From Flavobacteriales bacterium (GTDB taxonomy: Bacteria > Bacteroidota > Bacteroidia > Flavobacteriales > UBA7430), in NCBI GenBank assembly GCA_002692065.1, contig NZJX01000019.1, forward strand, positions 1 to 64,000: a DNA stretch of 64,000 nt. The letters run 5' to 3'. Of the stretch, positions 1 to 64,000 are shown piece after piece (positions within the stretch are counted from its first letter, which is position 1; every line of letters starts with the position of its first letter). The notes beneath the pieces are model-generated. The model was not told the origin of the DNA and did no database searches. It saw nothing but the letters and a program-made list of their open reading frames with translations. Both the position numbers and the translations under genes were made by a program.

Positions 1-175
1 ATTTTATTCCAATTAGATTCTTTGATTTCTATAATATGGTAAGATATTGAATAATCTTTAGAGTTAAATATTTTTTCAATAAGCTTTCTTCCCATATTTT
101 ATTCCAATTAGATTCTTTGATTTCTATAATATGGTAAGATATTGAATAATCTTTAGAGTTAAATATTTTTTCAAT
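1..175. repeat. 80-bp direct repeat (1..80 and 96..175, period 95 bp)
   Basis: attttattccaattagattc...gagttaaatattttttcaat occurs at 1-80 and again at 96-175; period 95 is not a multiple of 3 and shifts the prmA frame. Confidence 0.95.
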
Positions 176-346
176 ATTATTCAATATATTTAATTTTTTA
201 GATATGTATCCTTTAACTCCAAATTCTGTTTGAATAAAGCTGTCAAAATCATATATTGAAAGTTTTGCAATAATTATTCCTTTTACTGATTCAATATTTA
301 GTTCAGAATTAATTTTTAATATTTTGAAATTATATTCATAATGCAT
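29..346 (-). CDS. prmA: Ribosomal protein L11 methyltransferase, N-terminal fragment (disrupted by the repeat / window edge)
   Basis: N-terminal PrmA-like sequence MHYEYNFKI...FDSFIQTEFGVKGYI...ISYHIIEIKESNWNKIWEES; coherent sequence stops where the duplicated segment begins. Confidence 0.6.
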   Translation of the reverse strand: MHYEYNFKILKINSELNIESVKGIIIAKLSIYDFDSFIQTEFGVKGYISKKLNILNNIEKIFNSKDYSISYHIIEIKESNWNKIWEESLLKKYLTLKIIQYLTIL

Positions 347-480
347 ATTAGTAATTAATTAAAAATTTTAATTCTCATAATTGTTGATTTAATATTATTT
401 AGAAATTAATTCTACCATTATTAATATTTTTAAGAAGTCTTAATTATTTTTCGAATAAAAATAAGGATTATAATTAATAA

Positions 481-2559
481 TTATCTATTGTTCTTAGTTT
501 GTAGTTTAAGATTAGAAAAATCTACTTTAAGATTGGCATATCCAATTTGTAGTTTTGCAGATTGTTTGTCAATTTCTGTAATTCTTCCAACCTGATTCGA
601 GTTTTTAATTTTAACATTGTCACCTATTTTGAAAGAGTATTTTTTATCAGTTTTCTTTAAAATTGCTCTTTCAGATTTCTTTTTATTAAGCTCTTTTTCA
701 ATTAATTTCTTAAATTCAATATTTATTTTCTTTATCGATTTACCATTTTTATATATTGTAATTAACTTAGACACTTTTTCGCCTAGTTGTTTATACTTAT
801 TATCTAATTCATTATTTTTTTTTTGGTGATTAATTTTTTGATTAATCAATTTTATTTTATCATCAAGTAAATTATTTTTTTTTAATAATTTACTTTCGCT
901 ATTGTCTAACAATTTCTTTCTTTTTTCAAATTCAAGTGCCTTAAAATGATAGTTTTTTATTGTATCTTCTAATTTAATTACTTTGTTATTTATTGATTTC
1001 TTTACTTTTTTAATAATATATTCTGGAATACCTACATTTTTAGCAACCTCTAATGTAAAAGAACTCCCTGGATGACCAAGATTTAATTTATATAATGGTT
1101 TTAATTTATTTTCATCAAATTGCATCGATGCATTAATACTATTAACATTATTATCAGCCATAACTTTAATTTTACCATAATGTGTAGTTAAAATTATTTG
1201 AGATTTTAATTTAATTAATTCTTGAAAAAAAAATAGAAGCGAGTTCACCACCAAGAATTGGATCTGATCCAGAACCAAATTCATCAATTAGAACAAACGA
1301 ATTTGAGTTTGCTTTATTTAATATTTGATTCATTTTTTTTTAATCTATATGAATAAGTACTTAATTCATTCTCTATTGATTGGTTATCGCCAATATCAGT
1401 ATAAATAGAATCATAAATTGTAAATTTTGATTTACTATTTACAGGAACAAATAACCCACTTTGAATCATTAATTGTAGAATTCCAAATGTTTTTAATGTT
1501 ACTGACTTTCCACCTGCATTTGGTCCTGAAATAACAATTAGTCTTTCTTTATCATTTATCTCAATTTTTTGAGAAACTGTTTCAATTTTTTTTTTTTTAT
1601 TTTCTATGGCTAATATTGGATGAAGAGCATCTAAGATTTTTACATTTTTTTGATAAATTGATTATTGGTTTAACTCCATTAATCAATTCTGATAGTTTGT
1701 TTTTTGCCGTTAAAAAATCAATTTCTTCAATCAAAAAATTAAAATTAATAATATCATATATTTGATTCGAAAAGTCATTTGTAATTTTTGAATAGATTTT
1801 CTTTATTTCTTTATTTTCTTCATCTAATAAAATTGCCAAATCTCTGTTGTATTCGACACATCCAGAAGGTTCAATAAATGAAATACTCCCAGATTTTGAT
1901 TGTCTTCTATTTATCCCTTTAATTTTTCTCTTATATTCTGAAGAAATTGCAAGTACCATAATACCCTCATAAAATGACTCTTCTATATCAGATAGAAATC
2001 CTTTTTGTTTGTAAATTTTTTTTTGAGAATTAAAAATTATTGTAATTTTTTTTCTTAGTTTTTGTATTGATTTTCTTAGTTTAAATAATTTTTCTGAAGC
2101 TTTATCTTTTAATATTCTTTTTGAAGTAAATATATTGTTTATCGATTTTATAATATTTTTATTTATAAATATATCTTTGGTTAGAATCTTTAAATTTTGA
2201 AAATCAAAATTTAATTTTTTTAAAACATTTAAAAAACTATTAGCCCAATCTACTGCATCATAAATATTAAAAATTTGATCTTTTGAAAGAATAGAATTTG
2301 ATATTTTTAAAAGTTTAATACAATCAGATAAATCAATATACTTAAATCTCGGATATTCATTAAAAGATTTGATAAATTTAAATTCATCAAGACAATTTAA
2401 GTGATAATTTATTTCTTTTTCATCTTTGTATACTTCGATATTATTAATTCTAATTTTGTTGAATTCACTTTTACTATTCTCATTTAGTATTTTGATTATC
2501 TTGTTGAATTCAAGCTCATTTTTAAGTTTTTGGTCAATTTTCAAATTTTTATTAATCAT
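481..2559 (-). CDS. mutS2: Endonuclease MutS2, broken by three homopolymer frameshifts (ORFs 1597..2559 and 481..1287 plus unlisted middle segment)
   Basis: Reading across frames gives KNVKILDALHPILAIENKKKKIETVSQ, Walker A GPNAGGKSVTLKTF, DEFGSGSDP, THYGKIKVMA, LNLGHPGSSFTLEVAKNVGIPEYII; breaks at A/T runs near 1643-1651, 1332-1340 and 1224-1233. Confidence 0.85.
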
Positions 2560-4812
2560 CTAGTCAAATATTTCTAACTCATTAATTAAATTTTTTGAGT
2601 CATGGTAATTATCAATCATAAAAAGAATAAATCTTATATCAACCATTATATTCCTGCAAAGTTTTGGATCAAAATTCACATCACTCATTGTGCCCTCCCA
2701 AAGTCTATCAAAATTTAAACCAATTAAATGACCTTTTGAGTCTAAAACTGGACTACCAGAATTACCTCCTGTAGTATGATTAGTAGATATGAAACAAAGA
2801 GGTAATTTATTTTCAATAGCATATTTTCCATAATTTTTGTATTTATATATATTTAAAATTTTCTCAGGTAAATCAAATTCATAATCATTAGGAATATATT
2901 TTTCAATCATACCATCTAAATAAGTAATATAATTATATGTTACCGCATCTCTTGGTTTCATTTTTTTGATTTCACCGTAACTTAATCTTAAAGTACCATT
3001 TGCATCAGGATAATAATTTTTATTAGGATAAATATCCATTAATAATTTAATATATTTCTTATCTAATTCAGATATTTGATCACGTATATCCCAATATGTT
3101 GGTGAAATTTTAGTAAAATAAAAATCAAATAAATATTCAGTTAAAATATAAGCCTTATCATTTTTAATTATATTTTTAACTTTAGCTTTGTTTTTATTAT
3201 TTATCAATTTCAATATTTTACTTCTATCAGTAAAAATTGATTTTTCAAAAATGTTCTTAACATTAAATAATTTTTCATTTGCAATAAATGGATAAATATT
3301 TAAAAAATTGTACTTAACAGTGTATTCTAACTTTTTTAATGAATCAAATTCTATTTCATTACTAATATTGGAATAATTATTTTTTTTCTGTCCGTAATTC
3401 CAACCTTTCTCAAATTCATAATCTTGACTTTTAGATAATTCAATTATTTCGTCATCAAATGTTAATTTATGATTATTTTTTGGCACCATTGGTATAATTA
3501 ACTCTTTAAATAAATCTTCATCTATCTCTTTGCTATAGCTATTAAAATGTTTATTGGTAAAAGAAATTAAATTTGAATCACTTTCATTATTTAAGATTTT
3601 TTTTGAAATATTATTGGTAAAGCCAAAAAAATCTACACCTTTATATACCTTTTCAATAAATGTTGATCTTATAAAAGAATAAATTCTTAATTCGTTATAT
3701 AATGAGTCATACTTATTAATAATATCATATTTTTGATATTTTTGATATTTTTTAAGAGAGTCCATTAATGATTTTTCAAATTTAATTTTATTCTGTATTG
3801 CATTAGATTTAAAAATACCTAAATTTTCTCCCTTCCATTTTTTGTAATAATTTGATATTGAAGCATATTTAGAGGAGTAATTTAGCTTAATTTGATCAGA
3901 CTTTTTCATATAAAAATCTAAAACATTTAATAAATTTTTTCTAATTTCAATTCTATGTTCATTGAGTTCTTTTAAATGTTCTATGGCACATGAAGGTAAG
4001 TATTCATTAGTTGATCCTGGAAAGCCGTATACCATTGCAAAATCATTTTCTTTAAATCCCCGAGTACTTATTTTTAAAAAATTATCAGTTTTTAGAGGAA
4101 TATTTTCTTTATTATATATAGCTGGTTTATTTTCTTTATTAACATATATTCTAAATATTGAATAGTCACCAGTATGTCTGGGCCAAACCCAATTATCAGT
4201 ATCTGATCCAAATTTACCAATCGATGAAGGAGGTGCATTGACTAACCTTATGTCATAGAATTTTTCATAAACAAATAAATAGTATTGTTTTCCTTTATAA
4301 AAAGGTTTAATGATTGCATCATAATTAGTATTTTCAATTTCTTTCTTTATAATAGAATCAATTACATATTTTTGATTCAAATTATTGTCATTAGTTTGGA
4401 AATTAACTTCATTTGTAACGTCTTTAACATATTTGACAATAGAAACATATAAGTTTTCGTTTGGCAGTTCTTCATTTAGGTTTTTAGCTGAAAAACCATT
4501 TTCAAGAAGATTATTTTCAATTGAGGAATTTGCTTGAATCTGGGAATAACCACAATGATGATTTGTTAATACTAAACCTCTATTTGAAATTATACTTGCA
4601 GTACATCCACCATTAAAATGAACTATTGCATCTTTTAAACTATTGTTATTAATTGAATAAATATCATCTTTCGATAATTGAAATCCTAAATCAATCATGT
4701 GGTCTAAATTTATTTGACTTAATAGATATGGTTGCCACATTCCTTCATCAGAATAACATCTATTAAAAATATTTATTCCTAGACAAATTATAAAAATTAT
4801 TTTTTTCATCAT
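2560..4812 (-). CDS. S46 family dipeptidyl-peptidase, DPP11-like
   Basis: GGCTASIISNRGLVLTNHHCGY (His motif) and TGGNSGSPVLDSKGHLIGLNFDRLWEG (Ser motif; Arg in FDR suggests acidic P1 preference). Confidence 0.85.
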   Translation of the reverse strand: MMKKIIFIICLGINIFNRCYSDEGMWQPYLLSQINLDHMIDLGFQLSKDDIYSINNNSLKDAIVHFNGGCTASIISNRGLVLTNHHCGYSQIQANSSIENNLLENGFSAKNLNEELPNENLYVSIVKYVKDVTNEVNFQTNDNNLNQKYVIDSIIKKEIENTNYDAIIKPFYKGKQYYLFVYEKFYDIRLVNAPPSSIGKFGSDTDNWVWPRHTGDYSIFRIYVNKENKPAIYNKENIPLKTDNFLKISTRGFKENDFAMVYGFPGSTNEYLPSCAIEHLKELNEHRIEIRKNLLNVLDFYMKKSDQIKLNYSSKYASISNYYKKWKGENLGIFKSNAIQNKIKFEKSLMDSLKKYQKYQKYDIINKYDSLYNELRIYSFIRSTFIEKVYKGVDFFGFTNNISKKILNNESDSNLISFTNKHFNSYSKEIDEDLFKELIIPMVPKNNHKLTFDDEIIELSKSQDYEFEKGWNYGQKKNNYSNISNEIEFDSLKKLEYTVKYNFLNIYPFIANEKLFNVKNIFEKSIFTDRSKILKLINNKNKAKVKNIIKNDKAYILTEYLFDFYFTKISPTYWDIRDQISELDKKYIKLLMDIYPNKNYYPDANGTLRLSYGEIKKMKPRDAVTYNYITYLDGMIEKYIPNDYEFDLPEKILNIYKYKNYGKYAIENKLPLCFISTNHTTGGNSGSPVLDSKGHLIGLNFDRLWEGTMSDVNFDPKLCRNIMVDIRFILFMIDNYHDSKNLINELEIFD

Positions 4813-5207
4813 TAAAACTTTAGTTTATCATAGATAAAATCAGGGATTCTGACTGGTTTTTTAGATTCTAAATCTACAGTTACAAGTGTAGTTTTAGAAA
4901 TATTTACTAGGTTGTTATTTTTATGAAATTCATGATAAAAATAGAACCTATTATTTTTGATTTTGATTAATATATTATTTAAAGTAACCTTATCATCATA
5001 CTCTAATGGTTTAATATATTTAATATTCATCTCTAAAACAGGTAAAGCATAACCTCTGTTTTCAATTTCTTTGTATGTTAAATCATATGATCTAAGTAAT
5101 TCAACTCTACCCATTTCTAAATATTTTGCATAATCTCCATAATACATATATCCCATTTTATCCGTATCAGAATATAGAACTCTAAAATTTATTATTTTTT
5201 TAATCAT
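4812..5207 (-). CDS. Acyl-CoA thioesterase, 4HBT/YbgC-like hotdog
   Basis: VLYSDTDKMGYMYYGDYAKYLEMGRVELLR. Confidence 0.8.
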   Translation of the reverse strand: MIKKIINFRVLYSDTDKMGYMYYGDYAKYLEMGRVELLRSYDLTYKEIENRGYALPVLEMNIKYIKPLEYDDKVTLNNILIKIKNNRFYFYHEFHKNNNLVNISKTTLVTVDLESKKPVRIPDFIYDKLKF

Positions 5208-5255
5208 ATAATTGTTAAATTAGGATTATAATAAATCATAAAATTAAGATAAATA

Positions 5256-5966
5256 ATGTTTAAAATACACTATTTTTTGTTTATTGTTCTATTAAATTTT
5301 AGTTGTAATATCGATAAATATAAATCAAAAAATTATAATTTTACTTATTCAAATATGTTAATTGATTCAAATTTAATTGTTGACTCAGTTATTCTTAAAA
5401 CTTATTTACCTTATAAAATTTTTTTAGACAGTGTTCTAAATAAAAATATATCATTTTCTCCAAAATTCATAGAAAAATCTAGACCTGAATCTGAATTATC
5501 TAATTTGATTGCCGATGCTTGTTATAACTTTATAAAGAATAAATACAAGATTGATTTTTGTTTATTAAATTTTGGAGGTATTAGAAGCTCAATGCCTAAG
5601 GGAAATATTACTATCAGGGATATTTACGAAATTATGCCATTTGAAAATAAGTTGGTTATTGTTGAATTATCATATGATAATTTTAAATTTTTACTAGAAT
5701 ATCTAAATGAAATTAATGGACAACCAATAAGTGGATTGAAGATAAATATAAATAATAATATTATTTCTCATAACCTTTCATCAAATTCATCATATAAAAT
5801 TTTAACTTCTGATTATTTATCCAGTGGAGGAGATAATATGTTTTTTTTAAAAGATTCAATTTCATTTATTAATACTCATCACAAAATCAGGGACGTATTA
5901 ATTGATTATTGTACTAATTATGATACATTAGAATATAAGTTAGATCAAAGATTCCACTATGAATAA
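5256..5966 (+). CDS. 5'-nucleotidase C-terminal domain protein (lipoprotein)
   Basis: ESELSNLIADACYNF...NFGGIRSSMPKGNITIRDIYEIMPFENKLV; lipobox-like LNFSCN. Confidence 0.8.
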   Translation: MFKIHYFLFIVLLNFSCNIDKYKSKNYNFTYSNMLIDSNLIVDSVILKTYLPYKIFLDSVLNKNISFSPKFIEKSRPESELSNLIADACYNFIKNKYKIDFCLLNFGGIRSSMPKGNITIRDIYEIMPFENKLVIVELSYDNFKFLLEYLNEINGQPISGLKININNNIISHNLSSNSSYKILTSDYLSSGGDNMFFLKDSISFINTHHKIRDVLIDYCTNYDTLEYKLDQRFHYE

Positions 5967-6876
5967 AGTAATTAATAGAAATACATTTTTAAAAAAATTA
6001 TCAATAATTTCTGCAGCTAGTATTATTAACCCAATTGAATGCATTTCAGATAATCTAGATAATGATATTACAATTATGCATACTAATGATTTTCACAGCC
6101 ATATTGATCCTTTCCCTTTGAACCACAATAAATATGCTGGATTAGGAGGTATTTCAAAAAGATCCTCAATAATAAATTTAATTAGAAAAAATAACAAAAA
6201 TACACTTTTATTAGATGCTGGTGATATTATTCAAGGTACACCATATTTTAATTATTTCGGAGGTAATTTAGAATTTAAGTTAATGAATTTATTAAAATAT
6301 GATTGTATTACATTAGGTAACCATGATTTTGATAATGGCTTAATCAAGTTGAAAGAGTTAATTAAACTAGCAAAATTTGATACAGTAATAAGTAATTATA
6401 AATTTAATGATTTAAATATTGAGGATGAAATATTGAAATATAAAATATTTTACAAAGGAAAGTTTAAAATTGGTGTATTTGGATTGGGAATAAAATTAGA
6501 TGGTTTGGTCAATAAAAATTTATATGGTAATACAAAATATATTAATCCGCTAGAATGTGCTCATACAACCTCAAAATTTTTAAAATTTAATGAAAAATGT
6601 AATTTGATTATTTGTTTATCACATCTAGGATACAGTTATAATTCTAATAGAATATCTGATATTAAACTTGCAAAAAATAATAATTATATTGATTTAATAA
6701 TAGGAGGTCATACACATACATTACTTGATAGACCAACACTTGTAAAAGATGTCAATAATAATAAAAAATATATTTTTCAAGCAGGTTGGGGAGGATTATA
6801 TTTAGGTAAAATAGATATAAAATTAACTAGAGAAGGACTGGAATTTTTAAATAAATTTTCAATCATAAATATTTAA
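5959..6876 (+). CDS. Metallophosphatase / 5'-nucleotidase N-terminal domain protein
   Basis: ITIMHTNDFHSHIDP, LLDAGDIIQGTPYFN, LGNHDFDNG, GGHTHTLL. Confidence 0.85.
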   Translation: MNKVINRNTFLKKLSIISAASIINPIECISDNLDNDITIMHTNDFHSHIDPFPLNHNKYAGLGGISKRSSIINLIRKNNKNTLLLDAGDIIQGTPYFNYFGGNLEFKLMNLLKYDCITLGNHDFDNGLIKLKELIKLAKFDTVISNYKFNDLNIEDEILKYKIFYKGKFKIGVFGLGIKLDGLVNKNLYGNTKYINPLECAHTTSKFLKFNEKCNLIICLSHLGYSYNSNRISDIKLAKNNNYIDLIIGGHTHTLLDRPTLVKDVNNNKKYIFQAGWGGLYLGKIDIKLTREGLEFLNKFSIINI

Positions 6877-7078
6877 AATATCAAAAAAAACATAAATATT
6901 GCTAATTCTCTTATTTATGAATAAAAAAATTAAAATCCAATAGCAAATAAATTATTTTTTTTAGTTTTTTTTTTACAAATTTGCTAAGCATAAAATTTAT
7001 AGATTTTTTATATTTTTAGTAATTATAAATTTTTTATAAATATTTTATTTTACGTAATACTTTAATAATTGATTTTAG

Positions 7079-8516
7079 ATGAAAAACTCTGCTGAGTCTT
7101 TTTGGGAAAGTTGTTTATTGTTCATAAAAGATAATATTTCAGAACAAAGCTATAAAACTTGGTTTTTACCAATAAAACCTATCAAATTGAATGGTAAAGT
7201 TTTAAATATTCAAGTCCCTAGTAAATTTTTTTACGAATGGATTGAAGAGCATTATATAAAATTACTTAAATCTGCCATAAATAAAGAATTAGGAGAAAAC
7301 GCAAAATTAGTTTATTCAATAGTTATGGAAAATACTTATGATAATCATACACCTTACACAGTAAAAATCCCTAGTAGTAATAGACCTCCAATCAAAAATC
7401 CAAATCTTTCAATACCTATCGAAATTGCAGCCAATGGTTTAAAAAATCCTTTTATTATTCCAGGATTAAAAAAACTTAATATTAACTCTCAATTAAATCC
7501 TAATTATTCATTTGAAAACTTTATCGAAGGAGATTGTAATAGACTTGCAAGATCTGCTGGCTATGCAGTTGGTAATAATCCTGGTGGAACTTCATTTAAT
7601 CCTCTTTTAATTTATGGAGGTGTAGGTCTAGGAAAGACACATCTATCTCATGCCATTGGAATAGAAATAAAAGATAAGCATCCTGACAAAACCGTACTAT
7701 ATGTATCTGCTGAAAAATTTACTCAACAATTCATTGATTCTATAAGAAATAATACAAGAAATGATTTTGTACATTTTTATCAAATGATTGATGTATTAGT
7801 AATTGATGACGTTCAGTTTTTTTGCAGGAAAAGAAAAAACTCAAGATGTTTTCTTTCATATATTTAATCACCTTCATCAACAAGGAAAGCAACTTGTATT
7901 AACTTCAGATAGAGCTCCAGTAGACCTTCAAGGTATGGAACAAAGACTTCTATCAAGATTTAAATGGGGACTTTCTGCTGACTTACAAATTCCTAACCTT
8001 CAAACAAGAATATCAATACTTAAAAAGAAACTATATTCAGATGGAATTGAGATGCAAAAAGAAGTTATTGAATATCTTGCCTACAGTATCACAACAAACA
8101 TAAGAGAACTTGAAGGTGCATTAATATCAATTTTAGCTCAATCATCATTGAATAAAAGAGATATTAATTTATCTTTAGCAAAAGAAATGATTGATAGATT
8201 TGTCAAAAATACAAAAAGAGAAGTATCAATTGATTTCATTCAAAAAGTTGTTTGTGATTATTTTGATTTGTCATTAGAACTATTAAACTCAACTACCAGA
8301 AAAAGAAGAATTGTTCAAGCTAGACAATTAGCAATGTTTTTTTCAAAAAAACTCACAAAGTCATCATTAGCTAATATTGGAAATCAATGTGGTGGAAAAG
8401 ACCATGCAACTGTTCTTCACGCATGTAAAACAGTAAATAATCTTGTAGATACTGACAAACAATTTAGATCGTATGTTGATGAAATTTCCAAAAAACTTGA
8501 ACTACAACAACTGTAA
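7079..8516 (+). CDS. dnaA: Chromosomal replication initiator DnaA, split by a +1 T in a T7 run near 7817
   Basis: Walker A YGGVGLGKTHLSHAIG; VIDDVQFF|AGKEKTQDVFFHIFNHLHQQGKQLVLTSDRAP joins across frames; C-terminal GGKDHATVLHACKTV. Confidence 0.95.
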
Positions 8517-8542
8517 ATTTATTTTTTAATATTTTATTACTT

Positions 8543-9259
8543 ATGAATACAGGTAAATTATTTGTTATTCCTAGTTTGTTTAGTATAAAGTCTGACAAAA
8601 ATTTAATCCCATCATACATAATAAATAATTTAAATAAAATCGATGAATTTATTGTTGAGAATGAAAAAAAATCCAGAGCTTTTTTAAGAAAAATTTTAAG
8701 TGTTAAATCGGAGGATAATTTTATATTTCACACTATTGGTAAACATTCTAATAGTGAAAATTTAAATAAAATATTAAATAATTGTCACAAAGGTATAAAT
8801 ATTGGTTTGTTATCAGATTTAGGTTGTCCTTCAATAGCTGATCCAGGATCAAATGTTGTACAAACTGCACATCTAAATAATATAAAAGTTATTCCTTTAA
8901 TTGGACCATCATCAATTTTCTTAGCATTAATGGCAAGCGGATTGAATGGACAAAATTTTACTTTTCACGGATATTTACCTGTTAATAACATTGATTTACA
9001 AGAAAAAATCAAAAAAATTGAAAAAAAATCAATTAATTCAAGTCAAACACAAATATTTATTGAAACTCCATTTCGAAACAATAAAGTTTTTTCTTTTTTG
9101 ACTAAACATTTAAGAAACTCCACTAAGCTATGTATAGCTAAAAATATAACTTTAGATGATGAAGTTATATTTACACAAAAAGTTAGTCAATGGAAAAAAA
9201 ATAATTATAATTTTAATAAAAAATTATGTGTTTTTTTATTAAATGGAGGCAATGATTAA
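8543..9259 (+). CDS. SAM-dependent methyltransferase, tetrapyrrole methylase/RsmI-like
   Basis: LLSDLGCPSIADPGSNVVQTAHLNNIKVIPLIGPSSIFLALMASGLNGQNFTFHGYLP. Confidence 0.8.
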   Translation: MNTGKLFVIPSLFSIKSDKNLIPSYIINNLNKIDEFIVENEKKSRAFLRKILSVKSEDNFIFHTIGKHSNSENLNKILNNCHKGINIGLLSDLGCPSIADPGSNVVQTAHLNNIKVIPLIGPSSIFLALMASGLNGQNFTFHGYLPVNNIDLQEKIKKIEKKSINSSQTQIFIETPFRNNKVFSFLTKHLRNSTKLCIAKNITLDDEVIFTQKVSQWKKNNYNFNKKLCVFLLNGGND

Positions 9260-9280
9260 CGAATAAATATTTACCACTAA

Positions 9281-12100
9281 ATGAATAATTTTATTGATAT
9301 TAAAGGTGCAAGGGAAAATAATCTCAAAAATATAGATATTAAAATTCCTAGAAATAAATTTATTGTTATTACTGGTTTAAGCGGAAGCGGAAAATCATCT
9401 TTAGCTTTTAATACCATTTATGTAGAAGCTCAAAGAAGATATATTGAGACATTCTCATCATATGCAAGACAATTTATTGGTAATTTAAATAAACCTGATG
9501 TTGATAAAATTGATGGATTAAGTCCTGTAATTGCTATTGAGCAAAAAACTGTAAATAAAAATCCTAGATCTACAGTTGGAACAATTACGGAAATATATGA
9601 TTTTTTAAGATTACTATATTCAAAAATTTCTATTGCATACTCATATGAAACAGATAAAAAAATGATAAGTTATTCAATAGATGAGATTAATGATTTGATT
9701 TTAAAAAATTATAACAATAAAAATATTTCTATATTATCACCAATAGTTAGGTTAAGGAAAGGTTCATATAAAGAATTATTTGAAAATATTCTAAAAAAAG
9801 GATTTATAAAGTGTAGAATAGATGGAAATATAATTGAATTGAATAAAAATTTATCATTAGATAGATATAAAAATCACGATATAGACATACTCATTGACAA
9901 AATAAAAGTCAATGTTAGAAATAAAAATAGAATAATAAATTCTATCAAAATTGCACTTGACTATGGAAATGATACTTTAGTAATCCTTGAAGACTCATCA
10001 AAAATATCTAATTTTTACAGCAAAAATTTAGTTTGTCCTGATTCAGGAATTAGTTATGATAAACCTCAACCAAATACATTTTCTTTCAATTCTCCTAAAG
10101 GTGCTTGTGAAACATGCAATGGACTTGGATTTAAAATGGATCCTGATGAAAATAAGATTTTTCCAAATAAAGATTTAAGTATAAATAATGGTGGTTTTGT
10201 GCCATTTATAAATAATAGAGATATTTGGCTAAAGTCTCAATTAACTTATATTTCAAAGTTATATAATTTTGATTTTGATACTAAAATCAAAGATATACCT
10301 GAAAAAGGGATTAATGCTATTCTTAATGGAAAGAAAAAAATATTTACTATTAATAATAAAAAAATTGGTGTAACTCAAAATTATAATTTGAATTTTGATG
10401 GTATATCTGAATTTATTAAACACCAATATTATAATTCAAATTCATTAAGCTTAAAAAAGTGGGCAAAAAATTTTATGATCAAGAAACATTGTGAAAAGTG
10501 TAATGGTCTTAAATTGAAAAAAGAGTCATTATCTTTCAAAATTTTAAAAAAAAGTATATCAGATATTTCAAATTATGATTTAATTAATTTAAAAAAATTT
10601 ATTACTCAATTAAAATTTAAATTAAATAAAAATGTAAAGTTGATTTCTAGTGAAATTATATTAGAAATTTCAACAAGATTAAATTTTTTAATTGATATTG
10701 GTTTATCTTATCTTACACTTAGTAGAACATCTAACTCTTTATCAGGTGGAGAATCTCAAAGGATTAGATTAGCTACACAAATTAGCTCAAATTTAATAGA
10801 TGTATTATATATTTTAGATGAACCAAGTATTGGACTTCATCCAAAAGATAATTGTAAATTAATTGATTCTTTAAAAAAAATTAGAGACATTGGAAATACT
10901 GTAATAGTTGTTGAACATGACCAAGAAATGATGCAATCATCAGATCATATTATAGATATTGGTCCTAAAGCTGGAATTAAAGGCGGAGAAATTGTTTTCC
11001 AAGGCAGTCCAATTAAAATGAAATTAGCTAAAACCTTAACTTCAAAATATTTAAATAAAAAATTATCTATCAAAATACCAAAAGTTTTTAGAGAAGGTAA
11101 TGGTAAAACTATTAATCTAATTGGTGCTAGAGGAAATAATCTTAAAAATATTAATGTTGAAATAAATTTAGGTACTCTTACCTGCATTACTGGTGTATCA
11201 GGTAGTGGGAAATCTACTCTAATAAATGGAACATTATATCCTATTTTGAGTAATTATATTTATAAAACACAAAAAAAATCCTATGAATTTAATAAGATAT
11301 TTGGAGTTGAGAATATAGATAAGGTTATCCAAATCAACCAAAATCCTATTGGGAGAACTCCTAGATCTAATCCCTCAACATACGTTGGTTTATTTACTGA
11401 AATAAGATTTTTGTATTCTCAGATTACTGAGTCTAAAATTAAAGGTTATTTACCAGGAAGGTTCTCTTTTAATGTTTCTGGAGGAAGGTGTGAGAATTGT
11501 AAAGGAGCTGGAATGTTAAACATTGAAATGAAATTATTACCTGACATTTCAGTTGTTTGTGATATTTGTAATGGTAAAAGATTTAATAAAGAAACCTTAG
11601 ATATAAAGTACAAAAACCATTCAATATCAGATATTTTAAATATGGATGTTAATACTGCAATTAATTTTTTTAAATCAATCCCAAAAATTTACAATAAACT
11701 TATTACCTTACAAGATGTTGGACTTGGATACATTACTTTGGGCCAACAATCAACTTCGTTATCAGGAGGTGAAGCTCAGAGAATCAAACTAGCATCAGAA
11801 TTATCAAAAAAAGATACTGGTCAAACATTGTATATTTTAGATGAACCAACATCTGGCCTACACTTTGAAGACATTAGAATTTTAATGGATGTAATTCAAA
11901 AGCTTGTTAATAAAGGTAATACTGTTTTAATAGTTGAACACAATTTAGATGTAATAAAGATGGCTGACTTCGTTATAGATTTAGGATATGGAGGAGGAGA
12001 TGAAGGAGGTAATGTAATTTTTCATGGAAATATGAGAGAATTTTTAAAAAATAATAAAAGTTATACTTCAATGTTTTTAAATAAAATTATAAAAAATTAA
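9281..12100 (+). CDS. uvrA: Excinuclease ABC subunit A
   Basis: Two ATP-binding modules (ITGLSGSGKSSL, ITGVSGSGKSTL), LSGGESQRIRLA, LSGGEAQRIKLA, CxxC zinc motifs. Confidence 0.98.
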   Translation: MNNFIDIKGARENNLKNIDIKIPRNKFIVITGLSGSGKSSLAFNTIYVEAQRRYIETFSSYARQFIGNLNKPDVDKIDGLSPVIAIEQKTVNKNPRSTVGTITEIYDFLRLLYSKISIAYSYETDKKMISYSIDEINDLILKNYNNKNISILSPIVRLRKGSYKELFENILKKGFIKCRIDGNIIELNKNLSLDRYKNHDIDILIDKIKVNVRNKNRIINSIKIALDYGNDTLVILEDSSKISNFYSKNLVCPDSGISYDKPQPNTFSFNSPKGACETCNGLGFKMDPDENKIFPNKDLSINNGGFVPFINNRDIWLKSQLTYISKLYNFDFDTKIKDIPEKGINAILNGKKKIFTINNKKIGVTQNYNLNFDGISEFIKHQYYNSNSLSLKKWAKNFMIKKHCEKCNGLKLKKESLSFKILKKSISDISNYDLINLKKFITQLKFKLNKNVKLISSEIILEISTRLNFLIDIGLSYLTLSRTSNSLSGGESQRIRLATQISSNLIDVLYILDEPSIGLHPKDNCKLIDSLKKIRDIGNTVIVVEHDQEMMQSSDHIIDIGPKAGIKGGEIVFQGSPIKMKLAKTLTSKYLNKKLSIKIPKVFREGNGKTINLIGARGNNLKNINVEINLGTLTCITGVSGSGKSTLINGTLYPILSNYIYKTQKKSYEFNKIFGVENIDKVIQINQNPIGRTPRSNPSTYVGLFTEIRFLYSQITESKIKGYLPGRFSFNVSGGRCENCKGAGMLNIEMKLLPDISVVCDICNGKRFNKETLDIKYKNHSISDILNMDVNTAINFFKSIPKIYNKLITLQDVGLGYITLGQQSTSLSGGEAQRIKLASELSKKDTGQTLYILDEPTSGLHFEDIRILMDVIQKLVNKGNTVLIVEHNLDVIKMADFVIDLGYGGGDEGGNVIFHGNMREFLKNNKSYTSMFLNKIIKN

Positions 12101-12105
12101 TAATT

Positions 12106-12179
12106 GGCCCTGTAGCTCAATTGGATAGAGTGTCACACTACGGATGTGAAAGTTGCAAGTTCGAATCTTGCCAGGGTCA
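12106..12179 (+). tRNA. tRNA-Arg (anticodon ACG)
   Basis: Acceptor GGCCCTG/CAGGGTC, D-arm GCTC..GAGT, anticodon stem TCACA-CTACGGA-TGTGA, T-arm GCAAG-TTCGAAT-CTTGC; CCA not encoded. Confidence 0.93.
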
Positions 12180-12193
12180 CAAAATATTATAAA

Positions 12194-15160
12194 ATGATCA
12201 GATTTTTTTCAATCTCATTAATTTTAATGTTAAGCAACATTACCTACTCCCAAATTATTTTAAATGAATATAGTTCATCAAATTATAATTTAATTCTTGA
12301 TGATAATGATGAATATGAAGACTGGATTGAGATTAAAAATATTGGAAGTGAACCATACAATTTAAATTCAATTTATTTGAGTGATAAAATTGATAATCTC
12401 ACTAAATTTAAAATAAATCATGATGTTATTATTATGCCTAACGAATTTCAATTAATTTATGCATCAGGTAAAAATTATATTAGCGATAATATTATTCATA
12501 CAAATTTTAATTTACAACAAACTAAATCAAATGAATGGATAGTAATAACTGATTCTGATGGAATATCAATAATTGATTCTGTGTTATTAAAAAGGACTAA
12601 AGTTAATCACTCAAGAGGAAGAATGAATAACTTAGATTGGTATCTTTTTATAGATCCATCACCAAATGAAATTAATTCAAATAATTTAATTGAATACCTA
12701 GATATTCCAAACTTTTCTATTGAACCTGGAAATTATGATAGTGAAATTTTTGTAACTTTATTAGTCGATTCTAATTATCAAACTTTCTTTACTCTTGATG
12801 GTAGTTCACCAAATCAAAATTCAAATTTATATACATCTCCAATAAATATTTTAAATACTAGTGTTTTAAAAGCAATGACTATTTCAGATAATCCAAATTA
12901 TTATGATAGTTTCATTCAATATGGCACCTTTTTTATTAATGATAATTTTAATCTCCCTGTTATATCAATTTCTGGTCAAAATGTTGAATTGATGATGAAT
13001 GCTGATACACTTAATTCAATTGGAGCTCTTGAATATCATATAAATGGAAATATAATAGACAAATCAATAGGTGAATTTAACAAACATGGAAACGACTCAT
13101 GGAATTACCCACAAAGAGGATTTGATTTTATATGTAGAGATCAATTTGGATATAATTATTCTATAAAAGATCAAATATTTAATAATTCAAATCGTGAAAA
13201 ATTTCAAAGATTAATAATAAAAGCAGCAGCTAATGATAATTATCCTTTTTCTAATGGTCAATTCGGAGCTGAATCTGGGTGTCATATTAGAGATGCTTTT
13301 GTTCAGTCATTATCTCAGGTTGCAAAATTAAATTTAGATGAGAGATCACACCAATCATGTGTCTTATATTTAAATGGAAATTACTGGGGATTGTACGAAA
13401 TAAGAGAAAAAGTTGATGATATTGATTACACTAAACATTATTATTCTCAAGATTTCAATCAAGTTGATTATTTAAAAACTTGGGGTGGAACTTGGATAGA
13501 GTATGGATCTGATACAGGGTGGTATAATTTAAGAGATTATATTTTAAACAATGATATGAATAATCAAAATAATTATAACAATGTGAAAAATCAATTAAAT
13601 ATAATGAGTATAATTGATTATTTTATTATAAATAATTTTACTGTTAATTCAGATTGGTTGAATTGGAATACTTCTTGGTGGAGAGGAAATCATCCATCAT
13701 TAAATAATATAAAATGGAGATATACATTATGGGATTTAGATAATACTTTTAATCATGGAGCAAATTACACTGGGATAGTAGATCAATCATTTGAATCGAA
13801 TATTTGTGATCTAGATACTTTAGGAGATATTGGGGGTCAAGGCCATATTCCAATATGGAATAAACTTATGTTAAATAATAATTTTTTTGAATCTTACATA
13901 AATCGTTTTAGTTATTTAAATGATACATATTTAAGTTGTGATTTCTTATTAAATCATTTAGATAGTTTGATAAATATTATTGAACCAGAAATGCCTGCGC
14001 AAATTCTAAGATGGGGAGGAAATATTGAAACTTGGAATCAAAATGTTCAAGAATTAGTTAATTTTATATCAAATAGATGTAATAATATTAATAATAACAT
14101 TTTAAATTGTTATGATGATCAATTATCCAATTATCATAATATCACAATTATTTCAAATATTGAAAATAATGGAGAAATATATTTAAACAATAATTATATT
14201 TCAAATCTTCCATCATTAAATACATGTTTTGAAAATATTAATCAGAATATCGAAATTTTTCCTGATTTGAATTTCGATATTGATACTATTTTTTTTGTAA
14301 ATAACACACCTATATCAAACAACTTTAATTCTTTTAATTTTGAATTACTATTTGATGATACTTTAATTATAAATTTTAAACCTTTAAATAGTGTCAATAT
14401 TAATACGATACCTAATGATGTTGGATCAATTTCATTTAATAATTCATTGATAAATAACTTACCCATTCAATATGTTTTAAGTGGTATAATTTATTTAGAA
14501 GCAAATAATTTAAATAATCAATATTATTTTGATTATTGGTTAGTTAATGATTCTATTATTGATCAAAATAACCTTTCATTATTTATTGAAGGTAATTTTG
14601 ATGTTACTGCATTTTACTCAGAACAAATAGAATTTAGTGACATATATTTTAAAATTGACCCAGAAAATTCTGGTTATATATATATGGATGGAAATATGAT
14701 TGATGTAAATCAAAATTTTATGTTACAGGAAAACTCAAATATTTTACTACAATCTTATCCTGAAAATGGTTTTAAATTTAAAAATTGGGAATATTACTTT
14801 GGAAGTGAAAGTTCAAATACTTATTTAAATTATAATATCATTCAAAATGATACCATAAAAGCTATCTTTGAAATTAAAGAATTAGATGTGTATATACCAA
14901 ATTCTTTTTCACCGAATGGAGATAATATAAATGATATGTTTATTCCAATATGTGATTATAATAATGTGAAATATTTTGAAATGTATATATATGATAAATG
15001 GGGAAAATTGATTTTTAATTCTAATAACATTTATAATGGATGGGATGGATCAAATTCTGATATTTTAAAAAATGATTACTATAGTTATATTATAAACATT
15101 ACTTCAAAAATATCAAATAAAATTTTGACATACAAAGGAAATATTTTTTTAATTCACTAA
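12194..15160 (+). CDS. Secreted CotH-kinase protein with lamin-tail domain and T9SS type B (CHU_C) sorting domain
   Basis: ILNEYSSSNYN..DEDWIEI (lamin-tail-like), RLIIKAAANDNYPF...GCHIRDAFVQSL...GNYWGLYEIREKVD (CotH-like), C-terminal IPNSFSPNGDNINDMF...YDKWGKLIF..GWDG; start moved to 12194 because the called start lies in the tRNA. Confidence 0.8.
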   Translation: MIRFFSISLILMLSNITYSQIILNEYSSSNYNLILDDNDEYEDWIEIKNIGSEPYNLNSIYLSDKIDNLTKFKINHDVIIMPNEFQLIYASGKNYISDNIIHTNFNLQQTKSNEWIVITDSDGISIIDSVLLKRTKVNHSRGRMNNLDWYLFIDPSPNEINSNNLIEYLDIPNFSIEPGNYDSEIFVTLLVDSNYQTFFTLDGSSPNQNSNLYTSPINILNTSVLKAMTISDNPNYYDSFIQYGTFFINDNFNLPVISISGQNVELMMNADTLNSIGALEYHINGNIIDKSIGEFNKHGNDSWNYPQRGFDFICRDQFGYNYSIKDQIFNNSNREKFQRLIIKAAANDNYPFSNGQFGAESGCHIRDAFVQSLSQVAKLNLDERSHQSCVLYLNGNYWGLYEIREKVDDIDYTKHYYSQDFNQVDYLKTWGGTWIEYGSDTGWYNLRDYILNNDMNNQNNYNNVKNQLNIMSIIDYFIINNFTVNSDWLNWNTSWWRGNHPSLNNIKWRYTLWDLDNTFNHGANYTGIVDQSFESNICDLDTLGDIGGQGHIPIWNKLMLNNNFFESYINRFSYLNDTYLSCDFLLNHLDSLINIIEPEMPAQILRWGGNIETWNQNVQELVNFISNRCNNINNNILNCYDDQLSNYHNITIISNIENNGEIYLNNNYISNLPSLNTCFENINQNIEIFPDLNFDIDTIFFVNNTPISNNFNSFNFELLFDDTLIINFKPLNSVNINTIPNDVGSISFNNSLINNLPIQYVLSGIIYLEANNLNNQYYFDYWLVNDSIIDQNNLSLFIEGNFDVTAFYSEQIEFSDIYFKIDPENSGYIYMDGNMIDVNQNFMLQENSNILLQSYPENGFKFKNWEYYFGSESSNTYLNYNIIQNDTIKAIFEIKELDVYIPNSFSPNGDNINDMFIPICDYNNVKYFEMYIYDKWGKLIFNSNNIYNGWDGSNSDILKNDYYSYIINITSKISNKILTYKGNIFLIH

Positions 15161-15168
15161 ATTTAAAG

Positions 15169-16599
15169 ATGATGAACAAAAAACCAACTTTTTTTATAGC
15201 AATTTCTCCAATAATTTTTTTAGTTATTTTTCTTTTTATAAATGTATCTGTTTACGGTGACTTATGTTTAAATGGTCCAAATCAAATTGCTTTGTTAGTT
15301 TCATCATTTTTTTGTTCAATTTTAGGTCAAATTTATTCAATAAGCTGGGACAATATTCTAATTAAAATCAAAGAAAATATACAAAAAACCTCAAGTGCAA
15401 TTATAATAATACTTTTAATTGGATCATTAACTGGTACATGGTTAATAAGCGGAGTAATTCCAGCTTTTATTTATTATGGTATTCAAATTATAAATCCAAA
15501 ATATTTTTTTGTAACTGCATGTGTAGTTAGTTCAATAGTATCTATAACTTCAGGTAGTTCATGGTCAACTATTGCAACTATTGGAATTGCATTGTTAGGA
15601 ATAGGTAATATTTTTGGAATTTCAGAATCAATTTTAGCTGGAGCTATAATTTCTGGAGCATATTTTGGTGATAAAATGTCTCCCCTATCAGACACTACAA
15701 ATCTTGCATCTGCAATTTCAGATTCGAAACTATTTGAGCACATTAATTATATGACTTTAACAACAATTCCGTCAATATTTATTTCACTGATAATTTTTTT
15801 TATTTTAGGTTTAAACCAAAATAATAATGAAATTTCCAATATAAGTGATTTATTGTTATCTATCGATGGTTTATTCTATATTTCGCCAATTTTATTTTTA
15901 ATTCCTATAACATTATTTTTTTTGATATATAAACAATTCTCTCCTATTATATCTTTATTTAGCACGATAATTTTAAGCAGTATTTTTGCAATTATTTTTC
16001 AACCAAATATCATACAATCAATTGGTAATAATGAAAATTATTTCATTTCTTCTTTTATTTCAGTGATTAATTCAATGTCTGGAGAAATATCTCTAGAGTC
16101 AGATAATTCTCTAATAAATAATTTATTAAAATCTAAAGGAATGGCAGGAATGTTAAATACTGTATGGCTGATACTAGCTGCTATAATATTTGGTGCATCA
16201 ATGGAAGGTTCAGGGTTTTTAAATTTGATAACAAATTTTTTATCAAAATTTGCAAAATCAAAATCATCTTTAATATTAACAACCTCTGGTACATGTGTAT
16301 TATTTAATTTGACAGTATCTGATCAATATTTATCTATTCTAGTCCCTGGTAAAATGTTTAATAGTGCATTCAAAAAAAAGAATTTAGCTAATGTTAATTT
16401 AAGTAGAACATTAGAAGATTCGGCAACAGTCACCTCTGTTTTAATTCCATGGAATACATGTGGTGCGACGCAGTCTGCTATACTAGGTGTTTCAACATTT
16501 ATGTATTTTCCTTTTTGTTTTTTTAACATAATAAGTCCTTTTATGACTATTATTTTTGCATATTTAAATATTAAAATTAAAAAATTAAAAAATGAATAA
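15169..16599 (+). CDS. nhaC: Na+/H+ antiporter, NhaC family
   Basis: SGSSWSTIATIGIALLGIG, GAIISGAYFGDKMSPLSDTTNLASA; multi-TM. Confidence 0.85.
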   Translation: MMNKKPTFFIAISPIIFLVIFLFINVSVYGDLCLNGPNQIALLVSSFFCSILGQIYSISWDNILIKIKENIQKTSSAIIIILLIGSLTGTWLISGVIPAFIYYGIQIINPKYFFVTACVVSSIVSITSGSSWSTIATIGIALLGIGNIFGISESILAGAIISGAYFGDKMSPLSDTTNLASAISDSKLFEHINYMTLTTIPSIFISLIIFFILGLNQNNNEISNISDLLLSIDGLFYISPILFLIPITLFFLIYKQFSPIISLFSTIILSSIFAIIFQPNIIQSIGNNENYFISSFISVINSMSGEISLESDNSLINNLLKSKGMAGMLNTVWLILAAIIFGASMEGSGFLNLITNFLSKFAKSKSSLILTTSGTCVLFNLTVSDQYLSILVPGKMFNSAFKKKNLANVNLSRTLEDSATVTSVLIPWNTCGATQSAILGVSTFMYFPFCFFNIISPFMTIIFAYLNIKIKKLKNE

Positions 16600-17101
16600 A
16601 TTAATAAAAACTATTTTAGCCATAATTTTACTATTAATCTCCATTTTATTATTTATAAAATTGCATATTTTTTTGGGTATTTTATCAATAATATTTTCAA
16701 TATTATCAGTTGTTACTATTTTTAAAAATGAAAAAATTATTTTTGCATTTTATTATTTAAAAAGAAATAAACTAAATAAATCTCTAAAAATATTAGAGTC
16801 AATAAAAAATCCTGAAAATCTTATTAAATCCCAGTATGCTTACTATAATTACTTATTTGGTTTAATATTCTCTCAAATTCAAGTAAATAAATCAGAAAAG
16901 TTTTTTAAAAAAGCATTAAGTATTGGACTAAGAAGTAACACTGATAAAGCAGTTGCTAAGTTAAATCTAGCTGGACTGGCGATAAATAGAAGAAGAAAAA
17001 GAGAAGCTACTATTTTAGTATCTGAAGTTAAAAAATTAGATAAATATAAAATGCTAACTGAGCAAATTAAACTTATTAAAATACAACTTAAAAAAATTTA
17101 G
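16592..17101 (+). CDS. Membrane protein with TPR-like C-terminal part
   Basis: Two N-terminal TM segments, then helical-repeat-like region; 8-nt overlap with nhaC. Confidence 0.45.
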   Translation: MNKLIKTILAIILLLISILLFIKLHIFLGILSIIFSILSVVTIFKNEKIIFAFYYLKRNKLNKSLKILESIKNPENLIKSQYAYYNYLFGLIFSQIQVNKSEKFFKKALSIGLRSNTDKAVAKLNLAGLAINRRRKREATILVSEVKKLDKYKMLTEQIKLIKIQLKKI

Positions 17102-17305
17102 ATGTTTTTTACATTTTTTAAAAATAAAAAAATAAAAAAATTCAAATTTATATCTAGATATGAAAAAAAAGAATTTTCTCATTACAGAAAAAATAAAATC
17201 TCAAATAATATTATTAATAAAAAGTTTAATAGAAGTTCTAATTTTAGGTTAATTTTTTTCATTTTAGTTTTGTTTGTCCTTTCCATTATAATTATAAAAT
17301 TTTAA
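17102..17305 (+). CDS. Small single-TM conserved hypothetical upstream of mutL
   Basis: 67 aa, basic N-term and C-terminal TM; position fits the small membrane protein often found before mutL in flavobacteria. Confidence 0.5.
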   Translation: MFFTFFKNKKIKKFKFISRYEKKEFSHYRKNKISNNIINKKFNRSSNFRLIFFILVLFVLSIIIIKF

Positions 17306-17308
17306 TAT

Positions 17309-19060
17309 ATGATTGAAATCCTTCCTGAATATATTGCTAATCAGATTGCAGCTGGAGAAGTAATTCAGAGACCTTCTTCAGTAGTTAAAGAATTATTAGA
17401 GAATAGTATTGATGCAAAAGCTACACATATTACATTAATTCTAAAAGAATCTGGAAAAAAATTAATTCAAGTTTCTGATAACGGGGAAGGAATGTCAAAA
17501 GATGATTCACTAAAATGTTTTAAAAAGCATGCTACTTCCAAAATAAGTAATATTGATGATTTACTTAAGATAAAATCTAAAGGTTTTAGAGGAGAGGCTC
17601 TTTCCTCAATAGCTTCTATTTCAATGGTAAGTCTTAAAACTAAGAAAAAAAATTATGATACTGGAAATGAAATATTAATTGAAGGATCTAAATTAATTTC
17701 AAATAAAGAATGTTCATCAAATATAGGAAGCTCTTTTGTTGTTAAAAATCTATTTTATAATGTTCCTGCAAGAAGAAATTTTTTAAAATCTGACAAAATT
17801 GAATACAAACATATCTTAGAAGAATTTATCAGAATTTCTATTTCTAATTCAAATATTAAATTAAAACTCGTTCATAATGGTAAAGAAATATATAATTTAT
17901 CAATTCAAAATTTAAAAGCAAGACTAATAAAAATATATGGTAATAAAATATCTGATAAGTTATTGCCAATTAATGAATCAACAAATTTGGTAAATATATC
18001 TGGATTTATATGTAAACCTCAATATTCAAAAAAAACAAGAGGTGAACAGTATTTTTTTGTTAATGGTAGATTTATTAAATCTCCATATTTAAATCATTCA
18101 GTTTTAAAATCAATGGAAGGACTAATTTTAAAAGATCATTTTCCATCTTATTTTATTTTTTTAGAAATAGATCCTAAAAACATAGATATTAATATTCATC
18201 CAACAAAAACAGAAATAAAATTTAATGATGAAAAGTTAATTTATTCAATTTTAAAATCATGTATTAAACATTCTCTTGGACAATTTAACATTATACCATC
18301 AATAGATTTTAACGTAAACACAAATTTTAAGATTCCAAATTTTGATCCAAATAGAAAAGCTTATCCACCAAAAATTAAAGTCGATCCAACATTTAATCCA
18401 TTTGAAAAAAATGAAAATAAAAAAAATATTTTCTGGAAGTCTGTTTTTAAGGAAAATATAGAAGAAATTGAAGATTTAAAAAACTATGATAATTTTGAAA
18501 ATATTAATGATAATTTTTTTCAATATTTAAATAAATACATAGTTACAAATAATAATGAAGGAATTCTTGTTATAAACCAAAGAAAAGCACACGAATATAT
18601 ATTGTATAATAATTACAAAAATAAAATTTCAAATATTTCAAATAATACTCAAAGTTTATTACACTCTATTGAACTAGATATTTCTGATCAAGACAGGATA
18701 ATAGTATCTGAAAATATTCAAAAGTTCAATCAACTTGGTTTCGAAATATCATTAAGAAAAAAATCAATATCAATTAAATCAAAGCCACTTTTCTTAAACA
18801 ATGAAGATACAGAAGAATTAATTTATTCAATTATTGAAAACTTGAAATTGAATTTAACTACAGAAAACCCAATAGAAGATTTCTTTTGTTCTAAACTTGC
18901 AAAAAAAAACTCAATAAAAAATGGAAAAAAGTTAAATAGTATTGAAATTAAAAAGTTAATTAGTGATTTAAATAAAAAAAGCAAAGATTTATCTTTTTAT
19001 AACTGTAATATATTTTCATTTATACTTAAATTTGAGGATATTAAAAAAAATATTGGTTAA
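17309..19060 (+). CDS. mutL: DNA mismatch repair protein MutL
   Basis: IAAGEVIQRPSSVVKELLENSIDA, VSDNGEGM, TSKISNIDDL, GFRGEALSSI. Confidence 0.97.
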   Translation: MIEILPEYIANQIAAGEVIQRPSSVVKELLENSIDAKATHITLILKESGKKLIQVSDNGEGMSKDDSLKCFKKHATSKISNIDDLLKIKSKGFRGEALSSIASISMVSLKTKKKNYDTGNEILIEGSKLISNKECSSNIGSSFVVKNLFYNVPARRNFLKSDKIEYKHILEEFIRISISNSNIKLKLVHNGKEIYNLSIQNLKARLIKIYGNKISDKLLPINESTNLVNISGFICKPQYSKKTRGEQYFFVNGRFIKSPYLNHSVLKSMEGLILKDHFPSYFIFLEIDPKNIDINIHPTKTEIKFNDEKLIYSILKSCIKHSLGQFNIIPSIDFNVNTNFKIPNFDPNRKAYPPKIKVDPTFNPFEKNENKKNIFWKSVFKENIEEIEDLKNYDNFENINDNFFQYLNKYIVTNNNEGILVINQRKAHEYILYNNYKNKISNISNNTQSLLHSIELDISDQDRIIVSENIQKFNQLGFEISLRKKSISIKSKPLFLNNEDTEELIYSIIENLKLNLTTENPIEDFFCSKLAKKNSIKNGKKLNSIEIKKLISDLNKKSKDLSFYNCNIFSFILKFEDIKKNIG

Positions 19061-19788
19061 TGTACAGACAAAGTTTTTCATCATTCCCATTAGTTGTTAA
19101 AAATTTAATAATAATAAATGGTCTATTTTTTTTAGCTAGATATACAATTCTAAATATTTTTTCATATGATTTAAATCAATCATTTGGACTTTATTATTAT
19201 GATTCACTTAACTTTAATCCATTGCAAATAATTTCATATATGTTTATGCATGGAGGATTCACTCACATATTTTTTAATATGTTTGCTTTATGGATGTTTG
19301 GTTCTCAAATTGAAAATATTTGGGGTAGTAAAAGATTTTTAAATTACTATTTAATTACTGGATTTGGTGCAGCATTTCTACATTATTTAATTATTCACTA
19401 CCAGATTATTGATTTAAAATCAAATTTTTCACCTTATGAATTTAATGATATAGTATATAATGGTAAGTTTGATAGATCAAGTTTTCAATTTTTAAATGCC
19501 GTATCACTATGGAAACTTTATAATACACCAGTAGTTGGGGCATCAGGATCTGTATTTGGTTTACTATTAGCTTATGGAATGACATATCCAAACCAATATA
19601 TTTATCTAAATTTATTCTTTCCAATAAAAGCTAAATATTTTGTAATTATTTATGGATTACTAGAATTTTTTAGTGGAATCCAAAACTCTCCTGGTGATAA
19701 TGTTGCTCATTTTGCTCATTTAGGTGGTATGCTTTTTGGATATCTACTCATTAGGTATTGGAAAAAAAATGACATGAAATTCTTCTAA
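19060..19788 (+). CDS. Rhomboid family intramembrane serine protease
   Basis: MFMHGGFTHIFFNMFALWMFG, GASGSVFGLL (GxSG), HFAHLGGMLFGYL. Confidence 0.9.
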   Translation: MYRQSFSSFPLVVKNLIIINGLFFLARYTILNIFSYDLNQSFGLYYYDSLNFNPLQIISYMFMHGGFTHIFFNMFALWMFGSQIENIWGSKRFLNYYLITGFGAAFLHYLIIHYQIIDLKSNFSPYEFNDIVYNGKFDRSSFQFLNAVSLWKLYNTPVVGASGSVFGLLLAYGMTYPNQYIYLNLFFPIKAKYFVIIYGLLEFFSGIQNSPGDNVAHFAHLGGMLFGYLLIRYWKKNDMKFF

Positions 19789-19801
19789 TTTTAAAACTTT
19801 T

Positions 19802-20611
19802 ATGAATTATTTTAAATTAAATAAATTAATCTTTATTAATTGTATTATATTCATTTTAATAAAAATAATTGATACTATTTCATTCTTATCCAATATTGAT
19901 TTTAATTACATAAAATATTGTTTAGGATTATCTTCATCATTTAATTACTTTACTTATGATTTGATATCATTATTTACCTACATGTTTGTTCATTTTGATT
20001 TTATTCATTTTGCTTTAAATATGATGTCATTTTACTTCATTTCGAATATTTTTTTGATTTTTTTTGAAAAATATAAACTTTTTGTAATCTATCTTTTTGG
20101 AGGAATAACAGGAGGAATATTTTATGTCTTTTCTCATAATTATTTTCCAGTTTTTGAAAATCAAAATGGACTATTAATTGGATCTTCAGCATCAATAATT
20201 GCAATTCTTTCTTATTTAACCTTAATAAAACCAAACTATGAGATTAATTTTGTGAATTTTTCATTTAAATTAAAATTCGTAACGTTATTTATTTTTCTTA
20301 TTGATATTATTAGTATTCCTAATGGTAATCCAGGTGGACATATTTCTCATATTGGAGGACTATTTTCAGGGATTTTATTTTCACTCTTTGAATTAAATAA
20401 TAAAATATTTAAAACTAAAATTTCACATACAATAAAATCAAGAAATAATAAAATAAGTAAAAGGTTTAAGACAAATATTGAATATAATTCAGAAAAAATA
20501 GAGCTCAATAATAAAATAGACAAGATTCTTGAAAAAATTTCAACTTCTGGTTATGATAGTTTATCAAAATTTGAAAAAGATTTTTTAAATAAAAATAGTA
20601 ATAATCTCTAA
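19802..20611 (+). CDS. Rhomboid family protein (variant GxSA motif)
   Basis: MFVHFDFIHFALNMMSFYF, IGSSASIIAILSY, GGHISHIGGLFSGIL. Confidence 0.85.
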   Translation: MNYFKLNKLIFINCIIFILIKIIDTISFLSNIDFNYIKYCLGLSSSFNYFTYDLISLFTYMFVHFDFIHFALNMMSFYFISNIFLIFFEKYKLFVIYLFGGITGGIFYVFSHNYFPVFENQNGLLIGSSASIIAILSYLTLIKPNYEINFVNFSFKLKFVTLFIFLIDIISIPNGNPGGHISHIGGLFSGILFSLFELNNKIFKTKISHTIKSRNNKISKRFKTNIEYNSEKIELNNKIDKILEKISTSGYDSLSKFEKDFLNKNSNNL

Positions 20612-22194
20612 TTTAACTTAACTGTTTCTAGATTAAGTATATTCATTTTATTCAAATTTAAATTTTCAACATTCTTTTGAGTTAATCTTATTATTTGATC
20701 GTAATATAAAGGAATAACTACAAAATTATTAACAATTATACTATCCATTTGATTGTATAATTTCATTCTTGTTGATTTATCATTAGTAAAATATAACTTA
20801 TCGTATAAATTGTCATATAATTTGTTTGAAAAATGAGTATAATTTGGACCATAAGGTGAGTAATTTTTACTGTAAAATAATGATAGAAAATTCTCAGCAT
20901 CTGAATAGTCAGCAATCCAAGATGCTCTGAATATAGATGCTTTAGAAGAAGAAATTATTTCTCTATGAGTTGATGGAGGTGATACAATTAAATTTACATC
21001 TATTCCCAAATTCTGCCATGAATTTTGAATAAATTCAGAGATATCAACATAAGCTGGAGTTGTATATATATTAAGGTTATTAAGGGTATATTTTTTTTTA
21101 AAATTATCAATGATTTTTTTTGATTTTTTAAGGTTATAATTACCTATTTTTAATTTTTCTATATGTCCATTCATTCCTTTTGGTATAAAACCTCCGATTC
21201 CAGGATTACCAATATTATTTCTTAAATATTTGATAATTTTATCCTTATCAATTGAATTATTTAAAGCCATCCTAAAGTCCTTAATTAATAAATTAGAGTT
21301 TATTTGATTATGATCAACTAAAATTCCTAGATATTCTGTGTTAAAAAATATAGATTTATTAAAATTAAATTTTTGATTAAATTTTTCTTTTAAATATCCA
21401 TTTTTATTGAGTATCTCATTTTTATATGAATTTTCAATATCTGATATAAATTCTAGATTTCCCTTGATAAACTCTAAAAAAGAAGTCTGCTTGTCTGGAA
21501 TGAATGATATTGAAATAGCGTCAATATACGGTAATCTGTTGTTAAAACTATCATATTCATAATAATAATTATTTTTTGTTAATATTAATTTAGTATTTAA
21601 TTTATGATATTTAAATTTAAAAGGACCAGTACCAACAGGATATTGAAAAAAATCTTCAATAAATTCAGATTCCTTTGGGATAATTGAACAATATTTCATT
21701 GATAACAATTCTAAAAAATAAGGATTTCTTTTGTTTAGTATTATTTCAAGAGTTTTAGAATCAATAATTTTAATTTCATTAACATTTTCCATAATCCAAT
21801 ATCCTGGAGATCCATTTGAAATATCTTTTATTCTATCTAATGAGTATTTTACATCATTAGAAGTTAATTCTCTGTTTTTAAATATTGAATTAAATTTATC
21901 ACTTTCATGAAAATATATTTTATCTCTAATTTTAAATTGATAAATAAATCCGTTATCTTTTATTTTCCATTTATGAGAAATAGAAGGAATAATATTCAAA
22001 TTAGAATCAAGTTTTACTAGAGTACTATAAATATGATTACAAAACCAGTTATGTGATTGATTTTTTGAATATAATGGATCAAATGACTGAAGACCAGAAA
22101 TTTCATTATATCTAAAAACTTTTTTTTCAGATAAATAGATTTCATCTGAATTACATGAAATCATTAAAAAAAAAATGAATATTATTATTACCAA
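20608..22194 (-). CDS. ABC transporter substrate-binding lipoprotein, peptide/family 5
   Basis: SFDPLYSKNQSHNWFCNHIYSTLVKLD..., ELTSNDVKYSLDRI, PVGTGPFKFKYH, LGIDVNLIV. Confidence 0.85.
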   Translation of the reverse strand: MVIIIFIFFLMISCNSDEIYLSEKKVFRYNEISGLQSFDPLYSKNQSHNWFCNHIYSTLVKLDSNLNIIPSISHKWKIKDNGFIYQFKIRDKIYFHESDKFNSIFKNRELTSNDVKYSLDRIKDISNGSPGYWIMENVNEIKIIDSKTLEIILNKRNPYFLELLSMKYCSIIPKESEFIEDFFQYPVGTGPFKFKYHKLNTKLILTKNNYYYEYDSFNNRLPYIDAISISFIPDKQTSFLEFIKGNLEFISDIENSYKNEILNKNGYLKEKFNQKFNFNKSIFFNTEYLGILVDHNQINSNLLIKDFRMALNNSIDKDKIIKYLRNNIGNPGIGGFIPKGMNGHIEKLKIGNYNLKKSKKIIDNFKKKYTLNNLNIYTTPAYVDISEFIQNSWQNLGIDVNLIVSPPSTHREIISSSKASIFRASWIADYSDAENFLSLFYSKNYSPYGPNYTHFSNKLYDNLYDKLYFTNDKSTRMKLYNQMDSIIVNNFVVIPLYYDQIIRLTQKNVENLNLNKMNILNLETVKLN

Positions 22195-22266
22195 AGTAAA
22201 TAAAAATATTAAAAAAAATTAAATTTGTAACTAATATAATATTATTAATGTTATTAAATTATAAAA

Positions 22267-23574
22267 ATGAAAAAAATTGCTTTTCATACATTAGGATGTA
22301 AACTAAATTTTTCTGAAACTGAATACATTCAAGAAAGTTGTTTGAAAAGTAATTATATTTTAGTTAAATCAAATTTAATTTCTGACATATACGTAATAAA
22401 TACATGTTCTGTTACTGAAAATGCGGATAAAGAATGTAAATATTTGATAAGAAAATTCAAAAAACAAAATCCTTTATCTAAAATTATTATTATTGGTTGC
22501 TATGCTCAACTAAAACCAAATGAAATCATAAAAATAAAAAATGTTGATTTAGTATTAAGTACAAAAGAAAAATTTCAAATTACAAAATATTTAGATGAAT
22601 TATTTAATGAAAATGATTCAAAAGTATATTCATGTAATATTAATGAAGTTAAAAATTTTCAAACCTCGTATTCTATCAATAATAGAACTAGATCATTTTT
22701 AAAAGTACAAGATGGCTGTGATTATAAATGTACCTATTGTACTATTCCAATGGCAAGAGGATTATCAAGAAGTGATACTGTTAAAAATATATTAAATCAA
22801 ATAAATAAAATTTCTAAATCGGATGTTAAAGAAATTGTTTTAACGGGAATAAATTTGGGAGATTTTGGCAAAAGTAATCCAAATAATAGAGTTCGTCAAA
22901 GTTCTTTACTTAGGTTAGTTAAAGAAATTGAAAAATTACAAAACAATATGAGATTTAGGCTATCATCTATTGAACCTGATCTTTTTGACAAAGAAATAAT
23001 TGACTTTATATCAAAATCAAATAAATTTGTTCCTCATTTTCATATTCCACTTCAGTCAGGTTCTAATTTGATTTTAAGAAAAATGAAAAGAAAATATGAC
23101 ACTAAATATTATCAAGACTTAATATACTATATAAAAAATAAAATACCATTTTCTTCAATTGGTTGTGATGTAATTGTTGGATTTCCTGATGAATCTGATG
23201 AAATTTTCAAAGAAACTTACTCTTTTCTCGATAAAATTGATATCTCTTATCTGCATGTTTTTCAATTTTCCCAAAGAAATAGAACCAAAGCATCATTAAT
23301 GGATAATAAGATTGAAAAAATTATCAAAATTAATAGAAGTAAAATACTTAGAGATCTGTCCACTAAAAAAAGATTTTCTTTTTATAAAAAAAACATAGGT
23401 CAAACAAGATCAGTTTTATTTGAAAATGATAATAAAAATGGTTTTTTATTCGGTTATACAGAAAATTACATAAGAGTTAAAACAAAATATGATCCAGGTT
23501 ATAGAAATCAGTTAATTAATGTTAAAATAGATAAATTAACTAATGATGGAACTATATTAACTAAAATTAATTAA
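22267..23574 (+). CDS. mtaB: tRNA t6A methylthiotransferase MtaB
   Basis: HTLGCKLNFSETEYI, NTCSVTENADKECK, radical-SAM DGCDYKCTYCTIPMARG, HIPLQSGSNLILRKMKRKY. Confidence 0.93.
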   Translation: MKKIAFHTLGCKLNFSETEYIQESCLKSNYILVKSNLISDIYVINTCSVTENADKECKYLIRKFKKQNPLSKIIIIGCYAQLKPNEIIKIKNVDLVLSTKEKFQITKYLDELFNENDSKVYSCNINEVKNFQTSYSINNRTRSFLKVQDGCDYKCTYCTIPMARGLSRSDTVKNILNQINKISKSDVKEIVLTGINLGDFGKSNPNNRVRQSSLLRLVKEIEKLQNNMRFRLSSIEPDLFDKEIIDFISKSNKFVPHFHIPLQSGSNLILRKMKRKYDTKYYQDLIYYIKNKIPFSSIGCDVIVGFPDESDEIFKETYSFLDKIDISYLHVFQFSQRNRTKASLMDNKIEKIIKINRSKILRDLSTKKRFSFYKKNIGQTRSVLFENDNKNGFLFGYTENYIRVKTKYDPGYRNQLINVKIDKLTNDGTILTKIN

Positions 23575-23575
23575 A

Positions 23576-24733
23576 ATGTTTCCAACTGTAAGTCATATAG
23601 TACAATATTTTACTGGAGTTTTCATTAATCTTCCATTTAAAACATTTGGTTTATTTGTAGCTTTAGCATTCTTGGCAGCTGGATTATTTATAAATATTGA
23701 TTTAACTCAAAAGTATAAACAAAACAAAATATTAAAAACTAAAATTAAGATATATAAAAATAAACACAAGAAAATTTATAACTATATTTTTATTGTTTTT
23801 TCATATTATTTCTTGTTTTTTAAAGGTATTCATGCATTTAATAACTATAATGAATTTAGTTATGATACTCTATCATTTATTTTTTCATCAGAAGGTTCAA
23901 TTTATGGTGGGATAATTGGGTTATTTTTAAGTTTAATTTACATAGTTTATTTCTATTACTATTCAATTAATAAAAAAGAAGAAATAATCGAAAGAGATGT
24001 AATGCCAAATGATATTACTTCCAATTTATTATTAGTAACTTCTATTTCTGGCTTAATTGGTGCTAAATTTTTCCACCAACTTGAAAATTGGGATGATTTT
24101 GTCTCCGATCCGTTTAATCAATTATTCTCTGGTGGAGGTTTAACATTTTATGGAGGATTAATTTTTGGATCAATTTCAGTAATATACTATGTTAAAAGAT
24201 TTAATATTAATTCATCAACTATTGCAGATATAATGGCAGGTCCGTTAATGCTAGCATATGCAATTGGAAGGATAGGATGTCATATGTCAGGAGATGGAGA
24301 TTGGGGAATACAAAATACAAATACTAAGCCCCATTTTCTTGAATTTATTCCCGATTGGTTATGGGCATATAATTATCCAAATAATGTAATAAGATTAGGA
24401 GTAAAAATTCAAGATTGTACAGATCCACTTGGAATATACTGTTATAAACTTCCATATAGTGTTTATCCTACAGCTATATATGAATCAATAATTTGTCTTA
24501 TTTTGTTTCTAATTCTATGGAACTTAAGAAAAAAGATTAAAATATCAGGTACTCTTTTTTCAATTTATTTAATATTTAATGGTTTTGAAAGATTTTTTAT
24601 AGAAAAAATTAGAGTTAATAACAAAATTTATTATGATTATACTCAAGCTGAAATAATCTCATTTATGTTAATTATTATAGGATTTATTAGTATTTTTGTT
24701 CTACATTTAAGAAATAATAAAAGAAAAATATAA
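23576..24733 (+). CDS. lgt: Prolipoprotein diacylglyceryl transferase
   Basis: GGLTFYGGLIFG, YAIGRIGCHMSGDGDWGI, YPTAIYESI, NGFERFFIEKIRVN. Confidence 0.93.
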   Translation: MFPTVSHIVQYFTGVFINLPFKTFGLFVALAFLAAGLFINIDLTQKYKQNKILKTKIKIYKNKHKKIYNYIFIVFSYYFLFFKGIHAFNNYNEFSYDTLSFIFSSEGSIYGGIIGLFLSLIYIVYFYYYSINKKEEIIERDVMPNDITSNLLLVTSISGLIGAKFFHQLENWDDFVSDPFNQLFSGGGLTFYGGLIFGSISVIYYVKRFNINSSTIADIMAGPLMLAYAIGRIGCHMSGDGDWGIQNTNTKPHFLEFIPDWLWAYNYPNNVIRLGVKIQDCTDPLGIYCYKLPYSVYPTAIYESIICLILFLILWNLRKKIKISGTLFSIYLIFNGFERFFIEKIRVNNKIYYDYTQAEIISFMLIIIGFISIFVLHLRNNKRKI

Positions 24734-24735
24734 AT

Positions 24736-25341
24736 ATGTTAAGATTTCTAATTTATTTACTTCCACTAAACTTACTTTCTCAAATTCCTTCAAATTTTGA
24801 AATTGGACAAAAACCTAGTGATAAAATTTTAAATATTGAAATGATCAATATTGATGACAAATTATATAGCCTTAATAATCTATCTTCAAATAACGGTTTA
24901 TTGATAATTTTTTCTTCTAACACATGCCCATTTGTTCTTATGTGGCAAGATAGATATAAAATAATTGAAGAAATATGTAAAGAGAATGAATTAGGTTTAG
25001 TATATATTAATTCCAACTCAAAAAATAGAAATGATGTTGATTCACACTCAAATATGAAAAATTATCATTTAAACAATAATTTACAATTTCCTTATTTACT
25101 TGATAAAAATAATATTGTTGCTGATTATTTTGAAGCTAAGACTACCCCACATATTTTTTTATTAAATAATAATTATGAACTAATTTATAAAGGTGCAATT
25201 GATGATAATTACAAAAGTTATAAAGATGTAACTAATTTCTACATAAATGATGCAATTTATAATATGATTAACAAACAACCATTAATATTAAACTACACTA
25301 AGCCAGTAGGTTGCAGCATCAAAAGGTTAAGCGTCAAGTAA
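24736..25341 (+). CDS. Redoxin / thioredoxin-like protein
   Basis: FSSNTCPFVLMWQDRY, ADYFEAKTTPHIFLLN, TKPVGCSIKR. Confidence 0.75.
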   Translation: MLRFLIYLLPLNLLSQIPSNFEIGQKPSDKILNIEMINIDDKLYSLNNLSSNNGLLIIFSSNTCPFVLMWQDRYKIIEEICKENELGLVYINSNSKNRNDVDSHSNMKNYHLNNNLQFPYLLDKNNIVADYFEAKTTPHIFLLNNNYELIYKGAIDDNYKSYKDVTNFYINDAIYNMINKQPLILNYTKPVGCSIKRLSVK

Positions 25342-25393
25342 TATTTTTTTAAAAATATTTCATTTTTTCAAATTAATTAAACTTTCATAATTA

Positions 25394-25837
25394 ATGTACC
25401 TCATAAAAAAATTAATACTATATATTTATTCAATATTTTACATATATATAGGCATTAAACATTTTATAAATTCTAATTTTTTTTATTTAATTATTCCTCC
25501 ATTTATTCCTTTTAAAAATTTTATAATTTATTTTACAGGTATTATAGAAATAACTGGAGGGTTATTGATAATTTTTAAAAAATTTAGAACTTTTGGATCT
25601 TATATAATTATTTTCCTATTGATAATTGTTTTTCCAGCAAATATTTACATTGTAGTTTCAAAAAACATTCAAGAGGTAGTTAATTTATCTTTTTCAGGCT
25701 CACTCATTAGATCATTTTTTCAAATTCCTTTAATTTTGGTTGCAAGTTGGTTTAGATATGATAAAATGAATAATTTTGCAGAATTATTTTATGTAATAAT
25801 TTCGATAATAACAATAATTTATTTTCTAACGTTATGA
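25394..25837 (+). CDS. DoxX-like membrane protein
   Basis: 4-TM small membrane protein; IYIGIKHFINSNFF...YFTGIIEITGGLLII. Confidence 0.6.
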   Translation: MYLIKKLILYIYSIFYIYIGIKHFINSNFFYLIIPPFIPFKNFIIYFTGIIEITGGLLIIFKKFRTFGSYIIIFLLIIVFPANIYIVVSKNIQEVVNLSFSGSLIRSFFQIPLILVASWFRYDKMNNFAELFYVIISIITIIYFLTL

Positions 25838-27303
25838 TCAAAAAGAAAAAAGCAATTATAATTGGTTCAGGGATATCAGGTATAGCTACAGCTATTAGAT
25901 TAAATAAAAAAGGTTATGAAACTCACATATATGAAGCAAATTCATATCCAGGAGGAAAAATAAGAGAAATGAATAAAAATGGTTACAGATTTGATATGGG
26001 ACCTTCTTTATTAACTAAACCCATTTTATTAAATGAACTATTTGAATTAGAAAATGAAAATATTAAAGATTACATCAAAATAAAGAAACTTGATGAAATT
26101 TGTAAATATTTTTTTAATGACAAAACATACATAGTAGCTCGATCAAATATAAAAAATTTTGCTAGTGAATGTTCCAAAAAATTTAACATAAAAGAAAAAA
26201 AAATTATAAATTTTTTAAATAAATCAAAATACATTTATAACAATACAAGTTTTATTTTTTTAGAAAAAAGTTTACATAAAGTTTCAAGTTTTTTAAGTTT
26301 TAAAGTCTTAAAATCACTTTTACTAATACCTACTTTAAATATTTTTAAAACTATGAATACGGTAAATCAAAAAATATTTAATAATAGTAAACTTACCCAA
26401 ATATTTAATAGATATGCTACTTATAACGGATCTAACCCTTATAAAGCATCAGCAATTTTAAATGTAATTCCTCATTATGAATTTAATATTGGTGCGTATT
26501 TTCCATCTAATGGTATCTATTCTATTATATTAGGATTATCAAAATTTGCAAAAAACAAAGGAGTGAAATTTCATTTTAATACAAGAGTAGATGAGATAAT
26601 CTATTCTGATTATAATAAAATTATTGGAGTTAAAATTGGTCAAAATATTATTGATTCCGATATAGTAGTTTCTAATATGGATATTATTAATTCATATGAA
26701 AAACTTCTTCCAAAAATTAATATGCCTAAAAGTTTAATTTGTCCTGACTTATCTACTTCAGCCATTATCTTTTATTGGGGCGTTAAAAAAACAAATAAAA
26801 ATTTAAAACTTCATAATATTTTATTTTCCTCAAACTATAAAGAAGAATTTGAAAATATAGATAAAAATATAATTAATAATGATCCAACAATCTATATTAA
26901 TATTTCATCTAAAGAAAATTTTAGTGATGCACCAATCGGTTGTGAAAATTGGTTTGTAATGATAAATGTAAAACCAATTAAAAATAATAATTGGGATAAA
27001 ATAGTTAAAGATTACAGAGAAATAATCTTTAAAAAAATTATGAAAGTACTAAATATTGATGTTAAAAATTTTTTAGAATATGAAGAGATTTCTGATCCAA
27101 GAGATATTGAATCAACCTCATCTTCTTTCATGGGTTCATTGTATGGTCCCTCATCAAACAAATTTTTTTCTGCTTTTCTAAGACATCCAAATTTCTCAAG
27201 TATTAAAAACCTATATTTTTGTGGAGGTTCTGTTCACCCAGGTGGTGGTATACCTTTGTCCTTATATTCTGCAAAAATAGTTGACAATTTAATCAAGACA
27301 TGA
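25834..27303 (+). CDS. Phytoene desaturase family (CrtI/CrtD) carotenoid oxidoreductase
   Basis: IIGSGISGIATAIRLNKKGYETHIYEANSYPGGKIREMNKNGYRFDMGPSLLT; C-terminal LYFCGGSVHPGGGIPLSLYSAKI. Confidence 0.88.
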   Translation: MIKKKKAIIIGSGISGIATAIRLNKKGYETHIYEANSYPGGKIREMNKNGYRFDMGPSLLTKPILLNELFELENENIKDYIKIKKLDEICKYFFNDKTYIVARSNIKNFASECSKKFNIKEKKIINFLNKSKYIYNNTSFIFLEKSLHKVSSFLSFKVLKSLLLIPTLNIFKTMNTVNQKIFNNSKLTQIFNRYATYNGSNPYKASAILNVIPHYEFNIGAYFPSNGIYSIILGLSKFAKNKGVKFHFNTRVDEIIYSDYNKIIGVKIGQNIIDSDIVVSNMDIINSYEKLLPKINMPKSLICPDLSTSAIIFYWGVKKTNKNLKLHNILFSSNYKEEFENIDKNIINNDPTIYINISSKENFSDAPIGCENWFVMINVKPIKNNNWDKIVKDYREIIFKKIMKVLNIDVKNFLEYEEISDPRDIESTSSSFMGSLYGPSSNKFFSAFLRHPNFSSIKNLYFCGGSVHPGGGIPLSLYSAKIVDNLIKT

Positions 27304-27953
27304 TTTTAACTCATAGAAGAAATAACTGTATTTTATTAATAATTATTTTTTTTCATGCAATTGGAGGAATTGGATTATCCTTAGAAAACAATAAATTTTT
27401 TTTAGATTTCACCCCTATTCAAATTTATTTTAATTTTTTGATATTTTCATTTTTAACTATTAGAAGAGAAAAAATTTTTGAATATATTTTCTTTTCCTCT
27501 GTTATTTTTTCGTTAGGATTGTTTATTGAAATAATTGGTGTAAAAACTCAATATATTTTTGGAAATTATAGATATGGTTCTGTACTTGGTTATTCAATTT
27601 ATAATGTTCCAATAACAATTGGATTGAATTGGTTGTTATTATCATATATTTCGTCTGGAATAATTCAAATGTTTAAATTAAATATAAAGTTAAAGTTTGC
27701 AATTGCATCACTAATTATGGTTTTATTAGATTATCTTATTGAACCTGTGGCAGTAAATTTAAAATGGTGGTATTGGGATAATATTAATCCTCCTATTTTA
27801 AATTTTATTGCCTGGTTTCTTATTTCTTATATAATTCAAGTAATTATTTATTTTTCAAGATTAAAATTCAATAAAAAAACTTCATTAACTTTTTTATTGT
27901 CGCAAATTTTACTTTTTTTGATTATAAATATTAAATTTTATGTATTTAATTGA
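27300..27953 (+). CDS. cruF: Carotenoid biosynthesis protein (CruF-like)
   Basis: EIIGVKTQYIFGNYRYGSVLGYSIYNVPITIGLNWLL...LDYLIEPVAVNLKWWYW. Confidence 0.8.
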   Translation: MILTHRRNNCILLIIIFFHAIGGIGLSLENNKFFLDFTPIQIYFNFLIFSFLTIRREKIFEYIFFSSVIFSLGLFIEIIGVKTQYIFGNYRYGSVLGYSIYNVPITIGLNWLLLSYISSGIIQMFKLNIKLKFAIASLIMVLLDYLIEPVAVNLKWWYWDNINPPILNFIAWFLISYIIQVIIYFSRLKFNKKTSLTFLLSQILLFLIINIKFYVFN

Positions 27954-28644
27954 TTATAAGTTATTCTATTCTTTTTTGTTAATTCTAACAATATTTTATC
28001 CTTTGTTATATAGTTTTAATTTTAAATTTAAATTTTATAAAAATTGGGCAAATCTTTTTATTGGAATTTTTTTTATGTCTCTTATTTTTATCTCTTGGGA
28101 TATTTATTTCACAAAAATGAAAATATGGACGTTTAATGATAAATTTACTTTAGGTTACGAATTTTTAAATCTCCCAATTGAAGAATGGTTATTTTTTTTA
28201 ATTATTCCTTATTCATGTGTTTTTATATACGAATCAGTTAAATTTTTTATTAATCATCAGTTTAGTGAAAAGTTTATTTTTTTTACTACAATAATATTGA
28301 TAATTTTCTTAAGTGTTTTATTTATTATTTTTAGAGAAAAATTATATACTAAATTTTGTTTTTTAATAACAATTATTTCATTGGTTACTACCATATCATT
28401 AAAAAAAGAAATTTTATCAAACTTTTATATTTCATATTTATTTTCCTTAATACCATTTACCATTATAAATGGTTTTTTGACAGGGAGCTTTTCCAGTGAA
28501 CCAATAGTTACATATAATTCAAATGAATTAATTGGAATAAGATTTTTAAATATTCCATTTGAAGATTTCTTTTATAGTATGTCTATGTTAATTATTGTTA
28601 TTCTGGTATATGAAATGAAATTAATTAAAAATAATAATTTTTGA
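27940..28644 (+). CDS. Lycopene cyclase domain protein (CrtYcd-like)
   Basis: Duplicated cyclase motif: LGYEFLNLPIEEWLFFLIIPYSCVFIYE and IGIRFLNIPFEDFFYSMSMLIIVILVYE. Confidence 0.8.
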   Translation: MYLIDYKLFYSFLLILTIFYPLLYSFNFKFKFYKNWANLFIGIFFMSLIFISWDIYFTKMKIWTFNDKFTLGYEFLNLPIEEWLFFLIIPYSCVFIYESVKFFINHQFSEKFIFFTTIILIIFLSVLFIIFREKLYTKFCFLITIISLVTTISLKKEILSNFYISYLFSLIPFTIINGFLTGSFSSEPIVTYNSNELIGIRFLNIPFEDFFYSMSMLIIVILVYEMKLIKNNNF

Positions 28645-28756
28645 AATAAATTAAAAGATAATACTTATTTAGATAAAATAATTATGATTTAAGTTTGACC
28701 TAAATACATATTATTATGATATCAGAAAAAAAGAAAATCTTAAAAATTTATAAATT

Positions 28757-29332
28757 CTAATGAGAATTAATTTTTTTTTGTAACCATGATCCTCCAACAG
28801 ATATAACATTTTTAAGTTGTAAAAATTTCTTATAATTTTCTTCGTTAATACCACCAGTTGGACAAAAAATTACTTTGGAAAATATATCTCCGTAATCTTT
28901 TAAAATTTTATAACCTCCTGAAATATTTGCAGGAAAAAATTTTAAATAGTAACATTCATTTTGAATAGCATATAAAATCTCGCTAGGAGTCATTACACCA
29001 GGAAGAAAAGGAATAGAATTTATTTTTAATATTTCTATTAATTTTAAATCAAACCCTGGCATAACTATAAAATCAATATTTATATTCATTAATTTTAAAA
29101 TTTGATTTTTATCTATTACGCTTCCTGCGCCTATAACGAACTTATCATATTTTTTTTTTATGTAGGAAATTGCTTTAAAACTAACATCTGTTCTTAAAGT
29201 TACTTCTATTATATTAATTTTATGTTTAGCTAAATATGACATCAATATATCAATTTCATCCATTGAATTGAATTTAACTACAGGTATTAATGGATTATTT
29301 TGAAGAATAAATTTTATTTTATTTTTTTTCAT
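28757..29332 (-). CDS. eda: KDPG/KHG aldolase
   Basis: NPLIPVVKFNSMDEIDI, IIEVTLRTDVSFKAI, GAGSVIDKNQ, KFFPANISGG, FCPTGGINEENYKKFLQ. Confidence 0.93.
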   Translation of the reverse strand: MKKNKIKFILQNNPLIPVVKFNSMDEIDILMSYLAKHKINIIEVTLRTDVSFKAISYIKKKYDKFVIGAGSVIDKNQILKLMNINIDFIVMPGFDLKLIEILKINSIPFLPGVMTPSEILYAIQNECYYLKFFPANISGGYKILKDYGDIFSKVIFCPTGGINEENYKKFLQLKNVISVGGSWLQKKINSH

Positions 29333-29334
29333 GA

Positions 29335-31134
29335 CTAGAATAATATTGATGCACCTTCATCACTTGATGTAATTGTTTTTTTAAAGTTATTAAATAATTC
29401 TCTTCCACAATTTTCCTGATAATTGTTGTATTTTTTTTGTTTTCTTAAAGATATAATTTCTTCATTATGACAATTCAAAATTCCTTTAGTAGCATCCAAA
29501 GTAACTATATCTCCATCTATTAGTTTTGATAACAATCCCCCATCCATAGCTTCTGGTGACAAATGAATGGCAGCAGGAACGCGTCCTGAGGCACCTGACA
29601 TTCTTCCATCTGTAATTAAGGCAACTTTATATCCATTGTTAAGTAAAATACTTAATATTGGAGTAAGCTTATGTAATTCAGGCATACCTTTAGCTTTTGG
29701 CCCTTGAAATCTTAAGACAGCGATAAAATCTTTATTTAAATTATTTTTTTGGAAAGAACTAATAAGTTCATGTTGCTCCTCAAATATAATAATTGGAGCT
29801 GTAATTATCAAATGTTCTTTTTTTACAGAAGAAATTTTAATTATAGATTTACCAAGATTACCATTTAAAACTTTGATCCCTCCATTATTAGAAAAAGGAT
29901 TACTAAAAGTTCTTAAAATACTAGGATTTTTTGACTTTTCTGAAGAATTTTCCCATTTTAATTCAGAATTTATAATAGAGGGAAATTTTGTAAAATCATA
30001 TAAATTATTTCCTAAAATTGTATTAACATCATTGTGAAGTATTTCTGCATTTAATAGTTCTTGAATTAAAAATGGCATTCCACCAGCATCATGAAAATGA
30101 TTTACATCTAAGGATCCGTTTGGATATATTTTTAAAAGTAAAGGAACAACTGACGAAAGCTCGGAAAAGTCATTCCAAGTAATTTGAATCCCAGCTGCTT
30201 TTGCAATTGCAATTAGGTGAATTGTATGATTTGTTGAACCTCCAGTTGAAAGTAAACCAATAATTGCATTAACAATTGACTTTTCATTTATTACATTAAA
30301 TAATGGAATATAGTTTCGACCTTTTTCAGATATTTTTTTAGATAACTTAACTGAATATTCAGTTAGTAATAATCTAAGTTTATTATTGGGATTAACAAAC
30401 GAAGATCCTGGTAATTGAATTCCCATTATTTCCATTAACATCTGGTTACTATTTGCGGTACCATAGAATGTGCATGTTCCCTCAGAATGGTAAGATTTAG
30501 ATTCAGCCTTTAATAGTTCTTTTTTTGAGATTAAGCCTTTTGCAAAATCTTTTCTATATTTTGCCTTTAATTCATTAGAAATTCCAGTTTGCATAGGACC
30601 TCCTGGAACAAAAATAGTTGGTAAATGTCCAAATTTTAAAGCTCCAATTAAAAGTCCAGGTACGATCTTATCACATATCCCAAGGCAAATAATTGAATTG
30701 TATACATTATGAGATAATCCAATTACAGTTGAAAGAGCAATGACATCTCTACTAAACAAGGATAAATCCATACCTGGTTCTCCTTGAGTAACGCCATCAC
30801 ACATAGCTGGAACACCAGAAGATACTTGAGCTACACAATTATATTTACGAGCAAAATTTCTTATTATTTCTGGATAATTTTCATAGGTTTTATGAGCGGA
30901 AAGCATGTCATTATATGCAGTTACAATTCCAATGTTATTTATTTCATTATCTGATAATGCATTTTTATCTGCTTTTGAACAGCCAGCAATAGCATGAGCA
31001 ATATTACCGCAAGAAATTGAACTTCTATCAGATATGGAATCTTTGTTTCCAATCATTTGAGATAAATATTTTTCTCTATACTTTTTACTTCTGTCTATAA
31101 TTTTTTTAGTGACACTTCTAACTATTTTATTCAT
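29335..31134 (-). CDS. edd: Phosphogluconate dehydratase
   Basis: [81 protein letters not shown]. Confidence 0.95.
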
Positions 31135-31140
31135 ATATAA

Positions 31141-31857
31141 TTATTTAGTCCAAAAAACTTCAATTAATTTAGAATTATTATGAATGAAACATGAAATAGG
31201 ATTATTAACATTCATTGAACTATTTTCAGATTTTGTAATGCAATTTAATTTTGAATTTCCTGTAATGTACAAAAAAAGTCGATTGGTATTAACTAAACTT
31301 GAAAATGTATGAGAAATTCTAGTGTTAGGATAACTTTTAGTTTCTGTTTTAATTATTGTTGACTTGGAATCTATACTTAATCCTTTTTTTGAATTAAAAT
31401 CAAATGGAAATAGGGATGCTGTGTGGTAGTCCTCCCCCATTCCTAGTAATACTAAAGATTTTCTAGCAAAAAAAATATTATTTTTTTCCAATGCTATTTC
31501 TAAGGATTTTTTTATAGAAGTTTCATCATAAATTAAGCTTATAAAATTAGCATTTTTTGCAAAATTGATTAATAAATTTTCTTTTATGAGTTTATCATTT
31601 CTATAATTTGAATTATTTTTCACGAATCTTTCATCAACTAATCCAACGTAAACTTTGTCCCAAAGTAATTCCTTTTCTAATGATAGTTTTTTATATAAAT
31701 TTATTGGTGTATTTCCTCCAGATAACAATATAATTGATTTATCATTTTCTTTTATGTCATCATTAATTGAAATTTTAATTTGATCAATAAGTTCTTTCTC
31801 TAATGATTCAATATTTCTAAAAATTCTTTTTTGTAATTTCATATTTACTAATGCCAA
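31141..31857 (-). CDS. pgl: 6-phosphogluconolactonase
   Basis: LSGGNTPINLYKKLS, VGLVDERFV, LLGMGEDYHTASLFP. Confidence 0.9.
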   Translation of the reverse strand: MALVNMKLQKRIFRNIESLEKELIDQIKISINDDIKENDKSIILLSGGNTPINLYKKLSLEKELLWDKVYVGLVDERFVKNNSNYRNDKLIKENLLINFAKNANFISLIYDETSIKKSLEIALEKNNIFFARKSLVLLGMGEDYHTASLFPFDFNSKKGLSIDSKSTIIKTETKSYPNTRISHTFSSLVNTNRLFLYITGNSKLNCITKSENSSMNVNNPISCFIHNNSKLIEVFWTK

Positions 31858-33299
31858 CTATGATTATTTATTAATATACTTTCTCCAGGACCATTAGAGC
31901 CAGCCTTGTAAAATTTATTTGGAGTATTATTAATTTCCCATGATTTAGATATTGAATCAATCCATACCCATGAAGCTTCAACTTCATCTTTTCTCATAAA
32001 TAATGTTTGATTACCTCTAATTACATCAATTAATAATCTTTCATAGGCTTCAGGAAACCTGTCCTTAAAAGATGAACTATAATCTAAAACTAATGAGGTT
32101 GGTTTATATCTATATCCTCCAGGACCTGGAATTTTTACTGTTTGGACAAGTTCAATTTTCTCTTCAGGTTGAAGTTTAATAATTAATTTGTTATTAGTAA
32201 TTTGCTTTTTGTTAGGAAAAATATTGTGGGGAATATTCTTAAAATTAATTACAATTTCTGATTTACGCTTACTCATTCTTTTTCCTGTCCTTAAATAAAA
32301 TGGAACGCTAGCCCATCTCCAATTATCAATATACAACCTTATAGCTACAAAAGTTTCTGTATTTGATGAAAATTTTTTAATATCTTCTAAATAAGATTTT
32401 ACTTTTTTATCATTGATCTTACCTCTAGTGTATTGACCTTTTTCAATACAATTATCTACAGATTCTTTTGAAATTGGTCTCAAAGATTTAAGAACTTTTA
32501 ATTTTTCATCTCTAACATTGTCAGCAGTAAGTTCATTAGGAGGTTCCATAGCAACAAGACATACTAATTGAAGTAAATGATTTTGAACCATATCTAAAAG
32601 TGCTCCATAATTGTTGTAATAAGATGCTCTCGACTCTACTCCTATCTCCTCAGCTACAGTTATCTGGACATTGTCAATATTTTGTGAATTCCATGCATTC
32701 TCAAATAAATTATTGGTAAACCTAAGGACCATTAAATTTTGAACAGTTTCCTTACCTAAATAGTGATCTATTCTGAATATTTGATTTTCATTAAAAAAAT
32801 TTAATATTTCATTATTTATTTTTTTTGAAGTATCTGAATTATTTCCAAGAGGTTTTTCAAGAACGACTCTAGAACTAGAATTTATAAGATTATTGTTTTT
32901 TAAATTATCAGTAATAGTTGAAAATAAGTTTGAAGGTGTGGAAAAGTAAAATATTCTAATTATATTTTTGTCGTTTCTTAATAAACTGCTTAGTTGATTT
33001 AATGAATTGTCATCTGAAATATTTGCTGAATAAAAAAAACATATTTTAAGAAATTTTTTAAGTTGAATATTGTTAATTTTTAAAATTTTATTTTTTAAGG
33101 ATTTAACAATGATATTATTGAATTCACTTATCAGTAATTTTTTTCTTGAAACCAATATTACTTTACTATTGAGGTTTATTTGTCCGGCTTCAAGCCTGTA
33201 GAAAATGGCAGGTATTATTTTTCTTAAGGATAAATCTCCAAGACCACCAAAGATAATTATATCAGCATCCTTTAAAATATTTTTTTTCATGAAAAACAT
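31848..33299 (-). CDS. zwf: Glucose-6-phosphate 1-dehydrogenase
   Basis: IIFGGLGDLSLRKIIPAIF, FRIDHYLGKETVQNLMVLRF, YNNYGALLDMVQNHLLQL, RTGKRMSKR. Confidence 0.95.
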   Translation of the reverse strand: MFFMKKNILKDADIIIFGGLGDLSLRKIIPAIFYRLEAGQINLNSKVILVSRKKLLISEFNNIIVKSLKNKILKINNIQLKKFLKICFFYSANISDDNSLNQLSSLLRNDKNIIRIFYFSTPSNLFSTITDNLKNNNLINSSSRVVLEKPLGNNSDTSKKINNEILNFFNENQIFRIDHYLGKETVQNLMVLRFTNNLFENAWNSQNIDNVQITVAEEIGVESRASYYNNYGALLDMVQNHLLQLVCLVAMEPPNELTADNVRDEKLKVLKSLRPISKESVDNCIEKGQYTRGKINDKKVKSYLEDIKKFSSNTETFVAIRLYIDNWRWASVPFYLRTGKRMSKRKSEIVINFKNIPHNIFPNKKQITNNKLIIKLQPEEKIELVQTVKIPGPGGYRYKPTSLVLDYSSSFKDRFPEAYERLLIDVIRGNQTLFMRKDEVEASWVWIDSISKSWEINNTPNKFYKAGSNGPGESILINNHSWH

Positions 33300-33433
33300 A
33301 TTGAGTGAACAAATTAATTAAATTAGAGGCTTCGAAATTAACAAAGTTTTATTTAAATTTTAAAGTTAACCAATATAATAAAATAAATGTACTTTAAATT
33401 AATTTTTTTTATTTTAGCATTCCAACCTAAATT
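33300..33433. promoter_or_regulatory. Divergent intergenic region between zwf-edd operon and glucan operon
   Basis: 134-bp AT-rich region between divergent ORFs; small TTAAC...GTTAA inverted repeat but no recognised operator. Confidence 0.5.
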
Positions 33434-34990
33434 ATGAACGAAAATAAATATAAAATAGTATATATTAGTCTAATTGTTGCATTAGGTGGCCTTTTAATGG
33501 GATTCGATGCTTCAGTTATTTCAGGTGTAATTAAGTTTATTGAAATTGATTTTAATTTATCTAAGATTCAACTTGGGTGGGCGGTAAGCTCTTTAACTCT
33601 TACATCAACACTCGCTATGTTTATAGCTGGACCTTTAAGTGATAAATACGGCAGAAGATTAATATTAAAATATTCAGCTATATTATATGCTATATCAGCA
33701 ATATATTCTGCTCTTTCTATAAATTTTACTCACCTTATAATTGCGAGAATGATTGGTGGCCTTGGGGTGGGATCTTCACTTATTATTGCTCCGATGTATA
33801 TAGCTGAAAATTCACCCCCTAAAATAAGAGGAAGAATGGTTTCTTTCAATCAACTTAATATTGTTATTGGTATATCTCTAGCTTTTTTTTCAAATTACTT
33901 CATACTAAATTTATCCAATAATGATATTTTTTATAATTCTATTTTAAATAATAATTCATGGAGAATTATGTTGGGTGTAGAATTTATTCCTGCTATTTTA
34001 TATTTAATTGCTTTATTTTTTGTTCCAAAAAGCGTAAGATGGCTAATTATGAATAATAAAGTTTCAGAAGCTAAAAAAGTAATAAAATCACTTTCCACTA
34101 GCACAAACATTGATGATGAAATAAAAGAAATTCAATTTTCACTTTCTACTGAAACAAACGAAAACAAATTTAATTACAAAGAACTATTTAATCCAATTTT
34201 CAATAAAATTTTAATTATTGGGATTGTAATTGCAATTTTACAGCAAATAACAGGTATAAATTCTGTTTTCTTTTATGCTCCTATGATTTTTGAACAAACT
34301 GGTATTGGAACAAATGCTTCCTTTTCTCAAGCGATTTTAATAGGAGTTATAAATATTATTTTTACGGTTTTAGCTATATCTTTAATTGATAAAATCGGAA
34401 GAAGACCTTTATTGATTTTTGGAGTTACTCTCATAACAATTTCAATGTTAACTTTATCATACAGTTTCAATAAAGCAACATATAAAATTTCTGATGATTC
34501 ATTTTTAAATCTTCCTGAAGAAATTGCTAATTCAGAAAAAATTGATAAAATTCTAAATATTGAATACTCAAATGATATTTTATTCAAACAAGCACTCAAA
34601 GATATTTTCGGAGAAAAAATTGCCAATAAATATGAATCAGATTTAATAAAGTTAGCAATTAAAGCAAATTCCTTAATTATATTAATTGCAATATTATCTT
34701 TTGTAGCATCATTTGCAATCTCTTTAGGACCTGTCATGTGGGTTTTGTTATCTGAATTATTTCCAAATAAAATTAGAGGAATAGCCATTTCATTTGTTGG
34801 ATTAATTAATTCTTCAGTCAGTTTTGTAGTACAATTTTTATTTCCTTGGGAGCTCTCTAATTTAGGTTCATCACTAACATTTTTGATTTACGGTCTTTTT
34901 GCCCTTTTGGGCATTATTTTTGTATATTTCAAAATACCCGAAACCAAAGGTAAATCTCTTGAGGATCTTGAAAAATTGTTAGTTAAATAA
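33434..34990 (+). CDS. Sugar porter family MFS transporter
   Basis: GGLLMGFDASVISG, GPLSDKYGRRLILK, PPKIRGRMVSFNQL, QQITGINSVFFYAPMIFE, IPETKGKSLEDLE. Confidence 0.93.
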   Translation: MNENKYKIVYISLIVALGGLLMGFDASVISGVIKFIEIDFNLSKIQLGWAVSSLTLTSTLAMFIAGPLSDKYGRRLILKYSAILYAISAIYSALSINFTHLIIARMIGGLGVGSSLIIAPMYIAENSPPKIRGRMVSFNQLNIVIGISLAFFSNYFILNLSNNDIFYNSILNNNSWRIMLGVEFIPAILYLIALFFVPKSVRWLIMNNKVSEAKKVIKSLSTSTNIDDEIKEIQFSLSTETNENKFNYKELFNPIFNKILIIGIVIAILQQITGINSVFFYAPMIFEQTGIGTNASFSQAILIGVINIIFTVLAISLIDKIGRRPLLIFGVTLITISMLTLSYSFNKATYKISDDSFLNLPEEIANSEKIDKILNIEYSNDILFKQALKDIFGEKIANKYESDLIKLAIKANSLIILIAILSFVASFAISLGPVMWVLLSELFPNKIRGIAISFVGLINSSVSFVVQFLFPWELSNLGSSLTFLIYGLFALLGIIFVYFKIPETKGKSLEDLEKLLVK

Positions 34991-35012
34991 GTTGATAAAA
35001 TTAAAATTATAG

Positions 35013-37755
35013 ATGAAAAATTTAAATTATAATCTAAATTGGGAATTTACCGATGAGGATGGTTCATTTAAAATTGAAAATGCAATTAATTTACCTGTAT
35101 TATACTTTCCTTTAATGAACACTTATGGAATGAAGTGTTTTGTTACTCCAAATCTTAAAGGTGATATATGTAGAGATTTTCATTCCTATTTAACTACACC
35201 AACAGTTACTGAAGAAATTAAAAAAACTAATGCTTCAAGAAATTTCTGGATTAAAGCTAATGATAAATTACCTTGGTCAGCAACCGGTCAAAGTTCTTTT
35301 CAAAAATCAGAGTTATTTAATGAAAATATAGACATATATTCAGTTTATGGAAAAATTGGAGCATTTATTACAGAGAGACAAAATTTAAATTTAGGAGTAA
35401 AAGTTAAAATAACAATATTTGTACCTGAGGAAGATAATCATGTCGAATTAATGAAAATAGAAGTTACAAATACTGGTTCAAAAGATATTTCAATTACTCC
35501 TTTTTATTCATTACCAATATTTGGAAGATCAGCCGATAATTACAGAGATCATAGACAGGTTACAACTATGTTTCAAGAATGCTTCATTGAAAATAGCTGC
35601 GTAAGAGTAAAACCTAAAATTTTTCATGATGAATCAAGTCATGTTGTCAATAACACAAATTATTACGTTAAAGCTTTTCAAAATGGAAAAAATGTAAAAA
35701 AAATATGGACTAGATTAAATGATTTTACAGGAAACTCTGGTAACCTGGATAATCCAAAAAGTATATATTTCAACGAAGATCCTCCAAAACTGAATAACTC
35801 TGAATTACATGGTGTGGATACAATCGCAGCATTTAAGTTTGACACAATTAAAATTAAACCCAACAAAAAAAGTTTTTACACTGTAATTCATGGAATATCT
35901 AATGATTATAATAAATTAAAAAAAATTTGTAAAAAATATTCAAATGTTAGTAATATTGACAATTCATATAAGGAAACTCTTAAATTTTGGAAAAATAAAA
36001 TATCAAAAAATTTAATCAAAACAGGAAATATACAATTTAACAATTGGGTTAAGTGGATACAATTTCAAGTTAAATGTAGACAAATTTATGGAAATTCATT
36101 TTTACCTGACTATGGTTATGGCAGAGGTGGTAGAGGTTGGAGAGATCTTTGGCAAGATCTGCTTTCAATTTTTTTAGTTGACCCCAAAAGTGGTCATGAT
36201 GAAATTATAAATTGTTTTAAGGGCATCAGAATTGATGGAACGAATGCAACAATAATAGGAGAAAAGAAAGGTGAATTTAAAGCTGATAGAAATAATATCC
36301 CAAGAACATGGTGTGATCATGCAGCATGGCCAGTTTTTGTTTTAAATTTTTATCTTAATCAAACAGGAGACTATGAAATTTTGAATAAAGAAATTACATA
36401 TTGGAAAGATCAATTTGTATACAGAAGTAAGGTTATTGATCCAGAATGGAATTCTAGTCACGGAAATCATCAAAAAACAGTTTCAAATAAAGTTTATACC
36501 TCTTCAATATTAGAGCACCTACTTATTCAACAATTATCATCATTTTATAATGTTAATAATAAAAATATTCTGTTGCTTGAAGGAGCTGATTGGAACGATA
36601 CTTACGATATGGCAAGAATAAATGGTGGAAGTGTATGCTTCTTTAATTTTTATTCTTATAATTTTAAATTACTTTCTGAAATTTTAAGTGTCTTAAAATC
36701 AAAAGGTATTAAGAAAATTAAAATATTGAAAGAATTAGTTATTCTTCTTGACTATTTACCTGGACAATACAGAATTGATTATAATTCTCCGAATGAAAAA
36801 CAAAAATTACTAAAAAAATATTTTGATTCGGTAAAAAATAAAGTAAGTGGAATAAAAACAGATATTTACATTGATGATTTAATAATTGATCTGAAATCAA
36901 AGTCTAAACATATTTTAAATATGATTAGAGATAATGAAATATTAATCACAAATACAGGTTATAAATTTTTTAATGGACACTATGATGATAATTTAAATAA
37001 AATTGGATGTTCAATTGAAAAAAATTTAATGATGGATTTAACTTCTCAAGTGATGCCCATTTTGTGTGAAATTTCTGATAAAAAATTATCAAAAGAAATA
37101 TATAGGTCAGTAAAAAAATATTTAAAAGATAAAGACTCTCCTGGAATAAGATTAACTACCGAATTTAAAAATGTTGATTTAAAAGTAGGAAGAATTACAG
37201 GATTTGTATATGGATATAAAGAACATGGAAGTAAATGGATTCAACAAAATATTATGTTAGCTTACGCTCTTTTTAAAATTGACTTAGTTGATGAAGCTAA
37301 TGAAATTATGAATGATGTTTATGAAATTTGTAATGATCAAAAAAAAAGCAAAAATTTTTCCAGGTATTCCATCTTTTTTTAACTCAGATAACAAAGGATT
37401 GTATTGCTATTTGACAGGATCTTCCTCATGGTATTTATTGACTTTAATTACTCAAATATTCGGAGTACGTGGAGAAAAAGGATATTTAGTTATTCATCCT
37501 AAATTATCCCAAGAATATTTTGATGAAAAAGGTATTTCAATTATTAAAACTTCTTTTTCTTCAATAGATTTTAATATAAAATATACTAATAATAACAATA
37601 AAAATTACCATACATACAAGATTAAAAATTTTACTGTTAATGACAAAATAATTTCTAAAGAGTTCGTGAAAATTACTGATCGAAAAATTATATTTACTAA
37701 TAATAAAATATTTAATAAAAATTCTGAAAATAAAATAAAAATAAACTTAGATTGA
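35013..37755 (+). CDS. GH94-type (GH36-like clan) glycoside phosphorylase, frameshifted near 37339-37347
   Basis: GYGRGGRGWRDLWQDLLSIFLVDP, WCDHAAWPVFVLNFYLNQTGD, LEGADWNDTYDMARINGGS; downstream ORF continues with NDQKKAKIFPGIPSFFNSDNKGLY..YLTGSSSWYLLTLI if A9 is read as A8. Confidence 0.85.
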
Positions 37756-37761
37756 TCTAAT

Positions 37762-39087
37762 ATGAAAAAATTAACATATTTCTACATATTATTATCCTTT
37801 AATATTTCTTTACATTCCCAATCAAATATTTCAGATCAATTTTCATTACCAATTGATTTTGAAAATGGTTTTGATTTTGAAGGATATGTTTTTGCAGACT
37901 TTGATGGAGCAACTACTACAGTTGTTGAAAACCCTCAAGTTGATTTAAATAATTCTAGTATCTATGTTGGAAGACAATACAGAATAGATGGTCAATGGTT
38001 TGGTGGCAGTACAATTTTGTTATCTGATACTCTTGATTTTGCTTACAATAATACATTTAGAATGAAAGTTCTGAGTAATAGAAATGATGTTCCAATTCAA
38101 TTAAAACTTGAGGGAGAAAATGGCCAAATTGACTTTGTTCAAGTTACAAGAACAAATTCTTTAGCCAATACCTGGGAAAATATCGATTTTTATTTTGGTG
38201 AACAAAGTTCATCAAAATATATTAAAATCACCATGATTTTTGATATTGGTTCTTATGGAGATGGAACTGATAGTTCAACCTTTTACTTTGATGATATTGA
38301 ATTCATATACACTCAACCTGATATAAATGATTTTCCAATAAATTTTGATGATCAAGATATTAATTATCAATTCCTTGATTTTCAAGGTACTTACACAACA
38401 ATTCTACCAGATAAAGATAATCAATTTAACAATGTCGCAAGAACTACAAAAGGAAATGGTGCAGTAAACTGGGCTGGAACAGTAATTGGGACGAATGGAT
38501 ATTTATTAGGGGATTCTATTCCTTTTTCAGAAAATAATACAAAAATGCACATGCGTATAAAAATACCATCATCTTTTATAGTAGCAAAAATTAAACTAAA
38601 AGTTGAAAATGGTTCAAATTCAAATATCTATGTTGAAACTGACGCATATGCAATAAGTGGAGGACAATGGGAAGTAATAGAATTTGATTTTAATAATGTT
38701 TCTATTGATGATGAAAGTCAAACAACATTAGATTTATCCAATAATTACAATAAAATTATAATATTCTTCGATTTTGACAATGAAGGAAATGAGGATTATT
38801 TTTATTGGGATGATCTCTCATTCGGTGAAATACCTCCAGATTTTAATTTAAATAATAATAATAATAATAACAACCTAACAATTTATCCAAACCCCTCTTC
38901 AGACTATATTATGATTGAAGGTAGATTAAATCACAAATTAAAATTTTATAATACTGATGGAAATCTTGTAAAAGAACATAATGATAAATTGAATAAAATA
39001 GATATAAAAGATTTGAAACCAGGGTTGTACTATCTTAAAATCATAGATAATGGTAATACTTTAATCAAAAAATTTATTAAAAACTAA
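37762..39087 (+). CDS. T9SS-exported protein with two glycan-binding-like beta-sandwich domains
   Basis: Two related halves (LPIDFENGFDFEGYVFADFDG.../FPINFDDQDINYQFLDFQG...), C-terminal LTIYPNPSSDYIMIEG...LKPGLYYLKIIDNG..KKFIKN type A sorting signal. Confidence 0.75.
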   Translation: MKKLTYFYILLSFNISLHSQSNISDQFSLPIDFENGFDFEGYVFADFDGATTTVVENPQVDLNNSSIYVGRQYRIDGQWFGGSTILLSDTLDFAYNNTFRMKVLSNRNDVPIQLKLEGENGQIDFVQVTRTNSLANTWENIDFYFGEQSSSKYIKITMIFDIGSYGDGTDSSTFYFDDIEFIYTQPDINDFPINFDDQDINYQFLDFQGTYTTILPDKDNQFNNVARTTKGNGAVNWAGTVIGTNGYLLGDSIPFSENNTKMHMRIKIPSSFIVAKIKLKVENGSNSNIYVETDAYAISGGQWEVIEFDFNNVSIDDESQTTLDLSNNYNKIIIFFDFDNEGNEDYFYWDDLSFGEIPPDFNLNNNNNNNNLTIYPNPSSDYIMIEGRLNHKLKFYNTDGNLVKEHNDKLNKIDIKDLKPGLYYLKIIDNGNTLIKKFIKN

Positions 39088-40427
39088 TGAATAAAAAAAA
39101 ATTAATTTTTATAATAACAGTCTTTATTATTAGTTTCTCTAATTATGCTCAAGAAAATAAAGTTGAAATAATTAAGATAAATAACAATTGGAAATTATTA
39201 AGAAATGGTATTCCCTACTATATTAAGGGTGCTGGATGTGAAGATCTAAAATATTTCAAGCATCTTGCTGATGCTGGTGGTAATTCAATTAGAACTTGGT
39301 CTCCTGATAACGGAAGAGAAGTTTTAGATAAGGCTCATGAATTAGGTCTAACTGTTATGATGGGTTTGTGGGCTGGACAAGAAAGACAGGGATTCGATTA
39401 CGACAACGAATCTGCAGTAAAAACACAACTAAATTACTTCAAATCAGTTGTTAAAAAATATAAAGATCATCCTGCATTATTGTTATGGGGAGTTGGAAAT
39501 GAAGTTGATTTGTTTTATACAAATACTAAAGTATGGGATGCTATACAAGATATTGCTAAAATGATCCATGAGATTGATCCTAATCACCCAGTTACTACTG
39601 TTACTGCAGGTCTTGATCCAGTTGAAGTTAAATTAATTCAAGAAAAGGCACCAGATATAGATATCTATTCTATTAATACTTATAGAGAAGTTTGTTCTGC
39701 AAGTAATGTAATTCGTAAAGCTGGTTGGAATAAACCTTATCTTTTTGCTGAATGGGGACCAGCAGGTCATTGGGAAGTTAGAAAAACTATGTGGAATGCT
39801 CCTATTGAACAAAACAGTCATGAAAAAGCATTACAATATGTAGATAGTTATGAATGTATAATTGAAGATACTAGTATGTGTCTTGGTTCTTACACATTTC
39901 TTTGGGGACATAAGCAAGAAGTTACATCAACATGGTATGGAATGTTTACCAAAAAAGGTCAAATTACTGAAGTTATTGATTACGTAACTAATTGTTGGAC
40001 TGGAAAATTTCCCTTAAATTTAGCACCTAGTGTAGATAGCGCAAAAATTGAAAATTTTAGTAAGTATGATAATATTCAATTAATTTGTGAGGAAATATAT
40101 CAAGGTGAAGTATATGCTAAAGATGACAATAATAAACTAAAATTTTCATTTAAAATATATCCTGAGAGTACTGTTGAAGCAGTTGGTGGTGATTTTCAAG
40201 ATGAAATTCCATCTATTCCGGGCTTAATTAAAAAATCAAAGATTAATGAAGTAAGGTTTATGGCACCAAAAAATGAAGGTGCCTATAGATTATTTATATT
40301 TGTTACTGATGACATTGATAAAATTGCATATGCAAATATTCCATTTTACTCTAATCCCAGACCTGATAATATGAAACAAAGACAAAAAATAAAACTTAAA
40401 ACAAGAAGGTTAAAATTGAATGAGTAA
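39087..40427 (+). CDS. Clan GH-A (GH2/GH5-like TIM barrel) glycoside hydrolase
   Basis: YIKGAGCEDLKYF...GGNSIRTWSPDN, LLLWGVGNEVD (acid/base), PYLFAEWGPAGHWEV (nucleophile); N-terminal signal peptide. Confidence 0.75.
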   Translation: MNKKKLIFIITVFIISFSNYAQENKVEIIKINNNWKLLRNGIPYYIKGAGCEDLKYFKHLADAGGNSIRTWSPDNGREVLDKAHELGLTVMMGLWAGQERQGFDYDNESAVKTQLNYFKSVVKKYKDHPALLLWGVGNEVDLFYTNTKVWDAIQDIAKMIHEIDPNHPVTTVTAGLDPVEVKLIQEKAPDIDIYSINTYREVCSASNVIRKAGWNKPYLFAEWGPAGHWEVRKTMWNAPIEQNSHEKALQYVDSYECIIEDTSMCLGSYTFLWGHKQEVTSTWYGMFTKKGQITEVIDYVTNCWTGKFPLNLAPSVDSAKIENFSKYDNIQLICEEIYQGEVYAKDDNNKLKFSFKIYPESTVEAVGGDFQDEIPSIPGLIKKSKINEVRFMAPKNEGAYRLFIFVTDDIDKIAYANIPFYSNPRPDNMKQRQKIKLKTRRLKLNE

Positions 40428-42390
40428 TTTAGATTTTAAAATAATTACAAAAATATTTCTTCTTACATTCTTTATTAATATGTCCTCAGTCTATTCTCAA
40501 AATGAAGATATAAGTATAGAAGAAATTGGATTATTTCCAAAAAAAGAAACAGATAATCTATATAGTTTTAAGGTGAGTGGTGAATATCGTTTCTTTTCAA
40601 CTTACAGATATCTAGATTTCCCATTTCAATTAAGTCAATTTTCTGATGATAAAACATTAAGAAGGAATATTTTTATAAATGATGATAGTCAATTCCCTAA
40701 TTTATTTTTGAGATTTTCAGGTAGGCCTAACTTAAAAACATCTTGGGGTTTTGATCTTTTTACATTTCAATTTTTAGAGGGAAATATTGGACCTTCGTAC
40801 AGTAATCAGATAAGTAATGATAATTTACCATTATTATATGATCCTATAATTGGTAACAGACTTGCAGGTCAATTTGGTCTTAATTTGGGAATGAATTTAT
40901 ATGGTAACTTTGATACTCAATATGGTTCTATTGAATTTAAAGCTGGAGGAATTCATTGGGCTTCATTAAGTCCATTTACGTTAGCAACTTTTAATCAAAA
41001 TCCCAGATTATCTGGTTTAGGAACATATTCAGCATTTGAAAGAGACCCTTGGCACCCAATAGGTTCGTCCGTAGAACAAAGATACAATGATTTTTTTAAG
41101 ACAGGTAATATTCAACAAGGTGAAAGATGGGGAGAAAAAGCCTTTACAGGAATTATTCTTGAGGCAAGCAATTTACCAAAAAACTTGAGTTTTATTTTAC
41201 TTTATGGAAAAACAGAATTAAATGGAGGTTTTTCCTATCTTCCTAATAATTCCTTTGGAGGTCAAATAAGAAAAAATTTTCCTAGTGGAAATTTTATTGG
41301 TATTAATTCATTTAATTCAAATACATTTGTTGATAGTGCTGGTAATCAAAACTTTGGATTCAATATCCATACAGTTGAATCAAACTTTAATTTATCTAAA
41401 TTAAAACTAAATTTTGAATTAGGACAAGGAAGATATATTTCTGAATCAGGAAAGGGAAATTGGGGAGAAGCAATGTATGTTGAAATATCTCCACCTAAAT
41501 TGACAAAAAGAATAACAATATTGACACAGTTATTTAGGGTTAGTCCAAATGTTATCAATAATAATTCTGTATTTTTTAATACTTCTATAAATCAAAGTTC
41601 ATCAATTATTCAAGATAATTCGGTTGGAAGTACTACTCTACTTCAACCATTTGCAAGTTCAATTGTACCACTTGGGCAAATGACAAACAACAGAAAAGGA
41701 ATTTCCTCGAATATACTGATAGAATTTGATAGAATGAATTTTAATCTAGGAATAGGATCATCTTCAGAGTTAAGGCCTATAAGCAATCAAATTACATATT
41801 CACATCAAGTAAATCAATTAACAAGATCTAGATTTTGGAGATGGAATTTTCCCCAAGGAGTTGGACCATATGGAAATCAAAATGTAATTTTTAGAGATGT
41901 TTATGAGACAATAAATCTTACAGATGACCAATTAGGAGAAGTAATAAATAAAAAATATTTCAGTCTTGTTGAATTATCAACAAAATTTCGTCCTAGATTT
42001 TCAATGGGTAGATTATATTTATTCTCTATAACTAGACTAATTTCCTCTCAAAATTATTGGTCATACCTACCTATTTTTAATGAAAATGCTTATGTTCGTC
42101 AATATAATCAAGAGATTGAGGCTTATTATGCTATTAATAGTAAATTCATATTAAGTGGTTATTCAGGATTTGAAAGAACTATAGCAAATTATAATACTGA
42201 GTTAAGTCCGGATTCTGGTAAACCAAGAAATCAAATAGGAACAGGTTATGGATTGGGTTTAGATATAACAATATCAAAAAATACTGCTCTTTATTTTAGA
42301 CATAGATGGTTCTTCTTTGAAGATAAAAGCTTTGAATTGCACAAATTTAAAGGTACAGAAACAATTATTGAACTAAAAACTTTATTTTAA
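40420..42390 (+). CDS. Predicted outer-membrane beta-barrel protein 1
   Basis: Signal peptide, long amphipathic beta-strand-like sequence, C-terminal aromatic (..ELKTLF); no plug or SusC motifs. Confidence 0.65.
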   Translation: MSNLDFKIITKIFLLTFFINMSSVYSQNEDISIEEIGLFPKKETDNLYSFKVSGEYRFFSTYRYLDFPFQLSQFSDDKTLRRNIFINDDSQFPNLFLRFSGRPNLKTSWGFDLFTFQFLEGNIGPSYSNQISNDNLPLLYDPIIGNRLAGQFGLNLGMNLYGNFDTQYGSIEFKAGGIHWASLSPFTLATFNQNPRLSGLGTYSAFERDPWHPIGSSVEQRYNDFFKTGNIQQGERWGEKAFTGIILEASNLPKNLSFILLYGKTELNGGFSYLPNNSFGGQIRKNFPSGNFIGINSFNSNTFVDSAGNQNFGFNIHTVESNFNLSKLKLNFELGQGRYISESGKGNWGEAMYVEISPPKLTKRITILTQLFRVSPNVINNNSVFFNTSINQSSSIIQDNSVGSTTLLQPFASSIVPLGQMTNNRKGISSNILIEFDRMNFNLGIGSSSELRPISNQITYSHQVNQLTRSRFWRWNFPQGVGPYGNQNVIFRDVYETINLTDDQLGEVINKKYFSLVELSTKFRPRFSMGRLYLFSITRLISSQNYWSYLPIFNENAYVRQYNQEIEAYYAINSKFILSGYSGFERTIANYNTELSPDSGKPRNQIGTGYGLGLDITISKNTALYFRHRWFFFEDKSFELHKFKGTETIIELKTLF

Positions 42391-44108
42391 TGACTAAAAA
42401 AAATATATTATATCTAATGATGTTTATTTCAACATCATCAATTTTTTCTCAGACTACTGAAAAAAAATTTTGGTTATCTGGATTGTCACGTGGATTATTT
42501 AATATTGATAATATTAATTCAATGAATGATACTATATCTCTAAAAAAAGCAGAATATGGACACACACTTGTTGACTTATCAGCAAATATTAAACCTAACA
42601 GCAATACATATATTAGAAGCTCAATAAGGGTTCGAAATGAATATGGTGGATTCTGGGGATCTGGGGTAACATTTGATTTAAGAGAATTATATCTCAGAGG
42701 ATTGATATCTAATTCAATACGATACCAAATTGGAGATATGGATTATAAAATGACTCCATTTACGTTTTATAATAATTCTGAAAGATTTTACTCTAATTCA
42801 TTAGATATATTTGGGATTTATAATAATATTATTGATTATGATAATTTTTATTTTGATAATAACACATGGAGACAACAAGGTGGAGCGATCGATTTTAGTT
42901 TATCATTTAATAAAAATATTGATGAAATGAAATTTAATTTTTTCACCTCTAGAATTAACACAAGTGATTTTAATTCCATTAATGATAGAATATTTTTTGG
43001 AACTAATATTTCAATAATTCAAAGCGAAAAATTAAATCTGGGGTTAAATTATATTAACTTGAAAGATATATCTGGAACATCACTAAATAATAATTATTAT
43101 AAAAATCCAGTTTTTACCGGGACTTATAACTTTACAAAAAAATCAGAAGATTTTGAACTCAATTTAAAAGGTGAAAGTGGATTTTCTAATGTAGATATTG
43201 AAAATACGAGTGAATTTGAAAAACTAAGTGACTATTTTAACTATTCAAAATTAACTTTTAAATACCTTCCTTTAGATTTAACTTTTAAATTTTCCTACAG
43301 AAATGTTGGACAAAATTTTAGAAGTGTTGGCTCCCAGATGAGAAGATTAAATTATTCTACTCAAGGATATACATTTAATAGATATACTAATGACTTAGTT
43401 ATAAGACCAATTGGTATTTGGGATATTTATAACGATGCTTCTTTATTCAATAATCAAATTCAAGTTGGTCTTGATAATTTTTATCCTCAATATAATAATA
43501 TTGATCCATATGGGTTATCCACTCCCAACAGAAAAGGATTTAATTTTGAATTAGTTAACTCAAATAAACATAAAAAATATGACTTTACTATTTACTTTAA
43601 TAATCTTTCTGAAATAGTCGGTGTTGGAACAAATAATACAAGAAACTATAAAACATATGGTTTTAACTTTAATTCTAATCTTGCTAATTTTATGAATTTT
43701 AATAAATCCCTTATGTTACAATTAAATTATAATTTTGACAAAACCAAAAGAAATTCAAATACTCCTAGTGATTCATATTTAAAATCTAATTTAAATACTT
43801 CTAAATTACAAATAGGATTGAATTATCAAATCTCAGGAGATTTTTATGTGATATCAGGTTATGAAAGAATTTGTTCTAGTGGAAAAGACCATATTTCTAT
43901 TAGAAATCAATATGATCAAATTAATAACTTAAGGTATTATGAAACAAATCTTAATGAAGAAATTTTTGGACTTGGTTTTGAATATAAATTTGATTCTAAA
44001 AATAATTTGAAATTTATTTGGCAAAATTATAATTGGAGTGACCAATTAACACTACTACCAGATTATGAATTTTCGAGGTTTTCCTTAATTTATATAATGA
44101 AATTTTAA
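42390..44108 (+). CDS. Predicted outer-membrane beta-barrel protein 2
   Basis: Signal peptide, YGHTLVDLSANIKPNSNTYIRSSIRVRNEYG, repeating amphipathic strands, C-terminal FSLIYIMKF. Confidence 0.65.
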   Translation: MTKKNILYLMMFISTSSIFSQTTEKKFWLSGLSRGLFNIDNINSMNDTISLKKAEYGHTLVDLSANIKPNSNTYIRSSIRVRNEYGGFWGSGVTFDLRELYLRGLISNSIRYQIGDMDYKMTPFTFYNNSERFYSNSLDIFGIYNNIIDYDNFYFDNNTWRQQGGAIDFSLSFNKNIDEMKFNFFTSRINTSDFNSINDRIFFGTNISIIQSEKLNLGLNYINLKDISGTSLNNNYYKNPVFTGTYNFTKKSEDFELNLKGESGFSNVDIENTSEFEKLSDYFNYSKLTFKYLPLDLTFKFSYRNVGQNFRSVGSQMRRLNYSTQGYTFNRYTNDLVIRPIGIWDIYNDASLFNNQIQVGLDNFYPQYNNIDPYGLSTPNRKGFNFELVNSNKHKKYDFTIYFNNLSEIVGVGTNNTRNYKTYGFNFNSNLANFMNFNKSLMLQLNYNFDKTKRNSNTPSDSYLKSNLNTSKLQIGLNYQISGDFYVISGYERICSSGKDHISIRNQYDQINNLRYYETNLNEEIFGLGFEYKFDSKNNLKFIWQNYNWSDQLTLLPDYEFSRFSLIYIMKF

Positions 44109-44118
44109 AAATAATAAA

Positions 44119-45109
44119 ATGAAAAAAATAATAATAATTATTACAGTTCTTCTATTAATGTCATGTGAGAGGGAAAATGATATTTTAGGTCCCTCATTAA
44201 ATGATATTTATGGAGAATTTAATATAATTGAAAAAACTTGATATAAGTAATAGAAATGTTGATTTTGAAAATAGTCAAATTGTCTATTTTACTGCTGAAT
44301 TTTCAAAAACAGTTGATTGGCAAATTAAAATAAAAGGTAACATTTCTGGTGCTGAGAAAATTATAAATGGTTATTCCAGAATAATTAATGAGAATAACTC
44401 ATTATGGGATGGTTCAACTACAAACCTACCTTTTTTTAAAATTGAAGATTGTAATGTAGAATTGTATATTCCTTCTGATTCTTTATTTTTTTATGATAAT
44501 AATTTAACTATTTTATCAACTAAAGTTTTTGATGGACTGATAGTTGCTGATTTTGAAAATGGATTAAATCCTAATTGGATTCCATTTGTTCAAGCTGGTA
44601 CTAATATGAGTTTTAATATAATTAATGATAATGCTCCTGAAGGAAATTCTTATTATGATATGGGTGGAGATGTCGATTGGGACTGGCTTATTGGGATGAT
44701 AGATTTTCCTGCATCAGCATATGGTCAAAATACTTTCAATTTAAATGATAATCCAGATCAAGTATATTTTAATTTATTACTTTACTTACCCGAAAATTTA
44801 ATAAATCCTCCTCTTGTTTTATTTCAATTTAAAGAAGATGATAATTTGGATAATGAATTTACTCCTGGAATTGAAGACATGTATTCAATCGAATTAAGAG
44901 AGTTTAAATTAGGATGGCAAATAATTTCAATTAAATATTCAGATTTATTAACCCTTTCTAATGGTGCTACTGTTGAACCTGATGGAGACGGTATTATGAA
45001 TCCAGATAAATTAAACATGATATCAATGCTATTTCTAGCTCAACAAGGAGCTGGTTATAGTCAAGTTTACGTAGATTACTTAATTTTTACCGAAAGTCAA
45101 CCTCTTTAA
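44119..45109 (+). CDS. Lipoprotein, candidate surface glycan-binding protein; frameshifted in the A6 run at 44231-44236
   Basis: MKKIIIIITVLLLMSCERENDILGPSLNDIYGEFNIIEK joins ORF 44228..45109 (LDISNRNVDFENSQIVYF...) if A6 is read as A5; DFENGLNPNWIPFVQAG jelly-roll-like region. Confidence 0.6.
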
Positions 45110-45111
45110 AT

Positions 45112-46338
45112 ATGAATATCTTAAAAAAAATATTTCTGTTTTTTATCCTAATGATTATAAATTCTTGCATGAATTTAAAACAAGTAAATTTATTTGATGA
45201 GAAATCAGACCAAGTAATTAAAAAATCAATTGAGAACTTTTATTCATTATCAATATTTAATGATAATATTAATGGTGAACATTGGTGGACAGAGTCTGGT
45301 AATTCAACATTAACTATACCTTTTTTAAAAAATAAAAAAATATTAAATAATGATATTGATCAAAGTTCAAGTTGGATAAAGAAAGCAAATGTATGCTTAG
45401 AAATTAAGTCAATTGAAAATATATTTTTTTCAGGTAGCAAATGTATGCATTGGAAATGGAATAAAAATGCGGGAAATTGTGAGTGGCTGGGTATGGGTTT
45501 TGGATGGGATAGTTGGCAAGGAAAGGATATGAGTAATATAATAGATAAAGCTGCAATTCAGTTAAAAGTAAGATCTGTTAAGGGGATCCTTAAATCTTTA
45601 CCTTTAGCTGCTTGTCTTGAAGATTATTCAGGGACTCAACTTTGGATAGGTTTTAAACCTCAAACCATTGAATCTTCAGTTGTTTCTGAAGAATGGTCAA
45701 ATGTAATACTACCAATTAGAGAATTTGAGTGGGAAATTGCACCAAATTTTGATCCAAGTAATGTTAAACAATTTATTGTTCAATTTGAAGCTGAAGGAGA
45801 AATATATGTAGATCAAATTGAAGTAATTCCTTATGATGGAGGTTTTGACAATAGGATATATGTTAACAAAGTAAATGATAAATCATATATTTCAGAGAAA
45901 GACACATGGGATAAAACAGATTTAATTAATATTTCAAATTCAACAATACAAACAATTGTAGACAACAACAACATTTATTTTAAAGTTACTTCTGATAAAG
46001 ATATTAAATCTTTAGAAATTGCTTTTTCTTCCAATTATAAATTACCAAGAAAAAGGAAATATATGTATTCAAGTGATAACCACATAAATATTAATTTTAA
46101 AAATAATATCGTTGAAAATTTAAAGACCAGTATATTAGTAGATGCAAGTATAAATAATCAAAAAAAATCTTTTGATATAATTATACCATTTAGCGAATTA
46201 AATTTTGAAAATTTTGAACAAAATAAAGTCTATAAAATAGAATTTGGAATTACTGAAGAAAATATCAAAAAAGTTTGGAATTTATCACAAGAAAACTTTA
46301 ATAATCCTTCCCTGTGGGGAGAAATGGTTATCAAATGA
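45112..46338 (+). CDS. Lipoprotein with carbohydrate-binding-like beta-sandwich domains
   Basis: Lipobox LMIINSCMN; SKCMHWKWNKNAGNCEWLGMGFGWDSWQGKD...IYVDQIEVIPYDGG. Confidence 0.55.
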   Translation: MNILKKIFLFFILMIINSCMNLKQVNLFDEKSDQVIKKSIENFYSLSIFNDNINGEHWWTESGNSTLTIPFLKNKKILNNDIDQSSSWIKKANVCLEIKSIENIFFSGSKCMHWKWNKNAGNCEWLGMGFGWDSWQGKDMSNIIDKAAIQLKVRSVKGILKSLPLAACLEDYSGTQLWIGFKPQTIESSVVSEEWSNVILPIREFEWEIAPNFDPSNVKQFIVQFEAEGEIYVDQIEVIPYDGGFDNRIYVNKVNDKSYISEKDTWDKTDLINISNSTIQTIVDNNNIYFKVTSDKDIKSLEIAFSSNYKLPRKRKYMYSSDNHININFKNNIVENLKTSILVDASINNQKKSFDIIIPFSELNFENFEQNKVYKIEFGITEENIKKVWNLSQENFNNPSLWGEMVIK

Positions 46339-47165
46339 AAATATTTAAAAAAAATATAATTTTTTTTATTTCAATTTTATTATTTTTCATAAAATGTGAA
46401 TTACCTTCCCCACCACAAGAATCAAATGGAGAATTAATATTTATCGACGATTTTAATGGAAATGAAATTAATACATCTAAATGGAAACATGATATTGGAA
46501 ATGGTTCATATGGTTGGGGAAATGGAGAAATTCAATTTTACCAACCAGAAAATACTTCAGTCAGCAATGGCACATTAAAAATTATTGCTAAAGAAGAATC
46601 TGGTCAAAATATAGTTAATGAATGGGGAAATCCATTAAACTATACCTCATCAAAAATTAAAACAGATGGATTATTTAACTTTAGATACGGTAGAGTTCAA
46701 GCTAAAATTAAAACACTTGAAGGGGTCGGTTTCTGGCCTGCATTTTGGATTTTACCTTCAAACTCTGATTGGCCCTGTGATGGAGAAATAGATATTATGG
46801 AACAATTATGGGTATTTAATGGTAATTCAAATATTTCTACAGGAGCAGCTCATGTTGGAAATTGCCCCTACTCTCCTTCTAATCATCAATATAAATCATT
46901 TCAAAAAAATATTTCACCTGAGAGATTTTCTGAAGATTTTCATATATATGAAATAAGATGGGAACCAAATTATATTGCATGGTATATTGATGATGAATTT
47001 GTTTATTCAGTAACACCTGAGGACTATAGCTCAGAATATGAATGGCCATTTAATAGAGGACAATGGTATTTAATATTAAACTTAGCAATTACCAATTCGG
47101 GCCCAAATGATAACACCCAATTTCCCTCTCAATTAGAAATTGATTGGGTAAAAGTATATAATTAA
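46335..47165 (+). CDS. GH16 family endo-beta-glucanase (laminarinase-like)
   Basis: Catalytic CDGEIDIMEQ; FNGNEINTSKWKHDIGNGSYGWGNGEIQFY; FWPAFWILP; lipobox FFIKCEL. Start set to 46335 (ATGA overlap) rather than 46314. Confidence 0.92.
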   Translation: MKIFKKNIIFFISILLFFIKCELPSPPQESNGELIFIDDFNGNEINTSKWKHDIGNGSYGWGNGEIQFYQPENTSVSNGTLKIIAKEESGQNIVNEWGNPLNYTSSKIKTDGLFNFRYGRVQAKIKTLEGVGFWPAFWILPSNSDWPCDGEIDIMEQLWVFNGNSNISTGAAHVGNCPYSPSNHQYKSFQKNISPERFSEDFHIYEIRWEPNYIAWYIDDEFVYSVTPEDYSSEYEWPFNRGQWYLILNLAITNSGPNDNTQFPSQLEIDWVKVYN

Positions 47166-49439
47166 ATGATGAAATATAATTTATATATAATATTTTTTTT
47201 AATAATCTTTTCTTCTAATAAACATGAAAAAATTAATAATTCTTTCGATAAAAAAATTGATAGTTTATTGATGCAAATGTCTTTGAAAGAAAAAATTGGA
47301 CAAATGACACAAATTGGAATACCAGCTATATGCGTACAAAAAAATTATTGGGATTATATGGATACTTTGGTAATTGATACTAAAAAATTAAATTTTTTTA
47401 CTAATGTCAAATATGTTGGTTCCTTTGTAGGTAAAGGTTACTACCCACCAAGTAAATATGAATATTTTAATATTATAAGTCAAATCCAAAATTATGTTGC
47501 TAATAATTCAAGACATAAAATACCTATACTTTATGCAACTGATGGGGTACATGGAGCAAATTATACAAAAAATTCAACATTATTTCCCCACCAAATAGGA
47601 ATGGCAGCAACATGGAATTATGAATTAATTAAAGATGTTTCAAAAGTTACTGCATATGAATTAAGAGCTTCAAATATACCATGGAATTTAGCTCCTACTG
47701 CAGATATTTCTTGGCAAGGTAGATGGGGAAGAATATGTGAAACATATGGAGAAGATCCCTATCTTGTCTCTATGATGACAAAGGCGTTTATTGAAGGTGG
47801 AACAAGTAATGAAATTAATGAATTTGAAACAGCACTTTGTGCAAAACACTTCATTGGATATGGTGGATCGCAATATGGAAATGACAGAAAAAATGCTTTT
47901 ATCTCTGAAAGATTTTTAAGACAGTATTACTTACCTCCATTTATATCAGCAATTAATAATGGGGTGCAATCAATAATGATAAGCTCTGGAATGATAAATT
48001 CCATTCCTTGTCATACAAACAAAAATCTAATTACAAATATTCTAAAAAAAGAGTTTAAGTTTGATGGAGTTGTAATATCAGATTGGGGTGATATGCAATT
48101 TTTAAAAGATTTTCATAAAACTGCAGAAAATTACAAAGAAGCTACATATCAGATAATTAATGCTGGAATTGATATATGTATGGTTCCATATGATGCCTCA
48201 TTCTCTGATTACTTGTTTGAATTAGTAAATGAAAAAAGAATTCCAATTTCAAGAATAAATGATGCTGTAAGAAGAATATTAAAATTGAAATTTAAATTAA
48301 ATCTTTTTAAAGTACCTAATACTAACCCTAACAATTATCCGAGATTTCAAAGTAAAACTTCAATTGATCTTAGTTATAAATCTGTTTCTGAGTCAGTTAC
48401 ACTACTTAAAAATAAAAAAAAATTACTACCAATTAATCAAAATAAAAAAGTATTTATTACGGGAGTTGCATCAAATTCATTAAATTATTTAAATGGTCCA
48501 TGGTCACGAACATGGAGTGGTCAAGACACTATATATAATGATTCAAATAAGAATACTATACTAGAATGCATTCGTAATAAAATTGGTAGGGAAAATGTTA
48601 TGTTTAATAATGGGGTTTCTTTTGATGAAGTCAAAGACTATAATAAAATAATTTCTGATTCTAAAAAGTCTGATATTATCATAGTTTGCCTTGGTGAAAA
48701 ACCCTCCACTGAGAGACCTAGTGATATAAAACAACTTTCATTTCCAAAATCTCAAATTAATTTAGTAAAAACTTTAAGCAAGGCTGAAATACCAATTATC
48801 TTACTCTTATTTGAGGGAAGAACACTAAATATTACTGAAATTGAACCGTTAGTAGATGCTATAATTATGTGTTATTACCCTGGTGATAATTCTTCTGACG
48901 CAATTATTGATTTAATATATGGAGATATTAATTTCTCTGGAAAATTACCATATACCTATCATAAAAGCCTAACAACTACAATGCCCTATATTCATACAAT
49001 AACTGACAGGTCAGATAACTATGGTGGATATACTGATTATGATCCACTTTATCAATTTGGTTACGGACTATCTTATTCAAATTTTCAGTATGATTCAATA
49101 TATTTAAATAAAAAAAGAATATCTATCAGTGATAGTATACAAGTAAAAGTTAAAATCAAAAATAACTCAAAATATAATGGAAAAGAAGTTGTTCAATTAT
49201 ACTTGCAAGATGAATACGCTAGTATTGATCCTGACTTTGAGAAATTAATTAGATTTAAAAAAGTAGATTTTAAACCAATGGAAACTAAAATTATAAGTTT
49301 TACTATTTATCCAAAAGATTTATCGTTTATTAATTATGATAATACTAAGATAATTGAAAATGGATTTTTTTATTTAAAATCTGGGGACAGAAAAAATCAA
49401 ATCATAAAAGAAAAATTTAAATTAACAGATTATGATTAA
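47166..49439 (+). CDS. GH3 beta-glucosidase
   Basis: SLKEKIGQMTQIG, YATDGVHGANY, CAKHFIGYGGSQYGNDR, FDGVVISDWGDM (nucleophile), YPGDNSSDAIIDLIYGDINFSGKLPYTY, FGYGLSYSNF. Confidence 0.95.
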   Translation: MMKYNLYIIFFLIIFSSNKHEKINNSFDKKIDSLLMQMSLKEKIGQMTQIGIPAICVQKNYWDYMDTLVIDTKKLNFFTNVKYVGSFVGKGYYPPSKYEYFNIISQIQNYVANNSRHKIPILYATDGVHGANYTKNSTLFPHQIGMAATWNYELIKDVSKVTAYELRASNIPWNLAPTADISWQGRWGRICETYGEDPYLVSMMTKAFIEGGTSNEINEFETALCAKHFIGYGGSQYGNDRKNAFISERFLRQYYLPPFISAINNGVQSIMISSGMINSIPCHTNKNLITNILKKEFKFDGVVISDWGDMQFLKDFHKTAENYKEATYQIINAGIDICMVPYDASFSDYLFELVNEKRIPISRINDAVRRILKLKFKLNLFKVPNTNPNNYPRFQSKTSIDLSYKSVSESVTLLKNKKKLLPINQNKKVFITGVASNSLNYLNGPWSRTWSGQDTIYNDSNKNTILECIRNKIGRENVMFNNGVSFDEVKDYNKIISDSKKSDIIIVCLGEKPSTERPSDIKQLSFPKSQINLVKTLSKAEIPIILLLFEGRTLNITEIEPLVDAIIMCYYPGDNSSDAIIDLIYGDINFSGKLPYTYHKSLTTTMPYIHTITDRSDNYGGYTDYDPLYQFGYGLSYSNFQYDSIYLNKKRISISDSIQVKVKIKNNSKYNGKEVVQLYLQDEYASIDPDFEKLIRFKKVDFKPMETKIISFTIYPKDLSFINYDNTKIIENGFFYLKSGDRKNQIIKEKFKLTDYD

Positions 49440-50475
49440 TAAAGTTTATTTATTTACACTTATTTTCTTAGGAATTTCTTCATGTAACAATGATAAAATT
49501 AAAAATTATAAAAATAAAATTTCAACATCAGATAAATGCTCGATTAATGCATATTTATTTGGAGAAAACGGGAGAATATTTCCTAAAAATTATAAAGAAA
49601 TCATTAAAAATTATGAAGATTTAATTTGTAATGAATTAGAATATGTTATGTGGTATCCTACTTTTTCTGATAATTTCCCAATTAAAGATTGCGAAAAAGT
49701 TAAAAAACTCGGAAAGACTCCTCACTTAACATGGGAATTTTACTTTTCTGATTCAACAAATTACCAATATATGACACAACCAATTAAAAATGAATATTCC
49801 TTGATGAATGAAATTTTAGAGGGTAAGCATGATAAATACTTAAATAAATTTGCTAATGATGTTAAAAAATATAATGGTAACATACTAATAAGGCCACTTC
49901 ATGAATTTAACGGGAATTGGTACTTGTGGAGCGGATTTAAAAATGGTAAGAATAAAGGAGGTCCGGATAAAGTAGTATCAGTATGGAGATATGTGGTTGA
50001 TATATTTATCAAGAATCAAGTAAGTAATGTTAAATGGGTGTGGAATCCTCACGGACCAAGTATTGATATGACAAAGGATAACTGGAATAAAATTTCAAAT
50101 TACTGGCCTGGTGATGATTATGTTGACTGGATTGCGATGGATGCATACAACTGGTATCCAAAAGATCCATGGGGAGGAGAAAGACCATTTAGAGACTTTG
50201 ATAATTGTTTTAAAAAACTTTATAATGAGTGTATTAAAATATCAAAGAACCACCCGATAATGATTGCTGAATTTGGTTCACCAGAATTTAATTTTAAAGA
50301 TCAAAATAAAGCACTTTGGATAAAAGACGCATTTTACAAAATAAAAAATGAGTATCCATTAATTAAATCAGTGACATGGTTTCAAATAAATAAAGAATTG
50401 GACTGGAGAGTAAATTCAAGTAAAGAATCACTTATTGAATTTAAAAAAGCAATTTCAGATAGTTATTTCTATTAA
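49432..50475 (+). CDS. GH26 family glycoside hydrolase (lipoprotein)
   Basis: ILIRPLHEFNGNWYLWSG (acid/base), VKWVWNPHGPSID, IAMDAYNWY, PIMIAEFGSPE (nucleophile); lipobox GISSCNN. Confidence 0.85.
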   Translation: MINKVYLFTLIFLGISSCNNDKIKNYKNKISTSDKCSINAYLFGENGRIFPKNYKEIIKNYEDLICNELEYVMWYPTFSDNFPIKDCEKVKKLGKTPHLTWEFYFSDSTNYQYMTQPIKNEYSLMNEILEGKHDKYLNKFANDVKKYNGNILIRPLHEFNGNWYLWSGFKNGKNKGGPDKVVSVWRYVVDIFIKNQVSNVKWVWNPHGPSIDMTKDNWNKISNYWPGDDYVDWIAMDAYNWYPKDPWGGERPFRDFDNCFKKLYNECIKISKNHPIMIAEFGSPEFNFKDQNKALWIKDAFYKIKNEYPLIKSVTWFQINKELDWRVNSSKESLIEFKKAISDSYFY

Positions 50476-50477
50476 AT

Positions 50478-51485
50478 CTAATTATTAATAACTTTCATAG
50501 CATGATTTATCATATCTAAAATTTTAGATGAGTATGCATATTCATTATCATACCAAGCAATTATTTTGAAGAAATTTTTAGAAATTTCTAAACCAGACTT
50601 AGAATCAAAAACACTTGTATGTGGATCTGATAAAATATCAGAGGAAACTAAACTATCTTCACTATATCTTATAATATTATTAAAATTATTCTCAGAGGCA
50701 TACTTAATTGATTGGCATATTTCAGTATAAGAAGTGTCGATTTCAGTATTTAAGGATAAGTCGACAACTGAAACATTTGGTATAGGAACTCGAAAAGACA
50801 TTCCAGTTAATTTTCCGTCTAGTTCAGGAATCACCTTACCTAAAGCTTTTGCTGCACCAGTTGATGAAGGAATAATATTTTGATATGCCCCCCTTCCAAG
50901 CCTCCAATTTTTAGAAGATTTTATATCAAGTACATTTTGTGATGAAGTTACTGCATGTACTGTCGTCATTAATCCATTTTTAATTTTAAAATTATCATTA
51001 ATTACTTTTGAAATTGGTGCAAGACAATTAGTAGTACATGAAGCATTTGAAATAACTTTCATTTTAGGATCATACGAATTGTGATTTACTCCATATACAA
51101 ACATTGGTGTATTATCTTTAACAGGTGCAGAAATGATAACATTTTTTGCACCAGCATTAATATGTTTTGAAGCTAACTCATTTGTCAGAAATAAACCTGT
51201 TGACTCAACAACAAAATCTACATCTAAATTTCCCCAATTTATTAATGAAGGATCTTTAAAATTGGAAATTCTGATCTTATTTTCATCAACTGTTAAAATA
51301 TTGTTATTGAAAGATATTTTATTATTTAACTTTCCATGCGTTGAATCATATTTTAATAAGTAAGAAATATAATCAGAATCAAATAGATCGTTAATACCAA
51401 CTACTTTGATATTTGGATTATTAAGAGAATTTCTAAATACTAACCTTCCGATTCTGCCAAATCCATTTATACCTATTCTAATCAT
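50478..51485 (-). CDS. gap: Glyceraldehyde-3-phosphate dehydrogenase
   Basis: GINGFGRIGRLVFRN, SNASCTTNCLAP, TTVHAVTSSQNVLD, WYDNEYAYSSKILDM. Confidence 0.96.
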   Translation of the reverse strand: MIRIGINGFGRIGRLVFRNSLNNPNIKVVGINDLFDSDYISYLLKYDSTHGKLNNKISFNNNILTVDENKIRISNFKDPSLINWGNLDVDFVVESTGLFLTNELASKHINAGAKNVIISAPVKDNTPMFVYGVNHNSYDPKMKVISNASCTTNCLAPISKVINDNFKIKNGLMTTVHAVTSSQNVLDIKSSKNWRLGRGAYQNIIPSSTGAAKALGKVIPELDGKLTGMSFRVPIPNVSVVDLSLNTEIDTSYTEICQSIKYASENNFNNIIRYSEDSLVSSDILSDPHTSVFDSKSGLEISKNFFKIIAWYDNEYAYSSKILDMINHAMKVINN

Positions 51486-51502
51486 AACAAAATATTTTTG
51501 TG

Positions 51503-51510
51503 CAAATTTA
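51503..51510 (-). promoter_or_regulatory. Possible Bacteroidota -7 element (TAAATTTG) upstream of gap
   Basis: Matches TAnnTTTG on the minus strand; no clear -33 element. Confidence 0.25.
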
Positions 51511-51554
51511 GTAAAATATTAGATAATATGAATTTAAAAGATTATTTCAATCAA

Positions 51555-54500
51555 TTAATAAGAAAAACTATTTGATAAATATAATAATACAGATTCTTGA
51601 TTTGTTTTTAATTGATATCCTTTGGAAGGAGTAAGGTCACCTATTCCATTAAAATTAAACTCGGGAAGATATGCAGAGCCAGAATAATCTTTAACGATAA
51701 TTAATGCATTATTATCTACTAATTCATTCATTACTAGATCTACAGGTGAGGGAGAAATTCTTAAATATCCAATTATATTCCAACCTTGATTCAATGAAAT
51801 AGGGTTGTTTTCAGGCACTAAATATTCACCATCAATCATAATTGTTAATGAACTATTTAATTTAATTTGATATCCACTACCAATATTAATATTTCCTATA
51901 CCATTGAAATTGAATTCAGGTAAATATGCATTACCTTCATAATCTTTAATTATAACTAAATTTTCTACAAAATCTGAAAATATGAAATCTAAACTAGTAT
52001 TAGAAGGATTCATGTAAGTAGAAAACATTGACCATCCTGCTGGAAAATTGATCTCTTGATTTACAGGAAAAATATTATCTGAAATAAAATCACTTATAAA
52101 TGTTATACCATTGGAAGTATAATATTCAGGACCAGATGTATAAATAGGGTTAACAATATATTCATTGCATAAAGAAGGATCCCAGACTAAAAAATTAAAT
52201 TCTTGACCATAAATTAATCCCTCAATTTCATCTGTTGAAGAATCATCTCCCATTACTGCTATCTGAATAGTTCCATCCTCAATTAATGAATATCCAGCGC
52301 ATTGATTTTCTCCATAATTATCAGTGTAAAATACACCAATTGAAGATCCTTCAGAAAAAGAATTTTCATTGTCACTTATAATTGAACCTTGAATAAATAT
52401 TGAATGATTTTGATCTGTTACAACTATATTCCAGGGAAAGTCACAATCATAATTACAAGAATCATTGTCAATATCAGCAAGTGGATTATAATTATTTGAA
52501 CTTGAATCTGTACAACCTAATATTGGACATCCAATTGTACTTGGATAAAGAGAACAATAGTCTTCATATGACATACATTCGGAACAAGCAAGACATGATG
52601 CAGTAATTGCAGCACAACATACTTGAGGACAATAATTACATGTTCCATTGTCAAAATTTGCATCAATATTAAAATTAATAGCTAAAGAATCTGTACAACC
52701 AAATATAGAGTCTACAGAATTTGCACAAAATTGAACCAAAAGATCCTCATTTTGTAGAGTAAAACCGTAATAAGAATCATTATTATTTTGAATAAAGTCA
52801 CAGTTTGAGTTCATTAGGGGTTGAATTAAAAATGAAGAATTTTCAGGGTCTGAATTAAATGTGTTAATGTTATTTACACATTGTATAAAATACTCATAAG
52901 ACCCATTCTCTAATTCAATTGAAAAATTGTTTGCAAAAGTAACTCCCCATCCTGAAAAATTATTAAAATCACCTGATATGTTAATTAAACCATTACAATT
53001 GATATCAGATACATCAAAAGTTACTTCATTTAATGATGAAGGTGGTATCATTTGCGAATAAGTTGTATAAGCCAATCTTGGATTTCTGTGAATATCAACA
53101 ATTCCAAACCATTCTTCACTAACAAATTCATCAAGAAAACCACCAGTAGACCAAGATGATAGTTCATCATGAATTGCCCAATCACCTCCATTATGTTTCC
53201 ACCATTCGTCATTCCATTCAAATACCATACCTCCAGTGCAATTTGAAAAACCACTTTCATTAATTGATGCATTATTATAAATTTCGTTAGTTAGGCTTTC
53301 AACAATTAATGATTGATATTCTTCATTAACTGAATCTCCTACTGTATGGAATGCATCAATTCCATATTCAGATAAATAAAATGGTTTGTTTGTTGAGTTA
53401 TTCCACTGTTCAAATAAACTTAAAAATGATTCTCCAACATATAAATTTAATCCATAGATATCAACATTATTTAATGTATTAAAGGTATTTTCGTCAGGAA
53501 TCCAACCACCCCATGTGGTCGATATTAGTCTTGTAGAATCATTATATTTAAGTTGAGATGTAAGATAATCTACTACACTTAGAGCTTCAGAAAAATTGGA
53601 AAAAATAGATGAGGAAAGATTAGTAAGATTCCACTCATTTCCAACTTCCCATCCAATAATTGCAGGATGTTGTTTTAACTCACATAATCTATCAAATGTA
53701 TTTTCAAGAGGTTCATCATAACCGAAATAAATAACAGAAATTACATAAATACCATGATTATAAAGAACATCTAAAGCGTATTCGTCAACAACTCCATATG
53801 TTCTTACGATATTTATTCCAGCAGCTTGCATTAAAGGTGCATCTTGATCAACAAATTGGGAAAAATAAGAAGGATTTCCGTTATCTAACCCAGGACCACC
53901 TCCTATAGGAGTTGGTGACCAGCAAACACCTTTCATGTGAAAAGCTTCATTTCCAATTATTATTTTATTATTTTCAATTCTAACTGATTCTTCCCTACCT
54001 GGTGAACTAAAACAACTTGATTGTAAAAGATTTTCAAATGAACAAGAGCCATCATTAAGTACTGCCAAAGGATTATAATTTGAAGCATATGAATTTGTAC
54101 ATCCAGATAGGACTGATTCAGAATTACAAAATTCTACTTCTATATTATTATTTGATACTGAAAATCCAAAATTACCAAAGTTATCATTTGGATTAAAATC
54201 ACAAGTAGAAAGAACTTCAGAATTAATAACAGTTGAATTGTTCCAAACATTATTCCAGAAATTTGGAATACTGGTATCAATACATAAATACACAAATTGA
54301 TAGTCGCCAGGTTGCAAATTAATTAAATAATTATTATCAGGGTGGGCACCCCATCCACTCCAGTTATCAAATTCTCCTGAAATATTAATTTGCCCTTCAC
54401 ATTCAATATCATCTACTAAAAAGTTAACTGAATATAATTCATCAATACCAAGAATACAATTACTGGGATTTAATACAATATTATTATTAACTATAAAACC

Positions 54501-54833
54501 AAAATTGGTAAAACTATCATCAGGATTAAAATCACATGATGATCCTTGCTCTGGTTCATAAATAATTGAATTACTCCAAGGATCATTAAACCAATTAGAG
54601 TTAGAAGTATTAATACACAAAACTTGATATTCATAACTACCACTATTTAGTTCAATAGTATGATTATTATTAGGATTAGCTCCCCATCCGCTCCAATTAT
54701 CAAATGAGCCTGTAATATTAATTTGGCCGTTACAATCAATATCATCCACTAAAAATTCAACCTGAAAAACTTCATTATTATTTTGACTAAATAAGAAATT
54801 ATTTATAAAAAAAAGAAATAAAATTATTCTCAT
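51555..54833 (-). CDS. Modular secreted clan GH-A hydrolase with three FDNWSGWG-type beta-sandwich repeats, GCTD..NYNP repeats and two C-terminal repeats
   Basis: Clan-A core FHMKGVCWSPTPIGGGPG..GWEVGNEWN..PFYLSEYGIDAF; repeated CNGQINITGSFDNWSGWGA; GCTNSYASNYNPLAVLNDGSC; repeated KDYxGxAYLPEFNFNGIG. Confidence 0.8.
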   Translation of the reverse strand: MRIILFLFFINNFLFSQNNNEVFQVEFLVDDIDCNGQINITGSFDNWSGWGANPNNNHTIELNSGSYEYQVLCINTSNSNWFNDPWSNSIIYEPEQGSSCDFNPDDSFTNFGFIVNNNIVLNPSNCILGIDELYSVNFLVDDIECEGQINISGEFDNWSGWGAHPDNNYLINLQPGDYQFVYLCIDTSIPNFWNNVWNNSTVINSEVLSTCDFNPNDNFGNFGFSVSNNNIEVEFCNSESVLSGCTNSYASNYNPLAVLNDGSCSFENLLQSSCFSSPGREESVRIENNKIIIGNEAFHMKGVCWSPTPIGGGPGLDNGNPSYFSQFVDQDAPLMQAAGINIVRTYGVVDEYALDVLYNHGIYVISVIYFGYDEPLENTFDRLCELKQHPAIIGWEVGNEWNLTNLSSSIFSNFSEALSVVDYLTSQLKYNDSTRLISTTWGGWIPDENTFNTLNNVDIYGLNLYVGESFLSLFEQWNNSTNKPFYLSEYGIDAFHTVGDSVNEEYQSLIVESLTNEIYNNASINESGFSNCTGGMVFEWNDEWWKHNGGDWAIHDELSSWSTGGFLDEFVSEEWFGIVDIHRNPRLAYTTYSQMIPPSSLNEVTFDVSDINCNGLINISGDFNNFSGWGVTFANNFSIELENGSYEYFIQCVNNINTFNSDPENSSFLIQPLMNSNCDFIQNNNDSYYGFTLQNEDLLVQFCANSVDSIFGCTDSLAINFNIDANFDNGTCNYCPQVCCAAITASCLACSECMSYEDYCSLYPSTIGCPILGCTDSSSNNYNPLADIDNDSCNYDCDFPWNIVVTDQNHSIFIQGSIISDNENSFSEGSSIGVFYTDNYGENQCAGYSLIEDGTIQIAVMGDDSSTDEIEGLIYGQEFNFLVWDPSLCNEYIVNPIYTSGPEYYTSNGITFISDFISDNIFPVNQEINFPAGWSMFSTYMNPSNTSLDFIFSDFVENLVIIKDYEGNAYLPEFNFNGIGNINIGSGYQIKLNSSLTIMIDGEYLVPENNPISLNQGWNIIGYLRISPSPVDLVMNELVDNNALIIVKDYSGSAYLPEFNFNGIGDLTPSKGYQLKTNQESVLLYLSNSFSY

Positions 54834-54878
54834 TATTTAAAATTTTTAAATTAATATAAATGTAAGAATATAAATTGA

Positions 54879-55580
54879 CTAATTATAAAACATCATTATA
54901 ATCATTAAGATCATAATAATATTTTCAAAAATAGTAACTTTTGACATAGGTAAATCAAAAAAAGATCCCATACATGCACATTTAATTTTTTCATTTTTCA
55001 AAACACTATTTAATACACCAATAGAGGATGCAAACAAAAAAATTAATGCAAACAAATTTCTCTCAAATTCAATAAAATTGTATAAAAATAAAATCCCTAA
55101 TAAAAATTCTATAAATGGATAAATATATCCCCAAACATATATTTTTTTTGATATTATATCGTACTTATTAAACATTTTACTGAAAGACTTTAAATCATAT
55201 ATTTTAAGGAGAGAAAATAAAATAAAAAAAAATGAGATGAATTCGCGGATAAAAATTTTGGATTTGAAACTTTCAAATCTTATTTGAAATATTAAAGTCA
55301 AAAAAAATATTAAGGTAAATAAAATTATTAGAGGTTTATATATTCCAATTAGATTGAATATTTTTTGATATTTTTTTTGTTTCAATAATTTATAATTACC
55401 TATATCGATAAGATAATTGTTTAAAAAATCTAAATCTATATCATTATCGTGATAAATATGAATCTCGGATTTATTAAATAATTTAACTTTAGATATATTA
55501 TTTAAATCTAAAAGTTCACTAGTTATTTTTTCTACGCAGCTAGAACAAGAAACTCCTAAGATATTATATTTAGATATCAT
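54879..55580 (-). CDS. HMA-domain / MauE-DoxX-like redox membrane protein
   Basis: N-terminal YNILGVSCSSCVEKITSELL (CxxC metal-binding), then 4-5 TM helices and KCACMGSFFDLPMSKVTIFEN. Confidence 0.75.
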   Translation of the reverse strand: MISKYNILGVSCSSCVEKITSELLDLNNISKVKLFNKSEIHIYHDNDIDLDFLNNYLIDIGNYKLLKQKKYQKIFNLIGIYKPLIILFTLIFFLTLIFQIRFESFKSKIFIREFISFFFILFSLLKIYDLKSFSKMFNKYDIISKKIYVWGYIYPFIEFLLGILFLYNFIEFERNLFALIFLFASSIGVLNSVLKNEKIKCACMGSFFDLPMSKVTIFENIIMILMIIMMFYN

Positions 55581-55608
55581 TAAAATTCAATTCAAAAAAC
55601 ATTAATTA

Positions 55609-56754
55609 CTATTTTCTGGTAATTTTTTCAACTGTTCCATCATTATAAATATATATTTTAATTGGAACATTTGAATCTTCACTAACTATTCTTCCTAATG
55701 GATCAATTATTTTAACTAAAATTCTTTTTGATGTTTTTTGTAAATTATTAATTTCAAGATTACAATCATCTCCATCATAATTATTATTTACACAGTTAAG
55801 GTTAATTAAATTGAATCCATCAAGATTAGAATAATCATAGCAATAATTATCTGCTTTTGAATTGAAAACTTGACAGGTAACATTATTTTGAGGATTATAC
55901 ATATATCTATTTTCATCACAATCACCATCTCCAATCCATCCTGAAGGAGCACAATATCCATTGCAATCTTCAACAAGATTAACATTACCCTCAGAAGGGT
56001 TATTATTAATAAATATTGATAAACTATAATCCTCACAAGAACAATTTTCATAATAACAAGAACCATCATCAGAACCAGCTAAAGGATTGTAATTACAAGC
56101 TAATCCGTCAGTGCATCCAGGAAGGTCACAGTCACCATTATCAAAATTACTTGATATACAAAATAAATCAACAGTGTTAAATCCATCTAAATTTTCTAAA
56201 TCATTACAATAATTTTGACCAAAAGAATTATTTAATTGACAGTATGTATCAGTATTAGGATTATACATATAATCATTATTGTCGCAAAATCCATCTCCAA
56301 GCCACCAATTTGGTACACATGCACCATTACAATCATATATTAATGTTTGTGTGTTATCAGGAAATAAATCACTACATGATTGGGTTATAATAACTGAATC
56401 TTGAACTGTAACACTTCCAATCATACCAGAAGCTGCATGACCATATATAGAACAATCGTAATTAAAATTTCCAATTAAATTGAAAATAACAGAACCAATG
56501 GTATCATTATTGGTTGAGGTTAAAGACTGAGAGGAAATTTCAACCGGATTATTAAAAGATAATCCAGTCATGGTATTTATATTGAAATTAACATCATGAT
56601 ATCCACCGTCATTTAACCAAGTAACAGTATCTCCAGGGTTAATTGTTAATGAGGGTGGAGAGAAATACATCATACCTGCGTTAATAAAATAGTTAGTCTG
56701 CGCATTTATAACAGAGAAAGACATCGAGAAAATTATACATATTATTTTTTTCAT
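55609..56754 (-). CDS. Secreted cupredoxin-domain protein with Cys-rich LNR-like repeats and T9SS C-terminal signal
   Basis: NAGMMYFSPPSLTINPGDTVTWLNDGGYHDVNF..YDCSIYGHAASGMIG; two NWWLGDGFCDNNDYMYNP/GWIGDGDCDENRYMYNP blocks; C-terminal KRILVKIIDPLGRIVSEDSNVPIKIYIYNDGTVEKI. Confidence 0.8.
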   Translation of the reverse strand: MKKIICIIFSMSFSVINAQTNYFINAGMMYFSPPSLTINPGDTVTWLNDGGYHDVNFNINTMTGLSFNNPVEISSQSLTSTNNDTIGSVIFNLIGNFNYDCSIYGHAASGMIGSVTVQDSVIITQSCSDLFPDNTQTLIYDCNGACVPNWWLGDGFCDNNDYMYNPNTDTYCQLNNSFGQNYCNDLENLDGFNTVDLFCISSNFDNGDCDLPGCTDGLACNYNPLAGSDDGSCYYENCSCEDYSLSIFINNNPSEGNVNLVEDCNGYCAPSGWIGDGDCDENRYMYNPQNNVTCQVFNSKADNYCYDYSNLDGFNLINLNCVNNNYDGDDCNLEINNLQKTSKRILVKIIDPLGRIVSEDSNVPIKIYIYNDGTVEKITRK

Positions 56755-56804
56755 GATTTTATTTTTAAACCAAATTTAAAAAGATATTGATTTAAAAAAA
56801 AAAA

Positions 56805-57737
56805 TTAATTACTTAAATGTAATATTTTTAAAGAATCAAAATCAAGGAACACATTTTCATTATTTTTTAATGGAACTTTATTGTAGAAATACCATATGTT
56901 TTGATTAAATAACGAAGTTATTAAATATTCTTTTCCATAAAAAACTGAATTTAAAATTGAAACTTTATAGTCAGATTTTGAAACTTTAACTATATCTTCT
57001 GGTCTTATATATTTGTTTTTATCAATTTTATTTAGACGTCCAGAAATTGAAGCAACATAAAAACTTTTAGGATTAAAATAAATATTTTTTGGAGAATCAA
57101 ATTGCTCGACTTGTCCATCTTTTAAAATTAAAATTTTATTGGAAATACTTAATGCGTCTGAAATATCGTGTGTGACAAGTATAGTTGTTAAATTTAAGTT
57201 TTTAATTATTAAATGAATATCATTAATTAATTTTAATTTAAAAAAATGATCTAAATTACTAAAGGGTTCATCTAATAAAAGGAGATTAGGTTCTCTAATC
57301 AAGGATGTAGCAATTGAGGCTCTTTGTAATTCACCACCTGATACTTGATGAGAAAATTTATTATCAATCTTGCTTAAGTTTGTAATCTTAATAATCTTCT
57401 CATAATTAGATAAATATTTTTTAGATAAGTTTAAAATTATATTGTCTTTAAGAGAGAGGTGCGGAAATATGGGTGAATTTTGGAAAACAAATCCAATATC
57501 TCTTTTATTAGGTTTAATAAAAGTTTTACTATCTGTTAAAATTTTATTATTTAATTTGATAAATCCCTTTTTAATACTTTGAAAACCTCCAATACATTTG
57601 AGTAAAGAAGTTTTTCCAGAACCGCTTTCACCAACCACAGAAATTATATCTCCTTTACTAGCTTTAAATGAAATAGCCTCTAAAATATTTTCAAAAGAAA
57701 TATTTTCAACAATTAAATAAGAATTATCTATCATCAC
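56805..57737 (-). CDS. fbpC: Iron(III) ABC transporter ATP-binding protein
   Basis: Walker A VVGESGSGKTSLLKCIGG, VSGGELQRASIATSLIREPNLLLLDEPFSNLD. Confidence 0.9.
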   Translation of the reverse strand: MMIDNSYLIVENISFENILEAISFKASKGDIISVVGESGSGKTSLLKCIGGFQSIKKGFIKLNNKILTDSKTFIKPNKRDIGFVFQNSPIFPHLSLKDNIILNLSKKYLSNYEKIIKITNLSKIDNKFSHQVSGGELQRASIATSLIREPNLLLLDEPFSNLDHFFKLKLINDIHLIIKNLNLTTILVTHDISDALSISNKILILKDGQVEQFDSPKNIYFNPKSFYVASISGRLNKIDKNKYIRPEDIVKVSKSDYKVSILNSVFYGKEYLITSLFNQNIWYFYNKVPLKNNENVFLDFDSLKILHLSN

Positions 57738-59283
57738 TATAAAATTTTAAAAATACTAGCAAAAATGATGAAATAAAAACAATTAATAATGAATAAATTG
57801 ATGATTCACTCAACATCTCATCAGATGCTAATTCATAAGTAGAAGATGCTAAGGTATCAAAATTAAAAGGTCTTAAAATTAAAGTAATTGGTAATTCTTT
57901 TAAAATATCAATAAATACAAGAATAAAAGCAATAAAAACTGACTTATTAGTTAGTGGAAAATATACTTTTTTCAGAGAAGAAAATTTTGATAACTTAAGT
58001 AAATTTGATAAGTCTTTATAATCATCTGGTACTTTATCATAACTTGATTTAATAGGAGATTTTGCAACAGCTAAAAATCTAAAACAATAAGCATAGGTTA
58101 ATACTGAAAATGATGTTAAAATAGAAAATTTAGAAATTAAAATCATAAATGATAAACCAATAACAGCTCCAGGAATTGTATATCCAATAGACATTATTTT
58201 TTCTATAAACTTAGATAAATAAATACTATTAAATTTATTAAGAAAAATAAATATTAATGTAATAAAAACACAAATAGTAGCTGAAATAGACGAAAGGCAT
58301 ATTGAATTTAAGGTGACAAAAAATAAATGATTTAGTTCGGTTATAGTATTAATAGCATTAAAAATTAAATATGATACAGGTAAAATGAATCCAAAAAAAA
58401 TTGGAATTGAAATAAATAGAAATGGGAAAAATTTACTATTTAATTTTTTAAGTCTATTATGTGAATTATTTTGGCTAAAAAAATAAAATCTTGATTTATT
58501 ATATATTCTGTTTTCTATCAATGATAAAAATAAAATAATAGTTAATAAAAATAAAGATAATATTACAGCAGATTTTTCACTTCCCATGGAAAACCATAAT
58601 CTAAATATTCCTGATGTAAAAGTATTAACTCCAAAATATACAACTGCACCATAATCATTCAAAACTTCCATAATAATCAAAAATGAACCTAATAAAAGTG
58701 CAGGTCTTGAAAGTGGTAATAATAATTTATAAAAAAAATAAAAATCAGACATTCCAAGATTTTCTGCTTTATTGCTATAAGTACTCCCAATCATACTAAA
58801 AGCTATTCTAGTTGAAGCATATAAATATGGATATAATGATAATGCTAAAATAATTCCTAACACTTCGATTTGTAGATAATCATTATTTATAATATAACTG
58901 AAATCTTTGAGATACTTCCTAAAAAAAAATTGTATTGGACCAGTAAAACTTAAAATATCACCATATGTATAAGCCATAATATATGTTGGAATAGATAAAG
59001 GTAAGTATAATAAAATATCTAATAAATTTCTAAATTTAAACTTATGTGTACTTATTATCCATGAAGGTATAATTGAAAAAAAAATTGAAAAAAATAATGT
59101 TAGAAAAATTAAATAAATAGTATTGAAAGAATAATCATATAAATGAATTTCTAATAAGTATGATAGCTCTTTAGAAATGAAATCAATAGAGTTAAATAAT
59201 AAAAATATTATTGGGGATAATAAAAATATTAAAATCAATAGAGAAATTATAATATGTAAAATATTTAACCTTAAAAATTTCAT
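57724..59283 (-). CDS. fbpB: Iron(III) ABC transporter permease (fused, FbpB-type)
   Basis: ~12 TM; YNKAENLGMSDFYFFYKLLLPLSRPALLLGSFLIIMEVLNDYGAVVYFGV. Confidence 0.88.
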   Translation of the reverse strand: MKFLRLNILHIIISLLILIFLLSPIIFLLFNSIDFISKELSYLLEIHLYDYSFNTIYLIFLTLFFSIFFSIIPSWIISTHKFKFRNLLDILLYLPLSIPTYIMAYTYGDILSFTGPIQFFFRKYLKDFSYIINNDYLQIEVLGIILALSLYPYLYASTRIAFSMIGSTYSNKAENLGMSDFYFFYKLLLPLSRPALLLGSFLIIMEVLNDYGAVVYFGVNTFTSGIFRLWFSMGSEKSAVILSLFLLTIILFLSLIENRIYNKSRFYFFSQNNSHNRLKKLNSKFFPFLFISIPIFFGFILPVSYLIFNAINTITELNHLFFVTLNSICLSSISATICVFITLIFIFLNKFNSIYLSKFIEKIMSIGYTIPGAVIGLSFMILISKFSILTSFSVLTYAYCFRFLAVAKSPIKSSYDKVPDDYKDLSNLLKLSKFSSLKKVYFPLTNKSVFIAFILVFIDILKELPITLILRPFNFDTLASSTYELASDEMLSESSIYSLLIVFISSFLLVFLKFYSDDR

Positions 59284-59286
59284 GAG

Positions 59287-60315
59287 TTATTTCCATCCTG
59301 ATTTATCAAAAATTTTAATAGCTTCATCTCTATAAACTCCAAGTAAATTTAGATCAATTGAATCAATTAAAAATGTCCCCCAATTTTGCATTAAATTATT
59401 AAATTGAATATCATTATTTACAGGAAATTCATAAGAGGAATTACAATATAATTTTTGGGCATCACCGCTAATTAAATAATTTAATAGTTTTAGTGCATTA
59501 TCATAATTTGGTGAATTTTTAAGTATTCCTGCCCCAGATATATTTACATGAACTCCACTATCATTATTTTGATTTGGAAAAAAAATATCAACAGATTTTC
59601 CAGCATTAACTTCTTCTTCTTTATCAGAATTTAATAATAATCCTAGATAATAAGTATTTATTAAAGCTAAGTCTCCTTCACCTGCATAAATTGCTTTAAC
59701 TTGGTCTCTATCGTTTCCTTTTGGAGACCTTGCGAAGTTATTAACCACTCCTCTAGCCCACAATAAAGAATTCTCAATCCCTTTATGAGCAATCACCGAT
59801 GATAGAAAAGCTTGATTATAACTATTTGAGGATGACCTAATTAATAATCTATTTTTCCATTTTGATGAGCTTAAATCTTCATATGTTGATAATTCATCTC
59901 GTGATACTCTATCTTTACTAAAAACTATAACTCTTGCTCTGTAAGTTAATGGAATCCAACAAGAATCTTTATCTAGTAAAACATCCTTAAGTTTAAAATT
60001 AAAATCTGAATAGTTTAATTTTTTTAGTAAATTTTGTTTTTTTGCTTTATATAGTTTGCCGGCATCAACAGAAATAAAAATATCAGCTGGACAATTTTTT
60101 GCTTCATTTTTAATTCTTTCGATTAGTTCATCTGCATTTGATTTCACAACATTAACTTTAATTCCTGTTAAATTTGTAAAATTTTCAAATTGTTTTTTGT
60201 CAACTGAATAATGTCTTTGAGTATATAAATTTACTTCTTGAACCTTTTTTTTTGAATTTATGCAAGAAGAAAATAATATTGATATAAAAATTATATGATA
60301 ATAAAATATTTTCAT
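59287..60315 (-). CDS. fbpA: Iron(III) ABC transporter substrate-binding lipoprotein (FbpA/FutA-like)
   Basis: EVNLYTQRHYSVDKKQFENFTNLTGIKVNVV, ADIFISVDAGKL, GEGDLALINTYYLGLL (Tyr-Tyr iron ligands). Confidence 0.9.
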   Translation of the reverse strand: MKIFYYHIIFISILFSSCINSKKKVQEVNLYTQRHYSVDKKQFENFTNLTGIKVNVVKSNADELIERIKNEAKNCPADIFISVDAGKLYKAKKQNLLKKLNYSDFNFKLKDVLLDKDSCWIPLTYRARVIVFSKDRVSRDELSTYEDLSSSKWKNRLLIRSSSNSYNQAFLSSVIAHKGIENSLLWARGVVNNFARSPKGNDRDQVKAIYAGEGDLALINTYYLGLLLNSDKEEEVNAGKSVDIFFPNQNNDSGVHVNISGAGILKNSPNYDNALKLLNYLISGDAQKLYCNSSYEFPVNNDIQFNNLMQNWGTFLIDSIDLNLLGVYRDEAIKIFDKSGWK

Positions 60316-60316
60316 T

Positions 60317-61366
60317 TTACTTTAGTTTAATATTAATAGTAAATTTTTTTAACTTTCTTTTGATTAAACATTGTATTGTATCACCAGGATCAAACTGACA
60401 AATTTTTTCTTGTAATTCACTTACAGAATTAATATTAATATTATTTATTGCTAATATTACATCTAAATCTTTAATTCCGGATTCAATAGCAGAACCATTT
60501 TCAATTACTTTAGATATTAGGACGCCCTTATTATTGTCAAGATCGTATTTTTCTGAAATAAAATTATTTATATCTTGTACTTGGACACCAATAAAAGCTC
60601 GTCTAACATATCCAAATTCTTTCAAATCTTCAACTACATTATAAACTAAATTGCTTGGAATAGAAAAACCATAACCGGTATAACTTCCTGTATTAGACTG
60701 GATAGCAGTATTCAATCCAATTAATTCACCCTCTAAATTAACTAATGCTCCACCTGAATTACCAGGATTTATAACTGCATCAGTTTGAATAAACGATTCA
60801 ACTGCCCTTGGGTTGTGGAGAATATTTATATTTCTTGATTTTGCACTAACAATACCAGCAGTAACAGTAGAATTTAAATTATATGGATTACCAACAGCAA
60901 GTACCCATTCACCAACTTTAACTTTATCAGAGTTATAAAATTCTATTGCATCTAAATTATTTGAATTAATTTTCAATAAAGCAATGTCAGTATTCTCATC
61001 ACCAGCAATATATTCTGCTTCATATTTATCTTTATTATTCAAGGTAACAAAAATTTGTTTTGAATCACTCACAACATGAAAATTAGTAACAATATAACCA
61101 TCATTTGAAACTATTACACCAGAACCAGAAGACATTTGTTCTCTTGGATCATTAAAATATAAATTTCCAAAAAAAGGATCATAATATCTGTATAAATTTT
61201 CTTTAATTTCGACTGATTCTATGTGAACTACAGATGACAGACTTTTTTCTGAAGCTTGGACAAAATTTGGCAAAACCTGAGAATTAATTTCATAGAAAAC
61301 AAATAATATTAAGAATGTAATTATATATAATTTTTTCATTTTTTTTATAAAATTAATTAATAACAA
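60317..61366 (-). CDS. S1C trypsin-like serine protease with one PDZ domain (HtrA/DegS-like)
   Basis: TNFHVVSD, NTDIALLKI, INPGNSGGALVNLEGELIGLNTAI, PDZ AFIGVQVQDI..GVLISKVIENGSAIESGI. Confidence 0.92.
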   Translation of the reverse strand: MLLINFIKKMKKLYIITFLILFVFYEINSQVLPNFVQASEKSLSSVVHIESVEIKENLYRYYDPFFGNLYFNDPREQMSSGSGVIVSNDGYIVTNFHVVSDSKQIFVTLNNKDKYEAEYIAGDENTDIALLKINSNNLDAIEFYNSDKVKVGEWVLAVGNPYNLNSTVTAGIVSAKSRNINILHNPRAVESFIQTDAVINPGNSGGALVNLEGELIGLNTAIQSNTGSYTGYGFSIPSNLVYNVVEDLKEFGYVRRAFIGVQVQDINNFISEKYDLDNNKGVLISKVIENGSAIESGIKDLDVILAINNININSVSELQEKICQFDPGDTIQCLIKRKLKKFTINIKLK

Positions 61367-61830
61367 TAACCTATTTTTTCAGATAATTTAACTTTACTTT
61401 TAACAAAAGATCCTTTACCAAAAGCAACTAAAACTCCTTGGGAATTATATGCAAAAGATTCTGAATGAAAGATATTCTTAGTGTTGGATATAACGTTTCC
61501 AATTGCTCTAATATTGCCTTGACTTACAGGTTTAATTATTGAAATATTAAAATTTAAAGTTAACAGAAAAAAATCTTCCGACAATGAATGAGATGAAAAA
61601 AAAGCTGCGTCATCTAATAACTTAAAGTATACAAAACCATGAATGGCATTTAAAGAGTGAAAAAAAATTTTATTGGTAGGGGAAGTTATTACAGATTTTT
61701 TATTTGAAATTTTAATTTTTGTATTATGAAAAATATGTTTATTTAAATTCGCATTTAAATACATATTTTCTAATTTAGAGTAATGATCGTTCATAAACTT
61801 TGATTTAAGAAAACCAACTATGTTTTCCAA
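61357..61830 (-). CDS. PaaI-like hotdog thioesterase
   Basis: NAIHGFVYFKLLDDAAFFSSHSL...FNISIIKPVSQGNIRAIGNVI. Confidence 0.65.
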   Translation of the reverse strand: MENIVGFLKSKFMNDHYSKLENMYLNANLNKHIFHNTKIKISNKKSVITSPTNKIFFHSLNAIHGFVYFKLLDDAAFFSSHSLSEDFFLLTLNFNISIIKPVSQGNIRAIGNVISNTKNIFHSESFAYNSQGVLVAFGKGSFVKSKVKLSEKIGYCY

Positions 61831-62311
61831 ATTGATTTTTAGTTATTTTTTTATTATTATTCATATAAAAATCTAAACCATTTAAAACTGAACTTAAATA
61901 GGACTTTAACTTTGGAATAATATATAATTTGTATGGTATATAACTTATGAATCTGGGGATTTTTTTTAATAAATAAGGATAAATAGAAATTTTAATATAA
62001 TTTTTTCCATATTCGTTATATAAACTCCATTCAACATAAGATAATTTAGATTTATTTGAACCAATTGTGAGGGTATATCCTTTGTTTTTATGCCAAGATA
62101 AAAAAGTCCTAGTATAACATCTTCCATTGAGATATATCAACAAATCTGAGGAATTCACCCCACACCAATCAATAATTTTATTTGTTTTACAAAAGGGATG
62201 AAATAGTTCAAGATTATTTTTTGATGATATTACATCCCAAATTTCATTTAAAGGGAATTTTAATTGTTTTTTTAAACTTATTTCCCATGTTTTTGGTTTG
62301 GACTGAATCAT
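61805..62311 (-). CDS. SRPBCC-family-like protein
   Basis: LKFPLNEIWDVISSKNNLELFHPFCKTNKII; overlaps PaaI ORF by 26 nt. Confidence 0.5.
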   Translation of the reverse strand: MIQSKPKTWEISLKKQLKFPLNEIWDVISSKNNLELFHPFCKTNKIIDWCGVNSSDLLIYLNGRCYTRTFLSWHKNKGYTLTIGSNKSKLSYVEWSLYNEYGKNYIKISIYPYLLKKIPRFISYIPYKLYIIPKLKSYLSSVLNGLDFYMNNNKKITKNQFGKHSWFS

Positions 62312-62312
62312 A

Positions 62313-62720
62313 TTAATAATTTAAATTAATAAGAGAATCTTCATATTCATAAAAGATTTGCTTCGAATTTTGTGGAATTATTAAACTTGAAATATTATAA
62401 CAAAATTCACCAAATAAAAGAGCAAAACACCCGTCATTATTTGCTTCATGACTTAATTTTAAAATTATTGAGTCATTTGATATATTATGTTTAGATAATA
62501 ACTCAAAGTAATGTGGTTCACAACCTCCACCGTATGACAAGTTAATTTTTAAAAATAATCCTTCAATATTTACTGAATCTAAACCATATGGATCAAAAGC
62601 AAAGTTGTTAAAATCTGATTCTATTAAAATTGAATCACAATTATTATTATTTGAAATTCTATTGCAAGCAATAAAGGTTGAAATAAAGACAAATAAAATT
62701 ATAAATCTAGTTATAAACAT
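62313..62720 (-). CDS. Hypothetical lipoprotein
   Basis: Lipobox ISTFIACN; LKINLSYGGGCEPHYFELL. Confidence 0.5.
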   Translation of the reverse strand: MFITRFIILFVFISTFIACNRISNNNNCDSILIESDFNNFAFDPYGLDSVNIEGLFLKINLSYGGGCEPHYFELLSKHNISNDSIILKLSHEANNDGCFALLFGEFCYNISSLIIPQNSKQIFYEYEDSLINLNY

Positions 62721-63162
62721 ATATATAAATATTTAAAGATAAGGCTACAAATAACCAAATTAAATAAGGTAAAATTAATAAAGAATAAAATTTCATATAA
62801 TTAAAATATTTGATAAAAAAATAAAATAAGGATATAATTAGTATAAAAATTATAAAAATTCCAGTTATGATATAATTTAACTTAAAAAAAATAAAACTCC
62901 ATGATGAGTTTAGAGATAATTGCAATATATAATTTAATAAAACTTTAATTTTAATAGATACTTTGAAAAATAAAATAGTTATGTAAAATGAGTACAAAAA
63001 AAATATTAGAGACCAAATGAATTTGAATGTCCAATTAGGTGGGGTCCAAAATGGTTTCGTTAGTGAACTATACCATTCATAAGGGAATTCCTTTAATGAA
63101 AAACTTCCTAAAAACAAAAAGAAAAAGTTTATTAGTAAGTAAAATGGGAAATTTTTTAACAA
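62707..63162 (-). CDS. TspO/MBR family protein
   Basis: YEWYSSLTKPFWTPPNWTFKFIWSLIFFLYSFY..LQLSLNSSWSFIFF. Confidence 0.9.
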   Translation of the reverse strand: MLKNFPFYLLINFFFLFLGSFSLKEFPYEWYSSLTKPFWTPPNWTFKFIWSLIFFLYSFYITILFFKVSIKIKVLLNYILQLSLNSSWSFIFFKLNYIITGIFIIFILIISLFYFFIKYFNYMKFYSLLILPYLIWLFVALSLNIYIYVYN

Positions 63163-63187
63163 TAGATTAGGTTCTAAAAATTAAATG

Positions 63188-63272
63188 CGGAGAGAGAGGG
63201 ATTCGAACCCCCGGTACCTCGCGGTACAATGGTTTTCAAGACCACCGCATTCGACCACTCTGCCATCTCTCC
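63188..63272 (-). tRNA. tRNA-Ser (anticodon TGA)
   Basis: Minus strand GGAGAGATGGCAGAGTGGTCGAATGCG GTGGT-CTTGAAA-ACCAT ..long variable arm.. GGGGGTTCGAATCCC TCTCTCC; CCA not encoded. Confidence 0.93.
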
Positions 63273-63349
63273 TTAAAATTTCAATACAAATATAATTTAA
63301 TTAATTATATGCTAACAAAATTATTTAAATTTACTTCAAATAAAAAAAA

Positions 63350-64000
63350 TTGAAATATAAATTAAAAATACTAATATTATTTTCTCATGTTATTATTAAT
63401 ATCCTATTAAATAACAATCTTTATTGTCAGATTACCAAAGCAAACTTTAACTTTTACCAATTTGAAAATAATTCAAAACAAAAATATTTAGAATATTATT
63501 TATCATTTAACAGTAATAATTTAAATTTTGTACTAAATGATTCATCAATTTATCAAGCATTTGTAAATGTTAATATTAAAATTAAAAACTCAAATACTGA
63601 AATATATTCTGATGAGTATACTTTTGTTACTCCTAAAAATAAAACTATTCCTTTAAAAAATATTTTTATCGAGAAAAAAAAAATATTTATTAATAATGGT
63701 GACTATATCATGGACATAATGATAAAAGATGAAAATTCAAATAGCAACGAAGTTATTTCTAATCACAATTTTAAAATTATAGATTATGAAAAAAATATTT
63801 ATATATCAGATATCATTTTAATAGAAAAATATAATATTGATGAAAGTAATAGCAAACTTAACAAAAATGGAGTAAATATAATTCCAATTTTTTATGAAAA
63901 GAATGTATTCATAAATGACTATATTAAACAATTATACTTCTATTTTGAGTGGTATAACTTAAGAAATAATATTAATGAATCAGAAAATTATATGATTAGT
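63350..64000 (+). CDS. Secreted protein, possibly GWxTD-domain family (partial, runs off window)
   Basis: Open frame to window end: TTG start MKYKLKILILFSHVIINILLNNNLYCQITKANFNFYQFENNSKQKYLEYYLSF...; not listed in the ORF track. Confidence 0.4.
   Translation, partial: MKYKLKILILFSHVIINILLNNNLYCQITKANFNFYQFENNSKQKYLEYYLSFNSNNLNFVLNDSSIYQAFVNVNIKIKNSNTEIYSDEYTFVTPKNKTIPLKNIFIEKKKIFINNGDYIMDIMIKDENSNSNEVISNHNFKIIDYEKNIYISDIILIEKYNIDESNSKLNKNGVNIIPIFYEKNVFINDYIKQLYFYFEWYNLRNNINESENYMIS

Follow-up and report, generated by a model that had tools for sequence, protein, structure and literature searches.

Judging by the anatomy of the two proteins and the company that their genes keep, we consider it rather likely that A and B, which are encoded side by side in the 64,000-nucleotide stretch of DNA analyzed here (the window), carry out outer-membrane import for a module of the polysaccharide utilization locus (PUL) kind that is independent of SusC/SusD, here for laminarin-type β-1,3-glucan. 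The two genes lie in a tight run on the plus strand (positions 33434 to 50475). It starts with an MFS-type inner-membrane sugar transporter (33434..34990; a 12-TM-like open reading frame [ORF] assigned to its family by eye, with homologues in other cassettes), a GH94 phosphorylase (35013..37756; PF17167 and PF06165), a secreted β-sandwich protein with a type IX sorting tail (37762..39087; PF18962, 1.7e-12, and TIGR04183) and a TIM-barrel hydrolase of 446 aa (39087..40427). These are followed by A (40420..42390), B (42390..44108), the lipoproteins LP1 (44119..45109) and LP2 (45112..46338), a GH16 laminarinase-like enzyme with a lipoprotein-type N terminus (46314..47165), a GH3 β-glucosidase (47166..49439; PF00933, PF01915 and PF14310) and a GH26-like lipoprotein enzyme (49432..50475; PF02156, 4.8e-10). 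From the secreted protein through the GH26-like gene, the spacings range from -25 to +10 bases. Beside the operon, the minus strand (51555 to 54833) encodes a protein of 1,092 aa that has a TIM barrel of the GH2 type as well as weak glycogen-binding-like repeats.

Two genes of the run are frameshifted. The GH94 gene is interrupted near position 37370, with its C-terminal part in another frame, and a relative (locus L062) has an intact protein of 916 aa. LP1 had been predicted as a single lipoprotein ORF, which did not hold: the frame from the ATG at 44119 stops near 44241, and the remainder lies in another frame, with the shift near 44230. Intact copies of LP1 are present in relatives, and assembly error, decay or slippage may be the cause. 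With two frameshifted genes, the copy in the window may be defective or misassembled; that both fall within one operon hints at indel errors in the assembly. The genome from which the window comes (G000) is 92% complete, with an estimated contamination of 6.8%.

The enzymes point to the substrate. The TIM-barrel hydrolase matched PDB entry 9oro, "Glycoside hydrolase family 158," over residues 19 to 420 with an E value of 1e-87 and is thus listed here as a GH158 endo-β-1,3-glucanase; its Pfam match is limited to a TIM barrel of the GH2 type. The GH16 enzyme (PF00722, 2.5e-21) is closest to the endo-β-1,3-glucanase 2vy0 (4e-43) and the laminarinase 3azx (7e-41). The same set of GH16, GH158 and GH3 is found in the 1,3-β-glucan locus of Bacteroides uniformis, together with extra glycan-binding lipoprotein(s), and import there proceeds via a TonB-dependent SusC homologue with SusD (PMC7157763). 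From the identities of GH158 and GH16 and this shared enzyme set, a laminarin-type β-1,3-glucan is the likely substrate. However, where the B. uniformis locus has SusC and SusD, the window operon has A, B, LP1 and LP2.

As originally predicted, A (656 aa) and B (572 aa) are a pair of ORFs that overlap by 1 nucleotide: at the junction, TTTTAATGAC, the stop codon TAA and the start codon ATG share one base (TAATG). This overlap is also the commonest A-B spacing among relatives (36 of 104 loci). Both N termini are hydrophobic and end in SQ, which by eye looks like a signal peptide, and both proteins end in a C-terminal F, a residue kept in 126 of 136 A relatives; F or L ends 120 of 122 B relatives. 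The claim that neither protein belongs to a named family was likewise confirmed, with no Pfam or NCBIfam match at E ≤ 1. The family profiles of A and B matched no PDB chain at E ≤ 10. PF13505 matched 3 of 55 members of the A family, the A of the window not being among them, and a few B relatives gave weak matches to PF13505, OmpA or DUF2490. The plug domain PF07715 was found in neither A nor B in a Pfam scan of the window proteins and their relatives, and a plasmid search with B gave no match.

Is A indeed a barrel? AlphaFold2 modelled it from a 55-row alignment with a pLDDT of 79.3 and a pTM of 0.80, and by our count the model has 22 strands at least nine residues long. Since only about 28 residues separate the first strand from the predicted signal peptide, A should have no plug. 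Foldseek retrieved porins and TonB receptors with E values of about 1e-6 to 1e-7, and an usher and LptD were also among the matches listed; the query-normalized TM score was at most 0.40 among the 50 matches listed, and a search of viral structures returned generic barrels only. With porins and TonB receptors as matches and TM scores this low, A appears to be a barrel without a close solved relative. A strong match to a characterized barrel of unrelated function, which would have counted against the original prediction, was thus not found. Residues 176 to 246 of A, which include the longest insertion between strands, hold 14 of the 54 invariant positions versus 6 expected, and our guess is that this stretch might narrow or gate the pore. 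For B, the single-sequence AlphaFold2 prediction had a pLDDT of 28 and is worthless as a model. The β-alternation z score was 4.7 for B, 3.1 for the modelled barrel A, 4.3 for the β-sandwich protein LP2 and below 1 for GH3 and GH158. B is likely an outer-membrane barrel as well, to go by its sequence features, although the β-sandwich protein LP2 displays them too. Of the predicted pair, A is supported as a barrel by a good model, and the sequence features of B are compatible with one.

Large Bacteroidota barrels beside polysaccharide genes are often of the exopolysaccharide export or attachment type, and A and B might thus act, in a Wzi- or AlgE-like manner, on a β-glucan made by the cell itself. 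We consider this very improbable. A Wzi- or AlgE-type identity was rejected for want of a matching family model or fold: PF14052 (Wzi) matched neither A nor B, in the window or in relatives, and no AlgE or Wzi was among the 50 Foldseek matches listed. Moreover, neither a glycosyltransferase nor a synthase was seen among the cassette genes, and the neighbors of A and B encode sugar importers, hydrolases and a phosphorylase.

The lipoproteins differ in what can be said of them. LP1 has a lipobox-like motif but no family or PDB match. The window copy of LP2 gave a weak CBM30 match (E of 0.024), a relative scored above the cutoff for both CBM30 and CBM9_1, and the LP2 family profile matched the CBM9-like chain 7nwn of a xylanase (2e-6); LP2 is thus annotated as a lipoprotein with CBM30-like and CBM9-like domains. 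In many cassettes, a further lipoprotein of about 280 aa, with a GPGPN motif and without a Pfam match, is encoded after LP2 or GH3 (for example, L097, positions 15808 to 16635).

A and B had originally been noted to sit where SusC and SusD would be expected. No match to SusD (PF07980) was found anywhere in G000, with a model that gave matches in the positive control Bacteroides ihuae but may miss divergent SusD proteins. PF07980 was absent from 28 of 62 cassette genomes, G000 included; the genomes that do have it mostly carry it on other contigs, and the shortest distance to a cassette on a shared contig is about 17 kb (G783). The plug domain PF07715 had 18 matches in G000, none of them within the window (C15:1-64000). 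Measured against a canonical SusC/SusD PUL, no match to SusD or to a plugged SusC was found at the locus, and the colocated hydrolases and lipoproteins are present (GH158, GH16, GH3, GH26, GH94, LP1 and LP2). The data fit a replacement to this extent, and A, B and the lipoproteins probably replace the SusC/SusD import machine. In one genome (G876, locus L301), ORFs that by eye resemble SusC and SusD lie with a GH16 gene directly upstream of the cassette. ORFs of about 970 aa beside some cassettes had been considered as SusC because of their size and were rejected: one is a Y_Y_Y/Reg_prop sensor in Pfam, and another has only regulator matches in NCBIfam.

The pairing of A and B was then assessed across genomes, with loci gathered by A or B alone and never by enzyme. 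After removal of A sequences at least 95% identical, 117 loci were left. Of the 105 dereplicated loci with room for B, 104 have it directly after A in the same orientation; the sole exception has a spurious opposite-strand ORF in between. LP1 comes next after B in 93 of 97 loci, and LP2 is fourth in order in 76 of 89. The conserved A-B-lipoprotein module can be regarded as secure. Already among 99 related genomes, relatives of A occur in 22 and of B in 21, next to each other and in constant order on every contig that extends far enough, which is more than chance.

Pairwise distances of A correlate with those of B (r of 0.88), LP1 (0.89) and LP2 (0.86) and less with those of GH158 (0.77) and GH3 (0.74); these correlations largely mirror shared species history. 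The values bear on the idea, to which we give little weight, that A or B alone serves as the channel, the other being a barrel for structure or glycan adhesion or else a scaffold that holds the lipoproteins. It would account for A and B being unrelated in alignment and unequal in size, and a good barrel model exists for A only. The strict pairing and the near-equal codivergence, however, suit a complex, although they are silent on the roles within it.

The original prediction that the pair co-occurs with glycoside hydrolases was borne out almost completely. In the 59 loci flanked by 6 kb on either side, a GH158-like gene lies within eight genes of A in 51, GH3 is present in 39, GH16 in 26 and at least one of the three in 55. 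The four others are L228, with a GH9 enzyme with CelD_N; L231, with GH18; L229, with GH97 and GH13; and L183, in which the neighboring stretch is masked. Conversely, GH158 was found in 20 of the 22 genomes with A versus 4 to 6 of the 77 without A (Fisher P of about 1e-13, the genomes not being independent). In a tree of A, the GH9, GH18 and GH97/GH13 loci, labelled by their neighboring genes, share one supported branch, and eight sulfatase loci fall on another; the sulfatase-type loci also retain GH158.

Individual cassettes show further features. The chitin-type locus L231 (6160 to 16784) encodes a GH18-OmpA fusion, A, B, two LP1-like lipoproteins and two glucosamine-6-phosphate isomerases, one of which is a fusion with a PIG-L deacetylase. 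Ahead of GH158 there is often an ORF for a NUDIX protein that has a winged helix of the NrtR/AraR type (L097, 6155 to 6925, and similar ORFs elsewhere), a possible regulator of the cassette that would respond to sugar phosphates or NAD. In a close relative, the β-glucan cassette is full of stops and broken frames (L069, G007:C2:152000-171000). G000 itself has a second, divergent A-B cassette with flanking sulfatases in two near-identical copies (L077 and L078; C2:24113-27682 and C7:221310-224879), which, given the 6.8% contamination, may be a strain duplicate.

Across the phylum, 6 of 393 genomes have A-type genes, including the genome of the window and four of another class, as do 22 of 395 genomes of a near-complete class sample. 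They occur in 49 of 120 genomes of the order around G883 and in all 10 of the order around G541, with up to five B copies each. When named genomes were scanned with the A profile, 195 loci were obtained, nearly all from Bacteroidota metagenome-assembled genomes (MAGs), plus the isolate Phaeocystidibacter luteus LMG 25704 (L097); 80 of the loci were kept. The same scan with B alone found nothing. The copies in the other class keep the type IX-like protein, A, B and LP1, and L182 also has LP2, GH158, GH16 and GH3.

From these data the following path can be proposed. The surface endoglucanases GH16 and GH158 would cleave the glucan, and LP1 and LP2 would retain its chains or fragments there. Oligosaccharides would then enter by way of A, the plugless barrel, together with B and be degraded by GH3 and the GH94 phosphorylase, and the MFS symporter, replaced by an SSS-type transporter in other loci, would bring the products into the cell. 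Since A and B lack a TonB plug, the oligosaccharides would cross by diffusion, drawn by their breakdown in the periplasm and by uptake across the inner membrane. In this scheme we infer the barrel nature of B, the contact between A and B, the direction of transport, the substrate and the energetics. It is unlikely that the pair is instead a secretion or surface-assembly platform that exports or displays the hydrolases and lipoproteins of the operon. The two barrels do adjoin two lipoproteins and surface enzymes, and loss of the outer-membrane protein CHU_1277 or CHU_1276 in Cytophaga hutchinsonii lowered the cell-associated β-glucosidase activity (PMC5553014). However, a dedicated secretion route is already at hand, given the type IX sorting tail on one operon member; by its fold, A is nearer to porins and TonB receptors than to a secretion barrel in particular, even with the usher and LptD in the list; and inner-membrane sugar transporters are present in many cassettes. 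Sugar import is the preferred reading for A and B, and the original proposal of an oligosaccharide porin pair, which might be passive or gated by lipoproteins, is partly supported.

It is common practice to identify and count PULs via the susC/susD pair, and one study filed CAZyme clusters without susC/susD under a separate heading (PMC10108472). Laminarin eaters that use A and B would thus be missed or misscored, and the overlooked lineages would include small-genome aquatic Flavobacteriales and Chitinophagales-like MAGs. A and B represent two protein families that lack a Pfam or NCBIfam model; both could be given names and be used in searches. More broadly, and at slightly less than even probability in our estimate, A/B with LP1/LP2 could be a second general machine for polysaccharide import across the Bacteroidota outer membrane, independent of SusC/SusD and TonB, ancient in the phylum and retooled by hydrolase swaps for β-1,3-glucan, cellulose, chitin or α-glucan, with the cellulose cluster of C. 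hutchinsonii as a member. For the unexplained SusC/SusD-free cellulose uptake of that organism, the module offers a testable family-level frame.

How does the module compare with known systems? SusC-type TonB-dependent receptors have about 22 strands, as A does, and several are among its Foldseek matches, but they carry a plug, which A lacks. Chitoporin and OprD/Occ-type porins, which are among the best matches of A (5mdq, 7vu2 and 4fms), would model passive oligosaccharide uptake; they are, however, much smaller (290 to 440 aa), with TM scores of 0.25 to 0.32 to A, less than 11% identity and no sequence relation. In a literature search that covered few subscription journals, the β-1,3-glucan type was not described, and the only precedent found was chu_1276-1280 of C. 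hutchinsonii, an atypical PUL for cellulose without SusC/SusD that is reported from three closely related species (PMC12016534). It encodes two outer-membrane proteins, of which 1276 is predicted to be TonB receptor-like, the glycan-binding proteins 1278 and 1279, the latter with 375 aa and two CBM-like domains, and the endoglucanase 1280; 1276, 1277, 1279 and 1280 were reported to be important for cellulose use (PMC12016534). By description, the order and protein types are those of the module: two outer-membrane proteins, two glycan-binding proteins and an endohydrolase nearby. Since the comparison is one of descriptions, we file the module beside that system rather than inside it. The C. hutchinsonii type has been reported only from three cellulolytic species, whereas the module occurs in many families of at least two classes, mostly with β-1,3-glucanases. 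The layout of chu_1276-1280 is copied by the GH9 loci L227, L228 and L230, which have A, B, LP1, a lipoprotein of 380 aa and a GH9 enzyme with CelD_N in this order.
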